Below are positions 1 to 64,000 of a stretch of DNA of 64,000 bases, one piece after another. A program made the position numbers and the translations under genes. Within the stretch, counting starts at the first letter, position 1, and the number at the start of each line of letters is the position of its first letter. Origin of the DNA: Streptomyces sp. NBC_00224. Its GTDB lineage: Bacteria > Actinomycetota > Actinomycetes > Streptomycetales > Streptomycetaceae. The stretch covers positions 5,371,501 to 5,435,500 of the forward strand of contig NZ_CP108106.1 of NCBI RefSeq assembly GCF_041435195.1. Direction: 5' to 3'. Under the pieces are notes generated by a model. The model did not search any database, was not told the DNA's origin, and was given only the letters and a program-made list of their open reading frames with translations.

Positions 1-1275
1 CGCCTGCCCGAACGGGACGTCCATGCGCAGCCGCAGCGTCACCTCCGGGCGCCCGAGGACCTCAAGGGGCGGCCCGTCGTCCGGCACCGCGAAGTCGAAC
101 GCCGCCGAGTGCGCGTCCTCGGCGCGCTGGTCCGGCGGCAGGTCGCCGTCGTTGCCGAACGGGAAGAAGCGGCCCGCGTCCAGGCCGGTGTGCTGCGGCG
201 AGTCGACCCGGACCGGGGCGCCCCCGAGCGCGTACGGGACGGGGGTGACGTGCGGCGAGGGCCACGCCGGGTCGCCGACCCAGCGGCCGGGCAACTCCTC
301 GTACACCGTGGCGGGCCGGTGCGACTCGCTGATCCAGGAGCGCAGCAGCGGCTCCTCCATGACCCCGCTGTCCTTGCCCTTGAGCCAGTGGTCCCACCAG
401 CGCAGCGTCTCCTGGAGGAAGCCGATGGCCGGTCCCGGCGGCAGCCCCCGGTCGGGGTACTGGTGCGACCACGGCCCGATCAGTCCGCGCACCCGGTCGG
501 CGGGCAGGTGCTCCACCAGGCGCAGCACGGTGTCCCGGTACGGGTCGTGCCAGCCGCCCACCGCGAGCACCGCCGCACCGATCGCCCCGTAGTCCTCGCG
601 GACACTGCCGTGCTTCCAGTAGTCGTCGCGGGTCTGGTGCGCCAGCCAGGTGTGGATGTAGGGCTCCATGGCCTCCAGGCGCGTCAGCCACATGTCCCGC
701 CACTGGTCGCCGACGTACGCCGGGTCCGGCGGTCGCGCCGTGAACGCCAGCATCGTCGCCGCCCAGGCGTGCATGTCCACGGCGAGGACGGAACCTCCCA
801 GGTAGTGCACGTCGTTGTCATAGCGGTCGTCCGACGAGCAGACCGTGACGACCGCCTTGAGCGGCTCGGGCGCGAGGGCCGCGATCTGGAGGGAGTTGAA
901 GCCGCCCCAGGAGATCCCGAACATGCCGACCTTGCCGTCGCACCAGGGCTGCGCGGCGAGCCAGTCGACGACCGCGACCCCGTCCGCGAGCTCCCGCGCG
1001 TCGTACTCGTCGCCCGGCAGGCCCTCGCTGTTGCCGTGCCCGCGCACATCGACGCGCACGGAGGCGTAGCCGTGTCCCGCGTACCAGGGATGGCGCTGCC
1101 AGTCGCGCGGCGCGGTCCAGTCGGTGAGCCGGTACGGCAGGTATTCGAGCAGCGCCGGTACGGGCTCGTCGGTCACCGGGCGCCAGATCCGGGCGTAGAG
1201 GAGCGTCCCGTCCGGGAGCGGAATACGCACGTCCACGTGGGTGGTCTCGTACGGGAAGTCGGTTCGGATCCGCAT
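1..1275 (-). CDS. CocE/NonD (S15-like) hydrolase, partial at left edge
   Basis: The reading frame is open to the left edge, so 425 codons are visible and the C-terminal end is missing. The start ATG at 1275 gives MRIRTDFPYETTHVDVRIPL. An alpha/beta-hydrolase nucleophile motif GISWGG places the catalytic Ser near residue 122. The pattern (N-terminal hydrolase, RGHGNSEG strand, GPWSHQYPD, then a beta-rich C-terminal part) fits the X-Pro dipeptidyl-peptidase S15 / CocE-NonD family, cytoplasmic serine hydrolases of esters or peptides. The substrate cannot be told from sequence. It lies 17 nt downstream of the POT transporter on the same strand, so the two may be co-transcribed, which would suit peptide uptake followed by cleavage; that link is inference. 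Confidence 0.85.
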   Translation of the reverse strand, partial: MRIRTDFPYETTHVDVRIPLPDGTLLYARIWRPVTDEPVPALLEYLPYRLTDWTAPRDWQRHPWYAGHGYASVRVDVRGHGNSEGLPGDEYDARELADGVAVVDWLAAQPWCDGKVGMFGISWGGFNSLQIAALAPEPLKAVVTVCSSDDRYDNDVHYLGGSVLAVDMHAWAATMLAFTARPPDPAYVGDQWRDMWLTRLEAMEPYIHTWLAHQTRDDYWKHGSVREDYGAIGAAVLAVGGWHDPYRDTVLRLVEHLPADRVRGLIGPWSHQYPDRGLPPGPAIGFLQETLRWWDHWLKGKDSGVMEEPLLRSWISESHRPATVYEELPGRWVGDPAWPSPHVTPVPYALGGAPVRVDSPQHTGLDAGRFFPFGNDGDLPPDQRAEDAHSAAFDFAVPDDGPPLEVLGRPEVTLRLRMDVPFGQA

Positions 1276-1292
1276 GGCAGCCTCGCAGGACC

Positions 1293-2804
1293 TCAGTGGA
1301 CGGGGTGCATGGTGCGCTTGAGCCAGGGCGCGGCAGCGATCACCGCGAGGCCGGCCGCCACCGCGATCGCGCCGTTGACGCCGAAGTAGGCGGCGTTGGA
1401 GACCTTTCCGTAGACCTTCACGGTCTGCGCCTGGATGCCGTTGGCGAGCGCGAGGGAGAGGAACCAGAGCGACATGGTCTGGCTGGCGAAGGCCTTCGGG
1501 GCGAGCTTGGTCGTCGCCGACATCCCGGAGGTCTCCAGAAGGACGTCGCCGAGCCCGAGCAGCAGATACGAGCCGACGATCCACCAGGCCGCCATCCGGT
1601 ACGAGTCGGAGCCCTGCCCGGCCGTCGGCACCACCATCAGCAGGAACGAGAGCCCGCCGAGTACCACCCCGAACGCGATCTTGTTGGAGGCGTGCGGCTG
1701 GCGCGGCCCCATCCGGGACCAGACCGCCGCGACCACCGGCGCCAGCGCCACCTCGAAGGCGCCGAGCGCCGAGGCGTACCAGCTCGCCGGGAAGTGGAAG
1801 CCGAGGATCTCGGTGCGGGCGTTGGTCGACGCGAGCAGCATCATCGTCGAATACGCCTGGAAGAGGATGAAGTTGAAGACCACCGAGGCGAGGAAGAGCA
1901 CCACATAGGGGCGCAGCCGCCCGCGCTCCTCCGCACTCACCCGGGGGCTGCGGAACATCACCGTGAAGTACACCGCCGGGGCGATCACCGAGATCACCGT
2001 CAGCGCGTCCACGAACCGGCCCATGGTCAGCCAGCCCGCCAGCGAGAGCGCCCCGGCCAGCAGCCCGGCCGCCACCGCGCCGAGCGCCAACAGCCGCACC
2101 GCCCGGCGCATCCCCTCGGGCGGCAGCGCGAACTCGGCCGCGTGCCGGCGCCCGGCCAGCTGCCGACGCCCGGCCACGTACTGGACGAGCCCGAACGTCA
2201 TCCCGACCGCCGCCGCCGAGAAACCCCAGTGCCAGCCCTTGTGGTCGCCGAGCCAGCCGGTGATCAGCGGCCCCAGGAAGGCGCCGATGTTGATGCCCAT
2301 GTAGTAGAGCGCGAACCCGGCGTCGCGGCGCTCGTCGTCGGTGCGGTAGAGCTTGCCCACCATCGAGGCCACATTGGGCTTGAGCAGGCCCGTACCGGCG
2401 CTGATCAGGCCGAGCCCGGCCCAGGTCGCCGCCTGGGCGGGGACGGCCATCGTGTAGTGGCCGCAGGCGATCAGGACGCCGCCGTACAGGACCGCGCGGT
2501 ACGAGCCGAGGATGCGGTCCGCGAGCCAGCCGCCCGCGACCGAGACCAGATAGACGAGCGTTCCGTACGCCGCCGAGACCGAGGCCGCCGTGGCCGCGTC
2601 CAGGCCCATGCCGCCGTGCGCCACGGTGTCGGCGAAGTAGAGGACCAGGATCGCCTGCATCCCCAGGAAGGAGAAGCGCTCCCAGACCTCAAGGCCGGAG
2701 AGCGTCAGCAACCCCTTCGGGTGGCCGAGGAAGGCGTGGTCGTCCCCGGGCGGCGGCCGCTCGGCGCCGGGGTCGGGCACGGTGTCGGTGGTCGTTCCGG
2801 ACAA
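1293..2804 (-). CDS. POT/PTR2-family proton-coupled oligopeptide transporter
   Basis: A polytopic inner-membrane MFS protein of about 503 residues. The motif MGINIGAFLGPLITGWLGD is the PTR2 signature, and GLEVWERFSFLGMQAILVLYF near the N-terminus is the usual ExxERF-type first helix of proton-coupled di/tripeptide symporters. The frame is open upstream to 2948, but I chose the TTG at 2804 because AGGAG lies 8 nt before it (complement of 2813-2817); a GTG at 2813 overlaps that site and is less likely. The CocE-like hydrolase follows in the same direction. Divergent from the prenyl synthase gene. Peptide import is a family inference; the exact substrate is unknown. Confidence 0.88.
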   Translation of the reverse strand: MSGTTTDTVPDPGAERPPPGDDHAFLGHPKGLLTLSGLEVWERFSFLGMQAILVLYFADTVAHGGMGLDAATAASVSAAYGTLVYLVSVAGGWLADRILGSYRAVLYGGVLIACGHYTMAVPAQAATWAGLGLISAGTGLLKPNVASMVGKLYRTDDERRDAGFALYYMGINIGAFLGPLITGWLGDHKGWHWGFSAAAVGMTFGLVQYVAGRRQLAGRRHAAEFALPPEGMRRAVRLLALGAVAAGLLAGALSLAGWLTMGRFVDALTVISVIAPAVYFTVMFRSPRVSAEERGRLRPYVVLFLASVVFNFILFQAYSTMMLLASTNARTEILGFHFPASWYASALGAFEVALAPVVAAVWSRMGPRQPHASNKIAFGVVLGGLSFLLMVVPTAGQGSDSYRMAAWWIVGSYLLLGLGDVLLETSGMSATTKLAPKAFASQTMSLWFLSLALANGIQAQTVKVYGKVSNAAYFGVNGAIAVAAGLAVIAAAPWLKRTMHPVH

Positions 2805-2982
2805 AAGGTCCACTCCTGATCGTATGAGCTGATCACGAACATACCGGGGTCCATCGGGCTGTGCGCGGGGGGTGACGGGAAGGCGCCAGCGGTGATCGAA
2901 CAGCGACCGGATACGCTGACTTGAGTGAAGGCAGCGACACATCGACAATCCGTGTGATCGTCAGCAGACAGGAGTACCCCTC
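2805..2982. promoter_or_regulatory. Divergent promoter region, POT transporter / polyprenyl synthase
   Basis: This 178-bp non-coding stretch separates two divergent genes and must hold both promoters. A CAGGAG ribosome site precedes the GTG at 2983. I see no convincing operator. Confidence 0.5.
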
Positions 2983-3993
2983 GTGACCGTCGTCGGGCCG
3001 TTCGGGCTGAGCGTGCGGGACCAGGCTCTTGAAGCCGATGTCCAGACCGGATTGGCGGCAGTCGAGGCGGGCCTGCTCGACGCCACCAAGAGCGAGGTCC
3101 CCTTCATCACGGAGGCCGCGCAGCACCTCGTGCGCGCGGGCGGCAAACGCTTCCGGCCGCTGCTCGTGATGCTCTCGGCGCAGTTCGGCGACCCCTACGC
3201 GCCGGGTGTGGTGCCCTCGGCGGTGGTGGTCGAGCTCACGCATCTGGCGACGCTCTACCACGACGACGTCATGGACGAGGCCGAGGTGCGGCGCGGGGTG
3301 CCCAGCGCCAACGTCCGCTGGGGCAACTCGGTCGCGGTCCTCACCGGCGACTTCCTGTTCGCCCGCGCCTCGCACATACTGGCCGACCTGGGCCCGGAGG
3401 CCGTGCGCATCCAGGCCGAGGCGTTCGAACGGCTGGTCACCGGCCAGATCCTGGAGACCGCGGGGCCGCGCGACGGCCGCGACCCGGTGGACCACTACCT
3501 CGACGTGCTCGCGGGCAAGACCGGTTCGCTGGTGGCCGTCTCCGGCCGGTTCGGCGCGATGATGTCGGGCGCCGACGAGTCGGTCGTCGACATCCTCACG
3601 CAGTACGGCGAGCGGCTCGGCACCGCGTTCCAGCTGGCCGACGACGTCCTGGACATCGCCAGCGACTCGCACGAGTCCGGCAAGACCCCCGGCACCGACC
3701 TGCGCGAGGGCATCCCGACGCTGCCGGTCCTGCACCTGCGGGCGCAGGCCGCCCAGCACGGCCGCCCGGAGGACCTGGAGCTCGTCGCGCTGCTCGACGG
3801 CGACCTGACGGACGACGCCCGGCACGCCGAGGCACTGCGCCGGCTGCGGGTGCACCCGGCGCTCGAACAGGCCCGCAGGGACACCGTGAGGTACGCGGAG
3901 GAGGCCCGCGCCACGCTGGCGCCGCTGCCGGAGTGCTACGCGAAGTCGGCTCTGGAGGAGCTGTGCGACGCGGTGGTGCACCGGGCGGGTTAG
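2983..3993 (+). CDS. Polyprenyl diphosphate synthase (long-chain trans-isoprenyl)
   Basis: 336 residues, GTG start preceded by CAGGAG. It condenses isopentenyl diphosphate onto an allylic primer to make the side chain of menaquinone or a related polyprenyl diphosphate. The family motifs are visible in order: GGKRFRP, the first Asp-rich motif YHDDVMDEAEVRRG, the KTGSL segment and the second Asp-rich motif LADDVLDIASD. Length matches hepta/octaprenyl synthases. In actinomycetes such enzymes often feed menaquinone synthesis, which would serve the respiratory genes further right, but chain length cannot be read reliably here. Monocistronic: the lipoprotein gene downstream is on the other strand. 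Confidence 0.9.
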   Translation: MTVVGPFGLSVRDQALEADVQTGLAAVEAGLLDATKSEVPFITEAAQHLVRAGGKRFRPLLVMLSAQFGDPYAPGVVPSAVVVELTHLATLYHDDVMDEAEVRRGVPSANVRWGNSVAVLTGDFLFARASHILADLGPEAVRIQAEAFERLVTGQILETAGPRDGRDPVDHYLDVLAGKTGSLVAVSGRFGAMMSGADESVVDILTQYGERLGTAFQLADDVLDIASDSHESGKTPGTDLREGIPTLPVLHLRAQAAQHGRPEDLELVALLDGDLTDDARHAEALRRLRVHPALEQARRDTVRYAEEARATLAPLPECYAKSALEELCDAVVHRAG

Positions 3994-4065
3994 GACCCGT
4001 CTCCGCTGGTCCTGGTCCCGGTACCCGTCCGGTTCCTGTTCCCGTACTCGTTCCTGGTGCCCGTT

Positions 4066-4629
4066 CTAGTAGCCGGAGCCGTCCGGCGGTGTCATGACGC
4101 CGCCCGAGGTCGTGCCGCCGCCCGTGTCGGCCGTGGCCTTCGCCCCGGTCGGGGTGATCGCGAACCAGGTGCCGCCGGCGCCCTGACCGTACGCCTCGCG
4201 AGGCCCGTCGTCCTTGGCGTACCGGTAGAGCGGCCAGCCCGCGAGGGTCAACTGGGTGCTGCCGTCCGGGCGGGTGACCTTGCCGACCAGGGCCTTGTCG
4301 ATGCCCTTGACGGTCAGTGCGTCGGTGGCGGGGGCCGGGGGCCAGATCGCGGCGCAGGCGGCCAGGCAGTTCGAGTGGGACGGCTTCGCGGTGTCCTTGT
4401 CGAAGCGGTACAGGACGTATCCGTCGCTGTCGGTGACGACCGTGCCGACCTTGTCGACCTCGGTGGCGCTGAGCGCGGGGGCGGCCGGATTCGGGGTCGC
4501 GGGGGCCGTCGTGGTGGTCGACGGCTTCTCGGTCTTGCTGCTGTTGCTGCTTCCGCACCCCGTGGCGGCCAGCGCGAGGACGGCTGTCCCGGCGGCAGCG
4601 CCGACGGCGATGCGGTGGACGGTGAGCAT
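4066..4629 (-). CDS. Secreted-repeat lipoprotein (Lipoprotein_15 type)
   Basis: 187 residues. The N-terminus has a signal peptide with a lipobox LAATGC, so it should be lipid-anchored on the outer face of the membrane at that Cys. The mature part has a Thr/Pro-rich linker and two copies of the repeat typified by GYVLYRFDKDTAKPS...CAAIWPP and PLYRYAKDDGPREA...FAITPTG, the 'secreted repeat of unknown function' (PF03640-like). Conserved Cys residues in the first repeat may pair. Function of the family is not known. The upstream region holds a perfect TGTGA-N6-TCACA palindrome, so cAMP-receptor-type control is likely. Confidence 0.8.
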   Translation of the reverse strand: MLTVHRIAVGAAAGTAVLALAATGCGSSNSSKTEKPSTTTTAPATPNPAAPALSATEVDKVGTVVTDSDGYVLYRFDKDTAKPSHSNCLAACAAIWPPAPATDALTVKGIDKALVGKVTRPDGSTQLTLAGWPLYRYAKDDGPREAYGQGAGGTWFAITPTGAKATADTGGGTTSGGVMTPPDGSGY

Positions 4630-4710
4630 GGCGATCCCCTTTTGTGGTGCCGGTTGCTCTCACTCAGGTGTACGGATTCCGGCCCAAAGCGACTCGAACA
4701 CCCGATCTGT

Positions 4711-4738
4711 CAATAGTGTGACCCAGGTCACACTATTG
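4711..4738. promoter_or_regulatory. Perfect 28-bp palindrome containing a CRP-type site
   Basis: Arms CAATAGTGTGACC and GGTCACACTATTG are exact reverse complements around a CA centre. The core TGTGACCCAGGTCACA at 4717-4732 fits the TGTGA-N6-TCACA consensus of CRP/FNR-family proteins. It lies about 80 bp upstream of the lipoprotein start. Confidence 0.75.
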
Positions 4739-5097
4739 AGTGTCCGGTGATGCTGTGCAAACGGTCGCATACCTGGTGAAACGATAGTGAAACGGGATCG
4801 GGGGAGCACCTCGCGGACGTCGTCGCCGTAGGGGTCGGGCGGTGGTGACGGTGTCCGGGGTGCGAGCCGGGGCGCGGGCCGATGTGCGGGCTGTACCTGA
4901 AGGCGGCTCAACCCGGAGCGCACCGAGGTTGGTTGGCGGTGGCGGGAAGCAATCCCGCCTGGCCTCGGTGGAGTTGGCGATTCTGACAGGTACGCGACGT
5001 ACAACCCCTACTGGTCGGGGGAGGTCTGGGGCGCTGGTGTCATCCCAGAGAGGTACACGAGGTTGCTCCCGAGGGGTGACGCCTGACGGCGGCTGAT

Positions 5098-5129
5098 TTG
5101 GTCAGATTGAGAACACCACTCCTGACCAA
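5098..5129. promoter_or_regulatory. Inverted repeat upstream of LolA-like gene
   Basis: TTGGTCAG and CTGACCAA are 8-bp inverted arms separated by 16 bp, about 80 to 110 bp before the LolA-like start. It may be an operator; no known regulator is implied. Confidence 0.4.
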
Positions 5130-5209
5130 TTCGGGTGAGAATGGCGGCGCGGGGTGGACAGAGCGCAGCACTACGGACGGACGCCGCCGACCACGGAGGT
5201 AAGGCACAC

Positions 5210-6466
5210 ATGGCACCGAACGACAGCGCACACACCACCGAGGAGGCCGGGGACCTCGTCGCGGGCCGCCGCAAGGCCGCGCGGTATCTGGTCCCGGTCG
5301 CGGTGGCGGGGGTGGCGGCCGCAACCATCGGGCTGGTCCCGGCGCTCGCGGCTTCAGGTGATCCGGATCTGCCGAAGATCAGCGCACAGCAGCTCATCGA
5401 GAAGATCGCCGCGTCGGACGCCCAGCAGCTCTCCGGCACGGTGAAGATCAAGACCGACCTGGGCCTGCCGTCCTTCGGCGGCCTCGGCTCCTTCGCCCCC
5501 AAGGGCGGCGCGGGCAAGGGCGGCTCGTCCGCCTCGCCCGACAGCAAGCTGATGGAGCTGGCCTCCGGCTCGCACACCCTGCGGGTCGCGGCCGACGGCC
5601 CGGACAAGCAGAAGCTGTCGGTGCTCGACAACGCGTCGGAGTACAGCGTCATCCACAGCGGGAACGACGTGTGGGCGTACGACAGCGCCTCGAACGAGGT
5701 GTACCACTCGAAGCGGGCCGGCGACGGCAAGAAGGAGCTCGGGGGCGACGCGGCCAAGCGCCACGGCCGCTCCGGCAAGGCTCCGGAGGCCCTGCCGACC
5801 ACGCCCAAGGCGATGGCCGAGCAGGCCTTGAAGTCGGTCGACCCGACCACCTCGGTGACCGTCGACGGCACGTCCCACGTGGCGGGCCGGGACGCCTACC
5901 AGCTGGTGATCAAGCCGAAGCAGTCCGGCTCGACGATCGGCGCGATCCGGATCGCGGTGGACGCGAAGAACGGGGTGCCGCTGAAGTTCACGCTCGCGCC
6001 GTCCGGCGGGGGCAAGGCCGTGATCGACGCGGGCTTCACCAAGGTCGACTTCGGCAAGCCGTCCGCCTCGACGTTCGACTTCACCCCGCCCAAGGGGGCG
6101 AAGGTCACCCAGGACGACGGCAAGGCGCACACGGACCGGGGCGACAAGGGCTTCAAGGGCTCCGACGGCAGCGAGTTCAAGGGCCTCAACGTCATCGGAA
6201 AGGGCTGGAACTCCATCGCCCGCCTCGACGTTCCAGGAGGTAAGGGCATCCCGACCGCACCTTCCGGCAAGGGCGGCAAGGGCGATGTCCCGCCGGAGGC
6301 CCGGAAGTTCCTCGACTCCCTGGGCGACAAGGTCACGGGCAAGTTCGGCTCGGGCACGGTCTACAAGACCCGCCTGATCAACGCGCTGGTGACGGACGAC
6401 GGCAAGGTGTTCGTGGGCGCGGTCACCAAGGACGCGCTGGTGAACGCGGCGAACGCGGCGAAGTAG
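5210..6466 (+). CDS. LolA-like secreted/membrane-anchored protein
   Basis: 418 residues. The ATG at 5210 follows GGAGGTAA by 7 nt, which is better than the upstream in-frame start at 5135. An N-terminal hydrophobic segment (YLVPVAVAGVAAATIGLVPALAA, roughly residues 25-47) acts as a signal or anchor. The exported part begins with SAQQLIEKIAASDAQQLSGTVK and alternates beta strands in the manner of LolA/LppX-type lipoprotein-carrier folds. It carries a Gly/Lys-rich insert. It stands about 110 bp before an ABC exporter on the same strand, a repeated pairing in streptomycetes as I recall, so a role in handling a lipid or lipoprotein cargo is possible. Direct evidence is absent. Confidence 0.7.
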   Translation: MAPNDSAHTTEEAGDLVAGRRKAARYLVPVAVAGVAAATIGLVPALAASGDPDLPKISAQQLIEKIAASDAQQLSGTVKIKTDLGLPSFGGLGSFAPKGGAGKGGSSASPDSKLMELASGSHTLRVAADGPDKQKLSVLDNASEYSVIHSGNDVWAYDSASNEVYHSKRAGDGKKELGGDAAKRHGRSGKAPEALPTTPKAMAEQALKSVDPTTSVTVDGTSHVAGRDAYQLVIKPKQSGSTIGAIRIAVDAKNGVPLKFTLAPSGGGKAVIDAGFTKVDFGKPSASTFDFTPPKGAKVTQDDGKAHTDRGDKGFKGSDGSEFKGLNVIGKGWNSIARLDVPGGKGIPTAPSGKGGKGDVPPEARKFLDSLGDKVTGKFGSGTVYKTRLINALVTDDGKVFVGAVTKDALVNAANAAK

Positions 6467-6572
6467 TGAGGGGGGAGGGGGGACTCGGGTCCCCCCTCGC
6501 AACCCCCTGAAATCTCAGCGGCACCCGGCCGAGGGGGTCCGGGGCGAAGTACCGGTTACGGAAAGGGGCGGG

Positions 6573-7520
6573 GTGGGGAACTCTCCATCGGTGATCGAGA
6601 CCCACGGTCTCAGCAAGCGCTACCGCGGCGGCCAACTCGCCGTGGACGGCCTCGACCTCACCGTCCCCAGCGGCAGCATCTTCGGCTTCCTCGGCCCCAA
6701 CGGCTCGGGCAAGACGACCACCATCCGCATGCTGATGGGCCTGATCGAGCCGACCTCCGGCACGGCCCGGGTCCTCGGCAGCCCCATGCCCCGCGCGGGG
6801 CGCACGGTCCTGCCACAGGTGGGCGCCCTGATCGAGGGCCCCGCGCTGTACGGATTCCTGTCCGGCCGCGACAACCTCGTACGGTACGACTCGGCCGACC
6901 CGACCGCCGACCCCCGCACCCGCGCGAGCCGGGTCGCCCACGCCCTGGAGCGGGTCGGGCTCGCCGCCGCCTCCGGCAAGAAGGCGCGGGCGTACTCGCT
7001 GGGCATGAAGCAGCGGCTCGGGCTCGCGTCCGCGCTGCTCCAGCCCCGCAAGCTGCTGGTCCTGGACGAGCCGACCAACGGCCTCGACCCGCAGGGCATG
7101 CGGGAGATCCGCGCCCTGGTGCGGGAGCTCGCGGCCGACGGCACCACGGTCTTCCTCTCCTCGCACCTCCTGGACGAGATCGAGCAGGTCTGTACGCACG
7201 CGGCGGTGATGACCCAGGGCCGTCTGGTCGTCCAGGGCGAGGTCGCCGAACTCTCGGCGGGCAACCGGGGCCGGCTCGCCGTCACCACCCCGGACCCGGC
7301 CGACGCGGCCCGGCTGCTCAAGGAGCGCGGGGTCGCGGACGTGACCGTGGACGGAGACCGCGTGACGGGCGAAGTCCCGCCGGACGACGTGGAACTGGCG
7401 GAGCTCAACGCCGCGCTGGTGCACGGCGGCGTACGGGTGAGGGCCTTCGGGGTCGAACGGGCCTCGCTGGAGGACGCGTTCGTGGCACTGACGGGGGAGG
7501 GGTTCGATGTCGCGGGCTGA
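6573..7520 (+). CDS. ABC transporter ATP-binding protein
   Basis: 315 residues, GTG start. Walker A is GPNGSGKTT, the signature helix is YSLGMKQRLGLA, Walker B is LLVLDEPTNGLDPQG, and an H-loop sits in TTVFLSSHLL. The C-terminal 80 residues form the accessory domain common in DrrA/CcmA-type exporters. It is coupled to the next gene: the permease ATG lies 14 nt inside the end of this gene, so translation is likely linked. The substrate is unknown; such two-gene exporters commonly move antibiotics, lipids or peptides. Confidence 0.92.
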   Translation: MGNSPSVIETHGLSKRYRGGQLAVDGLDLTVPSGSIFGFLGPNGSGKTTTIRMLMGLIEPTSGTARVLGSPMPRAGRTVLPQVGALIEGPALYGFLSGRDNLVRYDSADPTADPRTRASRVAHALERVGLAAASGKKARAYSLGMKQRLGLASALLQPRKLLVLDEPTNGLDPQGMREIRALVRELAADGTTVFLSSHLLDEIEQVCTHAAVMTQGRLVVQGEVAELSAGNRGRLAVTTPDPADAARLLKERGVADVTVDGDRVTGEVPPDDVELAELNAALVHGGVRVRAFGVERASLEDAFVALTGEGFDVAG

Positions 7521-8526
7521 GGTGAACGCAACGGAGGATGTGCCCACGTCGGCGCCCCCGCCGGGCCCGGACGCGGCACGGACCACAGAGGCCGGGTCCG
7601 CCACAGAGGCGGAGACGGCCGAGGCCGCGCAGGCCACAGAGGTCCAGGCCGCCCCGGACGGGCCGGGCCCCGGGGTCCGGCGGCCCAGCCCGCTCTGGGC
7701 GCTCGGGCTCTTCCGGTCCGAGCTGGTCACCGTCGTGCGGCGGTGGCGCACCCTCGCGCTGCTCGGGGTGCTGGCGGCCGTCCCGATCCTGATCGGCATC
7801 GCCGTGAAGATCGAGACGAGCGACGGCGGCACGGCCGGTCCCAGCGGCGGTGACGGCCCGGCCTTCATCTCGCAGGTCACCAACAACGGGCTCTTCCTCG
7901 TCTTCGCGGGGCTCGCCGCGACCCTTCCCGTCTTCCTGCCGATGGCGATCGGCGTGGTCGCGGGCGACGCGGTAGCGGGCGAGGCCAACAGCGGCACCCT
8001 GCGCTACCTCCTGGTCGCCCCGGCCGGGCGGACCAGGCTGCTGCTCGCCAAGTATGCGTCGGTGCTCGCGTTCTGCCTGCTGGCGACCCTGGTCGTGGCG
8101 GCGTCCGCGCTCGCCGTGGGTGCGCTGCTCTTCCCGCTCGGAGAGGTCACGACCATCTCCGGCACGCAGATATCGTTCGCGGACGGACTGGTGCGCGCGC
8201 TCGCGATCGCCGGGTTGGTGGCCCTGTCGCTGACCGGCGTGGCCGCGCTCGGCCTGTTCATCTCCACGCTCACCGGCAGCGGTGTCGCGGCGATGGCGGC
8301 GACGGTCGGCCTGCTGATCACCGTGCAGATCCTGGACCAGATCCCCCAGCTGCACGCGATACACCCGTATCTGTTCCCGCACTACTGGCTGTCCTTCGCG
8401 GACCTGCTGCGGGTGCCGGTCTACTGGGACCAGCTGGTGAAGAACCTGGAGCTGCAGGCGCTGTACGTGGCGGTGTTCGGCTCGGCGGCCTGGGCGCGCT
8501 TCACGGCGAAGGACATCACGGCCTGA
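7507..8526 (+). CDS. ABC-2 type transporter permease
   Basis: 339 residues. About 70 N-terminal residues are Ala/Glu/Pro/Thr-rich and likely disordered, then a cytoplasmic segment and roughly six hydrophobic helices (for example LALLGVLAAVPILIGIAVKI, YASVLAFCLLATLVVAASAL, GLVALSLTGVAALGLF) form an ABC-2 membrane domain. It overlaps the ATPase gene by 14 nt and is the partner subunit. A hairpin just downstream (8560-8596) probably ends the transcript. The substrate is unknown. Confidence 0.88.
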   Translation: MSRAEVNATEDVPTSAPPPGPDAARTTEAGSATEAETAEAAQATEVQAAPDGPGPGVRRPSPLWALGLFRSELVTVVRRWRTLALLGVLAAVPILIGIAVKIETSDGGTAGPSGGDGPAFISQVTNNGLFLVFAGLAATLPVFLPMAIGVVAGDAVAGEANSGTLRYLLVAPAGRTRLLLAKYASVLAFCLLATLVVAASALAVGALLFPLGEVTTISGTQISFADGLVRALAIAGLVALSLTGVAALGLFISTLTGSGVAAMAATVGLLITVQILDQIPQLHAIHPYLFPHYWLSFADLLRVPVYWDQLVKNLELQALYVAVFGSAAWARFTAKDITA

Positions 8527-8559
8527 AAACCGGACCCGGGAGGACGACGGAAGGGACGG

Positions 8560-8596
8560 GTCGTGCGAGCCGACCCCCGTGGCGGCTCGACACGAC
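8560..8596 (+). terminator. Hairpin terminator after the ABC permease
   Basis: GTCGTGCGAGCCG pairs with CGGCTCGACACGAC with one bulge around a 10-nt loop. No T-run follows, which is usual in Streptomyces. Confidence 0.55.
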
Positions 8597-8649
8597 ACGT
8601 GCCGTTTCCTCGGCACATTCTTGGAGCAGACCATTCCGCTGTCAATACG

Positions 8650-8671
8650 CTACGGACCGTTCTCGTAGACT
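8650..8671 (+). promoter_or_regulatory. Promoter with TAGACT -10 and CTACG/CGTAG repeat, tetR
   Basis: TAGACT at 8666-8671 fits an HrdB-type -10. It lies 6 nt before the GTG at 8678, so the transcript is probably leaderless. CTACG and CGTAG (8650-8654, 8664-8668) form a small inverted repeat overlapping it, a possible autoregulatory site. Confidence 0.5.
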
Positions 8672-8677
8672 CACCCC

Positions 8678-9283
8678 GTGACCGAGTCGCCACGTCCTGC
8701 CCCCAACCCCCGGCGCCGGAGCGAGAGATCGCGCCGCGCGATCCTCTCCGCGGCCCTCGAACTCTGCGCGGAAAACGGCTATGGACGCGTCACGATCGAG
8801 GGCATCGCCGCCCGAGCGGGTGTGAGCAAGAAGACGATCTACCGCTGGTGGGCGACGAAGGGCGCGGTGCTCCTGGAGGCCGTGATCGAGGCCGTGGTCA
8901 GCACCTCGCCGCTGCCCGACACCGGGGACATCGACACGGACATGGTGACGCACGTCACCAGTGTGATGCGGGTCTTCACCTCGCCGGTGATCGGCCCCGC
9001 GTATACCGGCATCCTCTCCGAGCTGCTCCACGACGAGGCGCTGGCGGCGGCCGTCAACGAGGAGCTGGTCGGTCCGCGCGTCGCGCTGGTGCACGAGCGG
9101 CTGCGCGCCGGGCAGCGCCAGGGCCAGCTGCCGCCGGACGCCGATCTGGAGCTGGCCGTGGAGATGCTGTACGGGCCGCTGTACTACCGGCACGCGCTGA
9201 AGCGGCCGTTCCACGACCCGGACAGGATCGCCTCACTGGTGGCGCACGTCATGCGTGCGTTGCGAGCACCGTTTCCGAGCTGA
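8678..9283 (+). CDS. TetR/AcrR-family transcriptional regulator
   Basis: 201 residues. The N-terminal helix-turn-helix is clear: RRAILSAALELCAENGYGRVTIEGIAARAGVSKKTIYRWWATKGAVLLEAV, the standard TetR N-domain. The C-terminal ligand domain resembles the TetR_C_11-type group. There is no ribosome site; TAGACT ends 6 nt before the GTG, so translation is probably leaderless. It is convergent with the flavoprotein gene and overlaps its 3' end by 35 bp. The target is unknown; the neighbouring ABC exporter or the flavoprotein are the obvious candidates. Confidence 0.88.
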   Translation: MTESPRPAPNPRRRSERSRRAILSAALELCAENGYGRVTIEGIAARAGVSKKTIYRWWATKGAVLLEAVIEAVVSTSPLPDTGDIDTDMVTHVTSVMRVFTSPVIGPAYTGILSELLHDEALAAAVNEELVGPRVALVHERLRAGQRQGQLPPDADLELAVEMLYGPLYYRHALKRPFHDPDRIASLVAHVMRALRAPFPS

Positions 9284-9824
9284 AGAAGGTCTTGGCGCGG
9301 ACCGTCGCCTCCGTGTCCTGCCCCATGGTGCCGGGCCGGTTGGCGGAGCCGAGCAGTACGCCGCCCCATTGCATGCTCATATACGCGGCGGTGTGGCGCA
9401 GGGTCCCCACCAGCGGATCGGCCACGGACTGGTCGGCGGTGGCGAGCGCCGTCACGCCCCACATGGTGCGCCCGGCCATCCGCGGCCGGAACTCCAGACC
9501 CGGCACCCGCATCCACCCCGACCAGTGGTCGAGGTAGTGCTTGACGGGGGTCGAGACGCCGTACCAGTACAGCGGCGAGGCGATGACCAGGTCGGTCGCC
9601 TCCAGGGTCGCGTCGAGCAGGGTCGCGGCGTCCCCGGCCGGGTCGGCGTACAGGCCCTCACCGTCGTGGCGCCGGTCGGTGAACTCGGGCAGCCGCAGCT
9701 GCGAGAGGTTCAGCCAGCGCTGCGAGACGCCGCTCGGCAGCTGCTCGGCGGCCAGCCTGGCCAGCGCCTCCGTGTTGCCGCCGGAGCGCGTACTGCCGAG
9801 CAGGAAAAGGAAGTTGCGGGCCAT
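9249..9824 (-). CDS. NAD(P)H-dependent FMN reductase / flavodoxin-fold oxidoreductase
   Basis: 191 residues. The flavodoxin-like fold is shown by the phosphate loop GSTRSGGNTEAL at residues 10-21 and the flavin-contact segment ASPLYWYGVSTPVKHYLDHW. These cytoplasmic enzymes reduce flavin or quinone-like substrates with NAD(P)H. The 3' end overlaps the convergent tetR gene by 35 bp. A perfect 33-bp palindrome upstream overlaps a possible TATACT -10 on this strand, so this gene is likely repressed by a dimeric regulator. The true substrate is unknown. Confidence 0.85.
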   Translation of the reverse strand: MARNFLFLLGSTRSGGNTEALARLAAEQLPSGVSQRWLNLSQLRLPEFTDRRHDGEGLYADPAGDAATLLDATLEATDLVIASPLYWYGVSTPVKHYLDHWSGWMRVPGLEFRPRMAGRTMWGVTALATADQSVADPLVGTLRHTAAYMSMQWGGVLLGSANRPGTMGQDTEATVRAKTFFSSETVLATHA

Positions 9825-9841
9825 GGTCCCCCCCAGAGAAA

Positions 9842-9874
9842 AGCATGCGCGTGCAGTATATGCACGCGCATGCT
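9842..9874 (-). promoter_or_regulatory. 33-bp perfect palindrome over flavoprotein promoter
   Basis: AGCATGCGCGTGCA and TGCACGCGCATGCT are exact inverted arms around GTATA. Read on the minus strand the centre contains TATACT, a good -10 box. Centre is about 33 bp from the start codon at 9824. Confidence 0.65.
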
Positions 9875-9939
9875 CATTGCGGGAGAGGTGAATCCCGGGA
9901 CGGATCCCGGGACGAACCCAGGACCGGACGGTCAGAAGG

Positions 9940-12659
<2,720 letters not shown>

Positions 12660-12794
12660 TGGCCCTCCCTGCGCGCACGTCGACGCGCGCACGTCGACGT
12701 GATCGAAGGTAGCGCCAGGGGACCGCGCCTGTCATGCCCTATATCCGAAAACGGTCCTGACCGTGGTGTGGCCGATTCCGCCTGCCGGATCCCG

Positions 12795-13664
12795 TCAGGC
12801 GGAGGCCCCCGCAGTTGCCGCCGCGATCGTCTGCGAGATCGGCGTCGTCGGCCGCCCGATCAGCCGGGACAGCTCGCCGGACGTGCCCGCCAGCCGCCCC
12901 CGCCCGATCGCCAGGTCCACGTCGACCAGGATCTCGGCGAACGGCGCCGGGACGCCCGCGCCCGTGAGGATGCCGAGGTGCACCTCGGGGGCGACGGCCT
13001 GGTACGCGATCTCCTTGCCGGTCGCCCGCGCGACCTCCGCCGCGTACTCCGCGAACGACCACGCCACGTCGCCGCTCAGCTCGTACGTCCGGCCCAGGTG
13101 GCCCTCGCCGGTCAGCACGGCCGCCGCGGCCGCCGCGTAGTCGGCGCGGGCGGCCGAGGCCACCCGGCCCTCGCCCGCGTTGGAGACGACCGCCCCGTGC
13201 GCCAGGACCGGCTCCAGGTGGGCGGTGTAGTTCTCGGTGTACCAGCCGTTGCGCAGGAAGGTGTACGGCAGCCCCGAGTCGAGGATCAGCTGCTCGGTGG
13301 CCTTGTGCTCGTCGGCGAGGCGGAAGTCGGCCTCCGGTCCGCCGAGGATGCCGGTGTACGCGAGCTGCGCCACCCCGGCGTCCTTCGCAGCCGCGATCAC
13401 GGCGGCGTGCTGCGCCACCCGCTGCCCGACCTCGCTGCCGGAGATCAGCAGCACGCGGTCACCGGCGCGGAAGGCCCCGGCCAGCGTCTCGGGCGCGCTG
13501 TAGTCGGCCACCCGCAGCTCCACACCGCGCCCGGCGAGCCCGGCGGCCTTCTCCTTGTCGCGTACGACGGCCGCTATCCCGCTCGCGGGCACCCCCGCGG
13601 CGAGCAGCTCGTCGACGACGAGACGGCCGAGGGCTCCGGTGGCTCCGGTGACGACGATGCTCAT
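12795..13664 (-). CDS. NmrA/QOR2-type NAD(P)H:quinone oxidoreductase-like protein
   Basis: 289 residues. The ATG at 13664 gives MSIVVTGATGALGRLVVDEL, so the Rossmann motif TGATGALG sits at the very N-terminus; the longer frame up to 14111 overlaps hxlR and is a shadow. Atypical short-chain dehydrogenase of the NmrA type, closest by eye to YtfG/QOR2: LRVADYSAPETL and YELSGDVAWSFAEYA fit. The Tyr-x3-Lys catalytic pair is absent, as in that family. Divergent to an HxlR regulator with 105 bp between, the standard arrangement for a redox- or aldehyde-responsive pair. Confidence 0.8.
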   Translation of the reverse strand: MSIVVTGATGALGRLVVDELLAAGVPASGIAAVVRDKEKAAGLAGRGVELRVADYSAPETLAGAFRAGDRVLLISGSEVGQRVAQHAAVIAAAKDAGVAQLAYTGILGGPEADFRLADEHKATEQLILDSGLPYTFLRNGWYTENYTAHLEPVLAHGAVVSNAGEGRVASAARADYAAAAAAVLTGEGHLGRTYELSGDVAWSFAEYAAEVARATGKEIAYQAVAPEVHLGILTGAGVPAPFAEILVDVDLAIGRGRLAGTSGELSRLIGRPTTPISQTIAAATAGASA

Positions 13665-13769
13665 GGCTGCTGACTCCTTGGCTCTGGGTTCCCGTGCGGA
13701 ACCCGTGCCACTCACCGTACGGCTGGCGCTAACCTTTCGTAAGTACCCACTTTGAAGTAAGGTACTGGT
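13665..13769. promoter_or_regulatory. Divergent promoter with three GTA-repeat motifs
   Basis: GTAAGTACC at about 13739 and again at about 13776 (inside hxlR), with GTAAGGTAC between, cluster around the regulator start. They are probable HxlR binding half-sites for both directions. Confidence 0.5.
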
Positions 13770-14159
13770 ATGGCAGTAAGTACCCGGTCCGCCGAGGACC
13801 TCCGCGAGGCGATGTGTCCGCACCGGCTCGTCCTGGAGCACGTGACCAGCCGCTGGGGCGTCCTCGTCCTGCTCGCGCTGCTCGACCGGTCGTACCGGTT
13901 CAGCGAGCTGCGCCGGCACGTCGGCCGGGTCAGCGAGAAGATGCTGGCCCAGACCCTCCAGACGCTGGAGCGCGACGGCTTCGTGGACCGCGACGCCAAG
14001 CCGGTCATCCCGCCGCGCGTCGACTACTCGCTGACCCCCCTCGGCCGCGAGGCCGCCGAGCGGGTAGGGGCCCTCGCCGAGTGGACCGGCGTGCGGATGG
14101 AGCAGGTGCAAGAGGCACGCGCCGCCTACGACACGGCCCGGGAGGCCAGGCAGGCGTGA
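13770..14159 (+). CDS. HxlR-family transcriptional regulator
   Basis: 129 residues. Typical winged-helix core: CPHRLVLEHVTSRWGVLVLLALLDRSYRFSELRRHVGRVSEKMLAQTLQTLERDGFVDR, with the conserved N-terminal Cys that in several HxlR proteins senses electrophiles or oxidants. Divergent from the quinone-reductase-like gene, which it probably controls. Binding motifs of the GTAAGTACC type lie in the shared promoter. The gene ends 12 bp from the convergent permease gene. Confidence 0.88.
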   Translation: MAVSTRSAEDLREAMCPHRLVLEHVTSRWGVLVLLALLDRSYRFSELRRHVGRVSEKMLAQTLQTLERDGFVDRDAKPVIPPRVDYSLTPLGREAAERVGALAEWTGVRMEQVQEARAAYDTAREARQA

Positions 14160-14171
14160 TGCCTGGGGGCC

Positions 14172-16127
14172 CTAGTCGGGCTGCGGCTCACGCCCCTCGT
14201 CCAGCGACCGCAGCGCCCGCGACACGTCGAACGGCAGCACCGTCACCGCCACCGACGGCAGCTGCTCCAGCGCCTTGGCCATCGCCTCGCCGGTGCCCCG
14301 GTGCAGCAGCCTGCCGAGGAAACCGGTGTACGTACGGTGCGGGACCAGCACCGTCAGCCAGGTCCGGCCGTCCTCGGTCGTCCGGGCCGCCAGCTCCTTC
14401 ATGGCGTGCCGCAGCCGCCGGTCCGGGCACTCCACCACCTCCAGCGCCACCGTGGTCGCCGCCGTCGCCTCCCACCGCGCCGAGAGCCGCCGTGCGTGCG
14501 GCTCGTCGATCGCGAAGTGGACCGCCCGGATCTCGTCGGGCCGCAGCTCGTGCGCGTACCGCAGCGCCTTGATCGCCGCCAGGTCGAGCGTTTCCACCAG
14601 CACGAACACCAGATGGCGGCGGCCGTGCGGCAGATCGGCGCCGGGCGCCTGGAGGGTGTCGAGGGCCGCCGCCTCCCGCCGGTACTCCCGGTTGATCCGC
14701 GTCAGCGCCCACACCCCCAGCGGGAACACCACGACCACCAGCCAGGCGCCCTCGGTGAACTTGGTGACCGCGAAGATCAGCACGACGGCCGCCGACACCA
14801 CGGCCGCGACCCCGTTGACGGCGACCTTCAGCCGCCGGTGCCGCTCGCGCCGCCGCAGGTGGTATGCCGTGAGCCCGGCCCCGGCCATGGTGAACGCGGT
14901 GAACACCCCGATCGCGTACAGCGCCACCAGCTTGTCGACGTTGGCGCGGGTCACGAGCAGCAGCGCCAGCGAGACGACGGTCAGCGAGATGATCCCGTTG
15001 GAGAATGCGAGCCGGTGCCCGCGCCGGGTCAACAGCCGTGGCAGGAACCGGTCCTCGGCCACGAAGCTGGCCAGGTAGGGGAAGCCGGTGAACGGAGTGT
15101 TGGCGCCGGTGTAGAGGATGAGCGCGGTCGCGAGCTGTACGAAGACGAGCCCGGCCGTGCCCAGCGCCCCGCCACCGAACGCGAAGTGGGCCTCCTGTGC
15201 GATGACGGTCGGGGTCCCGTCGCTGTACGGCACCGCGTGCGTGAAGTGCGCGAGCGTCGACACACCGAGCACCAGCACGCCCAGGACACAGCTCATCGTG
15301 ATCAGCGTGCGGCGGGCGTTGCGGCCCTGCGGCTCGCGGAACGCCGAGATGCCGTTCGAGATCGCTTCGAGCCCCGTCAGCGACGACCCGCCGTTGGCGA
15401 ACGCCCGCAGCACCATGAACAGCGACGCCCCGTACAGCCAGCCGCTGCCCGCGCCGCCGACCGGGATCGCCCCCGCCGCGTGCAGATCGGCGCGCGGCAG
15501 CCCCGAGGTGAGCCCGCGCGCGGCGGAGACGGCCAGCAGCAGCGCGACGGCCGCCATGAACAGATAGGCGGGCAGCGCGAACAGCCGCCCGGCCTCCCGC
15601 ACCCCACGCAGGTTCCCGTACGCGAGGAACAGGACCACCCCGACGGAGATGGGAAGTTGGAGGTGGTCCATACCGGTCCAGCCGCCGCCCAGCAGGTGCG
15701 CGAGCGAGATGATCGCGTTGGTCCCGGCCGACACCTGCACGGCGACGGTCACGATGTAGTCGACGAGCAGCGCCACGGCCGCGATCTGCGCGACATCCGG
15801 CCCGAAGTTCTCGCGCGCCACGACGTACGAGCCGCCGGCCCGCGTGTAGATGGTGACGACATCGCTGTAACAGAGCGTCAGAAGCACCAGGACGAAGAGG
15901 ATCGCCCCGGTCACAGGCATCAGCAGACTGAACGCCGCCGCCCCGACCACGGGCACCAGGACCCGCAGTATCTCCTCGGACCCGTACGCGGACGAGCTGA
16001 TGCAGTCCGACGCCAGCACCCCGAGCGCGGTGCGGTTGTCCAGCTTCTCGTCGCCGATGCGCTCGGTGGTGAGCGGTTTGCCGAGCAACTGCCGTTTGAC
16101 GCGGTACGCGAGACGGTCCATGGGCAT
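14172..16127 (-). CDS. APC-superfamily permease with cytoplasmic C-terminal domain
   Basis: 651 residues, long for an amino-acid permease. About 12 helices occupy residues 45-460; the first unwound helix is DCISSSAYGSEEILR, and NAIISL and NANTPFTGFP-type segments follow. The last 180 residues are soluble (HLVFVLVETLDLAAIKALRYAHELR) and resemble universal-stress-like or phosphate-binding folds seen in some KUP-like APC transporters. Possible substrates include amino acids or K+; sequence alone does not decide. ATG at 16127 is used; an internal ATG two codons later is possible. The 3' end meets hxlR in a convergent pair. Confidence 0.8.
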   Translation of the reverse strand: MPMDRLAYRVKRQLLGKPLTTERIGDEKLDNRTALGVLASDCISSSAYGSEEILRVLVPVVGAAAFSLLMPVTGAILFVLVLLTLCYSDVVTIYTRAGGSYVVARENFGPDVAQIAAVALLVDYIVTVAVQVSAGTNAIISLAHLLGGGWTGMDHLQLPISVGVVLFLAYGNLRGVREAGRLFALPAYLFMAAVALLLAVSAARGLTSGLPRADLHAAGAIPVGGAGSGWLYGASLFMVLRAFANGGSSLTGLEAISNGISAFREPQGRNARRTLITMSCVLGVLVLGVSTLAHFTHAVPYSDGTPTVIAQEAHFAFGGGALGTAGLVFVQLATALILYTGANTPFTGFPYLASFVAEDRFLPRLLTRRGHRLAFSNGIISLTVVSLALLLVTRANVDKLVALYAIGVFTAFTMAGAGLTAYHLRRRERHRRLKVAVNGVAAVVSAAVVLIFAVTKFTEGAWLVVVVFPLGVWALTRINREYRREAAALDTLQAPGADLPHGRRHLVFVLVETLDLAAIKALRYAHELRPDEIRAVHFAIDEPHARRLSARWEATAATTVALEVVECPDRRLRHAMKELAARTTEDGRTWLTVLVPHRTYTGFLGRLLHRGTGEAMAKALEQLPSVAVTVLPFDVSRALRSLDEGREPQPD

Positions 16128-16141
16128 ATCAGTACGGGTGC

Positions 16142-16174
16142 CCGGCCGGGGGCCCGCGCAGACTCCCCGGCCGG
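16142..16174 (-). terminator. Hairpin after korB
   Basis: CCGGCCGGGG pairs with CCCCGGCCGG over a 13-nt loop between the korB stop and the permease start. It probably ends the korAB transcript. Confidence 0.55.
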
Positions 16175-16187
16175 TCGGCCCTTTGGG

Positions 16188-17237
16188 TCAGCCCGCGACG
16201 GTCCAGGTGTCGTTGCCGGTGAGGAGGGTGGTGAGGTCGCCCTTGCCGTGCTGCTCGATGGCGGTGTCGAGTTGGTCGGCCATCTGGGTGTCGTAGACAG
16301 GGCGGTCCACGGAGCGGAGGACGCCGATGGGGGTGTGGTGGAGGGTGTCGGGGTCGGCGAGGCGGGAGAGGGCGAAGGCGGTGGTGGGGGATGCTGCGTG
16401 CGCGTCGTGGACGAGGACGTCGGCGATGTTGTCCGGGGTGACGGGGACGATCTTCAGATCGCCGGTGGCGGGGTCACGGACAACACCCTTGGTGTTGTCG
16501 GCGCCGAACAGGATGGGCTGTCCGTGTTCGAGGCGGATGACCGCGTCCTGGGCCTGCTCATGGTCCTTGAGGGCTTCAAAAGCACCGTCGTTGAAGATGT
16601 TGCAGTTCTGGTAGATCTCGATGAGGGCGGTGCCGGGGTGGTCGGCGGCCTGTCGTAGTACGTCGGTGAGGTGTTTGCGGTCGGAGTCGATGGTGCGGGC
16701 GACGAAGGAGGCCTCCGCGCCCAGCGCCAGGGACACGGGGTTGAAGGGCGCGTCCAGGGAGCCCATGGGGGTCGACTTGGTGATTTTGCCGACTTCGCTG
16801 GTGGGGGAGTACTGGCCTTTAGTGAGGCCGTAGATCCGGTTGTTGAAGAGGAGGATCTTCAGGTTGACGTTGCGGCGGAGGGCGTGGATGAGGTGGTTGC
16901 CGCCGATGGAGAGGGCGTCGCCGTCGCCGGTGACGACCCAGACGGAGAGGTCTTGGCGGCTGGTGGCGAGGCCGGTGGCGATGGCGGGGGCGCGTCCGTG
17001 GATGGAGTGCATCCCGTAGGTGTTCATGTAGTAGGGGAAGCGGCTGGAGCAGCCGATGCCGGAGACGAAGACGATGTTTTCTTTGGCGAGGCCGAGTTCG
17101 GGCATGAAGCCCTGGACGGCGGCGAGGACGGCGTAGTCACCGCAGCCGGGGCACCAGCGCACTTCCTGGTCCGACTTGAAGTCCTTCATCGACTGGGCGG
17201 CCTCGGCCTTGGGGACCAGCTTGAGCGCCTCAGACAT
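16188..17237 (-). CDS. korB: 2-oxoacid:ferredoxin oxidoreductase beta subunit
   Basis: 349 residues. It carries the thiamine diphosphate and an iron-sulfur site: WCPGCGDYAVLAAVQGF, GIGCSSRFPYY and the TPP motif GDGDALSIGGNHLIHALRRN. With KorA it oxidatively decarboxylates a 2-oxoacid, most likely 2-oxoglutarate, to the acyl-CoA and reduces ferredoxin; the two-subunit form with a fused gamma-alpha chain is the usual actinobacterial type. The gene overlaps korA by 8 nt, so they are translated together. A hairpin follows the stop. Assignment of the exact 2-oxoacid is from family knowledge. Confidence 0.9.
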   Translation of the reverse strand: MSEALKLVPKAEAAQSMKDFKSDQEVRWCPGCGDYAVLAAVQGFMPELGLAKENIVFVSGIGCSSRFPYYMNTYGMHSIHGRAPAIATGLATSRQDLSVWVVTGDGDALSIGGNHLIHALRRNVNLKILLFNNRIYGLTKGQYSPTSEVGKITKSTPMGSLDAPFNPVSLALGAEASFVARTIDSDRKHLTDVLRQAADHPGTALIEIYQNCNIFNDGAFEALKDHEQAQDAVIRLEHGQPILFGADNTKGVVRDPATGDLKIVPVTPDNIADVLVHDAHAASPTTAFALSRLADPDTLHHTPIGVLRSVDRPVYDTQMADQLDTAIEQHGKGDLTTLLTGNDTWTVAG

Positions 17238-19167
17238 GGATGGCCTCCTTGAGGGCCGTGGCGAGCTGCTCGGCTTTGAACGGCATGCCGTTGACCTGCG
17301 TGTAGGACTGCGCGTCCACGAGGTACTTCGCGCGGATGAGGGTGGCGAGCTGGCCGAGGTTCATCTCGGGGATGACGACCTTGTCGAAGCGTTGGAGTGC
17401 TTCGCCGAGGTTGCGGGGGAACGGGTTGAGGTGACGCAGGTGGGCCTGGGCGATGGGTTCGCCCTGGGCGCGCAGGCGGCGTACTGCGGCGGTGATGGGT
17501 CCGTAGGTGGAGCCCCAGCCGATCACGAGGGTGCGTGCACTGTCCGGGTCGTCGATTTCCAGGTCGGGGACGTGGATGCCGTCGATTTTGGCTTGGCGGG
17601 TGCGGACCATGAGGTCGTGGTTGGCGGGGTCGTAGGAGATGTTGCCGGTGCCGTCTTGTTTTTCGATGCCGCCGATGCGGTGTTCGAGTCCTGGGGTGCC
17701 GGGGATGGCCCAGGGGCGGGCGAGGGTGTGGGGGTCGCGTTTGTAGGGCCAGAACACGTCGGTGCCGTCGGCGAGGGTGTGGTTGGGGGTGGTGGCGAAC
17801 TGGACGCGCAGGTCGGGGAGTTCGTCGGTGTCGGGGATGCGCCAGGGCTCGGATCCGTTGGCGAGGTAGCCGTCGGAGAGCAGGAACACCGGGGTGCGAT
17901 AGGTCAGGGCGATCCGGGCGGCATCGAGGGCGGCGTCGAAGCAGTCGGCGGGTGTCTTCGGCGCGACGACGGGGACGGGGGCTTCGCCGTTGCGCCCGTA
18001 CATCGCCTGCAACAGGTCCGCCTGCTCGGTCTTCGTCGGCAACCCGGTGGAGGGGCCGCCGCGCTGGATGTCCACGATCAGCAGCGGCAACTCCAGGGAC
18101 ACGGCCAGTCCGATGGTCTCCGACTTCAGCGCGACACCCGGGCCGGAGGTGGTGGTGACGGCCAGCGACCCGCCGAACGCGGCTCCCAGCGCCGCGCCGA
18201 TTCCGGCGATTTCGTCTTCGGCCTGGAAGGTGCGGACGCCGAAGTTCTTGTGCTTGGACAGTTCGTGCAGGATGTCCGAGGCCGGGGTGATCGGATACGA
18301 GCCGAGATACAGGGGCAGGTCCGCTTGGCGGCCCGCGGCGATCAGCCCGTATGCCAAAGCCAGGTTCCCGGAGATGTTCCTGTACGTACCGGTGGGGAAG
18401 GCCTTGGTGGCCGGGGCGACCTCGTAGGAGGCCGCGAAGTCCTCGGTGGTCTCGCCGAAGTTCCAGCCCGCCCGGAACGCGGTGACGTTCGCCTCGGCGA
18501 TCTCCGGCTTCTTGGCGAACTTCTGCCGCAGGAAGCGCTCGGTGCCCTCGGTGGGGCGGTGGTACATCCACGACAGCAGCCCCAGCGCGAACATGTTCTT
18601 GGAGCGCTCGGCCTCCTTGCGCGGCAGGCCGAAGTCCTTCAGCGCCTCCACCGTCAGCGTGGTGAGGGGGACGGGGTGGACGTTGTAGGCGTCCAGGGTG
18701 CCGTCTTCCAGCGGGTTGGTGGCGTAGCCGACCTTCGCCATCGGGCGTTTGGTGAACTCGTCGGTGTTGACGATGATGTCCGCGCCGCGCGGCACGTCCG
18801 CGAGGTTGGCTTTCAGCGCGGCGGGGTTCATGGCGACGAGGACGTTGGGTGCGTCGCCGGGGGTGAGGATGTCGTGGTCGGCGAAGTGGAGCTGGAAGCT
18901 GGAGACGCCGGGCAGGGTCCCTGCGGGAGCGCGGATCTCGGCGGGGAAGTTCGGGAGGGTGGAGAGGTCGTTGCCGAACGAGGCGGTCTCCGACGTGAAC
19001 CGGTCACCCGTCAGCTGCATCCCGTCACCCGAATCACCCGCGAAACGGATGATCACCCGATCAAGGCGCTTGACCTCTTTCTCACCCACGGGTTTGCGCT
19101 GCTCACCGAGGACGGCCTCATCGGCCCCGTCTGCCTGCTCGGCTGGCGTACTGACCTGGCTGGTCAC
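17230..19167 (-). CDS. korA: 2-oxoacid:ferredoxin oxidoreductase alpha subunit (gamma-alpha fusion)
   Basis: 645 residues. Chosen start GTG at 19167, because GGGAGG lies 9 nt upstream; the frame is open a further 22 codons. Domain order: gamma domain (about 40-230, RVIIRFAGDSGDGMQLTGDRFTSE), then the alpha pyrimidine-binding domain (about 240-500, GSYPITPASDILHELSKHK, DEIAGIGAALGAAFGG) and a transketolase C-terminal-like domain. Partner of korB with an 8-nt overlap. The pair gives reduced ferredoxin, which could feed the NADH-module-less nuo cluster some 4 kb to the right. That link is inference. Confidence 0.9.
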   Translation of the reverse strand: MTSQVSTPAEQADGADEAVLGEQRKPVGEKEVKRLDRVIIRFAGDSGDGMQLTGDRFTSETASFGNDLSTLPNFPAEIRAPAGTLPGVSSFQLHFADHDILTPGDAPNVLVAMNPAALKANLADVPRGADIIVNTDEFTKRPMAKVGYATNPLEDGTLDAYNVHPVPLTTLTVEALKDFGLPRKEAERSKNMFALGLLSWMYHRPTEGTERFLRQKFAKKPEIAEANVTAFRAGWNFGETTEDFAASYEVAPATKAFPTGTYRNISGNLALAYGLIAAGRQADLPLYLGSYPITPASDILHELSKHKNFGVRTFQAEDEIAGIGAALGAAFGGSLAVTTTSGPGVALKSETIGLAVSLELPLLIVDIQRGGPSTGLPTKTEQADLLQAMYGRNGEAPVPVVAPKTPADCFDAALDAARIALTYRTPVFLLSDGYLANGSEPWRIPDTDELPDLRVQFATTPNHTLADGTDVFWPYKRDPHTLARPWAIPGTPGLEHRIGGIEKQDGTGNISYDPANHDLMVRTRQAKIDGIHVPDLEIDDPDSARTLVIGWGSTYGPITAAVRRLRAQGEPIAQAHLRHLNPFPRNLGEALQRFDKVVIPEMNLGQLATLIRAKYLVDAQSYTQVNGMPFKAEQLATALKEAIHV

Positions 19168-19427
19168 TGAACTGGACCTCCCTGGGACGGGCTGCTCGGG
19201 CGCGTCCGGAGAACCGGTCGCTCCAAAGCCCACCCTACGTCGGTAAGGGTCGCCTTCCTTGGATGGATCGCATCCTGGACGCCCTTTTGAGATGGTCCAA
19301 TGCCCCGGTTTGTCATATTTCAGTCGCCCCCCGGCTCCTTCTGGTAAGACGCCCCTCGGTCGGTCTTTAGTTGTAGGTCTCCAGCCGTCCGCAACCCTGC
19401 CGACTTGCCTGACAGGGTGTCAGGTGG
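19168..19427. other. 260-bp spacer between korA and the response regulator
   Basis: This stretch contains the korA promoter region on the minus strand. No gene, tRNA or strong palindrome was recognised. Confidence 0.5.
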
Positions 19428-20087
19428 TCAGGAATTGAGATAGGTCAGCACCGCGAGTACCCGTCGGTGGTCGCCCTCACTTGGGGAGAGGCCCAGCTTC
19501 AGGAAGATGTTGCTCACGTGCTTCTCGACGGCGCCGTCGCTCACGACCAGCTGTTTCGCGACCGCGTTGTTCGTGCGCCCCTCGGCCATCAGGCCGAGGA
19601 CCTCGCGCTCGCGCGGCGTGAGGCCGGCCAGTACGTCCTGCTTGCGGCTGCGGCCGAGCAACTGGGCCACCACTTCGGGGTCCAGGGCTGTACCGCCCCG
19701 GGCGACCCTTACGACGGCGTCCACGAACTCCCTGACCTCGGCGACGCGGTCCTTGAGCAGATAGCCCACTCCGCGGCTGGAACCGGCCAGCAGTTCGGTG
19801 GCGTACCGCTCCTCCACGTACTGCGACAGCACGAGTACGCCCACGCCGGGGTACAGCTTCCGCAGCAGCACCGCGGCCCGTACGCCCTCGTCGGTGTGGG
19901 TCGGTGGCATCCGTACGTCCGCGACCACCACGTCCGGCAGCGCGTTCTGGTCGGCGAGCTCGCCGACGGTCTTGACCAGCGCGTCTCCGTCGCCGACCCC
20001 GGCGACGACGTCGTGCCCCCGGTCGGTCAGCAGGCGGGTCAGTCCCTCCCGAAGCAGCACTGAATCCTCGGCGATGACGACCCGCAC
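19428..20087 (-). CDS. NarL/LuxR-type response regulator
   Basis: 219 residues. GTG at 20087 follows GGAGG (ACAGG spacer); the longer frame to 20429 has no receiver signature. Receiver domain: RVVIAEDSVLLREGLTRLL, phosphoacceptor Asp in VVVADVRMPPTHTDEG, Lys in GVGYLLKDRV. C-terminal GerE/LuxR helix-turn-helix: LTPREREVLGLMAEGRTNN...AVEKHVSNIFLKLGL. It is followed upstream (in transcription order) by two histidine kinases on the same strand, so one regulator probably takes phosphate from one or both. Targets are unknown. Confidence 0.9.
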   Translation of the reverse strand: MRVVIAEDSVLLREGLTRLLTDRGHDVVAGVGDGDALVKTVGELADQNALPDVVVADVRMPPTHTDEGVRAAVLLRKLYPGVGVLVLSQYVEERYATELLAGSSRGVGYLLKDRVAEVREFVDAVVRVARGGTALDPEVVAQLLGRSRKQDVLAGLTPREREVLGLMAEGRTNNAVAKQLVVSDGAVEKHVSNIFLKLGLSPSEGDHRRVLAVLTYLNS

Positions 20088-20470
20088 CCTGTCCTCCACG
20101 ATCTGCAGCCCCCCGGCTCGGCGTTGCTCGGCTCCCGCACGCCAGATGGCTGTGCGCACCCAGCATCCCAGCATCCGGACCGAGCTGCGCGGAATCCAGA
20201 AGGCGGGTTCGTTCTCTGTGAGCCGGTGGCGGGCTGAGCGCGCAGTTCCCCGCGCCCCTAAATGCGCCCCTCCGGGGCGCCCAGCGGATTGCCGCGCAGC
20301 GGCATTTTTAGGGGCGCGGGGCTGTGACATTTGCGGCTCCGCCGCGCGGGCGCGAGCAACCCAGCACGGTCCGCAGACGAGCGGGGGGTCCGGGGCGAAG
20401 CCCCCGGGAAACGAGCCTCCACCACCCACCGACCCCCGGAGGGTTTAGGGAAGGGGCGGGGAGGGGCAAC
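20088..20470. repeat. Dispersed inverted repeat, copy 2, within a 383-bp gap
   Basis: GCGCAGTTCCCCGCGCCCCTAA at about 20240 is mirrored by TTTTTAGGGGCGCGGGGC at about 20307. GTCCGCAGACGAGC and CCCCCGGAGGGTTTAGGGA (about 20429-20447) match flanks of copy 1. The block is adjacent to the kinase stop codon. It holds no gene. Confidence 0.75.
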
Positions 20471-21784
20471 TCACGCCCGCCAAGGCAGCTCCGCCGTCAC
20501 CGTCGTAGGCCCACCCCGAGGCGAATCCACCACCAGAATCCCGTCCACCGCGTCCAGCCGCTCCGCGAGCCCCGCGAGCCCGGACCCGCCGTCGACCGTC
20601 GCCCCGCCCCGCCCGTTGTCCGTGACCTGGAGCATCAGCCGGTCCTGAGCCCGCCACACATCCACCCCGGCCCGGCTCGCCCCACTGTGCTTGCTCACGT
20701 TCTGGAGCAGCTCGGAGACGGTGAAGTACGCGATCCCCTCGATGGCCGGCACGGGGCGGCCCGGCAGATCCACCTCCACCTGCACCGGCACCGTGCACCG
20801 GGAGGCGACCGACGACAGTGCGGCGTCCAGGCCGCGGTCGGTCAGGACGGCGGGGTGGATGCCCCGGGCCAGATCCCGCAGCTCCTGGAGCGCCACCTTC
20901 ACCTCGCCGTGCGCCGAGTCCACCATCCGCGCCGCCGCCTGCGGATCCTCGGTCAGCTTCTCCTTCGCGAGACCCAGATCCATCGCGAGGGCGACCAGCC
21001 GCGCCTGCGCGCCGTCGTGCAGATCCCGCTCGATGCGCCGCAGGTCCGCCGCGGACGTGTCCACGACCACGCCCCGGTCCGACTCCAGCTCCACCACCCG
21101 CTCCTCAAGGCGCGACGGCCCGAGCAGCCCGAAGAGCAGACCCCGGTCGACGTACGCGAACCCGCGGATGACCCACGGCACGGCGAGCGTGACGACCAGT
21201 CCGACCAGCACGGTCAGGGTGATCTCGAACGGCGAGTCCAGATAGAAGTCGTGCGTCCCGTCCCCGTACAGCTGGATTCCGTCCTGACCGGTGTACGTCG
21301 GGAACACCCACTGCCACAGCGGGTACGTCAGCAGCCCCCACCCGTACACCCACAGCGACAGCGAGACCACGAAGGAGAAGACCGCCCACGGGAAGTGCAG
21401 CACCGAGTACAGCAGGTGGCGCCACGAGACCCCGCTCTTCAGCACGGCTCCGATCCAGGCCATCCCGCGCTTGCCCCGCACGGGCTGCGGCGCGGCCACG
21501 GTCACGCCCAGCAGGGCCCGCGCCCGCTTGCGCTCCAGCGCGCCGAAGGCCCGGCATCCGACGAGTCCGGCGGCGAGCACCGGGATGCCGAGGAATGTGA
21601 TCAGCAGCCCGGCGCTCAGCGACACCACGACGATGGCCCAGGTGAACATGACGATGCTGATCGGCAGGCTGAGCAGCAGATAGCCGAACTCACGGAACGT
21701 CCGGGCCTCCAGCGGCGCGCGCAGCGCCGGCGGAAGGAAGTGCTGCCGTGCAGGCCGCCGCCCGTACTCCGTCTCCATGATCAT
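20471..21784 (-). CDS. Sensor histidine kinase (NarL-type partner), paralogue 1
   Basis: 438 residues from the ATG at 21784 (an ATG at 21778 is also possible). N-terminal part has about four hydrophobic helices (GYLLLSLPISIVMFTWAIVV onward) forming the 'Sensor' membrane module. HisKA_3 dimerisation segment: RRIERDLHDGAQARLVALAMD with the phospho-His. HATPase: VTDNGRGGATVDG and GLAGLAERL. Very similar in order and sequence to the next kinase (for example LAKEKL and LLQNVSKHSGA). Both stand behind one response regulator, so cross-talk, heterodimers or division of signal input is likely. Confidence 0.88.
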   Translation of the reverse strand: MIMETEYGRRPARQHFLPPALRAPLEARTFREFGYLLLSLPISIVMFTWAIVVVSLSAGLLITFLGIPVLAAGLVGCRAFGALERKRARALLGVTVAAPQPVRGKRGMAWIGAVLKSGVSWRHLLYSVLHFPWAVFSFVVSLSLWVYGWGLLTYPLWQWVFPTYTGQDGIQLYGDGTHDFYLDSPFEITLTVLVGLVVTLAVPWVIRGFAYVDRGLLFGLLGPSRLEERVVELESDRGVVVDTSAADLRRIERDLHDGAQARLVALAMDLGLAKEKLTEDPQAAARMVDSAHGEVKVALQELRDLARGIHPAVLTDRGLDAALSSVASRCTVPVQVEVDLPGRPVPAIEGIAYFTVSELLQNVSKHSGASRAGVDVWRAQDRLMLQVTDNGRGGATVDGGSGLAGLAERLDAVDGILVVDSPRGGPTTVTAELPWRA

Positions 21785-21944
21785 CGGTCCGTCCGTTCGT
21801 TTCCGCTGATGTGGCCGATGCGGTCCATGTACGCCCGGCCGCGTTCTCTTACGTACAAGACTGCTGGTCACGGCCGCCCCGGACCATGGAGCCGGTCACC
21901 GTCTTCGGCGGGGGGTTTTCCCTACCCCGGCTCCGGGGCCGGCC

Positions 21945-23246
21945 CTACTCCTTCGTCCCCCGGGCCCGCCACGGCAGCTCCGCCGTGACGATCGTCGGGC
22001 CACCCGGCGGGGAGTCGAGCACGAACAGCCCGTCCACCGCGCCGAGGCGTTCGGCGAGACCCGCCATGCCCGTACCGCCGTCGAGGCGCGCGCCCCCGCG
22101 CCCGTCGTCCTCGACCTGGATGAGCAGCCGGTCGCCCGCCCGCCACACCTCCACCGAGGCCGCCCGCGCGCCGCTGTGCTTGCTGACGTTCTGGAGCAGC
22201 TCGGAGACGGTGAAGTACGCGATGCCCTCGATCGCCGCCGCGGGCCTTTCCCGTACGTCCACCGTCACCTTCACCGGCACCGTGCACCGCGAGGCGACCG
22301 ACGACATGGCGGCGTCCAGGCCCCGGTCGGTGAGGACCGCCGGGTGGATGCCCCGGGCCAGGTCGCGCAGCTCCTGGAGGGCGAGCTTGACCTCGCCGTG
22401 CGCCTCGTCGACCATCGCCGCCACGGTTTCGTCGGCCTGGCCCTCCAGGAGCTTCTCCTTGGCGAGGCCGAGTCCCATGGCGAGGGCGACGAGCCGAGCC
22501 TGCGCGCCGTCGTGCAGATCGCGTTCGATCCGGCGCAGATCGGCCGCCGCCGTGTCCACGACCACCCCGCGGTCCGACTCCAGTTCGGCGATCCGCCGCT
22601 CCAGGTCGTCCGAGGGCGAGAGCAGCGCCCGCACCATCGCCCGGTCGGCGTTGGTGAGCACCCGGGCGATGAACCCGAGCACCGGCCACGCCACGAACAG
22701 GCTGACCATCGTGACGCCGAAGGTCAGCACGCCCCAGGGCAGCCGGATGAACTCGTAGAGCACGTTCCGCCAGCCCACCGGGTCCTTCAGGCTCGTCCAC
22801 AGCCAGCGCAGGGCCCCGCCGCGCGCGCCCTTTCGCAGCGCCCGGGCCGGAATCGGCGTGGGCTCGTCGATCCGTACGCCGAGCAGCGCGCGCGCCCGCG
22901 CGCGCTCCAGCTTGCCCAGCTGACGGGCGCCGACCAGACCGACCGCGAGCAGCGGCAGGCCGATCACGGTGACCGAGAGGCCGGCGCCGGTGAAGACCAG
23001 CACGGCCACGTAGACGAAGCCGATGAGCGCCATCGGCAGATTGGCGAGGAGATGCGCGATCTCCTTCCAGGTCTGCCGGTCGTAGGCGAACCGCGCGGGC
23101 GGCAGCCTCTCGTCGTCGGACGGCCGGTCGTACGACGGGTCGTGCGGCCGGTCGTGCGGCCGGCTCTGCGGTAGGTCGGGCCGCCGCCCGGGCTGTCGGC
23201 CGGATCGGCGGCCCGGCCGCTGCTCGTCGCGGAAGGTGCTGGTCAT
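21945..23246 (-). CDS. Sensor histidine kinase, paralogue 2
   Basis: 433 residues, ATG at 23246. N-terminal 60 residues are Arg/Pro/Asp-rich (RPHDRPHDPSYDRPSDDE) and not found in paralogue 1. Then membrane helices, the HisKA_3 motif RRIERDLHDGAQARLVALAMG and HATPase motifs VEDDGRGGARLDG and GMAGLAERL. Sequence agreement with the downstream kinase is high through the catalytic half, so this is a tandem duplication with diverged sensor regions. Divergent from nuoA, with 312 bp between. It might respond to envelope or respiratory state given the neighbours, but this is inference. Confidence 0.88.
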   Translation of the reverse strand: MTSTFRDEQRPGRRSGRQPGRRPDLPQSRPHDRPHDPSYDRPSDDERLPPARFAYDRQTWKEIAHLLANLPMALIGFVYVAVLVFTGAGLSVTVIGLPLLAVGLVGARQLGKLERARARALLGVRIDEPTPIPARALRKGARGGALRWLWTSLKDPVGWRNVLYEFIRLPWGVLTFGVTMVSLFVAWPVLGFIARVLTNADRAMVRALLSPSDDLERRIAELESDRGVVVDTAAADLRRIERDLHDGAQARLVALAMGLGLAKEKLLEGQADETVAAMVDEAHGEVKLALQELRDLARGIHPAVLTDRGLDAAMSSVASRCTVPVKVTVDVRERPAAAIEGIAYFTVSELLQNVSKHSGARAASVEVWRAGDRLLIQVEDDGRGGARLDGGTGMAGLAERLGAVDGLFVLDSPPGGPTIVTAELPWRARGTKE

Positions 23247-23558
23247 GAAGGCAAGCCTGCCGGGCCGCGCGGCCCGGCGCCATGGGGTAGCTAGGCGGGT
23301 TTCGCCTGGGGAAAACCCCACCCCCGGTGCCGCCCACGGCGTTCCGGGGCCACTCGCGCCAACGCGATCAGGTCACGCCCCGGGTCCTCTTCCGGACACG
23401 GGGGCGGTGCGCGCCGGGACACCGCCGCCCGGGCGCCAGGTGTGCAACCTGCGTGAGACACCTGCTTACGCCGTCCTTAGCAGGGCCTAGACTCCCGTGC
23501 GTACAGATCGTCGAACAGACTGCAACGACGCAACGAGGTCAGGGAGCGAGGGGCGGAC
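23247..23558 (+). promoter_or_regulatory. Divergent promoter region with nuoA promoter
   Basis: TAGACT at 23488-23493 is a consensus-like -10 with TTACGC at 23466-23471 (16-bp spacer), about 65 bp before the nuoA start. The rest of this 312-bp gap holds no gene that I can support. Confidence 0.55.
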
Positions 23559-23957
23559 GTGCCGGAACCGACCGTACGCCAACTGTCGGCGGACTACTTC
23601 CAGAGCTATTCGGTCGTCGGACTGCTCGCCGTCGTCGGCGTGCTCTTCGTCGCGGTGGCCTTCGGGGCCGGGCGCCTGCTGCGGCCGGTGGTCCCGACGC
23701 CGGAGAAGCTGCTCACGTACGAATGCGGAGTGGACCCCGTCGGCGAAGGCTGGGCGCACACCCAAGTGCGCTACTACGTCTATGCCTTCCTGTACGTGAT
23801 CTTCGCCGTGGACTCGATCTTCCTCTTCCCGTGGGCGACGGTCTTCGCCGCCCCCGGATTCGGCGCGGCCACGCTGGTCGAGATGTTCATCTTCCTCGGC
23901 TTCCTGGCCGTGGGACTGCTCTACGCATGGAAGAAGGGCGTCCTCGAATGGGCGTGA
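23559..23957 (+). CDS. nuoA: NADH-quinone oxidoreductase subunit A
   Basis: 132 residues, GTG start. Three membrane helices, with the conserved [40 protein letters not shown] segment diagnostic of NuoA, which helps form the loop near the quinone channel. First gene of a ten-gene operon; it overlaps nuoB by 10 nt. A second nuoA copy should exist in the primary 14-subunit operon elsewhere in the genome. The locus is most similar, as I recall, to the extra nuo cluster of S. coelicolor. Confidence 0.93.
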
Positions 23958-24681
23958 CGTCTCCGGATCCCCAGTTCCTGCCCACACCGAAAGTGGCCGA
24001 AAACGGCGCTCCGGCGCCCGCGGGGGCCTCGGTTGTGCAGGGCCAGCGCCTGGGCGTGCTCTCACGCCTGGCGCCCGAGCCGATGAAGGTGGTCCTCAAC
24101 TGGGGCCGCCGTTACAGCCTCTGGGTGTTCAACTTCGGACTCGCCTGCTGCGCCATCGAGTTCATCGCGGCCTCGATGGCCCGCCACGACTTCATCCGGC
24201 TCGGCGTGATCCCCTTCGCGCCCGGCCCGCGCCAGGCCGACCTCATGATCGTCTCCGGCACGGTGACGGACAAGATGGCCCCGGCGGTGAAGCGGCTGTA
24301 CGAGCAGATGCCCGAGCCGAAGTACGTCATCTCCTTCGGCGCCTGCTCCAACTGCGGCGGCCCGTACTGGGACTCGTACTCGGTGACCAAGGGCGTCGAC
24401 CAGATCATCCCGGTCGACGTGTACGTCCCCGGGTGCCCGCCCCGCCCCGAGGCGCTCCTCCAGGGCATCCTCAAGCTCCAGGAGAAGATCGCCCGCGAGT
24501 CCCTGGCCGAGCGCTACGCCACGCAGGCGTCACCGGCGCAGCTCACCAGCGGTCTGGTGACGGCTCCAGCGGCTCCGGCGGCGCCGAGTGCGGACTCAGC
24601 TGATGGGGCTCGTGGGACTGAGGGGGCTTCCGGGGCCGCAGGGGCCTCCGAGAACGACACGCCGACGCCGGGGGCCGCGCA

Positions 24682-24685
<4 letters not shown>
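23948..24685 (+). CDS. nuoB: NADH-quinone oxidoreductase subunit B
   Basis: 245 residues, long for NuoB (usually about 180-220). ATG at 23948 overlaps nuoA by 10 nt. All four ligands of cluster N2 are present: [28 protein letters not shown] and [14 protein letters not shown]. The last 50 residues after ERYATQ are Ala/Pro/Ser-rich and look disordered, a feature shared with NuoC, NuoI and NuoK of this cluster. The peripheral arm protein normally sits next to NuoD, which is absent here. nuoC starts in the same bases as its stop. Confidence 0.93.
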
Positions 24686-25889
<1,204 letters not shown>

Positions 25890-25893
<4 letters not shown>

Positions 25894-26858
25894 ACGACGC
25901 ACTCGACGTCGCCCTCCGGCTCCTCGTCGTCTTCGCCGTGTTCCTGGTCCTGCCCCTCGTCATCGGGCAGACCGAGCACAAGGTCATGGCCCATATGCAG
26001 GGCCGCCTCGGCCCGATGTACGCCGGCGGCTTCCACGGCTGGGCCCAGCTCGTCGCCGACGGCGTGAAGTTCGCGCAGAAGGAGGACGTGGTCCCGGCCG
26101 ACGCCGACCGCCGCGTCTTCCAGCTCGCCCCCGCCGTCGCGCTGCTCCCGTACCTCCTCGTCCTGGTCGCGATCCCCGTCGGCCCGAGCGAGGGCGCCGT
26201 CGGCCAAGTCGTCGACGCGGGGATCTTCTTCGTGCTCGCCGTCATGGGTGTCGGCGTACTCGGCTCGCTCATGGCCGGCTGGGCCTCGGCCAACAAGTTC
26301 TCCCTCCTCGGCGGACTGCGTACCGCCGCCCAGCTCCTCGCGTACGAGCTGCCGATGCTGCTCGCCGCCGCCTCCGTGGCGATGGCGGCCGGCACGGTCT
26401 CCCTCCCCGGCATCCTCAACGCCTTCGAGTGGTGGTGGCTGCCCTGGCAGATCGTGGGCGCCCTGGTCTTCTTCACCGCCGGGCTCGCCGAACTCCAGCG
26501 CCCGCCCTTCGACATGCCCGTCGCCGACTCCGAGATCATCTTCGGCGCGTACACCGAGTACACGGGTCTGCGCTTCGCCCTGTTCCTCCTCGCCGAGTAC
26601 GCCGGGATCGTCGTCCTCTGCGGCCTCACCACCGTCCTGTTCCTGGGCGGCTGGCACGGCCCCTTCGGCGCCGACGGGCTCGGCTGGGTGTGGACGCTCC
26701 TCAAGACCGCGATCCTCGCCTTCGTCGTCATCTGGCTACGCGTCAGCTACCCCCGGCTCCGCGAGGACCAGCTGCAGAAGCTCGCCTGGACCACGCTCAT
26801 CCCGCTCGCTCTCGCGCAGATCGCGCTCACCGGCATCGTGAAGGTGGCGATCAACTGA
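25890..26858 (+). CDS. nuoH: NADH-quinone oxidoreductase subunit H
   Basis: 322 residues, GTG start in a GTGA overlap with nuoC. About eight membrane helices. Conserved quinone-cavity residues are visible: [73 protein letters not shown]. NuoH links the peripheral arm to the proton pumps and forms the quinone-binding E-channel, so its integrity suggests the cluster encodes a working membrane arm. The stop overlaps nuoI by one base. Confidence 0.94.
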
Positions 26859-27481
26859 TGGCTGCGTCGCTCCCGCCCGCCCGGCCCCGCATCCCAGGGT
26901 CCGGCTTGGTCAAGGGCCTCGCCGTGACGCTGCGCACGATGACCAAGAAGACGGTCACCGCGCAGTACCCGGACGTCCAGCCCGAACTCCCGCCCCGTAC
27001 CCGCGGCGTGATCGGCCTGTTCGAGGAGAACTGCACGGTCTGCATGCTCTGCGCCCGCGAGTGCCCCGACTGGTGCATCTACATCGACTCCCACAAGGAG
27101 ACGATCCCGGCCGCCGCCCCCGGCGGCCGCGAGCGCAGCCGCAACGTCCTCGACCGCTTCGCCATCGACTTCTCCCTCTGTATGTACTGCGGTATCTGCA
27201 TCGAGGTGTGTCCTTTCGACGCGCTGTTCTGGTCGCCCGAGTTCGAGTACGCGGAGACGGACATCCACGAACTCACCCACGAGCGCGACAAGCTCCGCGA
27301 CTGGATGTGGACCGTCCCGGCCCCGCCCGCCCTCGACCCGGCGGCCGAGGAGCCCAAGGAGATCGCCGCGGCCCGCAAGACGGCAGAGAAGCTCGCCGCC
27401 GCAGAGGCGGCCGCCGAGGCCACCCCGGCAGCAGAGGCGGCCACCGAGACCGCCACCGAGACCGAGGAGGGCCAGGCATGA
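26858..27481 (+). CDS. nuoI: NADH-quinone oxidoreductase subunit I (two 4Fe-4S clusters)
   Basis: 207 residues; ATG at 26858 shares a base with the nuoH stop. Two ferredoxin-type motifs: [19 protein letters not shown] and [18 protein letters not shown], eight Cys in all, giving clusters N6a/N6b. The C-terminal 50 residues are Ala/Glu/Thr-rich. In 11-subunit complexes without the NADH module, NuoI is the region where ferredoxin docks, so with korAB nearby this subunit is the likely electron entry point; inference. nuoJ overlaps by 4 nt. Confidence 0.94.
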
Positions 27482-28077
27482 TGCTCCTCGCCAGCGGTCA
27501 CCACCCGGTGCACCACGGCTTCCTCTCCCCGACCGGGGTCGAGATCGCGTTCCTCCTCGTCGCCGCGGTGACCTTCGGCGCAGCCGTCCTCACGGTCACG
27601 ACCAAGCAGCTGGTGCACGCCGCCCTCTGGCTGGTCGTGGCGCTCGGCGGCATCGCCGTCGAGTACCTCCTGCTCACCGCCGAGTTCATCGCCTGGGTGC
27701 AGGTACTGATCTACGTCGGTTCCGTCGTGGTCCTCCTCCTGTTCGGACTGATGCTCACCAAGGCGCCGATCGGCCGCTCCCCGGACGCCGACTCGGGCAA
27801 TCGTTGGGCCGCCCTCGTCGTCGCCCTGGCCGCCGCCGGCTCCCTCCTGTGGGTCGTCGTGGACGCCTTCCGTACGACCTGGATCAACCTCGACGGGCCC
27901 GGCCAGGGCTCGACGAAGGTCTCCGGCTCGATCCTGTTCCGCCACTGGGTGCTGCCGTTCGAAGCGCTCTCCGTCCTCCTCCTCGCCGCCCTCGTCGGCG
28001 CGATCGTCATGTCCCGCAAGAGCGGCGACGCGGACGGTGCCCCCGGCGACGCCCCCCGAGACAAGGAGCAGCGCTGA
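27478..28077 (+). CDS. nuoJ: NADH-quinone oxidoreductase subunit J
   Basis: 199 residues, five membrane helices. ATG at 27478 in an ATGA overlap with nuoI; a second ATG follows immediately. The conserved helix [48 protein letters not shown] is the pi-bulge-containing TM3 of NuoJ/ND6. The C-terminal 30 residues are charged. The nuoK start shares its stop. Proton-pumping membrane arm subunit. Confidence 0.92.
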
Positions 28078-28436
28078 TGCACCTGATCTATCCGGCCGTG
28101 CTCGCCGTCCTCCTCTTCTGCACCGGTGTGTACGGAGTGCTCGCGCGCCGCAACGCGATCCTCGTCCTGATGTCCGTCGAGCTGATGCTCAACGCCGTCA
28201 ACCTCAACCTCGTCGCCTTCGACGTCTGGCTGCGCGACACCCTCCACGCCGGACAGGCGCTCACCCTGTTCACCATCGCCATCGCCGCCGCCGAGATCGG
28301 CATCGGCCTGGCGATCGTCCTGGCGGTGTACCGCAACCGGGGCACCGCGGACATCGACAAGCTCCGTGACACCGCCGAGGGCTCCGGCCCCGACGACCCC
28401 GCCGCCCCGGCACAGAAGGCTGAGGCCGCCGCGTGA
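28077..28436 (+). CDS. nuoK: NADH-quinone oxidoreductase subunit K
   Basis: 119 residues; ATG at 28077 shares a base with the nuoJ stop. Three helices with the two buried acidic residues of Nuo[17 protein letters not shown] (Glu in helix 2) and [18 protein letters not shown] (Glu in helix 3). Antiporter-like membrane arm subunit. About 20 C-terminal residues are Pro/Ala-rich. The nuoL GTG overlaps by 4 nt. Confidence 0.93.
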
Positions 28437-30487
28437 CCACCACGACCCTCGCCGTCCTCGTCCCCCTCCTTCCGTTCCTGGGCGCGGCCGCCGGACTCCT
28501 GCTCGGCCGCACCGCCCCCGGTTACGTGCGCCCGCTGGCCGTACTGCCGACCCTGGCCGCGTTCGTCCTCGCCGTCGTCGTCGCCGTGGACCAGGGCGGC
28601 GGCAAGTCGATCGACGCGTCCAGGCGGCTCACCCCGACCGGGTCCGTCCCGGTCGACCTCGCCCTGCACCTCGACGGCTTCGCCGTCCTCGTCGCCGTAC
28701 TGGTCGGCCTGGTGGCGACCTGTGTGCAGCTGTATTCGACCGGGTACCTGCGCGACGACCCGCGCTACCCCTCGTACGCCGCTCTCGTCTCCCTCTTCAC
28801 CTCCGCGATGCTGCTCGTCGTCTACTCCGGCGACCTGATGCTGCTGCTGGTCGGCTGGGAGATCATGGGCATCTGCTCGTACTTCCTGGTCGGCCACTAC
28901 TGGGAGACCCCCGAGGCGCGCGCCGCCTCCCTCAAGGCCTTCCTGGTCACCAAGCTCGGTGACGTCCCCTTCCTGATCGGTCTGTTCGCACTGGCCACCG
29001 ACGCCGGTACGTTCCGGATCACCGGGGTCGTCCAGGCCGCCCTCACCGGCGGGATCGACCACCCCACGCTGATCGCCCTGCTGCTCCTGGCCGGTGTGGC
29101 GGGCAAGTCCGCGCAGTTCCCGCTGCACACCTGGCTGCCCGACGCGATGGCGGGCCCGACCCCCGTCTCCGCGCTGATCCACGCCGCGACGATGGTCGCG
29201 GCCGGCATCTACTTCGTGGCCCGTCTCCTCCCCGTCTTCGCGGCCTCGGCGGCCGCCCTGACCGTGCTCGCCGTGATGGCCGCCGTCACGATGGTCGGCT
29301 CGGCGCTGGCCGCCCTCGCGCAGGACGACATCAAGCGCGTCCTCGCCTACTCGACGATCGGCCAGCTCGGCTACATGTCCGGCGCCCTGGCCGTCGGCGA
29401 CCGCGGCGCCGCCGTCTTCCACCTCCTCTCGCACGGCGCCTTCAAGGCGCTGCTGTTCCTCGCGGCCGGCGTGATCATCCACGCCGCCGGCACCAACTCG
29501 CTGTCCGCCATGTCCCGCATGGACGGCCTCGCCAAGCGCATCCCCGACGCGTACTGGACGATGACCGTCGCCCTGCTCGCGCTCGCCGCCATTCCTCCCT
29601 TCGCCGGCTTCTTCTCCAAGGAAGCCGTCCTGTCGGCGGCCGAGCACACCGCCCTCGGCCACAGCACGGTCGCCCCGCAGGGCACCGGCTGGATCGTGCT
29701 GATCGCCGGTCTGCTCACCGCCCTGCTCACCGCCGCGTACGCCACCCGCCTGTGGCTGATGGCCTTCCGCGGCAAGGGCGCCCCGGCCCCCGACCACGGT
29801 CGCCAGCCCGTCGCGATGAACGCCGTGCTCTGGGTGCTCGCGATCCCGTCCATCGGCTTCGGCCTGACCACCGGCTACCTCGACGACTGGTTCGACGGCC
29901 ACGCGCTCACCCCGGCCCTGACCACCTCGGTGCTCTCGACCGGCGTCGCCCTGGTCGGCGGACTCGTCACGTACGCCACCTGGCGGCACACCAGCGCCCT
30001 GGCCGCGCGCACCCCGATCGGCGCGGTCGCCGCCCACCCGGAGGCGGACGGAGGCCTGGTCGAGGAGGAGGCCATCGCCAGCCACGCCCCGGCCTACGGC
30101 GACATCGCCCGCCCGTCGCCCGACCACCGCCCCTCAACGAGCGGCTCCGCCGCGCCCCTTCTGGATGCATACGACCCGGCCGACCCGGGCCGACTGCTGC
30201 TCGGCCCGCTGCACCGCCACGCGGTCACCGGCTTCCACCTGGACGCCTTCTACCGGACGCTGTTCGTCCGCCCCGTGCTCGCCGCCGCCTCACTGGTCCG
30301 CTTCCTGGACCGCGAGGTCGTCGAGACGTACGTACAAGGCGCGGGCGCCCTTCCCCGCTGGCTGGGCGCGGCCGTGCGCAAGGCCCAGACCGGCAATGTG
30401 CAGACCTATCTCAGCGCGCTGCTCGCGGGCTCCGCCGTCCTGGCGCTCGTCGCCGTCGTCCTTGCCAACGCCAACGCCGGATCGTGA
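28433..30487 (+). CDS. nuoL: NADH-quinone oxidoreductase subunit L
   Basis: 684 residues, GTG start. The antiporter-like proton channel is clear: [19 protein letters not shown] with the key Glu, [31 protein letters not shown] with the Lys of the broken TM7 helix, [21 protein letters not shown] and [17 protein letters not shown]. The C-terminal part includes the long lateral helix region. Overlaps nuoK by 4 nt and is 3 bp before nuoM. Confidence 0.94.
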
Positions 30488-30490
30488 GCC

Positions 30491-32071
30491 GTGATTGATA
30501 TCAGCGCGTCCGTGATGCAGTTCCTTCTCGCGTTCATCGTGGCCGGCCCGCTCGTCGGCGCGGTGGCGGCGCTGCTGCCCGCCCCGCCCGGACTGAAGGG
30601 GAAGTCGCCCGGCCAGGCCGTGCTGCGCCACGGCGTGACGGTCACCGGCGCGATCCTGCTCGCGGCGATCGTCCTGGCACTCGGCTTCGACCGCGACCAC
30701 CCGTCGAAGATGCAGGCCACGACGGACATCAAGTGGATCCCCACGCTCAACGTGCGCATCCACCTCGGCATCGACGGCATCTCACTCCCCCTTCTCGTCC
30801 TGACCGCGCTGCTGACCTTCCTGTGCGCGCTGTACAGCTACTTCAAGATGCCCGCGGGCCCGTCCCCGAAGGCCTTCGTCGCTCTTCTGCTCGTCCTGGA
30901 GTCCGGCACCCTCGCCACCTTCGCCGTCCTCGATCTGCTGCTGTTCTTCCTCGCGTTCGAGATGGTCCTCATCCCGATGTACTTCCTGATCGCCCGCTGG
31001 GGCGGCGACCAACGGCAGGCCGCCGCCTGGAAGTTCATCCTCTACACCCTGCTCGGCTCCGTCGTGATGCTGCTCGGCCTGCTGCTGATCGGGCTGAAGA
31101 CCGGCACCTTCGACATGGTGGCACTCGCCACTGACAACGGCCGGGGGATGACCACATCGGTGCAGGTCATCGCCGTTTTGGCGATCGGGATCGGGCTCGC
31201 GGTGAAGACCCCGATGTGGCCGCTGCACAGCTGGCTGCCGGACGCCCACACCGCCGCGCCGACCGTCGGTTCGGTGCTGCTGGCCGGTGTGCTGCTGAAG
31301 ATGGGTACGTACGGATTCGTCCGGATCGTGCTGCCCATCGCCCCTGATGGAATGCACCGGTTCGCCCCGTATCTGGCGGCCTTCGCCGTCGCCGGGATCA
31401 TCTACGGATCACTGGCCTGCCTGGCCCTGGCCAAGCGTGGCAACAAGGGCGACCTGAAGCGTCTCATCGCGTACTCCTCGGTCGGCCACATGGGCTTCGT
31501 GCTCCTCGGCATCGCGAGCATGACCCCCACCGGCGTCAACGGCGCGCTCTTCGCGAACGTCGCCCACGGCCTCATCACCGGCCTGCTCTTCTTCCTGGTC
31601 GGCGCCCTCAAGGACCGGTACGGCACGGCCGACCTGGACACCCTCTCCGGCGCGACCGGCGCCGCGCTCTACGGCCGGGCCCCGCGCCTGGGCGGCCTCC
31701 TGGCCTTCGCGGCGGTCGCCTCGCTCGGACTGCCGGGCCTCGCCGGGTTCTGGGGCGAAATGCTGGCCATGTTCGGCGCGTTCGACCCGGCCGACGGCCT
31801 CAGCCGCTCCGCGTTCCTCACCTTCATGGCCATCGCGGGCGTCGGCACGCTGCTCACCGCCGCGTATCTGCTCGTCGTCGTCCGCCGCGTCTGCATGGGC
31901 ACGCCGGACACCCAGCCGCAGGAGCCCCGGCTCGTGGACGTCCAGGGGTACGAAGTCGCCGCCTGGAGCCCGCTCGTGGCCCTCACCGTCCTCGCCGGCC
32001 TCTGGCCCGCGGTCCTCCTCGGCCTCACCGATCCGGCCGTCCACAAGCTCCTCGCAGGAGGCAAGTCGTGA
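30491..32071 (+). CDS. nuoM: NADH-quinone oxidoreductase subunit M
   Basis: 526 residues, GTG start 3 bp after nuoL. Antiporter-like subunit with FLAFEMVLIPMYFLIARWGG (key Glu), KTPMWPLHSWLPDAHTAAPTVGSVLLAGVLLKMGTYGF and LIAYSSVGHMGFVLLG. Complete length and all expected polar residues in the membrane. The gene overlaps nuoN by 4 nt. Part of the proton pumping membrane arm. Confidence 0.94.
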   Translation: MIDISASVMQFLLAFIVAGPLVGAVAALLPAPPGLKGKSPGQAVLRHGVTVTGAILLAAIVLALGFDRDHPSKMQATTDIKWIPTLNVRIHLGIDGISLPLLVLTALLTFLCALYSYFKMPAGPSPKAFVALLLVLESGTLATFAVLDLLLFFLAFEMVLIPMYFLIARWGGDQRQAAAWKFILYTLLGSVVMLLGLLLIGLKTGTFDMVALATDNGRGMTTSVQVIAVLAIGIGLAVKTPMWPLHSWLPDAHTAAPTVGSVLLAGVLLKMGTYGFVRIVLPIAPDGMHRFAPYLAAFAVAGIIYGSLACLALAKRGNKGDLKRLIAYSSVGHMGFVLLGIASMTPTGVNGALFANVAHGLITGLLFFLVGALKDRYGTADLDTLSGATGAALYGRAPRLGGLLAFAAVASLGLPGLAGFWGEMLAMFGAFDPADGLSRSAFLTFMAIAGVGTLLTAAYLLVVVRRVCMGTPDTQPQEPRLVDVQGYEVAAWSPLVALTVLAGLWPAVLLGLTDPAVHKLLAGGKS

Positions 32072-33729
32072 CCGTGGCCGCCGCAAGCGCCCCAGCCGTC
32101 ACCGGCGCCGCAAGCGTCGTCCAGTCCGTCGACTGGCTCGCGATCGCCCCGCCGGTGATCACCGCGTCCGTCGCGCTGATCGTGCTGGTCGCCGACCTGT
32201 TCCTGCCGCAGAAGCGCAAGCCGCTGCTGGGCGGGATCGCGATCGCCGGGCTCGGCGCCGCGCTCCTCCTCCTGATCCCGCTCCACAAGTCGACGCGCTC
32301 GACCTTCTGCCTCACCACCAACCCCGAGGCGTGCAGCTACACCGTCGACCGCTTCACGCTGGTGCTCCAGTTCCTGGTGCTCGGCGGCGCCCTGCTCACC
32401 GCGCTGCTGTCGATGACGGAGCCCACCGAAAGCAAGGAGAGGCTGCCCGCGGGCGAGTTCTGGTTCCTGCTGCTCTCCTCGGCCGCCGGCGCCGCCCTGC
32501 TGCCCGCCTCCCGCGACCTGGCCACCCTGGTCGTCGCCCTGGAGGTCGCCTCGCTGCCGGCCTTCGCGCTCGTCGGCCTCAAGCGGGGCGACCGGCTGTC
32601 CTCGGAGGCGGCTCTCAAGTTCTTCCTCTCCTCGGTGACCGCGACTGCGGTGATGCTGCTCGGCGTCAGCTTCGTGTACGCGGCGACCGGCACCCTGCAC
32701 CTCACCGAGATCGCCAACCGCCTGGCCGACGTGCCCTACCAGCTGGACACCGTCGCCCAGACCGGCGTCGCGCTCACCCTGGTGGGCTTCGCCTTCAAGA
32801 CGGCCGCGGTCCCCTTCCACTTCTGGGTCCCCGACACCTATGTGGGCGCGCCGCTGCCGGTCGCCGCCTACCTGTCGGTCGTCGGCAAGGCCGTCGGCTT
32901 CTCCGGCCTCATCCTGGTGGCCGTCATCGCCTTCCCGGCGTACGCGGACGTGTGGGGCCCGGCGCTCGCGGTCGTCGCCGCGCTGACGATGACCGTCGGC
33001 AATGTGGGCGCGCTGCGCCAGTCGGCCACGCGCGCGTACAGCGCGGTCCGCCTGCTCGCCTGGTCCTCCGTCGGTCAGGCCGGCTACCTCCTGGTGCCGA
33101 TCGCGGCCGCGGGCTACTCCAGCGACGCCCAGGTCGGCGCGACCGTCGCGTACGCCCTGATGTACGCCGTGGTGAACCTCGGCGCCTTCGCGGTGGCCGC
33201 GCTGGTCGCCCGTACGCGGCCGCTGAACCGTATCGCCGACTACCGCGGCCTGTACGCCGAGCGCCCGTTCGCGGCGCTCGCGCTCGGCTTCTTCCTGCTC
33301 TGCCTGGCCGGTCTGCCGCCGGGCATCATCGGCCTGTTCGCCAAGGTGACGGTCTTCTCGGCGGCGGTCGACGCGGGCCTGGGCTGGCTGGCGGTCGTCA
33401 TGGCGTTCAACGTCGTGATCGCCCTGTACTACTACCTGCGGTGGACCGCCGTACTGTTCCGCGCGCCGGAGGAGGTCGAGGCGCCCGTGGAGGGCGCGAA
33501 GGCCGTGGTGGCGGGGACCGGGACGGCGTCGGCAGGCGCCGAACCGGGCGGGGCCATGGGCGCCGGTTCCGGTGGCGCTGTGGGTGCCGGAGCCGCGGGC
33601 GTGTCCGCCGCGCGCCCCCGGGTCCCGGCCCCGCTCACGCTCGCCATCGCGCTCACCGCGCTCGCCGCCATCGCCCTGTCGGGCATGCCCCAGGTGGCCC
33701 TGCACTTCGCGTCCATCAGCCTTTTCTGA
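32068..33729 (+). CDS. nuoN: NADH-quinone oxidoreductase subunit N
   Basis: 553 residues, GTG start overlapping nuoM. Antiporter-like: LEVASLPAFALVGLKRGDRLSSEAALKFFLSS, KTAAVPFHFWVPDTYVGAPLPVAAYLSVVGKAVGFSG, LLAWSSVGQAGYLLVP. The last segment has an Ala/Gly-rich insert (AGAEPGGAMGAGSGGAVGAG) before the final helix. Last nuo gene of the cluster; after it comes a 170-bp spacer and mscL. Confidence 0.93.
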   Translation: MTVAAASAPAVTGAASVVQSVDWLAIAPPVITASVALIVLVADLFLPQKRKPLLGGIAIAGLGAALLLLIPLHKSTRSTFCLTTNPEACSYTVDRFTLVLQFLVLGGALLTALLSMTEPTESKERLPAGEFWFLLLSSAAGAALLPASRDLATLVVALEVASLPAFALVGLKRGDRLSSEAALKFFLSSVTATAVMLLGVSFVYAATGTLHLTEIANRLADVPYQLDTVAQTGVALTLVGFAFKTAAVPFHFWVPDTYVGAPLPVAAYLSVVGKAVGFSGLILVAVIAFPAYADVWGPALAVVAALTMTVGNVGALRQSATRAYSAVRLLAWSSVGQAGYLLVPIAAAGYSSDAQVGATVAYALMYAVVNLGAFAVAALVARTRPLNRIADYRGLYAERPFAALALGFFLLCLAGLPPGIIGLFAKVTVFSAAVDAGLGWLAVVMAFNVVIALYYYLRWTAVLFRAPEEVEAPVEGAKAVVAGTGTASAGAEPGGAMGAGSGGAVGAGAAGVSAARPRVPAPLTLAIALTALAAIALSGMPQVALHFASISLF

Positions 33730-33822
33730 CTTTTCTGACCTGGTCGCCCCAGGCCCGGCTGGTCCATCGGGGCCACCGTTCGCGCAGCGGGTTTGAACTC
33801 AGGTGCCCGGACAGGGCAGTGT

Positions 33823-33851
33823 CGTACACGCGTACGTGTGCGCACGCGTGC
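33823..33851. other. 29-nt alternating purine-pyrimidine run
   Basis: From C33823 to C33851 every base alternates purine/pyrimidine, with CGTACACGCGTACGTGTGCG in the first part. It lies 50 bp before mscL. Such tracts can adopt Z-DNA under supercoiling. Confidence 0.6.
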
Positions 33852-33902
33852 CCGGACGGCGAACGGCCGGTCGGGCAGCCGGAGACGACTAGGAGCGAGC
33901 AG

Positions 33903-34358
33903 TTGCTGAGCGGGTTCAAGGACTTCATCCTTCGCGGGAACATTGTGACGATGGCCGTCGGTCTGGCCGTCGGATCGGCGTTCACCGCCGTGGTCACCGG
34001 CTTCAGCACCGCCTTCATCACACCGCTCATCGGCCTCGCCACCCGGTCGACGGGCGACTTCACCACGGCGACGTTCAAGGTCGAGGGCGTCGAATTTCCC
34101 TACGGGAAATTCATCAGCGCGGCCATCGCCTTCGTGATCACCGCCGCGGTGCTCTACTTCCTCGTCGTCATCCCGATGATGAAGGTGCAGGCGCGGCTCG
34201 ACCGCGACAAGCCGGTCGACATCAAGGCCGCCCTGCGTGACTGCCCCCGCTGCTACAGCCAGATCCCGGGCATCGCCACCCGCTGCGCGCACTGCACCAC
34301 CGAGCTGGAGCCCGACCCGAAGGCCCTGGAGGTCGCCGGACTGCCCGTGCCGCGCTGA
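33903..34358 (+). CDS. mscL: Large-conductance mechanosensitive channel with C-terminal zinc ribbon
   Basis: 151 residues. TTG at 33903 is chosen because AGGAG lies 7 nt upstream and the protein begins [20 protein letters not shown], the conserved MscL N-terminus. Helix 1 ([27 protein letters not shown]), periplasmic loop and helix 2 ([21 protein letters not shown]) follow. The C-terminal 35 residues contain [18 protein letters not shown], four Cys in a zinc-ribbon spacing not found in E. coli MscL. It should release solutes on hypo-osmotic shock. The ribbon could gate or anchor the pentamer. Confidence 0.92.
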
Positions 34359-34506
34359 CCCACCCGTACGGAGTAGGGCGCCCTCCAGCGCGCACAAGGG
34401 AACCAGCGGTCCTCGTCTGGCGTTGACCAGTACGGGAGCGTCCACTGGAAAGTGGAAGGACCATCAGGCAAAGGGTTCCCCTGCCGCACCATTTGGAGGG
34501 CGTACC

Positions 34507-35370
34507 GTGCACCGCCGGCACAACGGGTTGAGGACTGCCGTCCTTCTCGGAGGACTGTCCGCGCTCATCATCGTCATCGGCAGCTTCTTCGGGCGTACGG
34601 GGCTGATCGTCGCGCTGTTCGTGGCGCTGGGCACCAATGCCTACGCGTACTGGAACAGCGACAAACTGGCCCTGCGGGCCATGCGCGCCCGCCCGGTCAG
34701 CGAATTCGAGGCCCCGGCGCTGTACCGGATGGTCCGCGAGCTGTCGACGGCCGCGCGCCAGCCCATGCCGCGCCTGTACATCTCGCCGACCCAGGCGCCG
34801 AACGCCTTCGCGACCGGCCGCAACCCGCGCAACGCGGCGGTGTGCTGCACGGAAGGGATCCTGCAGATCCTCGACGAGCGTGAGCTGCGCGGCGTGATCG
34901 GCCATGAGCTCAGCCATGTCTACAACCGGGACATCCTGATCTCGTCGGTCGCCGGAGCGCTCGCCTCCGTGATCATGTTCCTGGTCAATTTCGCCTGGTT
35001 GATCCCGGTAGGCCGGTCCAACGACGACGAGGGCCCGGGCATCGTCGGCATGCTGCTGATCATGATCCTGGGGCCGCTCGCGGCGTCCGTCATCCAGCTG
35101 GCGATCAGCCGCTCGCGCGAGTACGAGGCGGACGCGTCCGGCGCCCAGCTGACCGGCGACCCGCTGGCCCTGGCCAGCGCCCTGCGCAAGCTCGACGCGG
35201 GCACCAAGCAGCTGCCACTGCCGCCCGAGCCGCGGATCGAGACCGCGAGCCACATGATGATCGCCAACCCCTTCCGCCCGGGCCAGGGTGTCTCCAAGAT
35301 GTTCTCGACACACCCGCCGATGGCGGAGCGCATCGCCCGACTCGAACAGATGGCAGGTCGCCGCCCATGA
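34507..35370 (+). CDS. htpX: HtpX-like membrane zinc metalloprotease (M48)
   Basis: 287 residues; GTG at 34507 with GGAGGG 5 nt upstream, a short N-terminal extension to the longer frame being rejected. Helices at about 10-28 and 32-48, then the catalytic HELSH at about residue 133-137, later helices near 150-170 and 180-200 and the third ligand Glu in [10 protein letters not shown]. It degrades misfolded membrane proteins at the cytoplasmic face. Overlaps the yccF-like gene by 4 nt. Confidence 0.92.
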
Positions 35371-35756
35371 AGACAATCCTCAACGTCATTTGGCTGGTCC
35401 TGTGCGGCTTCTGGATGTTCCTGGGCTATCTGCTCGCGGGCGTCCTGCTCTGCATCACGATCATCGGCATCCCCTTCGGCCTGGCCGCCTTCCGTATCGG
35501 CCTCTACGCGCTCTGGCCGTTCGGGTACACGGTCGTGGAGCGGCAGGACGCGGGCGCCGCGTCGTGCATCGGCAATGTGCTCTGGCTGATCCTGGCGGGC
35601 TGGTGGCTGGCGCTCGGCCACATCGTCACGGGCTTCCTGCTCTGCATCACGATCATCGGAATCCCGCTGGGCATCGCGAACTTCAAGCTGATCCCGGTCT
35701 CGCTGCTCCCGCTGGGCAAGCAGATCGTGCCGACGGACCAGCCGTTCTACCGGTAG
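35367..35756 (+). CDS. YccF-domain membrane protein
   Basis: 129 residues, ATG in a 4-nt overlap with htpX. Two internal repeats each contain [19 protein letters not shown] / [19 protein letters not shown] and an [12 protein letters not shown] / [12 protein letters not shown] helix, which is the duplicated YccF (DUF307) pattern. About four membrane segments. The function is unknown. Co-translation with htpX suggests a shared envelope role. Confidence 0.88.
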
Positions 35757-35982
35757 CCGGACCAGGTTTTCCACAGGCAGTCGACAGAGATCACGCAGGT
35801 CAGAGCGGTCTGGGGCGAGCTCCGGACCGATTGTCAGTGGCGTGGTCCACCATGGAGCCATGACCGAGAACGAGATGGAGTCCCGGGCTTTTCCCGCGAC
35901 TTTCCCCGCGGGGTCCAGCGGCCGAATATGAGGCCGCGGCAGCCGTAGCGCGCCGTGGCCTGTCGCCGCGGCCCGTGCGGCC

Positions 35983-37200
35983 TCAGCGCCGCCGCACGGC
36001 GTACGCGACCGCCCCCACGGCCAGCACCGCGCTGCCCGCCACCACTGACGACGGTGGCAGCGCGAAGGCGAGCAGCAGACACCCGGCCAGCCCGCAGGCC
36101 GCGAGCAGCCGCCCGCCGCGGCCCGGACCGAGCGTCCAGGCCGACGCGTTGGCGATCGCGTAATAGACGAGCACGCCGAACGACGAGAAGCCGATCGCCC
36201 CGCGCAGATCGGCCGTCGCCGCCAGCACCGCCACCACGGCGCCCACCGCGACCTCCGCCCGGTGCGGCACCCGGAACCGGGGGTGCACGGCGGCCAGCGT
36301 GCCCGGCAGATGGCCGTCCCTGGCCATCGCGAGGACCGTGCGCGAGACCCCGAGCACCAGCGCGAGCAGGGACCCGAGCGCGGCGACCGCCGCCCCGACC
36401 CGCACCACCGGCACCAGCGCCGGCGCGCCCGCCGCCCGCACCGCGTCGGCGAGCGGCGCCGTCGCCTGCCCCAGCCCGTCAGCGCCCAGTACGGAAAGGA
36501 CAGCGACCGCGACACAGACATAGACGGCCAGCGCGATGCCCAGCGCCAGGGGAACGGCGCGTGGGATCGTCCGGGCCGGATCGCGCACCTCCTCCCCGAG
36601 CGTGGCGATCCGGGCGTACCCGGCGAACGCGAAGAAGAGCAGCCCCGCCGCCTGGAGCAGCCCCGCCCCGCCCCCGGACAGCCCGACGTCCAGGTGCCCG
36701 GCGGCGGACGACCCCAGGCAGGTCGCGACCACCGCCGCGAGGACCGCGAGCACCAGCGCCACGATCGCCCGCGTCAGCCACGCCGACTTCTGCACACCCC
36801 CGTAGTTCACGGCGGTCAGCGCCACCACCGCCGCGACCGCCACCAAGTGGGCCTGCCCCGGCCAGACATAGGCGCCCACGGTCAGAGCCATCGCCGCACA
36901 CGAGGAGGTCTTGCCGACGACGAACGCCCAGCCCGCCAGATAGCCCCAGAACGGCCCGAGCCGCTCCCGCCCGTACACATAGGTGCCACCGGACGCGGGA
37001 TAGCGGGCGGCGAGCCGTGCCGAGGCCATGGCGTTGCAGTACGCGACGGCCGCGGCCAGCGCCAACGCGGCCAGCAGCCCGGTTCCGGCCACCTTCGCCG
37101 CGGGGGCGAGCGCGGCGAAGACCCCGGCCCCGACCATCGAGCCGAGCCCGATGACCACGGCGTCGAAGACGCCGAGGGTGCGGCGCAGTTCCTGTGTCAT
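35983..37200 (-). CDS. APC-family amino acid permease
   Basis: 405 residues with about 12 helices. ATG at 37200 (MTQELRRTLGVFDAVVIGLGSMVGAGVFAAL) places the G-S-x-V-G-A-G unwound TM1 near the N-terminus; the extra 26 codons in the longer frame are not needed. NASAWTLGPGR near the C-terminus and RYPASGGTYVYGRERLGPFWGYLAGW are further family marks. Probably imports or exchanges an amino acid or amine. Substrate unknown. Neither neighbour is co-directional in an obvious operon. Confidence 0.85.
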   Translation of the reverse strand: MTQELRRTLGVFDAVVIGLGSMVGAGVFAALAPAAKVAGTGLLAALALAAAVAYCNAMASARLAARYPASGGTYVYGRERLGPFWGYLAGWAFVVGKTSSCAAMALTVGAYVWPGQAHLVAVAAVVALTAVNYGGVQKSAWLTRAIVALVLAVLAAVVATCLGSSAAGHLDVGLSGGGAGLLQAAGLLFFAFAGYARIATLGEEVRDPARTIPRAVPLALGIALAVYVCVAVAVLSVLGADGLGQATAPLADAVRAAGAPALVPVVRVGAAVAALGSLLALVLGVSRTVLAMARDGHLPGTLAAVHPRFRVPHRAEVAVGAVVAVLAATADLRGAIGFSSFGVLVYYAIANASAWTLGPGRGGRLLAACGLAGCLLLAFALPPSSVVAGSAVLAVGAVAYAVRRR

Positions 37201-37301
37201 GCGCCGCACCCTAGCCACCGGTGCAACCGCGCTCCGGAGGGAGTACGTCTTCCCGTACGCCATGGCATAGGACGACACTGTACGAAAGGCAGGTTCAGGA
37301 C

Positions 37302-37574
37302 ATGGGCATCGTCAGCTGGATCATCCTCGGCCTGCTCGCCGGAGCAATCGCCAAGATCCTGCTCCCCGGGCGGGACCCGGGCGGCCTGATCGGCACGACG
37401 GTCATAGGGATAGCGGGTGCGTTCGTCGGCGGCTGGATCTCGGCCCGCTGGCTGGACCGCCCCGTCACCAACCACTTCTACGACGGCGCCACTTGGGCGG
37501 CGGCGGTCGGCGGCTCGCTCGTGCTGCTGATCGCCTACCGCATAGTCTTCGGCAACTCGCGCGACCGCCGCTGA
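37302..37574 (+). CDS. GlsB/YeaQ/YmgE-family membrane protein
   Basis: 90 residues; ATG at 37302 with AGGT-type site upstream. Three hydrophobic segments: IVSWIILGLLAGAIAKILLPG, GGLIGTTVIGIAGAFVGGWI and AAAVGGSLVLLIAYRIVFG. The G-x-x-A-G pattern GLLAGAIAKILLPGRDPGG is diagnostic for the transglycosylase-associated/YeaQ group, small stress-linked membrane proteins of unclear biochemical role. It is divergent from the APC permease, 101 bp apart. Confidence 0.85.
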   Translation: MGIVSWIILGLLAGAIAKILLPGRDPGGLIGTTVIGIAGAFVGGWISARWLDRPVTNHFYDGATWAAAVGGSLVLLIAYRIVFGNSRDRR

Positions 37575-37645
37575 GGCGTCGGCCGGAAGTGCGGCCAGGG
37601 GCGCGGCCGGAGGTCACCTGGTCACCCGGTCAACCGGTCAGCTGC

Positions 37646-38311
37646 TCACGCCTTCAGCCCGGTCTCGCGGAGAGTCAGGTTGAGGCGGCCGCCGGGCAGG
37701 CCGGTGATCGCCGGGTCGCCTGTGCCCGGGAGGACCTTCGGTACGCCGTGGTAGGCGAAGCGTGAGGCGCCGCCGAAGACGAAGAGGTCGCCCGAGGCGA
37801 GCTCGACATCGGTGTAGGGGCGGCCCCGGTCCTCGGTGTTGCCGAAGCGGAAGAGGCAGCTGTCGCCGACGCTCAGGGAGACCACGGGCGCGCCGGACCG
37901 CTCGTCCTTGTCCTGGTGCATCCCCATGCGCGCGTCGCCGTCGTAGAAGTTGATCAGGGCGGTGTCGGGGGAGTACCCGTCCCCGGCGGCGGGGTCGTCG
38001 TACGCGTCGGCCACGGCGGCGCGGCCCAGCGCGGCGAGCCAGTCGGGGAAGGGGGCGACGGGGCGGCCGTTCACGTCGTCGGCGGTGCGGGTGTACCGGT
38101 AGGGCTGCCAGTGCCAGCCGACGCAGACGGTCTGCACGGACATGACGCCGCCGCCCGGCAGCACGGTGTGCCGGATGGGGACGGGCCCCCGCGCCCACTC
38201 CCGGCAGGCGGCCACCAGCTCCCGCTGCCGTTCGGGCGGAAGCCACCCCGGCACGTGCACGGCGCCGGGTGCGACGACGGTGCGCGGCCGGGGGAAGAGG
38301 GCGTCGCTCAT
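37646..38311 (-). CDS. alkB: AlkB-type 2-oxoglutarate/Fe(II) dioxygenase
   Basis: 221 residues. It repairs 1-methyladenine and 3-methylcytosine in DNA or RNA by oxidative demethylation. Iron ligands: His and Asp in MGMHQDKDE, distal His in FAYHGVPK; the AlkB-specific GRLNLTLRETG at the end holds the 2-oxoglutarate-binding Arg. Its ATG overlaps the ogt stop by 4 nt, so the two repair genes form one operon with different chemistry for the same damage. Upstream promoter of ogt shows four palindromes. Confidence 0.9.
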   Translation of the reverse strand: MSDALFPRPRTVVAPGAVHVPGWLPPERQRELVAACREWARGPVPIRHTVLPGGGVMSVQTVCVGWHWQPYRYTRTADDVNGRPVAPFPDWLAALGRAAVADAYDDPAAGDGYSPDTALINFYDGDARMGMHQDKDERSGAPVVSLSVGDSCLFRFGNTEDRGRPYTDVELASGDLFVFGGASRFAYHGVPKVLPGTGDPAITGLPGGRLNLTLRETGLKA

Positions 38312-38853
38312 CTGCCGGGACTGGCGAGGCTGCTGGGGCTGCCGGGTGTCGCCACCAGGGCTCCTTCGAGCCCCAGCAGGCGCTCCTTGCGCTCCAGGCC
38401 GCCCGCGTACCCCTTCAGGGTGCCGTCGGAGCCGATGACACGGTGGCAGGGGCGTACGACGAGCGCGGGGTTGCGGCCGATGGCGGTGCCGACCGCGCGC
38501 ACCTTCACCGAGGAGGCGCCGATCCGGCGGGCGATCTCCCCGTACGAGGTGGTGACCCCGTACGGAATGGAGTCCAGCTCCGCCCAGACCTGCCGCTGGA
38601 ACTCGGTGCCCGTGCCGGGCGCGTACTCGATGTCGAAGCGGGTCAGCTCGCCGCCGAAGTACGCCCGCAGCTGGCGGGCGATCTCCTCGAAGGCCTCCGG
38701 TGCCCGCCGCCAGCCGTCCCGGACGACGGCGGCGCCCTTCTGGCCGGGCATGGAGAGCGAGACCAGCGCGGTCCCGCCGTTCGCGGTGGCCGACTCCTCA
38801 CCGACCAGGAGCAGTTCGCCCAGCGGGCTGTCGAGGGTCGCGTAGACCGTCAT
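38308..38853 (-). CDS. ogt: Methylated-DNA-protein-cysteine methyltransferase
   Basis: 181 residues. N-terminal ribonuclease-like domain and C-terminal DNA-binding domain with the acceptor site VVRPCHRVIGSDGTLKGYAGGLERKERLL. It transfers a methyl group from O6-methylguanine to its own Cys and is used up. First gene of an ogt-alkB operon (4-nt overlap). The promoter region has four CTCACGTAyGAG-type palindromes, which suggests adaptive or damage-linked control. No Ada N-terminal activator domain is present. Confidence 0.9.
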   Translation of the reverse strand: MTVYATLDSPLGELLLVGEESATANGGTALVSLSMPGQKGAAVVRDGWRRAPEAFEEIARQLRAYFGGELTRFDIEYAPGTGTEFQRQVWAELDSIPYGVTTSYGEIARRIGASSVKVRAVGTAIGRNPALVVRPCHRVIGSDGTLKGYAGGLERKERLLGLEGALVATPGSPSSLASPGR

Positions 38854-38880
38854 CGCACGTTCCTTTCCTTGCGACGAGTG

Positions 38881-38952
38881 CTCACGTACGCGTTCTCACG
38901 TATGAGGCCCATGAGTCCTCTGAGTCCTCGTGTACGAGTCCTCACGTACGAG
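38881..38952. promoter_or_regulatory. Four 12-bp palindromes upstream of ogt-alkB
   Basis: CTCACGTACGCG (38881-38892), CTCACGTATGAG (38895-38906), CTCGTGTACGAG (38927-38938) and CTCACGTACGAG (38941-38952). Consensus CTC[AG][CT]GTA[CT]GAG. The two pairs each have 14-bp centre spacing, and the pairs are 46 bp apart. Confidence 0.7.
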
Positions 38953-39013
38953 ACCGAGTCTGCGACCCCCGTCCGGCCCGCGCTGGCGGAAATCGGACAG
39001 GACGTCCGAGGGG

Positions 39014-39033
39014 TCAGCGGTAGTTCACGAACT
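39014..39033. other. Left attachment site (attL core)
   Basis: TCAGCGGTAGTTCACGAACT is identical to 51323-51342, which is the 3' end of yajQ. Flanking bases differ on both sides, so the exact duplication is 20 bp. Confidence 0.85.
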
Positions 39034-39049
39034 TCCCCCATGATCCCCT

Positions 39050-39062
39050 GACCTGCACGGAC
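39050..39062. repeat. Left inner 13-bp inverted repeat (arm-type site)
   Basis: GACCTGCACGGAC, the exact reverse complement of GTCCGTGCAGGTC at 51299-51311. It lies 16 bp inside the left core. Confidence 0.7.
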
Positions 39063-39359
39063 TCGCAAAGAGCCCGGTTGACGTGCGGAAACTACGTTCA
39101 GTAGTTGCCGCCGTTTTCCGGGCTCTTCCTGGCTCTTGTGCCCTGGGTGTGCCCTCGGGCACAAGGGCGCGCCTCTGGTTCCCCGGCCCGTCGCATTGGT
39201 CGTACGACGGGGCCGTTCGGTTGCAGGGGTGGGCCGTGCCGCGTTCGTGTGAGGTGTCCGGGAAAGCAGCGCCCCGTGCTGCTCCGGGGCCTAGGGTGGG
39301 CGCCGATTCGGCCGGGGCGGCTGCTACCGGTGTCGGTGCGGTCCGCCTCGGAGGGCACG

Positions 39360-40604
39360 TTGAGCTACCTGCGCTTGCTGCTGCGGCGGTCCGTGTTGGT
39401 GCTGTGGCTGGCGCAGAGTCTGTCTGTCCTCGGGGATCGCCTGTACGCGCTGGCGGTCATGTGGGTGGTGTACGCCTCGACAGGCTCGGCGTCCCTCATG
39501 GGGCTGGTCGCCGTCGCGGAGTCCGTTCCGTACATCGTGCTGGGGAGCGCAGGCCGACGGCTGGTCGCCCGGTTCTCCTCGTTCGCTTCGCTCGCGTGGG
39601 TGGACGGGGCGCGCGCGGTGGTGGCCGTCGCGCTGCCGTTCGTGTGGTCGCCGGACGTGCACGGGTTCGCCCTGCTGCTCGGCGGGGTGCTGCTGCTCGG
39701 CACGCTCGGCGCCCTGTTCGACCCGAACCTCGGCGCCCTGGTGCCCGATCTGGTCGAGCCGGAGAAGGTGCAGGAGATCACGGGCCTGCTCGACCTCACG
39801 GGGCGCATTGCCCGGATCGCGGGCCCGGCAAGTATCGGCTTGCTGCTGCTCGTCGTCTCCGAGGTGCAGCTTTTCGCGCTGGACGGGGTCACGTTCGCGG
39901 TGTCTGCGGTGGCGCTCGGCTGGCTGGCGCGCCGGTACGCCATGGCGGCCGGTGGCGGGGCGGGCGAGCGGCCTCGCAAGGCACGGGCGGCGGTCCGTGC
40001 GTGGCCGGTGCTGCGGGCGCACCCCCGCGTCGGGCTCGCGGTCGGGCTGCACGGCGTCGCGCTGTTCTGCTCGGCCGTGACGGCGGTGGGCATGCCCGCG
40101 CTCCTCGCCACCCGGTATGGAGCCGGAGCGGCCGTCTACGGGCTGGTGACGGCCGCTGTGGGCGTCGGGGCGCTGCTGGGCAACCCCTTGGCCAGCAACC
40201 GGCGTACGGGCGCCTGGCTGGCCGTGTACTGCGGCGCGTGGATGGTGCAGGGTGCCGCGACGGCGTGCATGGGACTGATGTTGCAGCTTCCCGCCTTGAT
40301 GCTGCTCGCCCTGGTGACCGGCCTGGTCACCCCCGCGACGAGTGTCACCCTGCGGGCGCACCTCGGGGCGTTCGCCCCGGCCGAGCGGCTGCGGCTCATG
40401 TCTGTGGACCAGACCGTGATCCGTACCGGGGGCACGGCCGGAATGCTGCTCGTGCCATTCCTCGTCGGTGCCTCGCCGCGCGGCGCATTCGTGGCGGGCG
40501 GCATCATTGTGGCGGGGTCGGCGCTCGCCGCCCTGCTCGTCTCCTCGCAACTGCCGCGGTCTGATTTGCCCGTGACGGGGGTCAAGACGCCCGCTCAGAT
40601 TTAG
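39360..40604 (+). CDS. MFS transporter, element cargo
   Basis: 414 residues. TTG at 39360 has GGAGG 5 nt upstream and opens LSYLRLLLRRSVLVLWLAQSLSVLGDRLYALAVMWVVY, the usual first helix of the enterobactin exporter/MefA-like MFS group with the D-R-L-Y-x-x-A motif; the longer frame from 39105 includes non-membrane sequence and crosses the att region. About 12 helices. Likely a drug or metabolite exporter. It is 330 bp inside attL. Substrate unknown. Confidence 0.75.
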   Translation: MSYLRLLLRRSVLVLWLAQSLSVLGDRLYALAVMWVVYASTGSASLMGLVAVAESVPYIVLGSAGRRLVARFSSFASLAWVDGARAVVAVALPFVWSPDVHGFALLLGGVLLLGTLGALFDPNLGALVPDLVEPEKVQEITGLLDLTGRIARIAGPASIGLLLLVVSEVQLFALDGVTFAVSAVALGWLARRYAMAAGGGAGERPRKARAAVRAWPVLRAHPRVGLAVGLHGVALFCSAVTAVGMPALLATRYGAGAAVYGLVTAAVGVGALLGNPLASNRRTGAWLAVYCGAWMVQGAATACMGLMLQLPALMLLALVTGLVTPATSVTLRAHLGAFAPAERLRLMSVDQTVIRTGGTAGMLLVPFLVGASPRGAFVAGGIIVAGSALAALLVSSQLPRSDLPVTGVKTPAQI

Positions 40605-40768
40605 TAGCTGATAAGGAGTCCATCTCCCGCGGCCGCGCATGAATGATCGAAAGTGATCAGATCCAGAGTCGTTTGGTCGTTTGAGTTGCTAAGTCAACTT
40701 CTCGACGCTACCGCTGACTTGATCCAGAAGGCGGCTTCGCTTACATACCGTTCCGAGCCGTTAGAGTG

Positions 40769-40812
40769 ATCCCTCGAAGCCGAAGAAGCGGACGGTTTCT
40801 TCGAGAGAGGGA
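40769..40812 (+). promoter_or_regulatory. Hairpin just upstream of the 76-residue gene
   Basis: ATCCCTC pairs with GAGGGAT at the ends and CGAAGAA with TTTCTTCG inside, 9 nt before the ATG at 40822. It could hide or expose the ribosome site. Confidence 0.4.
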
Positions 40813-40821
40813 TGCACATAC

Positions 40822-41052
40822 ATGCGAATTACAGAGCGACTGGACGCACCAAGTGGGCGGTGCCTGAATGAACACAACTGTCCAGCAGTATTCTCGCTAT
40901 CATCGGGTGACGTTGCCTTTATCGGGCGCACGGCCCCACCCGAGCTTAGAGACACTCTCCCCGTCGGCTCTGGCGTCGGCGAGGGGGAGGAGCTCGTCGT
41001 GGTGCCACGGGAGGTTCTCATCAGTGCCGGGTGGAACCCATCCGTCACTTGA
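40822..41052 (+). CDS. Small conserved hypothetical protein
   Basis: 76 residues. The pattern MRITERLDAPSGRCLNEHNCPAVF then a short beta segment GDVAFIGRTAPPELRDTLP and EELVVVPREVLISAGW recalls a streptomycete family of about 70 residues often found beside XRE-type regulators. It contains two Cys and no membrane segment or signal peptide. No function known. The ribosome-site region is folded in the hairpin at 40769-40812. It ends 29 bp from the convergent DUF6082 gene. Confidence 0.6.
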   Translation: MRITERLDAPSGRCLNEHNCPAVFSLSSGDVAFIGRTAPPELRDTLPVGSGVGEGEELVVVPREVLISAGWNPSVT

Positions 41053-41081
41053 GTTGCCCGGTGTGGCCGGATAAGCGCCGT

Positions 41082-41807
41082 CTATCCGGCCACACCCTCA
41101 CCCCTTAGCTGGCGCAGATAGGCAAGCTCCACTATTTCGTAGAACTTTCGCATAGTTCCACCATGGGGTGTAGTTCGTGCTCGCGCAGCCCGCGTCCCCT
41201 CCCAAAAGCTGCGGACTATTTCGTTACTGAACAAGTGACAGAGGGATGCTTCCACTTCTTCATCGGTGAAGTATCCTAGCTCGTGGCACATGCAGTGGTG
41301 CGAGATGATCAAGTTACAGTACATGTACTGCTTCCTGCGGTCGGCAGATGTCCCGGTTTCATGGTCAGGCCAGCATTGCATCAAGAGCGGGTCGTCTATG
41401 GCCATCTCGGCCAGCTTTATATGCCGCGCCCGCACCGCTGCCTCCGCGGAACGCTGGGTCGTCTTATGTTGATTTTGTGAGGTTTCACGCTGCAGCGTAA
41501 TTTCAGCCATCTGCGCTTCGAGAGCTTTGCGCTGAAGAGAAAGCTCCGCCGTCTGGGCTTGGAGGGCTTCACGGTGCAAGCGCGCCTCATCGCCTTGGTG
41601 GCGGAACGTCCGTGCCAGGTACACGAGGACTACGACGGACGTAGCCGCTGCGGCAGCGCCGTAAGCTTGCCCGGCATTCCCAGTCGCCGTTGACTGAACG
41701 ACGGGAAGACTCGTAAGTGCCAACGTGAGGCCGACCGACCCTGCGCACGAGGCCAACGTAGTGAGAGCCAGAATATAGATCTCGCGTGTACGACTCGATG
41801 CTGCCAC
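41082..41807 (-). CDS. DUF6082-like membrane protein
   Basis: 241 residues, GTG start. Two membrane helices at about residues 9-30 and 45-66, a charged coiled-coil with EARLHREALQAQTAELSLQRKALEAQMAEITLQRE, then a soluble domain with AIDDPLLMQCWPDHETGTSADRRKQYMYCNLIISHHCMCHELGYFTDEEVEA. I recognise the last part as the DUF6082 pattern. Role unknown. GC content is low compared with the rest of the window. The upstream gap is about 560 bp. Confidence 0.7.
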   Translation of the reverse strand: MAASSRTREIYILALTTLASCAGSVGLTLALTSLPVVQSTATGNAGQAYGAAAAATSVVVLVYLARTFRHQGDEARLHREALQAQTAELSLQRKALEAQMAEITLQRETSQNQHKTTQRSAEAAVRARHIKLAEMAIDDPLLMQCWPDHETGTSADRRKQYMYCNLIISHHCMCHELGYFTDEEVEASLCHLFSNEIVRSFWEGTRAARARTTPHGGTMRKFYEIVELAYLRQLRGEGVAG

Positions 41808-42366
41808 GTCGACCCCGCCCTTACTCTTGTGTATCCCGCTTCGCGATCAGGATATTCCCACAACAGGTACGGGAGGAACGCGGCATTGGAGGCACGCGCG
41901 GTGCAGCAGGCGCATGCCGCCCCGGCGGATGGAACTGGAAAGCGTGGCCTGAATTCGACATGCATCGAGACGCCCACCTCTCACTAGCAGCAGCAGAGGT
42001 GAACCCTTTTACACCGGCAAGGATTCTGTGCATGCTGGAGGGTCGGGAAGTGAACGAAGGACGTGCATCTGTGCGCCTCCCGTGCGCCGCTTCCCATAAG
42101 GTTTAGAATCCCGCAGAGGAAGGCTGTACCCATAGCAGTATCAACCATATTCAACTGACGTCTATCGAGCGCCCACCTGCCTTTCAGATAACCCCTTGCC
42201 ACTCTAGGGCTTCGCTTTGTCAGCCCCACGGTAGATATGCCATAGTGAAATAGCCTCCAAGCAGCCACGACATCGATACCTCGGCCCCCGCTGCGCGGTG
42301 CAGGCGCAACAGGGGCCGAGGGGATTGCGGGGAGGCAGCCCGCTCGGGCGGCCCAGTGCCCAGCGG
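41808..42366. other. Gene-poor low-GC stretch
   Basis: Both strands have short open frames (for example 41984-42394 minus) but none has a ribosome site, recognised domain or Streptomyces codon pattern. I regard it as non-coding or decayed foreign DNA. Confidence 0.55.
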
Positions 42367-42819
42367 CTATGCGGTCGGCTGACCGGGCTTCCACTGGGCT
42401 ACTTCAAGCGCGAGCCAATGGTCGACGGTGACGTTCTCGAAGGGAACGCCGATCTCCTGGTAGATGCGGGTGTGCATGGCGCCGAACCAGGCGCCGCGGC
42501 GGTCGTCGAAGAACGTGCGGTCGTACCAGGCGACGCCGAGGATGACGGTCCCGCCACCGTTCTTGTTGTCGGGGTCGGCCTCGAAGTACGTGCACTCCCA
42601 GTCCCAGAGCATCTGTTCCTCGGGGCGGGAGCGCAGCCGCTCGTCGCTGGCGCGCAGGTGCTCGACGCACCGCTCGACGGTGGCGGCGTCCGGGCAGTAG
42701 TAGCGGCAGTCGCTGAACGCGATCACCTTCTTGCTGCCGCGCCGGGCGGGGTCGGCGTCTTCACCGACGAGGACCCGCACGCGGGTGATCGGCGGGGCGC
42801 CGGTTTCGAGGATGGTCAC
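42367..42819 (-). CDS. Conserved hypothetical, 150 aa, cargo
   Basis: No function recognised. The protein MTILETGAPPITRVRVLVGED then SDCRYYCPDAATVERCVEHL and NNGGGTVILGV-like segments is soluble, acidic and has no membrane helix or signal. It follows the PhyH-like gene by 37 bp, likely the third gene of a transcript from 43959. Aromatic-rich segments (DWECTYFEADP, AWYDRTFF) might form a small ligand-binding pocket. Codon use is normal for the genome. Confidence 0.65.
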   Translation of the reverse strand: MTILETGAPPITRVRVLVGEDADPARRGSKKVIAFSDCRYYCPDAATVERCVEHLRASDERLRSRPEEQMLWDWECTYFEADPDNKNGGGTVILGVAWYDRTFFDDRRGAWFGAMHTRIYQEIGVPFENVTVDHWLALEVAQWKPGQPTA

Positions 42820-42856
42820 GGTTGTGCTCCTCTCGTTCCCGTGGTGCCTTGTGGGG

Positions 42857-43570
42857 TTACCAGTCCGATCCCGTGAGCGGGTACAGGCTGGGGTGATGGG
42901 GGCCGCTCGACCGGATGGCGCCGGGAGCGACGTAGCGGATGTTCAGGCCGATGCGGACGCCCGCTGCGGTGTTGCTGTCCGAGCGGTGGAGCAGCCGTAC
43001 GTCCATCAGGCAGGCTTGGCCCGCGTTGAGTGGAAGCCATACGCCCCGGTCGTGGGGCGCGTTGACCATGCCCTGCACGCCGAGTGCCTTGCCCCGGCCC
43101 GCGTCGTGCTCCTCGCGGTCGTAGTCGAGGTACCCGGCGGCGTGCGAGCCGGGGATGACCTGTAAGCAGCCGTTGACCGTGGTCGCGTCGGTCACGGCGA
43201 GCCAGGCCGCGACGGCGCGTTCGGGGTCGAGCTGCATGCGGGGGTTGGTGCCGTCCTGGTGCCAGGGGACCGCGAAATCACGGCCGGGCCACTTGAGCAT
43301 CAGGAAGGTGTTCTCGACGGCGACGGATTCGCCGATCGTCGTCTGTACCCGGTGGAGGAGTTGAGGGGAGCGGACGGCGTGCGCGGCCCAGTCGAAGCGC
43401 AGGTGGGCGTCGCGTACGACCTCGGTCTGCTCCGCCCGGTGTTCGGCGATCATCTCGGACGCGCGGGCGCGGGCGCGGCTGCTGGTGTTCCAGTCGAGGC
43501 CGCTGCGGTAGCCGGTTTCCCCGAGAGGGCTGGGCCCGGCGTAGCTGATTTGCGTGGGACGGCGCGTCAC
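42857..43570 (-). CDS. Phytanoyl-CoA dioxygenase (PhyH)-family protein
   Basis: 237 residues. GTG at 43570 with GGAGG; the frame runs open to 44143 but that overlaps the upstream gene. Iron ligands: His and Asp in FAVPWHQDGTNPRMQ, distal His in LLHRSDSN; the 2-oxoglutarate Arg is probably in VRIGLNIRYV. Also GSHAAGYLDYDR, the family's 'PGSH' turn. Hydroxylates a small molecule; substrate unknown. It overlaps the 130-residue gene by 4 nt. Cargo within the element. Confidence 0.8.
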   Translation of the reverse strand: MTRRPTQISYAGPSPLGETGYRSGLDWNTSSRARARASEMIAEHRAEQTEVVRDAHLRFDWAAHAVRSPQLLHRVQTTIGESVAVENTFLMLKWPGRDFAVPWHQDGTNPRMQLDPERAVAAWLAVTDATTVNGCLQVIPGSHAAGYLDYDREEHDAGRGKALGVQGMVNAPHDRGVWLPLNAGQACLMDVRLLHRSDSNTAAGVRIGLNIRYVAPGAIRSSGPHHPSLYPLTGSDW

Positions 43571-43959
43571 TGGTCCGCCTCCTCGCCGGTGGTGGTCGCG
43601 GCGACCAAGGCGGCGGCAAGCTCGTCGGCCGGGGTGTGGTCGGGGCCGTTCGTCGGCTCGCTCACCCACCGAAGCAGCCCGTCCCACCCGGGCGGCGCGA
43701 GCACGACCCACGATCCGGCGCCGAGCGCCCGCGTCCCGTCCTGCCGCCAGTCGCGGGCCGTTCCGGGCGGGGTGAGGAAGTACGCCTGTCCGCTGCACAG
43801 ATCGTGGAGTACGGGGCCGACGGGCACGCCGCGCGTCTCCATGTCCCGGACCGCCCGCACCCCCACGTCGGCCGAGACTCGTACCGCGTCCCAGTCGTCG
43901 CCAGCCGCGAGTAGCCTCGGCTCGTTGAGCTTGCGGGTCCATGCGGGTCTGCGCTGCAT
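43567..43959 (-). CDS. Conserved hypothetical, 130 aa, cargo
   Basis: No known function. ATG at 43959 with GAGGAG upstream. DDWDAVRVSADVGVRAVRDME, SGQAYFLTPPGTARDW and GAGSWVVLAPPGWDGLLRWVSEPT follow a pattern that I have seen in small streptomycete proteins encoded beside XRE regulators; the C-terminal region resembles part of the bifunctional primase/polymerase fold without its catalytic residues. First gene of a three-gene unit and divergent from the XRE regulator by 167 bp. Confidence 0.6.
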   Translation of the reverse strand: MQRRPAWTRKLNEPRLLAAGDDWDAVRVSADVGVRAVRDMETRGVPVGPVLHDLCSGQAYFLTPPGTARDWRQDGTRALGAGSWVVLAPPGWDGLLRWVSEPTNGPDHTPADELAAALVAATTTGEEADQ

Positions 43960-44053
43960 CGCTGTCGGTCTCCTCGGTGAATGAACGTGGGGAGTTGAGG
44001 GAACCGCGCAGGGCAAAGGGCGAACCAGCGTTGATGCGGACGCGGAATACGCG

Positions 44054-44070
44054 TATGCGTCGGACGCATA
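44054..44070. promoter_or_regulatory. Palindrome upstream of the XRE/TPR regulator
   Basis: TATGCGTC-G-GACGCATA, 8-bp perfect arms, in the divergent promoter 57 bp before the ATG at 44127. Likely a dimer-binding operator for both directions. Confidence 0.55.
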
Positions 44071-44126
44071 TCCCGGCTCGCAAACCCGGTGCGCCGTACC
44101 TACCGTTGGGGGAGAGGCAGGCACGC

Positions 44127-45392
44127 ATGAACTGGTCGGACAACGCCGCGAGAGAGGCGTCGCGGGCCGGTGACTACGGGCGGGTGATCGAACTCGCGCG
44201 CCGGGCCGCTCGATTGACGCAGCGGCAGCTCGGCGACGCCTGCGGCTTGTCCCAGTCAGCCGTATCCCGCATGGAGAAGCGGGGAGCGGCCGAATACAAC
44301 ATGACCACCCTCGCGAGGGCCGCCCACCATCTTGGCATTGCGCCCGGACTGGTCGGCCTCGCCGACACCGGCGCCGCCCCGGGCGCGCTGGGGGAAGGGC
44401 TCGACCCAGTGGAACGGCGCAAGTTGCTCGCCGGTGTCGCCGCCGTAGCGGCCACGCCGGTACTGAGCGGGTCCGCGCAGCAGCACCCGGTTTGGGGAGC
44501 CGAGCAGGCGGACGTGCTGCGCGTCGCGACGACCGCGTTTCGGCGCATGGATGCCACTGTTCCCGCGCGGCAGCTCGCCGACACCGTGCAGGGGCACATG
44601 CGGCTCGTACAGGTCGTGGCGGCACAGGCGCCTGACCAGGCCACCCGGGCGCGGCTCGCGGCCGTCGGAAGCGAAGTGGCCAGCCTGGCCGGTTGGCTGA
44701 GCTGGGACATGGCCGACGCGGGCTCGGCTCGTACCTGGTACGGGGCGGCGATCAAAGCGGCCCGGCGCTCGGGTGACCCGTTGCTGATCGCGTATCAGCA
44801 GGGCAGTCTCGCGCAGTTCGAGGTCGAGGCCGGGAACGTCGCGCAAGGGCTGAGCCTGATCCGCAGTGCCCGACGGCAGCTCGGCGGCGAACGCCCTGCC
44901 ATCGCGGCGGCATGGCTGTCCGCCCTCGAAGCGGTCGCGCACGCCACTGCGGGCGACGAGCGGGCCTCCGAGCGGGCGCTGCTCGCGAGCGCGGCCGAGG
45001 TCGAGCTGCTCCCGGAGGAACAGCCGCCACCGTGGCCGTGGGTCTTCGCGTTCGACCTGCGTAAAGTCGCGGCGGCCCGGGTGACTTGCGGGGCCCGCCT
45101 GGCACGTCCCCGCTGGGTCCTCACCTCACTGGACGACGCCACTGCCGCGCTCTCCTCCCACCACGAGAAGCAGCGCGCCCTGCTTGGCCTCGACGTGGCG
45201 AGCGGCCACATGGCGTCCGGTCACCTCGACACCGCGTTCGCGCTCGCCGCCCGCTCTCTCGACGTAGGGCTGCGCCTGCGTTCCGGTCGGGTCGTCGAGA
45301 GGGCCCGCACCTTCCGGCGCGGCTACTCCTCGGCGACCCCGCCCGCCATCGTCCGCGACTTCGACACGCGGCTGCATGACGCCTACCTGTAG
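44127..45392 (+). CDS. XRE-family regulator with TPR-like C-terminus
   Basis: 421 residues; ATG at 44127 with GGAGAGG upstream. Helix-turn-helix at about 15-70: ELARRAARLTQRQLGDACGLSQSAVSRMEKRGAAEYNMTTLARAAHHLG. Then LLAGVAAVAATPVLSG, a TAT-like hydrophobic stretch frequent in this group, and about 300 residues of helical repeats (for example WYGAAIKAARRSGDPLLIAYQQGSLAQFEVEAGNVAQGLSLI). The group often senses peptides or small molecules through the repeat domain. It is 13 bp before the SLOG-like gene. Confidence 0.85.
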   Translation: MNWSDNAAREASRAGDYGRVIELARRAARLTQRQLGDACGLSQSAVSRMEKRGAAEYNMTTLARAAHHLGIAPGLVGLADTGAAPGALGEGLDPVERRKLLAGVAAVAATPVLSGSAQQHPVWGAEQADVLRVATTAFRRMDATVPARQLADTVQGHMRLVQVVAAQAPDQATRARLAAVGSEVASLAGWLSWDMADAGSARTWYGAAIKAARRSGDPLLIAYQQGSLAQFEVEAGNVAQGLSLIRSARRQLGGERPAIAAAWLSALEAVAHATAGDERASERALLASAAEVELLPEEQPPPWPWVFAFDLRKVAAARVTCGARLARPRWVLTSLDDATAALSSHHEKQRALLGLDVASGHMASGHLDTAFALAARSLDVGLRLRSGRVVERARTFRRGYSSATPPAIVRDFDTRLHDAYL

Positions 45393-45405
45393 ACGAGAGG
45401 GAGAC

Positions 45406-45882
45406 ATGAGAGTCGGGATCACTGGTCACCGGGGGCTACCCCCCGAGGTCGAGCGGCAGACACGCCGCGCCCTGGCCGAGGCTGTCGCGGCGTACGACCC
45501 TGCCGAACTGGTGGGCGTAAGTTGCATCGCGGACGGGCCCGACGCCTGGTTCGCGCAGGCCGTCCTCGACTACGGAGGCCGGATTGAGGCCGTGGTGCCT
45601 GCCGAGCAGTACCGCAGTGATCTCCCCGACTGGCACCACCCGACGTACGACGCGCTGCTGCGCCGAGCGTCGGCCGTGCACCGCACAGGGCTCGACGGCT
45701 CCGACTCGAACGCCCACATGGCCGGTAGCGAACTGCTCGTCGACCAGGTCGACACGCTGCTCGCCGTCTGGGACGGACAGCCCGCCCGGGGATACGGAGG
45801 CACAGCCGACGTCGTGGCCTACGCCGAAGGCAAGGGCGTGCCGGTACGGGTGCTGTGGCCCGAGGGAGCGACACGGGGCTGA
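45406..45882 (+). CDS. SLOG-like nucleotide-binding domain protein
   Basis: 158 residues; ATG at 45406 with GGGAG. The Rossmann-like SLOG pattern is visible: GITGHRGLP at the N-terminus, GVSCIADGPDAWFAQAVLDYGGRIEAVVPAEQY in the middle and LLAVWDGQPARGYGGTADVVAYAEGKGVPVRVLWP at the end. SLOG/DUF1273-type domains bind nucleotides or their derivatives. No effector domain is fused. Tandem with the XRE/TPR regulator, so a nucleotide-sensing or ligand-making pair is a reasonable inference. Confidence 0.75.
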   Translation: MRVGITGHRGLPPEVERQTRRALAEAVAAYDPAELVGVSCIADGPDAWFAQAVLDYGGRIEAVVPAEQYRSDLPDWHHPTYDALLRRASAVHRTGLDGSDSNAHMAGSELLVDQVDTLLAVWDGQPARGYGGTADVVAYAEGKGVPVRVLWPEGATRG

Positions 45883-46278
45883 TTCTCTTCCCGCGCGCGG
45901 GAGGGCGGCGACCGTCCCGGGCGCGTATGGCCCTGGCATTGTCAGTGGGGTGAGGTAATCGCGCGCGCCCGCGCGCAAGGCACGACCGGTCGCAGCGCGA
46001 CGTTTCGGTGCGGCGGGGGACGTGGGGGACGCGTTTTTCGGGCTGCTCTCTCCCTTACCTCTCCCCCTTCTCGTCAAGACAGAGAGGAAGGAGGGGCGCA
46101 GCGTCCCCCGCGTCCTCCGGTGGGGTGCCTCGGACGCTGTAGCAGGCAGAGGCGGGCGCGCAGGGGGACGCTGGGTGATGCGGGGTGCGTCCCCGGCCGT
46201 CCCCCACGCGTCCCCGGGCAGAGGTGAGCCCCGGGCGGCGGGATGCCGCTCCGGGGCGCGTCGAGGGCGGGTGTCAGG
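45883..46278. other. 396-bp non-coding region with repeats
   Basis: Next to the replication genes. Contains the iteron-like cluster (46015-46215) and a polypyrimidine stretch facing a polypurine stretch (46046-46096). No gene is supported. Confidence 0.6.
46015..46215. repeat. Iteron-like cluster of GGGGGACG/CGTCCCCC motifs
   Basis: Seven copies in 200 bp: forward at 46015-46022, 46024-46033 and 46163-46171; reverse at 46101-46109, 46187-46194, 46198-46205 and 46208-46215. Located beside the helicase gene. Possible replication origin of the element. Confidence 0.5.
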
Positions 46279-47850
46279 TCATGACGGCGGGGCGTAGACG
46301 ACAGTCCACACCTTGCCGTGCTTGTTGCTGCCCGAAGCGCGGGCCATGTGGATGCCCCGTGCGCGGAGCGCGGGGGCGACCTGGCGGATACGGGCGCTGA
46401 GGACGGCGGGAGTCTTGGGCCAGCCGTCGGCCAGGCCGCGCCCGTCGCTGCCGAGCAGCCGGTGAAGCTCGGCCATGGTGCCTGTCCAGTCCCCAGGTGG
46501 GAAGGCAGGCGAGGCGGCCCACTCGCGCAGCGCGGCGGCGACCGGATGGCCGTCGAGGACCGTCTCGTTCAGGGCGTCTTGCGTGGCGTGGAACGCGTCG
46601 AGGCTGCGCCACCCGGTGACGCGGTCGAGGGCGTGCAGCAGCTCGGCGAAGTCGGCCAGGCGCGGACGCTCAGTCAAGTCGGCAGCAGCATAAGGAAGTT
46701 CGGCCCAAGCCTCGGCGGCGAGGTCGAGCAGCGCGCCGAGGATGCGCGGGTGGGCCTGCTCGTACGCTGCCCACAAGGCGCCTGCGGTGCGCCGCTTGTG
46801 CCGGGGGATGGGGGCGAGTTCGAGCGGCAGCATGCGCTCGGCGAGGTCGTTGCGGAGTGCGCCGAGGTCGATTCCGGTGAGCAGTACGGGACGTTGGTAG
46901 GTGAGTACGTTCACGTCGTCGTCGGTGTAGAGGGCACGGGTCACCTGGGCGTCGCCGGTGACGATGCGGCACAGGGCGTCGGACAGCCAGCCAGGCAGCC
47001 CCGAGAGGTTGTCGAGGGCGAGCACCCACCCGGCGGCTGTCGTGGGCCCGAGGTCGCGCAGGTTCTCTGGAGCCTGGCGCAGCGGGGCGCGGGCGCCCTC
47101 GATGACTCCGGCGAGCATCTGCCCCGACGTGCTCTTGCCCGTGCCCTGCTCACCCGTGAGATAGGCGACCGGGCGCGGGATGTCCGGGCGCAAGGCGGCA
47201 AGCAGCCAGCCGACGGCGAGCGGCAGCGTCTCGGCGGTGAACGGCAGCAGCGCGGCGAACTCCTCGATGCCCGCCCGCCAGCCGCCCGCTACCCGGTCCG
47301 GACGGGGCAGGGTGCGAACCAGCCGACTGCGGCGCCACACAGGCCCTGTCTCGACGTCCGGGTACGTGAGCGTCCAGCCGTCCGGGGCGAGGCGCACCGA
47401 CTCACCGTCGGGGCGCCCGAGGTCGAGCCACGTGACGGTGGGGTCGTCCGGGTCGGCGGCGACGCGCAGGGGCAGCTCGACCTCGGCGGCGTGCATGGCG
47501 AGCGCGTCGAGCACCGCCACGGCGTCGGCGAGCGCAGACTGCGAGGGTGTGCGGTTGTGCTCGGCGACGTACGCGCGGATGAGGTGCTGCCGCAGGCTGC
47601 CCGTACCGGTGTGTGCGGTGGCACGCAGCGGCACGGCGACGGGTGGACCGTCGTACGGCACGGCGTAGGGGGCGCCGTTGTGGTGGAGGTACCGGAAACG
47701 GTTCTGCCCGAGTATGCGCAGCACCTCGGCCTGCGGCGGCTGGCGTTCCTGCTGCGGCGCACGCGACGGCTCCGTGTCCCGTTCCGGGCGGCGGAAGGGG
47801 ACGACGGAACGCGCTGCGGTGGTCGGATCAAAGCTCGGGGCTTGGATCAT
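46279..47850 (-). CDS. ATP-binding helicase-like replication protein
   Basis: 523 residues; ATG at 47850 overlaps the primase-polymerase by 4 nt. Walker A is GEQGTGKST near residue 230, followed by WVLALDNLSGLPGWLSDALCR (Walker B-like, L-A-L-D-N) and ARRNDLAER-type sensor. The overall order matches the AAA helicase/ATPase partner of the Prim-Pol of actinobacterial mobile elements. It should unwind or open the element's origin. C-terminal part (about 430-523) is a winged-helix-like segment. Confidence 0.75.
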   Translation of the reverse strand: MIQAPSFDPTTAARSVVPFRRPERDTEPSRAPQQERQPPQAEVLRILGQNRFRYLHHNGAPYAVPYDGPPVAVPLRATAHTGTGSLRQHLIRAYVAEHNRTPSQSALADAVAVLDALAMHAAEVELPLRVAADPDDPTVTWLDLGRPDGESVRLAPDGWTLTYPDVETGPVWRRSRLVRTLPRPDRVAGGWRAGIEEFAALLPFTAETLPLAVGWLLAALRPDIPRPVAYLTGEQGTGKSTSGQMLAGVIEGARAPLRQAPENLRDLGPTTAAGWVLALDNLSGLPGWLSDALCRIVTGDAQVTRALYTDDDVNVLTYQRPVLLTGIDLGALRNDLAERMLPLELAPIPRHKRRTAGALWAAYEQAHPRILGALLDLAAEAWAELPYAAADLTERPRLADFAELLHALDRVTGWRSLDAFHATQDALNETVLDGHPVAAALREWAASPAFPPGDWTGTMAELHRLLGSDGRGLADGWPKTPAVLSARIRQVAPALRARGIHMARASGSNKHGKVWTVVYAPPS

Positions 47851-48917
47851 GCGGCGGCCCCGGTGAGCGCGCGCGGGTGCCGCTCGCCTGCGGCCAGACC
47901 GGAGCGGATCGCGGCCTCGGCCTCGCGACTGGGCAGCCCTGCGTGCTGGGCGGCGTCGGCGAGGACATCGGCGACCTGAGCGCGGTCGAGGCGGCCCGCG
48001 CCGCACAGGGTGCCGAGGTTGAACGCGGCCCGGTTGAGCGCGTCGTTGCGGGTACCGGGCTGCGCCTCGGCGACGGCGCGCAGCTCGGCCTCGACGGCGG
48101 CGGCCACATACCCGCCGCCCATGCCGCGCGAGCGCCACGGCAGCGTGATGCGGGGCCGCTCGGGGCGTACGCGGTGCCCGGTGCGGTCGAGGTCGCGAGC
48201 GAGCCATACGGGCAGCTCGGCGACCGTGCGGCAGTCCCCGAGCGCGGTGTACGCGCCCGCACGGGTGACGGTGCCGGGTGCGACGGCGTACGACGATCCG
48301 GCACGCACGTCCAACTGCCAGCCGAGCGCCCCCGCCTGCGGGCGCCACTGCGTACCGGCGGGTGCCCGGAACCAGTAGTGCACTCCGCCCGAGGGCGTGC
48401 GCACGGTGAGCGTTTCCGGGACGCAGCCGGGCAGGGGGGCGCGGCGCGCCTCGACGAGCAGTGCGAGGACGTCGCGGCCGTCGAGGACGCTGCCCGGGGC
48501 GAGGTCGTCAGGCAGTTCGACACCTGGCAGCAGGCGCTCGGGATCGCTCGGAACCTCTCCGCCGTGGGTGTCGACGTCGAGGATCACCAGCCCGGACGGC
48601 CCAGCGGCGACGCCGACCCCAGCGGCGGGCGTGCGCGTCCACCATTCGGTGATCCGGTCGGCGTCGGTGGCGGCGGCGAGGACCCCGTGACAGGCGTGCC
48701 CGTCGGCGTGGCACGGGCAGGCGTGTCCGTCGTGCTCGACATACGAGGGGTTCGGGTGGTCGGCGGTGCCCGGCGAGCAGCGGGCGCAGCCTCGTACGGG
48801 CACCTTCAGGCCGGGGGCGAGCGGGTGCACCGCGTATCCCTGAGCGGCCAGCCACAGGGCTACGCGGAGCGGATCGGAGGGCGAGGCGGTCGAGGGGCGG
48901 GCGTGCGTAGTGTGCAC
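47847..48917 (-). CDS. Bifunctional DNA primase/polymerase (Prim-Pol)
   Basis: 356 residues; GTG at 48917 gives MHTTHARPSTASPSDPLRVAL. Motifs: AAQGYAVHPLAPGLKVP at the start, four Cys/His (CARCSP, HACPCHADGHACHG), catalytic acids in VILDVDTHGGE, and GGVHYWFRAP for the third motif. Primase and polymerase activity on the element DNA is the family role. The stop overlaps the helicase-like gene by 4 nt, so both come from one transcript. Confidence 0.8.
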   Translation of the reverse strand: MHTTHARPSTASPSDPLRVALWLAAQGYAVHPLAPGLKVPVRGCARCSPGTADHPNPSYVEHDGHACPCHADGHACHGVLAAATDADRITEWWTRTPAAGVGVAAGPSGLVILDVDTHGGEVPSDPERLLPGVELPDDLAPGSVLDGRDVLALLVEARRAPLPGCVPETLTVRTPSGGVHYWFRAPAGTQWRPQAGALGWQLDVRAGSSYAVAPGTVTRAGAYTALGDCRTVAELPVWLARDLDRTGHRVRPERPRITLPWRSRGMGGGYVAAAVEAELRAVAEAQPGTRNDALNRAAFNLGTLCGAGRLDRAQVADVLADAAQHAGLPSREAEAAIRSGLAAGERHPRALTGAAA

Positions 48918-49063
48918 GGTGGAGCGTCCTTCCGAGCGGACCGGGTGGTGAGAGACCCGGTGCCGCTGGTGGTCACATACGACGTGGGCGGGGAGGGCGT
49001 GAGGGCCGTCGGCGTAGCTGCGCCGACGGCCCTTGTCCGTGGTGCGGGCGCATGGCGCGCGCA

Positions 49064-49285
49064 TCACGCGGCGGGGTCGGTGGCCTGCTCGTCGAGCCAC
49101 TTCTCGATGTCGGACCAACGGGCGCGCAGGTGGCGGCCGACCTTGATCATGCGGGGACCGCCCCCGCGATGGCTCCACTGGTAAACGGTGGCGAGCGGCA
49201 CGCCACAGTAGTCGGCGAGTTCCTGCGCGGTGGCGAGCCTGCGGCGGGCAAAGTCGGCGGCGTCGGTGATCTGAGCGCGGGGCAA
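49064..49285 (-). CDS. Excisionase/MerR-like DNA-binding protein (Xis)
   Basis: 73 residues; TTG at 49285 with AGGAG 7 nt upstream; the 93-residue version starts within the operator region. A winged HTH of the Xis/HTH_17 type: ARRRLATAQELADYCGVPLATVYQWSHRGGGPRMIKVGRHLRARWSDIEKWLDEQ. It likely directs the integrase to excise. Divergent from the XRE regulator with palindromic operators between. It is upstream of the Prim-Pol gene on the same strand. Confidence 0.85.
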   Translation of the reverse strand: MPRAQITDAADFARRRLATAQELADYCGVPLATVYQWSHRGGGPRMIKVGRHLRARWSDIEKWLDEQATDPAA

Positions 49286-49298
49286 CAGTTGACTCCTA

Positions 49299-49311
49299 TG
49301 TCCTTTCGACA
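49299..49311. promoter_or_regulatory. Operator O1 next to xis
   Basis: TGTCCTTTCGACA, near-perfect inverted repeat. Together with O2 (49389-49401) it brackets the divergent promoter region. Confidence 0.55.
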
Positions 49312-49388
49312 ACTCCCCATGTCGAGGAGTTGATCTCCGTGTCACCTTGCCGATGGCCCGCGTTGTATGTCAACGTGACTTTTGGAAT

Positions 49389-49401
49389 TGTCGTATCGAC
49401 A
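49389..49401. promoter_or_regulatory. Operator O2 next to the XRE regulator
   Basis: TGTCGTATCGACA, perfect 13-bp inverted repeat. The wider block GACATAGGAGT (49398-49408) is the exact inverse of ACTCCTATGTC (49292-49302); both include the ribosome sites of the two divergent genes. A third inverted pair CAACTCC/GGAGTTG lies at 49310-49332. Confidence 0.65.
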
Positions 49402-49412
49402 TAGGAGTGAGT

Positions 49413-49979
49413 GTGGCGGTCCCCGAATCTGCGAGTGACGTCGTTGCCCAGCGGGCCCAAGAACTACGGAAGCGCCAGGGGCTCACGGCAAAGGGCCTCG
49501 CCGAACGCTGCGCCTTGATGGGCGCGCCCGGCATGACCGCCTCGGTCATCGCCAACATCGAGAGCGGGCGCCCCGACCTGCGCGGCCGTCGACGGCGGCA
49601 GATCACCCTCGAAGAGTGGCTGATCCTGGCGCAGGCTCTGCATGTGGCGCCGATCCACCTGCTCGTACCGGTCGACGACGAATCCCCGCGCTACGAACTC
49701 ACCCCGGAGGAGCCGCAGCCCACGCAGGGGATGCGTCGGGAAGGTGTCGGGTGGGTCCGGGAGTGGATCAGGGGCGAGGCGCCGCTGACCTTCACGAACG
49801 AACGCATCTACCGCAGCGAAGTCCCTGCGGACGAATGGAAGTCCCGCCAGCGGCGCGAGCGGGAGGGCTACGAGATCAACAAGCAGATCTGGGAAGCCCT
49901 GGGGGCGGCAGGCATCACGCCCAAGTCGCCGACCGGCGAGGCGGACCGAGAAGAGGGCGGGGCGGGCGCGAATGGCTGA
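49413..49979 (+). CDS. XRE-family regulator, element control
   Basis: 188 residues; GTG at 49413 chosen because AGGAG lies 5 nt upstream. Helix-turn-helix: VVAQRAQELRKRQGLTAKGLAERCALMG and a later MTASVIANIESGRPDLRGRRRRQITLEEWLILAQALHV helix pair. The remaining 90 residues are charged. Divergent to xis, and it probably represses both genes through O1 and O2. Its 3' end overlaps the integrase start by 8 nt, so integrase may be under the same promoter. Confidence 0.82.
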   Translation: MAVPESASDVVAQRAQELRKRQGLTAKGLAERCALMGAPGMTASVIANIESGRPDLRGRRRRQITLEEWLILAQALHVAPIHLLVPVDDESPRYELTPEEPQPTQGMRREGVGWVREWIRGEAPLTFTNERIYRSEVPADEWKSRQRREREGYEINKQIWEALGAAGITPKSPTGEADREEGGAGANG

Positions 49980-51294
49980 GGTCTACGACCGGTGGCACAA
50001 GTCCCGTCCGGGCAAAGACGACAAGCCGTGCCCAGAGCACACCAGCAAGACGCGCAAGCTCGTTCCGAGCGGCGAGCACGGGAAAGGGAAGCGCTGGCAG
50101 GTCCGTTGGCGCGACGCGAGCGGGAAGCAGCGCAAAGAGAACTTCGACAAGCGGGCCGCAGCCGAGACCCGCGCGGCCACGGTGAAGGCCGACCTAGACC
50201 GGGGGCTGTACGTCGATCCGGCTGCGGGCAAAGAGAGCTTCCGAGCCGTTGCCGAGCGGTGGCGCACCTCGGCGGTGCACAGACCGACCACTGCGTCGCG
50301 CGTCGAGCGAGGGCTGCGGAATCACGTCTACCCGACGTTCGGTGACCGACCCGTGGCCAGCATCCGGACCTCGGACATACAAGCCTGGGTCAAGGACCGG
50401 GCACAGGTGCTTGCACCGTCGACGCTAGAGGTCACGTACGCCTACGTCGTCACGCCCCTGCGGACGGCCGTCCGGGACCGAATCATCGCGAGCAACCCCT
50501 GTGACGGGGTACGGCTGCCACGGCAGCGCAAGGCCGAGATCGTGCCGCTGCACGCCGACGCCGTACGGGCGCTCATAGACGCGTCGCCCGCCCGCTACCG
50601 CGCCTTGTTCCTGCTCGCCGCATCATCCGGGCTGCGTCAGGGCGAGCTGTTCGGCCTCGAAGTCGACGGTGTCGACTTCCTGCGGCGCGAGGTAACGGTG
50701 CGGCAGCAGATCATCGACCCGGAAGACGGCGAGCCCTACCTCGGCGAGCCCAAGACGCACGAGAGCTACCGCACAGTGCCGCTCACCAAAGCGGCGGTGG
50801 ACGCGCTCGCCGTGCACCTCGAACGGTTCCCCGCGCCCGAGGTGAGGATCGAGGACCGGACCGACCCCCGGAAGCCGAAGCAGCGCACCGCGCGCCTGAT
50901 CTTCCCGAACCAGGACCGCAAGCCGGTCCGGCGCGGAGCCTGGGCGCACGTATGGCGTAGGGCGAGGCAGAACGCGAACAAGGCCCTCGCGGCGGCGTAC
51001 GAGCAGGCGCTCGCGGCATGGGTTCGGAGAGGTAAGCCCGAGGGCGCCGAGCCCGTCCGCGTCGAGGTCCCGGACGGGGCGAGCCTGCACGACCTGCGGC
51101 ACTTCTACGCCTCGCTGCTCATCAAGCACCGCGAGAACGTCAAGACGGTTCAGAAGCGGCTCGGCCACGCCAAGCCGTCGATCACGCTCGACACCTACAC
51201 GCACCTGTGGCCGGACGAGGAGGACACAACGAGGGCCGCCGTCGAGGCCGCCCTCGGCGATGTGCCCCCGTTGTGCCCTGCTCACTCAGCCTGA
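49972..51294 (+). CDS. Tyrosine recombinase / integrase
   Basis: 440 residues. Catalytic residues: Arg in SGLRQGELFGL (about 223), Lys/His in HDLRHFYASLLI, Arg and His in the same and LGHAKPSITLDTYTHLW, with the Tyr nucleophile in TLDTYTHLW. N-terminal part (about 60-190) is a core-binding SAM-like domain preceded by an AP2-like arm-binding segment WQVRWRDASGKQRKENFDKR. The gene ends 4 bp before a 13-bp arm-type site and 29 bp before the yajQ stop. It catalyses integration into and excision from the yajQ 3' end. Confidence 0.92.
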   Translation: MAEVYDRWHKSRPGKDDKPCPEHTSKTRKLVPSGEHGKGKRWQVRWRDASGKQRKENFDKRAAAETRAATVKADLDRGLYVDPAAGKESFRAVAERWRTSAVHRPTTASRVERGLRNHVYPTFGDRPVASIRTSDIQAWVKDRAQVLAPSTLEVTYAYVVTPLRTAVRDRIIASNPCDGVRLPRQRKAEIVPLHADAVRALIDASPARYRALFLLAASSGLRQGELFGLEVDGVDFLRREVTVRQQIIDPEDGEPYLGEPKTHESYRTVPLTKAAVDALAVHLERFPAPEVRIEDRTDPRKPKQRTARLIFPNQDRKPVRRGAWAHVWRRARQNANKALAAAYEQALAAWVRRGKPEGAEPVRVEVPDGASLHDLRHFYASLLIKHRENVKTVQKRLGHAKPSITLDTYTHLWPDEEDTTRAAVEAALGDVPPLCPAHSA

Positions 51295-51298
51295 CAAC

Positions 51299-51311
51299 GT
51301 CCGTGCAGGTC
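51299..51311. repeat. Right inner 13-bp inverted repeat (arm-type site)
   Basis: GTCCGTGCAGGTC, 11 bp inside the right core and inverse of 39050-39062. In the circular form the two would flank the core. Confidence 0.7.
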
Positions 51312-51322
51312 AGACCACTTGA

Positions 51323-51342
51323 TCAGCGGTAGTTCACGAACT
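51323..51342. other. Right attachment site (attR core) in the yajQ 3' end
   Basis: TCAGCGGTAGTTCACGAACT. On the minus strand it encodes the last residues of YajQ (FVNYR) and its TGA stop, so integration rebuilds the gene end. Confidence 0.88.
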
Positions 51343-51811
51343 GCAGCGCGAAGTCGAAGTCCTTGCCCTTGAGCAGGGTCTGAACGGCCTGGAGGTCGTC
51401 GCGGCTCTTGGAGGAGACCCGCAGCTCCTCGCCCTGCACCTGCGCCTTGACGCCCTTGGGGCCCTCGTCGCGGATGACCTTGGCGACCTTCTTGGCGTTC
51501 TCCTGCGAGATGCCCTCCTCGATGGAGGCGAAGATCTTGTACTCCTTGCCGGAGAGCTGCGGCTCGCCGGCGTCCAGCGCCTTGAGCGAGATCCCGCGCT
51601 TGACCAGCTTGGTCTGGAAGACGTCGAGGATCGCGTTGACGCGGTCCTCGGAGTTGGCCTCCATCAGGATCTTCTCGCCGGACCAAGCGATCGACGCGCC
51701 CACGTTCTTGAAGTCGTAGCGCTGCGAGATCTCCTTCGCCGACTGGTTGAGGGCGTTGTCGACCTCCTGCCGCTCGACCTTCGAGACGATGTCGAAACTG
51801 GAGTCGGCCAT
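51323..51811 (-). CDS. yajQ: YajQ-family nucleotide-binding protein
   Basis: 162 residues, the usual YajQ length; ATG at 51811 ([23 protein letters not shown]). Two ferredoxin-like alpha/beta repeats; [10 protein letters not shown] and [36 protein letters not shown] are conserved. Proteins of the family have been reported to bind cyclic di-GMP or other nucleotides, and the streptomycete role is not known. The 3' end serves as the attB of the 12.3-kb element and is preserved in attR, so the gene should be functional. tRNA-Tyr lies 190 bp upstream, on the opposite strand. Confidence 0.92.
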
Positions 51812-52003
51812 GTCCTGTGGCTCCTTGGATCGGGTGCGTGGGGGTACGGCCTGGCTGCCGAACCGCTGCCCCAAAGCCTAGCCACCCGGGCCCGCGCGAA
51901 GCGCTGATCAACCGGGTGGCGAAGCACCCCCGGGTATCGGGTATCGTTTACGTCGTTGCCAGGGAGCACCGCGAGAGCGGGACCTCTACCAGCGACATCC
52001 CAT

Positions 52004-52085
52004 GGCGGTGTGCCCGAGTGGCCAATGGGAACGGACTGTAAATCCGTCGGCTTAGCCTACCCAGGTTCGAATCCTGGCGCCGCCA
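52004..52085 (+). tRNA. tRNA-Tyr (GTA)
   Basis: 82 nt, class II with a long variable arm. Acceptor GGCGGTG pairs with CGCCGCC (one G-U). Anticodon GTA within CTGTAAA, T-arm CCAGGTTCGAATCCTGG. The CCA end is not encoded. In S. coelicolor this tRNA is the target of the SLP1 element. A degenerate copy of its 3' half lies at 54083-54141. Confidence 0.95.
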
Positions 52086-52096
52086 CACTGGGTGAG

Positions 52097-52137
52097 ACCC
52101 CCTCTTATCTGCGGAAACGCAGACGAGAGGGGGTTTT
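52097..52137 (+). terminator. Terminator downstream of tRNA-Tyr
   Basis: ACCCCCTC pairs with GAGAGGGGGT; inner stem CTGCG-GAAA-CGCAG; ends in TTTT. The sequence TGCGGAAACGC is repeated in the second terminator copy near 54199. Confidence 0.85.
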
Positions 52138-52748
52138 CTCGTTGTCCGCCCGCCATCGTTCGGCTGGAACGCGGGTCGGTGAAGTGCCTCACTCCGAGGA
52201 CTCCGAGGCACTCCGAGGCACTCGGATCCGCGGGGCGGTGTGGTGCCGGCTGCTGTCGGCCGTCTCTTCCGGTACCGGTCTCCTCGACTACTTCCGCATG
52301 CCGACGTCGTACGCAAGCGGGCGCGGCGCGGTATACGGAATTGCTGAATCCGATTCTCTTCCTCGGTCTGCCGCTGCCTCTGCCGCTGCCTCTGCTTTTG
52401 GGTGCGTCGACTTCTCCGTAGTTACCCGCTGTTAAAGCGGACAAGGTGGGCGCGGAACAGTGCTCTGCCTCTCTCGGACGACATTTCTGTGGGGCAAGGC
52501 GCGTCTTGTATTGGTGAAATGCGCGTTATGTGGCCATGGCGAAGGGTGGCGATTGGAGAGGCGGGTCCGGTGCGGGCCGTCCGTGTGTTTCGGGGGCGGC
52601 AGACTTTCTCCTGGCGTCGGGCTGTAATCGCGGCCTGACGTTCCGTGCCGCGAGGCGGTGCGTTGTGAAGGCATTTGTCTTCACATACGCCAACTCGGCG
52701 GGGCGTGCTACTGCACCACCAGCAACGTGAGGAGGAGAGCGCACGTCT
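52138..52748. other. 611-bp non-coding region after tRNA-Tyr
   Basis: Contains three tandem 10-bp repeats ACTCCGAGGC at 52191-52219, and a duplicated TGCCGCTGCCTC at about 52371-52394. No gene is supported by a ribosome site or codon pattern; likely accessory spacer. Confidence 0.55.
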
Positions 52749-52760
52749 GTGACGTGCGCT
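52738..52760 (+). promoter_or_regulatory. Hairpin containing the start of the small membrane gene
   Basis: AGCGCACGT and ACGTGCGCT are perfect arms around CTGTG, which includes the GTG start at 52749. GGAGGAG lies just upstream. It could sequester the start codon. Confidence 0.5.
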
Positions 52761-53018
52761 GATTCATTCATGATGAGTTCTGTCATCCATGATGCCGGCG
52801 CCCACTACATAGCCGAGGTGATGTTCGCGATCACCGCTGTGGTTGTCGGGGTGCTGCGATCCGTGTGGCGCCGAAGGCCACGAATGGTCCGGCACGCGGG
52901 AGGCTCGTCGTCCGAAGGGCCGATCGACGGGCCACCGGACACTTCGCGACTGTGCGCGACTGAACGCGACTCTCTGCCGAATGCGTCGTCCAAAAGACGA
53001 CAGGGGGAGTCGTCATGA
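52749..53018 (+). CDS. Small single-helix membrane protein
   Basis: 89 residues, GTG start inside a hairpin; a second possible start is the ATG at 52770. One membrane helix (HYIAEVMFAITAVVVGVLRSVW) then a basic RRRPRMVRH stretch and a disordered tail. No recognised family. Its stop overlaps the next ATG by 4 nt, so the two are translated together; the small protein may tether or modulate the downstream regulator. Confidence 0.55.
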   Translation: MTCADSFMMSSVIHDAGAHYIAEVMFAITAVVVGVLRSVWRRRPRMVRHAGGSSSEGPIDGPPDTSRLCATERDSLPNASSKRRQGESS

Positions 53019-53923
53019 AGACGACACGTGCCGCACGGCGTGCGCAGTATCCCGAGGCGGAGTACAACCGGGACCGGGCATGGGGGCGGTTGTTGGAGTC
53101 TCCGGGCGGAGTGCGGCGACATTCCCAGCCGGGGAGTTCCGAGTCCGCTCCGACGCTGCTGGAGGTGGCCCGCGCTTACGACCGCATCTGTCAGCGAGCT
53201 CGCGGGATAATCCAGCCCGACGTCGAAGAGACGGACATTCTGGCGACGCTCCTGGTTATCCGTATGCTCCGGGACAAATTGGAAAGCGATGAGCTTCAGC
53301 TGATCTCCCTGGCGCGAACCAAGCGGATCACCTGGGAGCGCATCGCCGACGCTCTGGAACTGAGCGGTCGTCAGTCGGCGGAACGCCGCCATCTCCAATT
53401 GACCCGCGCGCACAGGCGCGCCGACGGCACTCTGCCTCGTACGCAGAGCGAGCGGGTGGAGTCCGTCCGCGAGCATCGCAGCCGGCGCGCGGAGCGGGAT
53501 TGGGCGCTGCGCCACGGAGAGCTGATCCGGGACCTGGCCGTACGGCTCGCTTCCGTCGAAGGTCTTCAGGCGCGTGTCGACCGATCGCACGAGGCCCGCA
53601 TACTCACCGCCCTGGAGGACTCCCGGGAAGGGGGGCCACAGGAACACAGAACGGCCATGCGGCTGGTGTGGCCGCAGGCGCTGTCGGACTGGCTCATCGA
53701 AGACGAAAGGTTTCGCACCACTCCACAGGAGAGCGAGGAGTCGGCGGCCGACCCTGCCTGGGAGCGCCAGCAGCAGGAGGCCGACATCTTGCACCAGCTG
53801 CTTGGATTGATCAGCTATGCCACCAACCCCAGGAACATCGATCTTTCGGATCTTCCGGATCTGTTCCAGGAAATCGTCAGGGTCCATGGCGAGTATCAGC
53901 AGCAGACCAGGATCCGTCGCTAG
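53015..53923 (+). CDS. HSP18-type transcriptional regulator-like protein
   Basis: 302 residues. Residues 55-130 contain ILATLLVIRMLRDKLESDELQLISLARTKRITWERIADALELSGRQSAERRHLQL, which has the form of streptomycete proteins annotated HSP18 transcriptional regulator: a helix pair then a sigma-like HTH with I-A-D-A-L. The C-terminal 150 residues are acidic and helical. No catalytic motif. It is the second gene of a two-gene unit between two copies of tRNA-Tyr 3' sequence, so it is likely accessory DNA. Function inferred only from the HTH. Confidence 0.55.
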   Translation: MKTTRAARRAQYPEAEYNRDRAWGRLLESPGGVRRHSQPGSSESAPTLLEVARAYDRICQRARGIIQPDVEETDILATLLVIRMLRDKLESDELQLISLARTKRITWERIADALELSGRQSAERRHLQLTRAHRRADGTLPRTQSERVESVREHRSRRAERDWALRHGELIRDLAVRLASVEGLQARVDRSHEARILTALEDSREGGPQEHRTAMRLVWPQALSDWLIEDERFRTTPQESEESAADPAWERQQQEADILHQLLGLISYATNPRNIDLSDLPDLFQEIVRVHGEYQQQTRIRR

Positions 53924-54082
53924 CGGACGGGCGCGGTGCCGGTGTTCGGGCTTGAGGGGAAGGTCGGGCGCTGGGTGGGGAGAAAACGGCGAAGCAAGAT
54001 CCCGGGCTGCGGGCCATGGGAGCAGAAACGATCGAGCCATGGCGCAAACCACCGGGTGAGGGGCCTGGCACGGTCGGCGGCC

Positions 54083-54141
54083 GGAACGGACATCCGTCGG
54101 CCTGGCCGACCCGGTTCGAAGTTCCCATCCTGGCGCCGCCA
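54083..54141 (+). pseudogene. Decayed second copy of tRNA-Tyr 3' half
   Basis: GGAACGGAC then ATCCGTCGGC, with the anticodon bases TGTAA missing compared with tRNA-Tyr; then a GGTTCGAA T-loop, a 6-base insertion and TCCTGGCGCCGCCA. It cannot encode a working tRNA. It is probably the far end (att) of an old element that used tRNA-Tyr, or a decayed tandem tRNA. Confidence 0.7.
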
Positions 54142-54187
54142 GGCGGCGACAGGCCCTAGCCCCCAGACCCCCGTTAGCCCCCAGACC

Positions 54188-54224
54188 CCCGTTGAATTGC
54201 GGAAACGCGGCTCGGCGGGGGTCT
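54188..54224 (+). terminator. Second terminator copy
   Basis: CCCCCG pairs with CGGGGGT; the inner loop has TTGCGGAAACGCGG, near-identical to the terminator after tRNA-Tyr. Confidence 0.65.
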
Positions 54225-54239
54225 TCTCGCCTCGGGCCC

Positions 54240-54896
54240 TCAGTTCCCCGCCACGTCCTTGACCGCCACCGTCACCGGCACCGACCCGCTGATCGCTTCC
54301 AGGGTCAGGCCCGCCGTGGCGGGGGTGTCGACGAGTTCGGCCAGGAGGGCGGCGACGTCGTCGCGGGGGATGGGGCCGCGGCCCGTCGACGCGGCCATGG
54401 TGACCAGGCCCGTGCCGGCGTCGTTCGTCAGCATTCCGGGGCGCAGGATCGTCCAGTCCAGGCCGGGGCGGGCCCGTACCGCCTCGTCGGCCGAGCCCTT
54501 GGCGCGCAGATACGCGTCGAAGATCTCGTCGCCCTCGTGGCGCGGGTCCGCGCCCATCGAGGAGACGACCACGTAGCGGCGTACGCCCGCCCGCTCCGCC
54601 GCGTCGGCGAAGAGGACCGCGGCCGCCCGGTCCACGGTCTCCTTGCGGGCCGCGTCGCTGCCGGGGCCCGCGCCCGCCGCGAAGACCGCCGCGTCGGCGC
54701 CCTCCAGGGTGGCCGCGACCTCGTCCACGGACGCCGACTCCAGGTCGAGTACGACGGGCTCGGCGCCCGCCTTTCGCAGGTCGTCCGCCTGTTCCGGCTT
54801 GCGGATGATGCCCGCGACCTCGTCCCCGCGCGCCGACAGCAGCCGTTCGAGCCGCAGCGCGATCTGACCATGGCCTCCTGCGATGACAATGCGCAT
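54240..54896 (-). CDS. NAD(P)-binding SDR-like protein
   Basis: 218 residues from the ATG at 54896; GTG at 54902 is possible. Rossmann motif AGGHGQIALRLERLL at residues 6-20, VFAAGAGPGSDAARKETVD and YVVVSSMGADPRHEG, the typical NAD(P)-binding (SDR atypical, YwnB/HSCARG-like) fold. No clear catalytic Tyr-x3-Lys. Role unknown; possibly redox sensing or epimerisation. It stands alone on the minus strand. Confidence 0.8.
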   Translation of the reverse strand: MRIVIAGGHGQIALRLERLLSARGDEVAGIIRKPEQADDLRKAGAEPVVLDLESASVDEVAATLEGADAAVFAAGAGPGSDAARKETVDRAAAVLFADAAERAGVRRYVVVSSMGADPRHEGDEIFDAYLRAKGSADEAVRARPGLDWTILRPGMLTNDAGTGLVTMAASTGRGPIPRDDVAALLAELVDTPATAGLTLEAISGSVPVTVAVKDVAGN

Positions 54897-55026
54897 GCTC
54901 ACGACCGTACGCCGGTGGGCCGCCCGGCGCGCCCCCGGTGAGCCCCTTCGGGCGCCGAAGCCCCGCCCGGCCGGCGCGTCCGCCCGCGTGCCCGCCCCGC
55001 ACGCCCCTTCGGCCCCCCAAGGGACC

Positions 55027-56295
55027 TCACCCGCCGGAGTCCGACCGCCCCTGGCGCGGCAGATCCAGTGCCACCGCCGCCGCCGAGTCGCAGTACTCCC
55101 GTACCGCGCTCGTCCGTGCCACCACCCGGCCGCGGTGGATCACGATGCGGCTGTACGCGAGGGACAGTACGCCCGCGATGCGTTCGCCGCGGACCGCCAG
55201 GAGCTCCGCCGGGAAGCCCGCCTCCACGCGGACCTCGGGCAGGCCCATGGCCTCCCGGGCGGCCGCGCTCACCGCGCCGTACGCGTCCTCGGGGCGCAGG
55301 CCCGCCTGGGAGGCGAGGAGGTACGCGGCCTCCAACGGGTCGCCCCGGCCCACCGGGTTGGCGAGGTCGCGCAGGGCGCCGCTGCCCGCCGCCACGCGCA
55401 CGCCCGCCGCCTTCAGCATCCGCACGGGCGGCATGTCCTGACGGTCGGTTCCCTGACGTTCCGTCATGCCGCAGCGGCCCTGCGGCAGGCAGACCACCGC
55501 GACGCCCGCCGACGCGAGCTGGTCCGCCGCCCGTGCCGCCGCCTCGCGCGGCAGCCGGGACAGGCCCGCACAGGGGCCGATCGCCACGCCCGGGCGCAGC
55601 CCGGCGGTCATCGCCGCGAGCCGGGCCAGCCGCGCCGGGTCGTCACCGTCCGTGTGGAGGTCGACCGCGCAGCCGTGCTCGGCGGCGATCTCCAGGACCG
55701 CCTCCGTGTACCCGGCCGGGTCCGGGTCGAGGTCCGGGCAGCCGCCGACCACCGACGCGCCCATCTTCACCGCGTCCCGCAGCATCGCGAGCCCGTCCGC
55801 GCCCGCCGCGCCGGTCAGCAGCCGGGGCACCGCCACCACGTTCAGCTCGGCGAGCCCGCGCAGCGAGCGGCGGGTCTGCAGGGCAGCCTCCAGCGGCTCC
55901 AGGCCCCGTACGTCGTCGATCCGCACGTGCGAGCGCAGCGCCGTCGCGCCGTGGCCGAGCTGGAGCAGGGCGGCCTCGGTGGCGCGGCGCTGGACGTCCT
56001 GCGCCGCGTACGAGACCGGGCCCTCGGGGCCGAACGCGGTCAGCGCCGTGTCGCTGTGCGCATGCGGCTCGGCGGGCGCCGGGAGCAGCAGGAAGCCGTT
56101 CAGGTCGACCTTGGAGAAGTGCGCGGCGAGGCTGCCCGCGGTCCCGACGGCCTCGATGCGGCCGCCGCCGAGCCGGACGTCCACGGTCCGGCCGTCGGCG
56201 AGCCGGGCGCCGGACAGCAGGAGCGTGGCGGCGGCCTCGGCGGGGCCGTCCCCGGTGCCGGGCGAGTGGGCCGGCTGCGACTGGCTGTCGGACAT
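55027..56295 (-). CDS. Amidohydrolase-superfamily protein (cytosine-deaminase-like)
   Basis: 422 residues. Metal ligands HxH in LLPAPAEPHAHSDTAL and His in VDLHTDGDDPARL; a later Asp is probably in RVAAGSGALRDLANP. N- and C-terminal beta segments (DGRTVDVRLGGGRIEAVGTA; SRIVIHRGRVVARTS) form the small composite domain of the urease-like superfamily. It most resembles CodA/N-isopropylammelide-type hydrolases; the exact substrate is uncertain. Single gene, 124 bp after the SDR-like gene on the same strand. Confidence 0.8.
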   Translation of the reverse strand: MSDSQSQPAHSPGTGDGPAEAAATLLLSGARLADGRTVDVRLGGGRIEAVGTAGSLAAHFSKVDLNGFLLLPAPAEPHAHSDTALTAFGPEGPVSYAAQDVQRRATEAALLQLGHGATALRSHVRIDDVRGLEPLEAALQTRRSLRGLAELNVVAVPRLLTGAAGADGLAMLRDAVKMGASVVGGCPDLDPDPAGYTEAVLEIAAEHGCAVDLHTDGDDPARLARLAAMTAGLRPGVAIGPCAGLSRLPREAAARAADQLASAGVAVVCLPQGRCGMTERQGTDRQDMPPVRMLKAAGVRVAAGSGALRDLANPVGRGDPLEAAYLLASQAGLRPEDAYGAVSAAAREAMGLPEVRVEAGFPAELLAVRGERIAGVLSLAYSRIVIHRGRVVARTSAVREYCDSAAAVALDLPRQGRSDSGG

Positions 56296-56611
56296 CGCGC
56301 TCCAGGTGGTCCTCGGGGCCCCGCGGGGCCTTCAGGGCAAGATCACGCAGCGTGAGAGCCGAGCCTAGGGGCGCACCCCGCGCGCATCGAGGAGGAGCGC
56401 AATAGTCGTACCGGTGTGGCCACGAGTGGCGTACGTGACACCTGGGGCGGGGTCGTGCGGAAGCGGTTCGCGATCATGTCCCACCCGCCCCCGGGCCCCC
56501 GTGCGCCCCCTGCGGGAGCCGCCCCGCGACGGCCGTCCGAGGGCTCCGAGGCGGCCCGGCGAAACGGATTTGGGCGATCGGCGGCCGACCGTGTAATGTC
56601 TTCATCGCTCG
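56296..56611. other. Spacer with amidohydrolase and tRNA promoters
   Basis: 316 bp without a gene. TGTAATGT about 15 bp before tRNA-Thr could be its -10. No other feature recognised. Confidence 0.45.
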
Positions 56612-56684
56612 CCCCAATAGCTCAGTCGGTAGAGCGTCTCCATGGTAAGGAGAAGGTCTACGGTTCGATTCCGTATTGGGGCTC
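56612..56684 (+). tRNA. tRNA-Thr (GGT)
   Basis: 73 nt. Acceptor GCCCCAA/TTGGGGC, anticodon GGT in CTCCATGGTAAGGAG, T-arm ACGGTTCGATTCCGT. CCA is not encoded. Confidence 0.95.
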
Positions 56685-56727
56685 TGGTGAGAGGGTCCCC
56701 GCCCACAAGCGGGGACCGGATCATCAA

Positions 56728-56800
56728 AGCGGTGTAGCTCAGTCGGTAGAGCAAGCGGCTCATAATCGCTGTGTCACCGGTTCAAGTCCGGTCACCGCTA
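56728..56800 (+). tRNA. tRNA-Met (CAT), elongator
   Basis: 73 nt. Acceptor AGCGGTG/CACCGCT, anticodon CAT in GCGGCTCATAATCGC, T-arm ACCGGTTCAAGTCCGGT. An A-U first pair indicates an elongator. Upstream of rpmG as in other streptomycetes. Confidence 0.93.
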
Positions 56801-56897
56801 CTCCAAGTAGCAACAGTAGCCGATTGTGGGGTCGGTCTCCCGATCGGCTACTCTTTTATGCGTTCATCCGTCTACCTGTCCGTCAAGGAGCACTCAC

Positions 56898-57062
56898 GTG
56901 GCTGCCACCGACGTCCGCCCGAAGATCACGCTGGCCTGCGTGGAGTGCAAGGAGCGGAACTACATCACCAAGAAGAACCGGCGTAACAACCCGGACCGAC
57001 TTGAGATGAAGAAGCACTGCCCGCGCTGCAAGTCGCACACTGCACACCGCGAGACCCGCTAA
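56898..57062 (+). CDS. rpmG: 50S ribosomal protein L33 (zinc-binding form)
   Basis: 54 residues; GTG at 56898 with AAGGAG 7 nt upstream. Four-Cys zinc pair: [14 protein letters not shown] and [10 protein letters not shown], so this is the zinc-containing (C+) type. Highly basic ribosomal protein. It follows tRNA-Thr and tRNA-Met, and a terminator hairpin lies after its stop. Confidence 0.95.
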
Positions 57063-57089
57063 CCACGGGTTTAGCACTCAGGCTCGTAC

Positions 57090-57126
57090 GAGAGGCCGTT
57101 CCCTGTTCTGGGGAGCGGCCTCTCGT
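57090..57126 (+). terminator. Hairpin after rpmG
   Basis: CGAGAGGCCGTTCCC pairs with GGGGAGCGGCCTCTCG over a short loop. Confidence 0.7.
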
Positions 57127-57181
57127 CGTATCCCGTTCCGTAGATCACCAAGCAGATCACCAAGCAGGAGGTTGCGAGCCC

Positions 57182-57634
57182 ATGGCGCTCGACCAGTCCT
57201 TCGTGGGGCGGACCTATCCGCCCACCGCGCCGTACGAGGTCGGCCGGGAGAAGATCCGCGAATTCGCCGAGGCCGTGGGGGACGCCAACCCCGCGTACAC
57301 GGACCCGGAGGCCGCCAAGGCGCTCGGGCACCCCGATGTGATCGCGCCGCCGACCTTTGTGTTCGCCATCACGTTCAAGGCGGCCGGCGACGTGATCCAG
57401 GACCCGCAGCTGGGCCTGGACTACAGCCGGGTCGTGCACGGCGACCAGAAGTTCGCGTACAAGCGCCCGGTGCGCGCGGGGGACCGGCTCACCGTGACCT
57501 CCACCATCGAGGCGATCAAGTCCCTCGCGGGCAACGACATCCTGGACATCCGCGGTGAGGTCCACGACGAGGCGGGCGAGCACGTCGTGACCGCCTTCAC
57601 CAAGCTCGTGTCCCGCGCGGCCGAGGGGGAGTGA
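57182..57634 (+). CDS. hadA: (3R)-hydroxyacyl-ACP dehydratase subunit A (MaoC-like)
   Basis: 150 residues, ATG at 57182 with AGGAGG upstream. Hot-dog fold: GREKIREFAEAVGDANPAYTD and DYSRVVHGDQKFAYKRPVRAGDRL. The N-A-Y-T-D turn has no catalytic His, as expected for the HadA-like subunit that binds the acyl chain. It pairs with hadB, whose start overlaps its stop by 4 nt. By analogy with mycobacterial HadAB, the pair dehydrates 3-hydroxyacyl-ACP in fatty acid chain extension. Confidence 0.88.
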   Translation: MALDQSFVGRTYPPTAPYEVGREKIREFAEAVGDANPAYTDPEAAKALGHPDVIAPPTFVFAITFKAAGDVIQDPQLGLDYSRVVHGDQKFAYKRPVRAGDRLTVTSTIEAIKSLAGNDILDIRGEVHDEAGEHVVTAFTKLVSRAAEGE

Positions 57635-57636
57635 CG

Positions 57637-58071
57637 ATGAGCGCCAAGATCCGTTACGAGGACGTCGAGACCGGCACCGAGCTGCCGGCGCAGTCCTTCC
57701 CCGTGAGTCGCGCCACACTCGTGCAGTACGCGGGCGCCTCGGGCGACTTCAACCCGATCCACTGGAACGAGAAGTTCGCCAAGGAGGTCGGGCTGCCCGA
57801 CGTCATCGCGCACGGCATGTTCACCATGGCCGCGGCGATCCGGGTGGTCACCGACTGGGTGGGCGACCCGGCGGCGGTCGTCGAGTACGGGGTGCGCTTC
57901 ACCAAGCCGGTCGTCGTGCCGAACGACGAAACGGGTGCGCTCGTCGAGGTCAGCGCCAAGGTCGCGGCCAAGCTGGACGACGAGGCGAAGACGGTCCGGG
58001 TCGACCTGACGGCGATGAGCGCGGGCCAGAAGGTCCTGGGCATGTCGCGCGCGGTGGTCGCGCTGGCGTGA
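57637..58071 (+). CDS. hadB: (3R)-hydroxyacyl-ACP dehydratase subunit B (MaoC-like)
   Basis: 144 residues. ATG at 57637 is favoured over the GTG at 57631 because GGGGAG is 5 nt upstream. Hydratase-2 motif with the catalytic pair: YAGASGDFNPIHWNEKFAKEVGLPDVIAHGMFTMAAA. This is the active subunit of the HadAB heterodimer. A 12-bp hairpin follows the stop and ends the rpmG-hadAB block. In related genomes murB normally comes next, as I recall; here a TetR/MFS pair stands between. Confidence 0.9.
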   Translation: MSAKIRYEDVETGTELPAQSFPVSRATLVQYAGASGDFNPIHWNEKFAKEVGLPDVIAHGMFTMAAAIRVVTDWVGDPAAVVEYGVRFTKPVVVPNDETGALVEVSAKVAAKLDDEAKTVRVDLTAMSAGQKVLGMSRAVVALA

Positions 58072-58080
58072 GCCCGCACA

Positions 58081-58116
58081 ACGGCCGCCGGGGTGGGAAA
58101 CCCGGCGGCCGTTCTT
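58081..58116 (+). terminator. Terminator after hadB
   Basis: ACGGCCGCCGGG/CCCGGCGGCCGT, a perfect 12-bp stem with an 8-nt loop, followed by TCTT. Confidence 0.8.
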
Positions 58117-58128
58117 CGGGGTTGCGAA

Positions 58129-58148
58129 GTTAGTTATTAGCCACTAAC
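58129..58148. promoter_or_regulatory. Operator upstream of tetR
   Basis: GTTAGTTATTAGCCACTAAC: GTTAGT and ACTAAC arms 8 bp apart. It ends 9 bp before the tetR start and matches the second copy upstream of the MFS gene. Confidence 0.7.
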
Positions 58149-58157
58149 TTTAGATCC

Positions 58158-58724
58158 ATGGTCAGGATGAGTGCGGAGGAGCGGCGCGAGAGCGTCGTAC
58201 GGGCGGCGATGAGTGAGTTCGCTCACCGCGGCTACTACGGGACGTCCACCGAGGCGATCGCCAAGCGGGTGGGTGTCTCGCAGCCGTATCTGTTCCGGCT
58301 CTTCCCGAACAAGCCCGCGATCTTCCTCGCGGCGATGCACCGCTGCATGGAGGACACCGTCCGGATGTTCGTCGAGGCGTCCGAGGGGCTCCGCGGCGAG
58401 GAGGCGGTGCACGCGATGGCGAACGCGTACACCAAGGTCATCGCGGAGGAGCCGGAGCGGCTGCTCATGCAGATGCAGGTGTACGTGGCGGTCGCCGCGG
58501 CCGAGGCGGCGGGCGACCGGACCTTCGGCGAGGCCGTCCGGCGGGAGTGGATGGAGCTGTGGGACGCGGTGAGCATCCCGCTGGAGGGCTACAAGGACAC
58601 CACGACGTTCCTGGCGTACGGGATGCTGATCAACACGCTGGTGGCGATCGGGTTCCCTCCCGAGCACCGGGTGTGGGAGGAGATCTATCCCTCCGCACGG
58701 GTGAAGGGGCGGCTGGAGAAGTAG
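58158..58724 (+). CDS. TetR-family regulator of adjacent MFS pump
   Basis: 188 residues, ATG at 58158. The HTH is clear: VRAAMSEFAHRGYYGTSTEAIAKRVGVSQPYLFRLFPNKPAIFLAAM. The ligand domain has RMFVEASEGLRGEEAVHAMAN. A GTTAGT-type operator precedes it and another precedes the downstream pump gene, so it likely represses itself and the pump, and is released by the exported compound. A 10-bp hairpin (58751-58768) separates the genes. Confidence 0.88.
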   Translation: MVRMSAEERRESVVRAAMSEFAHRGYYGTSTEAIAKRVGVSQPYLFRLFPNKPAIFLAAMHRCMEDTVRMFVEASEGLRGEEAVHAMANAYTKVIAEEPERLLMQMQVYVAVAAAEAAGDRTFGEAVRREWMELWDAVSIPLEGYKDTTTFLAYGMLINTLVAIGFPPEHRVWEEIYPSARVKGRLEK

Positions 58725-58750
58725 CCGCGGGGCTGCCCGGGGCGGTGCGG

Positions 58751-58768
58751 CGTGTGCGGGCGCACACG
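58751..58768 (+). terminator. Short hairpin between tetR and MFS
   Basis: CGTGTGCG-GG-CGCACACG, 8-bp arms, no T-run. Weak terminator candidate. Confidence 0.4.
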
Positions 58769-58781
58769 TATGAGCTCGAAA

Positions 58782-58801
58782 GTTAGTAACTGATAACTAA
58801 C
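58782..58801. promoter_or_regulatory. Operator upstream of the MFS pump
   Basis: GTTAGTAACTGATAACTAAC, the inverse-matched copy of the operator at 58129. The consensus over both is GTTAGTTATyAGyyACTAAC. Confidence 0.7.
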
Positions 58802-58837
58802 CAGCGATACCAACCAGACAGGGGAAGCGGGGAAGCG

Positions 58838-60328
58838 ATGTCCGAGCAGCAGAAGCAGACGCAGAAGCAGCACGAGCAAGGGCCTGGCCAGGAGTCCGAG
58901 CAGGGGGCGGCCCGGCGCGGGGGCGCCGTGTGGGCGCTGGTGATCACCAGCGTCGCCGGGTTCATGGCGGCGCTCGACAACCTCGTCGTCACCACCGCAC
59001 TGCCGTCGATCCGCGAGGACCTGGGCGGGGCGCTGGACGATCTGGAGTGGACGGTGAGCGCGTACACCCTCACCTTCGCCGTGCTGCTGATGTTCGGAGC
59101 GGCGCTGGGGGACCGGTTCGGGCGCCGCAAGCTCTTCCTCGTCGGGCTGACGATCTTCACCGGCGCGTCCGCCGCGGCGGCGCTGGCGCCCGGGATCGAC
59201 GGTCTTGTCGCGGCCCGCGCGGTCCAGGGCGTCGGCGCGGCGATCATGATGCCGCTGACGCTCACGCTGCTCACGGCTGCGGTGCCGGCCGCGAAGCGGG
59301 GCCTGGCGTACGGGATATGGGGCGCGATCAACGGCCTCGCCGTCGCGAGCGGGCCGCTGATCGGAGGCGCGCTGACCGAGCACTTCTCCTGGCAGTGGAT
59401 CTTCTGGCTGAACGTTCCGCTCGGCGTGCTCGTGCTGCCGCTGGCGCGGCTGCGGCTCGCGGAGTCGTACGGGAGCGGGGCCCGGCTCGACATCCGCGGC
59501 ACGGTGCTCGCCAGCGGGGGGCTCTTCGGGATCGTGTACAGCCTGATCCGGGGCAACGTCGACGGCTGGAGCAGCCCGACGGTGCTGACGGGGCTCGTGG
59601 CCGGTACGGCGCTGCTCGGCGCCTTCGTCTGGCACGGGATCGTCAGCGAGGCGCCGCTGCTGCCGATGCGGCTGTTCCGGAGCCGGGCGTTCGCGGCGAT
59701 CAACCTGTCCAGCCTGCTGATGTTCGTCGGGATGTTCGGCTCGATCTTCCTGCTCAGCCAGTTCCTGCAGGGCGTGCTCGGCTACTCGCCGACCGAGGCG
59801 GGGCTGCGGATGCTGCCGTGGACCGCCATGCCGCTGCTGGTCGCGCCGATCGCCGGCATCCTGTCCGACCGGATCGGGGGACGGCCGGTGGTGGCGGCGG
59901 GACTGGCGCTCCAGGCGATCGGGCTCGGGTGGTTCGCCCTGATCCTGTCGCCGGACGTGTCGTACGGGACGCAGCTGCCGGCGCTGGTGGTCAGCGGGAT
60001 CGGGATGGCGCTGTACTTCGCGCCGGCCGCGAATCTGGTGATGTCGAGCGTGCGGCCGTCCGAGCAGGGGATCGCGTCCGGGGCGAACAACGCGCTGCGC
60101 GAGGTGGGCGGGGCGCTGGGCGTCGCCGTCCTGGCGGCGGTGTTCTCCGCGCAGGGCGGGTACGGGTCGGCCACCGCCTTCGTGGACGGGCTGCAGCCGG
60201 CGCTGTGGGTCGGGGCGGGAGTGGTGGCGCTGGCGGCGGTCAGTGCGGTGTGCCTGCCGCGGGCTTCTGTGGCGGGGTCGGCGTCGGCTCCGGCCGCGCC
60301 GGCGCGGGAGGATGCGCTGGTGGGGTAA
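58838..60328 (+). CDS. DHA2-type (14-TMS) MFS drug exporter
   Basis: 496 residues, ATG at 58838. VTTALPSIREDLGGALDDLEWTVSAYTLTFAVLLMFGAALGDRFGRRK carries motif A (G-D-R-F-G-R-R-K) and the DHA2-type start. About 14 helices. Proton-driven efflux of hydrophobic or cationic drugs is the family role; substrate unknown. Preceded by a tetR gene with a shared operator. The end runs into the third dispersed repeat copy before murB. Confidence 0.9.
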   Translation: MSEQQKQTQKQHEQGPGQESEQGAARRGGAVWALVITSVAGFMAALDNLVVTTALPSIREDLGGALDDLEWTVSAYTLTFAVLLMFGAALGDRFGRRKLFLVGLTIFTGASAAAALAPGIDGLVAARAVQGVGAAIMMPLTLTLLTAAVPAAKRGLAYGIWGAINGLAVASGPLIGGALTEHFSWQWIFWLNVPLGVLVLPLARLRLAESYGSGARLDIRGTVLASGGLFGIVYSLIRGNVDGWSSPTVLTGLVAGTALLGAFVWHGIVSEAPLLPMRLFRSRAFAAINLSSLLMFVGMFGSIFLLSQFLQGVLGYSPTEAGLRMLPWTAMPLLVAPIAGILSDRIGGRPVVAAGLALQAIGLGWFALILSPDVSYGTQLPALVVSGIGMALYFAPAANLVMSSVRPSEQGIASGANNALREVGGALGVAVLAAVFSAQGGYGSATAFVDGLQPALWVGAGVVALAAVSAVCLPRASVAGSASAPAAPAREDALVG

Positions 60329-60480
60329 GGGCGGGTTTCCCGGGGGCTATGCCCCCGGACCCCGCTCGTCTGCGGACCGTATGCGGCTGGTCGCGCAGCG
60401 GCATTTTTAGGGGCGCGGGGAACTGCGCGCTCAGCCCCCACCCACCCGCAGGCGAATCCCGCACCCCGCCGGGGGCCCCG
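60329..60480. repeat. Dispersed inverted repeat, copy 3
   Basis: GGCTGGTCGCGCAGCGGCAT at about 60383 then TTTTTAGGGGCGCGGGGAAC at about 60404; flanked by GCTCGTCTGCGG and GGGGGCTATGCCCCC. Same repeat as at 11420 and 20240. Lies between the MFS gene and murB. Confidence 0.75.
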
Positions 60481-60493
60481 TACGCTGGACCCC
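60481..60493 (+). promoter_or_regulatory. TACGCT -10 box, murB
   Basis: TACGCT at 60481-60486, 7 nt before the GTG at 60494; a leaderless murB message is therefore likely. Confidence 0.45.
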
Positions 60494-61549
60494 GTGCACG
60501 TACTTCACGACGCCCCCCTCGCCCCCCTCACCACCTTTCGGCTCGGTGGGCCGGCCGAGCGGCTGTTGACGGCTCTCAGCGATGACGAGGTCATCGACGC
60601 CGTGCGGGAGGCTGACGGGGCCGGGACCCCTCTGCTCGTCATCGGTGGCGGCAGCAATCTCGTCATCGGGGACAAGGGGTTCGCCGGGACCGCCCTTCGG
60701 ATCGCCACCCGGGGCTTCTCGCTCGACGGCACCCGGCTCGAAGTGGCCGCCGGGGAAGTCTGGAGCGACACCGTGGCCCGGACCGTGGAGGCCGGGCTCG
60801 CCGGGATCGAGTGCCTGGCCGGGATTCCCGGGTCCGCCGGGGCCACCCCGATCCAGAACGTCGGCGCGTACGGCCAGGAGGTCTCCTCCACCATCCGCGA
60901 GGTCGTCGCGTACGACCGGGTCGAGCGGCGTACCGTCGTCCTGGCCGCCGGCGAGTGCGAGTTCTCCTATCGGCACAGCCGGTTCAAGGCGCAGCCCGAG
61001 CGGTACGTCGTCCTGCGCGTCCGGTTCGAGCTGGAGGACGTCGGCGGGCTCTCCGCGCCCATCAAGTACGCCGAGACCGCCCGCGCCCTCGGCGTCGAGC
61101 CCGGCGACCGCGTCCCGGCCGCCACCGCCCGCGAGACCGTCCTCAAGCTCCGGGCCGGCAAGGGCATGGTCCTCGACCCGGATGATCACGACACCTGGTC
61201 CGCCGGGTCCTTCTTCACCAATCCCATCCTGGGGGAGAGCCAGTACCGGGCTTTCCTCGCGAAGGCCGAGCGGCGGCTCGGCGGCGATGTCGCTCCGCCC
61301 GCCTGGGACCTCGGCGGTGGGCTGACCAAGACCTCCGCCGCCTGGCTCATCGACAAGGCCGGGTTCACCAAGGGGTACGGCTCCGGGCCCGCCCGGATCT
61401 CCACCAAGCACACCCTCGCCCTCACCAACCGCGGCGGCGCCACCACCGAGGACCTGCTTGCCCTCGCCCGCGAGGTCGTCGCGGGTGTGGAGCAGGCCTT
61501 CGGGGTGACGCTCGTCAATGAGCCGGTGACCGTCAACGCCGAGATCTGA
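60494..61549 (+). CDS. murB: UDP-N-acetylenolpyruvoylglucosamine reductase
   Basis: 351 residues, GTG start. FAD-binding region VIGGGSNLVIGDKGFAG; GIPGSAGATPIQNVGAYGQEV; Arg in EFSYRHSRFK; catalytic Ser in WSAGSFFTNP; and a Glu in NEPVTVNAEI at the C-terminus. Reduces the enolpyruvyl ether of UDP-GlcNAc with NADPH in cell-wall precursor synthesis, in the cytoplasm. It ends 17 bp from the convergent NAD(P)-binding gene. Confidence 0.95.
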   Translation: MHVLHDAPLAPLTTFRLGGPAERLLTALSDDEVIDAVREADGAGTPLLVIGGGSNLVIGDKGFAGTALRIATRGFSLDGTRLEVAAGEVWSDTVARTVEAGLAGIECLAGIPGSAGATPIQNVGAYGQEVSSTIREVVAYDRVERRTVVLAAGECEFSYRHSRFKAQPERYVVLRVRFELEDVGGLSAPIKYAETARALGVEPGDRVPAATARETVLKLRAGKGMVLDPDDHDTWSAGSFFTNPILGESQYRAFLAKAERRLGGDVAPPAWDLGGGLTKTSAAWLIDKAGFTKGYGSGPARISTKHTLALTNRGGATTEDLLALAREVVAGVEQAFGVTLVNEPVTVNAEI

Positions 61550-61566
61550 CCGGTCCGCGAGGACGG

Positions 61567-62205
61567 TCAGTACGACACGCAGACTCCCTGTTTCACCGTG
61601 GCCTGGTTGTCGATCATTCCCAGCATCGCGTCCGCCACGTCCGCCCGCCCGATCGTGCGCGCGCTGCGCGGGGTCGCCCCTATGGCCGTGCGGTAGGTGC
61701 CCGTCCTCGGCTTGTTGACCAGGCGGACCGGGCGTACCGCCGTCCAGTCGAGCGCCGAGGCGGCGAGCGCGGCCTCCGTGCGGCGCAGGTCCTCGTAGAC
61801 GTCCTTGAGGACGCGCGTGACGATCGTCAGCGTGAGGCGGTCGAGGAACGGGTCGTCCGGCGCCTCCGGGCCGACCGGGCCCGCGCTGACCACCAGCAGG
61901 CGGCGGGTGCCCTCGGCGTCCATCGCCTTCACGATCGAGCCGGTCAGGCGGGCCGTGATGCCCGCTGCCGCGTCCGCCCGCTTGTTCGCGCCGAGCCCCG
62001 AGAGCACCGCGTCCCGGCCCGCCACCGCCGGGCGCAGTGAGTCGGGGGACGCCAGATCCCCCCGGACCACCTCCAGGCCCGGTCCCGTCACCGTGAACCG
62101 TCCCGGGTCCCGTACCACCGCCGTCACCTGGTGTCCGGCGGCCAGCGCCTGCCCGACCACCTCCGCGCCGATCCGGCCCGTCGCACCGAAAACCGTGAGC
62201 TTCAT
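61567..62205 (-). CDS. NAD(P)-binding NmrA/SDR-like protein
   Basis: 212 residues; ATG at 62205 has GGGAGG 9 nt upstream and is preferred over the GTG at 62214. N-terminal FGATGRIGAEVVGQALAAGHQVTAV, then VVRGDLASPDSLRPAV and a C-terminal IGATPRSARTIGRADVADAML; the form is the NAD(P)-binding SDR atypical type (biliverdin-reductase-B-like or YesF-like). No catalytic Tyr-x3-Lys. Substrate unknown. Convergent with murB. Confidence 0.8.
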   Translation of the reverse strand: MKLTVFGATGRIGAEVVGQALAAGHQVTAVVRDPGRFTVTGPGLEVVRGDLASPDSLRPAVAGRDAVLSGLGANKRADAAAGITARLTGSIVKAMDAEGTRRLLVVSAGPVGPEAPDDPFLDRLTLTIVTRVLKDVYEDLRRTEAALAASALDWTAVRPVRLVNKPRTGTYRTAIGATPRSARTIGRADVADAMLGMIDNQATVKQGVCVSY

Positions 62206-62261
62206 TTTCGTCACCCTCCCCTGGTGGATAGGTAATTACTCTGCCAAGGGTGCCTGAGGTG

Positions 62262-63281
62262 TTACGCGGCCAGCCAGGAATCCACGCCCGCGAGGAGCTT
62301 CGCCTTCACCTCTTGCGGCGCCGCCGACCCCCGTACCGACTGCCGGGCCAGCTCGGCCAGCTCCGCGTCGGTGAAGGCGTGGTGGCGGCGGGCGATCTCG
62401 TACTGGGCGGCCAGCCGGGAGCCGAACAGGAGCGGGTCGTCGGCGCCGAGCGCCAGCGGCACGCCCGCCTCGTACAGCGTGCGCAGCGGGACGTCCTCGG
62501 GCTTCTCGTAGACGCCCAGGGCGACGTTGGAGGCGGGGCAGACCTCGCAGGTGATCCCGCGTTCGGCGAGGCGCTTCAGCAGCCGCGGGTCCTCGGCGGC
62601 GCGCACCCCGTGGCCGACGCGGGTGGCGTGCAGGTCGTCCAGGCAGTCCCGGACGGACGCGGGGCCGTTCAGCTCGCCGCCGTGCGGCGCGGCCAGCAGG
62701 CCGCCCTCCCGGGCGATCGCGAAGGCGCGGTCGAAGTCCCGTGCCATGCCCCGGCGTTCGTCGTTGGAGAGGCCGAAGCCGACCACGCCCCGGTCCGCGT
62801 ACCGCACGGCGAGGCGGGCCAGTGTGCGGGCGTCCAGGGGGTGCTTCATCCGGTTCGCCGCGACCAGGACCCGCATGCCGAGCCCCGTCTCGCGCGCGGC
62901 CGACTCGACCGCGTCCAGGATGATCTCCAGGGCCGGGATGAGCCCGCCCAGCATCGGCGCGTACGACGTCGGGTCGACCTGGATCTCCAGCCAGCCCGAG
63001 CCGTCCCGCACATCCTCCTCGGCGGCCTCGCGCACCAGCCGCTGGATGTCCTCGGGGGTGCGCAGACACGAGCGTGCGATGTCGTACAGGCGCTGGAAGC
63101 GGAACCAGCCGCGCTCGTCGGTGGCCCGCAGCTTCGGCGGCTCGCCACTGGTCAGCGCGTCGGGGAGGTGTACCCCGTACTTGTCGGCGAGCTCCAGCAG
63201 GGTCGTGGGGCGCATCGACCCCGTGAAGTGCAGGTGCAGATGGGCCTTCGGCAGGTCTCGTACGTCGCGAACGTGCTCCAT
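62262..63281 (-). CDS. add: Adenosine deaminase
   Basis: 339 residues from the ATG at 63281; a GTG 18 nt upstream at 63299 is possible. Zinc ligands and acids: PKAHLHLHFTGSMRP, AAPHGGELNGPAS, ATRVGHGVRAAEDP and PLALGADDPLLFGSR, in the standard ADA order, with CPASNVALGVY between. It converts (deoxy)adenosine to inosine in purine salvage. Downstream of a 14-bp hairpin that ends the aminotransferase transcript. Confidence 0.92.
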   Translation of the reverse strand: MEHVRDVRDLPKAHLHLHFTGSMRPTTLLELADKYGVHLPDALTSGEPPKLRATDERGWFRFQRLYDIARSCLRTPEDIQRLVREAAEEDVRDGSGWLEIQVDPTSYAPMLGGLIPALEIILDAVESAARETGLGMRVLVAANRMKHPLDARTLARLAVRYADRGVVGFGLSNDERRGMARDFDRAFAIAREGGLLAAPHGGELNGPASVRDCLDDLHATRVGHGVRAAEDPRLLKRLAERGITCEVCPASNVALGVYEKPEDVPLRTLYEAGVPLALGADDPLLFGSRLAAQYEIARRHHAFTDAELAELARQSVRGSAAPQEVKAKLLAGVDSWLAA

Positions 63282-63351
63282 CGGCTGATCTTGCCGCACC
63301 CCGGGCCCGTCCGACAGCCCCTTTCCCCGATCGGGACCTTGCCCGAACGCA

Positions 63352-63391
63352 GGAACGGGCCACCGGCTCAGGTGAGTCGGTGGCCCGTTCC
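63352..63391 (-). terminator. Terminator between the aminotransferase and add
   Basis: GGAACGGGCCACCG pairs exactly with CGGTGGCCCGTTCC across a 12-nt loop. Confidence 0.75.
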
Positions 63392-63418
63392 CGGGAGTGC
63401 CTCAAGCACTCACGTGCC

Positions 63419-64000
63419 TCAGTCGCGCGCTTCCGCCAGCAGCTTCTGGATCCGCGAGACGCCCTCGACCAGGTCCTCGTCGCCCAGCGCATAGGACAGC
63501 CGCAGATAGCCCGGGGTGCCGAAGGCCTCGCCCGGGACGACCGCGACCTCGGCCTCGTCCAGGATCAGCGCGGCGAGCTCGACGGAGGTCTGCGGGCGCT
63601 TGCCGCGGATCTCCTTGCCGAGCAGGCCCTTCACCGAGGGGTACGCGTAGAACGCGCCCTCGGGGGTCGGGCAGACCACGCCGTCGATCTCGCTGAGCAT
63701 CTTCACGATGGTCTGGCGGCGGCGGTCGAAGGCCGTGCGCATCTTCGCGACCGCGTCGAGGTTGCCGGAGACCGCGGCGAGCGCCGCCACCTGGGAGACG
63801 TTGGCCACGTTGGACGTGGCGTGCGACTGCAGGTTGGTCGCGGCCTTGATGACGTCCTTGGGGCCGACGATCCACCCGACCCGCCAGCCGGTCATCGCGT
63901 ACGTCTTGGCGACGCCGTTGACGACGATGCACTTGTCGCGCAGCTCGGGCAGGAGCGCCGGCAGTGACACGGAGACGGCGTCCCCGTAGACCAGGTGCTC
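63419..64000 (-). CDS. aspC: Pyridoxal-phosphate aminotransferase (aspartate type), partial at right edge
   Basis: The 3' 194 codons; the frame is open to the window edge. The PLP-lysine segment is [16 protein letters not shown], followed by [19 protein letters not shown] and [29 protein letters not shown] and [13 protein letters not shown] fit class-I aspartate aminotransferases. Transfers amino groups between aspartate and 2-oxoglutarate. The N-terminal half lies beyond the window. Confidence 0.9.

What the first reader, a model, noticed from the sequence alone, without database searches (positions are those of the whole stretch)
39014..51342. Integrative element targeting the 3' end of yajQ
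An exact 20-bp direct repeat bounds the region, and the right copy is the final codons and stop of yajQ. The integrase gene lies against the right side. Seen directly: repeat, flanks that differ outside it, integrase, xis, primase genes. Known: most actinomycete integrative elements use tRNA genes; use of yajQ is not one I recall. The left repeat is next to the ogt promoter, so the element split the original yajQ-ogt neighbourhood.
Basis: partly seen in the sequence, partly recalled or inferred. Interest (0 to 1): 0.85.

Follow-up and report, generated by a model that had tools for sequence, protein, structure and literature searches.

The report
Streptomyces mobile element inserted at yajQ
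A 12.3-kb piece of mobile DNA in a Streptomyces chromosome has inserted itself at the very end of the ordinary gene yajQ, where it brings its own copy of the gene's last letters so the gene stays whole; relatives sit at the same spot in other Streptomyces, and this landing site was not found described in the papers searched.

Summary
An exact 20-bp repeat (39014-39033, 51323-51342) bounds a 12.3-kb block; the right copy is the last codons and stop of yajQ. A sister genome (G168) has one copy, no block, about 94% identity on both sides and yajQ beside ogt: the empty site. In a 392-genome Streptomyces sample 27 carry an integrase relative (E <= 1e-80): the 13 closest abut yajQ, 13 of the other 14 show none within 1.5 kb, one is cut off by a contig end. 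Ends of 18 elements share one plan: TGACCTGC-like repeats at +31 and +61 left, inverted at -22 right. In 9 of 15 end pairs the Arg-stop bases differ, yet all encode Arg-stop: the crossover lies in CGGTAGTTCACG and the element supplies yajQ's stop. The element has int, repressor, xis, Prim-Pol and Rep but no recognised transfer or virion gene: not an AICE by definition, PICI-like in layout. Relatives at the site carry TraB-like, terminase, capsid or tape-measure genes, so helper-dependent transfer is likeliest but unproven. New attB; known kind of element (compare dusA islands).

The parts
39014..39033 (.). left attachment site (chromosome to element junction), displaced end of the ancestral yajQ
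51323..51342 (.). right attachment site = last codons and stop of yajQ
39048..39056 (+). arm-type repeat CTGACCTGC (+31 from the core)
   Evidence: at +30 to +32 in 15 of 15 left ends within one mismatch
39078..39086 (+). second arm-type repeat TTGACGTGC (30 bp further on)
   Evidence: at +60 to +62 in 15 of 15 left ends within one mismatch
51305..51313 (-). inverted arm-type repeat GCAGGTCAG (-22 from the core)
   Evidence: same offset in 18 of 18 right ends within one mismatch
49972..51294 (+). int, tyrosine recombinase, 440 aa; R222 K261 H373 R376 H399 Y409 taken as the catalytic set (by recalled motif)
   Evidence: PF00589 E 6.8e-22; these columns invariant in 9 aligned sequences
49413..49979 (+). 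XRE-type HTH regulator, probable repressor, overlaps the int start
   Evidence: HTH_31 E 3e-4, 21.5 bits, under its cut-off of 27; homologues in 15 of 18 elements, window included
49064..49291 (-). xis, HTH_17 excisionase-type protein
   Evidence: PF12728 E 1.7e-10; TIGR01764 29.3 bits, cut-off 28.8
47847..48917 (-). bifunctional DNA primase/polymerase (start uncertain)
   Evidence: PF09250 E 9.7e-38
46279..47850 (-). Rep: P-loop (GEQGTGKST) replication protein, 523 aa, no Pfam family over cut-off
   Evidence: plasmid relatives; homologue P0234 carries PF09250 as well
45406..45882 (+). 158-aa protein, unknown (weak phrog_289, E 1.9e-5); no homologue found in the other 17 elements
44127..45392 (+). 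NsdA-family HTH regulator
   Evidence: NF053720 E 1.2e-59, 202.9 bits over cut-off 75
43567..43959 (-). 130-aa protein, unknown; no phmmer homologue in the other 17 elements, but a weak tblastn match (39% over 72 aa) in L007
42857..43570 (-). PhyH-type 2-oxoglutarate oxygenase (cargo)
   Evidence: PF05721 E 7.8e-24
42367..42819 (-). 150-aa conserved cargo protein, unknown; 90-91% identical over 144 aa in L004 and L005
41082..41807 (-). DUF6082 protein
   Evidence: PF19560 E 5.6e-34
39336..40604 (+). MFS transporter (cargo; start uncertain)
   Evidence: PF07690 E 5.7e-17 on 39249-40604
51323..51811 (-). yajQ (host target gene, intact)
   Evidence: PF04461 E 2.5e-59
38308..38853 (-). ogt, ancestral downstream neighbour of yajQ
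   Evidence: PF01035 E 2.3e-31; adjacency in relatives

Best explanation
A 12.3-kb site-specific integrative element whose tyrosine integrase recombines the element's attP with attB, the last ~20 bp of yajQ. Supported by comparison of relatives: the crossover lies within CGGTAGTTCACG (CGGTAGTTC if two decayed elements are trusted), and the element carries its own copy of the last base of the Arg codon and the stop of yajQ, so the gene stays whole while its original end is moved 12.3 kb away beside ogt. Inferred from anatomy: Int binds the three TGACCTGC-like arm repeats; the HTH protein represses; on induction xis, Prim-Pol and Rep (divergent operon) excise and replicate the circle. Inferred and weaker: with no transfer, mobilisation or virion gene recognised it travels by a helper, either a conjugative element or plasmid, or a phage that packages it.
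For: Repeat and flanks; empty site in sister genome, flank pieces 94.1-94.7% identical and 91.7% in the 109-bp piece next to the left repeat; ogt left of yajQ in 25 of 38 fetched single-copy sites; of 27 genomes with an integrase relative the 13 closest (70% or more) have it beside yajQ; 9 of 15 end pairs differ in the Arg-stop bases and all 9 left remnants still encode Arg-stop, as a true gene end would; arm repeats at fixed offsets in 15 of 15 left and 18 of 18 right ends within one mismatch; catalytic columns conserved; xis and Prim-Pol families; Rep homologue joined to Prim-Pol in P0234.
Against: No attP junction in viral contigs or in 392 genomes, so excision is not shown. In 6 of 15 pairs, the window among them, the Arg-stop bases are identical and say nothing on who supplies the stop. 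The integrase tree does not show the yajQ users as one clade: the label needs 3 changes, well-supported branches force at least 2, and deep forks are open. L006, inside one yajQ group, uses a merR gene. The HTH match is under its Pfam cut-off. The transfer step rests on absence and on relatives whose gene sets disagree.
Confidence: 0.85

Rival explanations
1. A degraded actinomycete integrative and conjugative element (AICE) that lost its TraB/spread operon and is now immobile or moved in trans by an intact AICE or plasmid.
For: The replication pair is plasmid/AICE-like: Rep relatives in 31 plasmid records, 23 of them Streptomyces, Prim-Pol relatives in 355, Rep in 2 phage records of one phage. 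Two relatives at yajQ have TraB-like FtsK proteins: L093, both ends found, PF01580 E 1.2e-6; L091, left end not found, under the Pfam cut-off but phrog_1358 E 2.4e-27. PMC3218068 (passages read) describes Prim-Pol SCO4617 with SCO4618 in SLP1.
Against: Six of the other 17 elements share this Rep and none of them has a protein clustering with those TraBs, so loss would be old and shared. The divergent order differs from the rep-xis-int operon of pSAM2 (recalled).
Confidence: 0.4
2. A phage satellite of PICI type: kept silent by the repressor, excised and replicated when a helper phage infects, packaged in helper capsids.
For: Order int + repressor one way, xis + primase + rep the other, 12.3 kb, no structural or lytic gene recognised, as PMC6092414 (passages read) describes Gram-positive PICIs. 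Relatives at the same site carry terminase small subunit (L092 phrog_83 E 4.7e-35, L095 E 1.4e-19, weak in L019 phrog_2538 E 6.9e-9) and HK97-type capsid (L092, L095).
Against: No terminase or capsid gene in the window element. Its replication genes look plasmid-like. No helper, no induction data. Terminase was recognised in 3 of 18 elements, but only 25 proteins of 8 relatives were put to family libraries, so this count is a lower bound.
Confidence: 0.35
3. Not mobile now: an old insertion fixed by decay, the repeats only a relic.
For: Decayed relatives exist: L020 and L013 with broken int, L015 with an int fragment, and int tails beside yajQ in 5 of 38 single-copy sites by motif and eye.
Against: In the window int, xis, Prim-Pol and Rep are open frames and the repeat is exact; int is 76-88% identical to six relatives (58-61% to two more), Rep 81-91% to six.
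Confidence: 0.15

Closest known systems
dusA-specific genomic islands (PMC4482086; abstract and passages seen)
   Same: An integrase family tied to one protein-coding gene; semiconserved 21-bp attachment sequences; the island replaces the end of the target gene; cargo varies, only the integrase is universal.
   Different: dusA islands replace the 5' end and occur in Proteobacteria; these replace the 3' end of yajQ in Streptomyces. Homology of the integrases was not tested.
AICEs (SLP1, pSAM2 and others; PMC3218068 and PMC9513070, passages read)
   Same: Tyrosine integrase, Xis, Prim-Pol plus Rep, Streptomyces host, integration in a conserved core gene.
   Different: No FtsK/SpoIIIE transfer protein in the window element; target is yajQ, not a tRNA gene.
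Gram-positive PICIs / phage satellites (PMC6092414, passages read)
   Same: Divergent int-repressor and xis-primase-rep blocks, ~12 kb, no structural or lytic genes recognised.
   Different: No packaging or interference gene recognised in the window element; helper unknown; replication genes resemble those of plasmids.
PAISt of Streptomyces turgidiscabies (PMC4057263, passages read)
   Same: Integration at the 3' end of a protein-coding gene (bacA) in Streptomyces; its 8-bp palindrome TTCATGAA differs by one base from TTCACGAA in this core.
   Different: A 674-kb conjugative island; relation of the integrases not tested.

Membership tests
AICE | tyrosine or serine integrase | tested here: met
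   PF00589
AICE | RepSA, RepAM or Prim-Pol replication module | tested here: met
   PF09250
AICE | FtsK/SpoIIIE transfer protein (PF01580) | tested here: not met
   None of the 11 PF01580 matches of G000 lies in C1:5410514-5422842; none among the 12 element proteins in Pfam
Gram-positive PICI | int and master repressor in one direction, xis and replication genes in the other | tested here: met
   frame plot and gene calls; that the HTH protein is the master repressor is inferred
Gram-positive PICI | no phage structural or lytic genes, size near 15 kb | tested here: met
   PHROGs (10 of 12 element proteins; DUF6082 and the 130-aa protein not put in), Pfam on all 12; size
Gram-positive PICI | attachment site never used by prophages | tested here: inconclusive
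   18 elements compared, none looked like a full prophage, but several carry phage genes
Gram-positive PICI | phage-dependent induction and packaging | not testable with these tools
   needs infection experiments
Integrative element with a protein-coding attB and target-end replacement | direct repeat duplicating the gene end, empty site in a relative | tested here: met
Integrative element with a protein-coding attB and target-end replacement | gene end supplied by the element | tested here: met
   met for the family: 9 of 15 end pairs differ in the Arg-stop bases, with the crossover on the yajQ side of them; the window's own pair is identical there and cannot show it
Integrative element with a protein-coding attB and target-end replacement | excision as a circle | tested here: inconclusive
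   no attP junction in viral contigs or 392 genomes; sequencing reads were not available

The most novel reading that the evidence does not exclude
The yajQ integration module (int-repressor-xis with its arm sites) defines a lineage of Streptomyces hitchhikers that swaps between conjugative and phage-borne life: some members hold TraB/spread-like genes, some terminase and capsid genes, some a lone phage tape-measure protein that could remodel or hijack a helper's tail, and some, like the window's, hold none of these and depend wholly on helpers.
Probability: 0.3. Interest if true: 0.7.

Novelty: new member of a known kind. Interest (0 to 1): 0.45.

Why it matters
It adds a protein-coding integration site that recurs across Streptomyces, with a natural map of the crossover, arm sites and target-end replacement good enough to design a test of the integrase in laboratory strains. 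It also shows one integration module shared by elements with conjugative-type and with phage-type genes, which makes the question of how transfer-less actinobacterial islands move directly testable.

Tried and rejected
Chance repeat: rejected. tRNA target: the nearest tRNA (tRNA-Tyr, 52004) lies on the far side of yajQ and holds no copy of the repeat within 2 mismatches. Self-transmissible AICE: rejected for lack of FtsK. Defence island: in the 10 element proteins put in (int and the HTH protein at 49413 left out) PADLOC matched only the HTH regions of two. Circular or tandem form: 0 hits. Repressor operators: an 11-bp inverted repeat flanks the xis-HTH gap in the window, but none of that length was found in the 10 relatives checked, so it is not claimed. 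Fold of Rep: job taken but unfinished at the last poll; no structural claim. PDB sequence search with the Rep profile: best E 0.33. The internal stops listed for eight distant integrases, and one in L011, were looked at in four cases (L071, L074, L078, L011), where they are alignment overruns past the natural end. Int-tail fossils: the script flagged 10 of 38 sites; 2 are intact elements, 5 are counted as fossils, and L026, L047 and L052 are not counted (an arm-like 8-mer alone also occurs in L026, which has ogt in place, so that motif alone is no proof).

Not done: a census beyond the 392-genome samples; supplementary tables of the AICE papers (no look-ups allowed), so a yajQ entry there is not excluded; family scans of the cargo of L003, L004, L013, L015, L020, L086, L087 and L104. 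The gene labelled alkA in my scripts was never tested against a family library; by eye it looks like alkB.
Full report
WHAT IS THERE. The exact 20-bp repeat is at the stated coordinates; its right copy is the end of yajQ read on the minus strand. The own genome, 9.18 Mb in 3 contigs, has no third copy within 2 mismatches. Frame plot and start choice give twelve genes: MFS transporter, DUF6082, 150-aa protein, PhyH oxygenase, 130-aa protein, NsdA-family regulator, 158-aa protein, Rep, Prim-Pol, xis, HTH regulator, int. Family matches are. xis, Prim-Pol and Rep run leftward on the minus strand; HTH and int run rightward to yajQ.

EMPTY SITE. The exact 20-mer occurs in 65 of 392 sampled Streptomyces genomes; 3 of them (G000, G269, G290) have two copies. 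I fetched the places of 40 of the others: G269 and G290 and 38 of the 62 with a single copy. In 25 of the 38, ogt lies left of yajQ, at 77-231 bp in 23 and at 736 and 1068 bp in two. In G168 (L036) both flanks match the window (long pieces 94.1-94.7%, the 109-bp piece next to the left repeat 91.7%) and the 12.3-kb block is absent. Of the 13 without ogt, two carry an intact integrase (L027, L054), five an integrase tail beside yajQ by motif and eye, and six stay unexplained.

INTEGRASES BOUND TO yajQ. A scan of GTDB species genomes gave 16 integrase loci: 7 abut yajQ, 2 have yajQ 2.4 and 5.5 kb away, in 7 no yajQ was found on the fetched stretch. A sample of 392 genomes gave 27 with a match at E <= 1e-80. 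The 13 at 70% identity or more in that call, two of them fragments, abut yajQ; of the 14 at 62% or less, 13 have no yajQ within about 1.5 kb and one (L080) is cut by the contig end where yajQ would be. The two sets overlap: L003 and G328 have the same integrase. On a tree of 34 rows the yajQ label needs 3 changes, with 0 of 500 shuffles as low; but it is not shown to be one clade: well-supported branches force at least 2 changes and deep forks are open. Seven short loci were dropped (L013, L015, L016, L081, L082, L084, L085) and L017 and L018 were not put in. L006 (S. caatingaensis), nested in one yajQ group, sits in a merR gene with a 13-bp repeat CGGTAGAAGAGGA.

HOW IT INSERTS. Eighteen right and fifteen left ends were compared; three elements have no left end in the fetched stretch (L004, L091, L092) and L013, L015 and L020 are decayed. 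Left ends carry TGACCTGC-like repeats at +30 to +32 and again 30 bp on (15 of 15 each, one mismatch allowed); right ends carry the inverted repeat at -22 (18 of 18, one mismatch allowed). In 9 of 15 pairs the four bases before the core (stop codon and last base of the Arg codon) differ between the ends; all nine left remnants still spell Arg-stop, which random decay would not favour. To the other side, the 446-454-aa-integrase elements differ between ends at core position 13 (and L104 too), so the switch lies in CGGTAGTTCACG; L015 and L013 differ at position 10, which would narrow it to CGGTAGTTC but both are decayed. The stop of yajQ in the occupied state therefore comes from the element. In the other 6 pairs, the window among them, both ends are identical there and cannot show it. 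Binding of Int to the repeats is inference from known tyrosine integrases.

WHAT CARRIES IT. The window element has no FtsK match and no recognised relaxase, terminase or capsid gene. Grouping the called proteins of 18 elements at yajQ, window included: int in 17, HTH in 15, xis in 14, a Prim-Pol/primase cluster in 9, this Rep in 7, MFS + 150-aa + PhyH together in 3. TraB-like proteins cluster in L091 and L093 only; a tape-measure protein in L090, L091 and L094; terminase small subunit and capsid were recognised in L092 and L095, and a weak terminase match in L019. Only 25 proteins from 8 relatives were put to family libraries, so these are lower bounds; L091 and L092 have no left end, so their outer genes may belong to a neighbour. 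Rep and Prim-Pol relatives in the plasmid collection are mainly Streptomyces (23 of 31 and 333 of 355 records). These lines disagree, hence the split between the helper-dependent rivals.

WHAT IS KNOWN. Searches of the open-access library: yajQ + integrase + Streptomyces + attachment site, 0 papers; yajQ + integrase, 0 papers; a wider search listed 25 of 2,335 papers, none of the 25 with the word yajQ; yajQ + Streptomyces, 14 papers seen as a listing, none on islands by title, of which passages of PMC3784963 were read (YajQ is SCO4614, abundant in the S. coelicolor nucleoid); other name forms, 1 paper, on Xanthomonas by title. PMC9513070 does not name yajQ in its main text, nor PMC3218068. Subscription papers and supplements were not searched. 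The kind of system is known: dusA islands (PMC4482086) are the nearest parallel.

VERDICT. Real and well supported, new as a target site as far as searched, ordinary as a kind; the open part is how such elements move.

Noticed in passing
L090 10002-12656, L094 8433-11795, L091 8066-11608: Elements at yajQ (L090 and L094 with both ends found, L091 without a left end) carry an 884-1180-aa phage tape-measure protein; no other tail gene was recognised among the few neighbours tested. L091's is 64.8% identical over 76% of its length to that of Streptomyces phage OnionKnight.
   Followed up: partly
L095 (G139), 11246-18312 in the int-forward orientation: Order int-HTH | xis-PrimPol-helicase-TerS-capsid inside both attachment sites, PICI-like with its own capsid gene; no large terminase or portal among the proteins tested.
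   Followed up: partly
L006 1590 and 11360: Integrase 76% identical, nested in a yajQ group, but the element splits a merR gene (identified by eye); the shared CGGTAG start of the core suggests a target switch.
   Followed up: partly
L025, L028, L033, L035, L058: Integrase C-terminal tails directly beside yajQ in genomes without an intact element: probable fossils of earlier insertions.
   Followed up: partly
window 38874-38950: Three copies of a 17-bp ACGAGTGCTCACGTACG-type repeat upstream of ogt, part of the stretch missing in sister L036.
   Followed up: no
window 52004-52086: tRNA-Tyr lies just upstream of yajQ; Prim-Pol or Rep relatives (37-41%) lie on that side in L045, L054 and L057, so the locus may be a double insertion hotspot (SLP1 use of tRNA-Tyr is recalled).
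   Followed up: no
L104 5944-8018, L015 7443-9516: Cargo that looks by eye like small peptide-maturation clusters (radical SAM or ATP-grasp plus methyltransferase); not tested.
   Followed up: no
window 39336-43570: The MFS gene, the 150-aa protein and the PhyH oxygenase occur together in 3 of 18 elements, the 150-aa protein 90-91% identical: a possible small-molecule cassette.
   Followed up: partly
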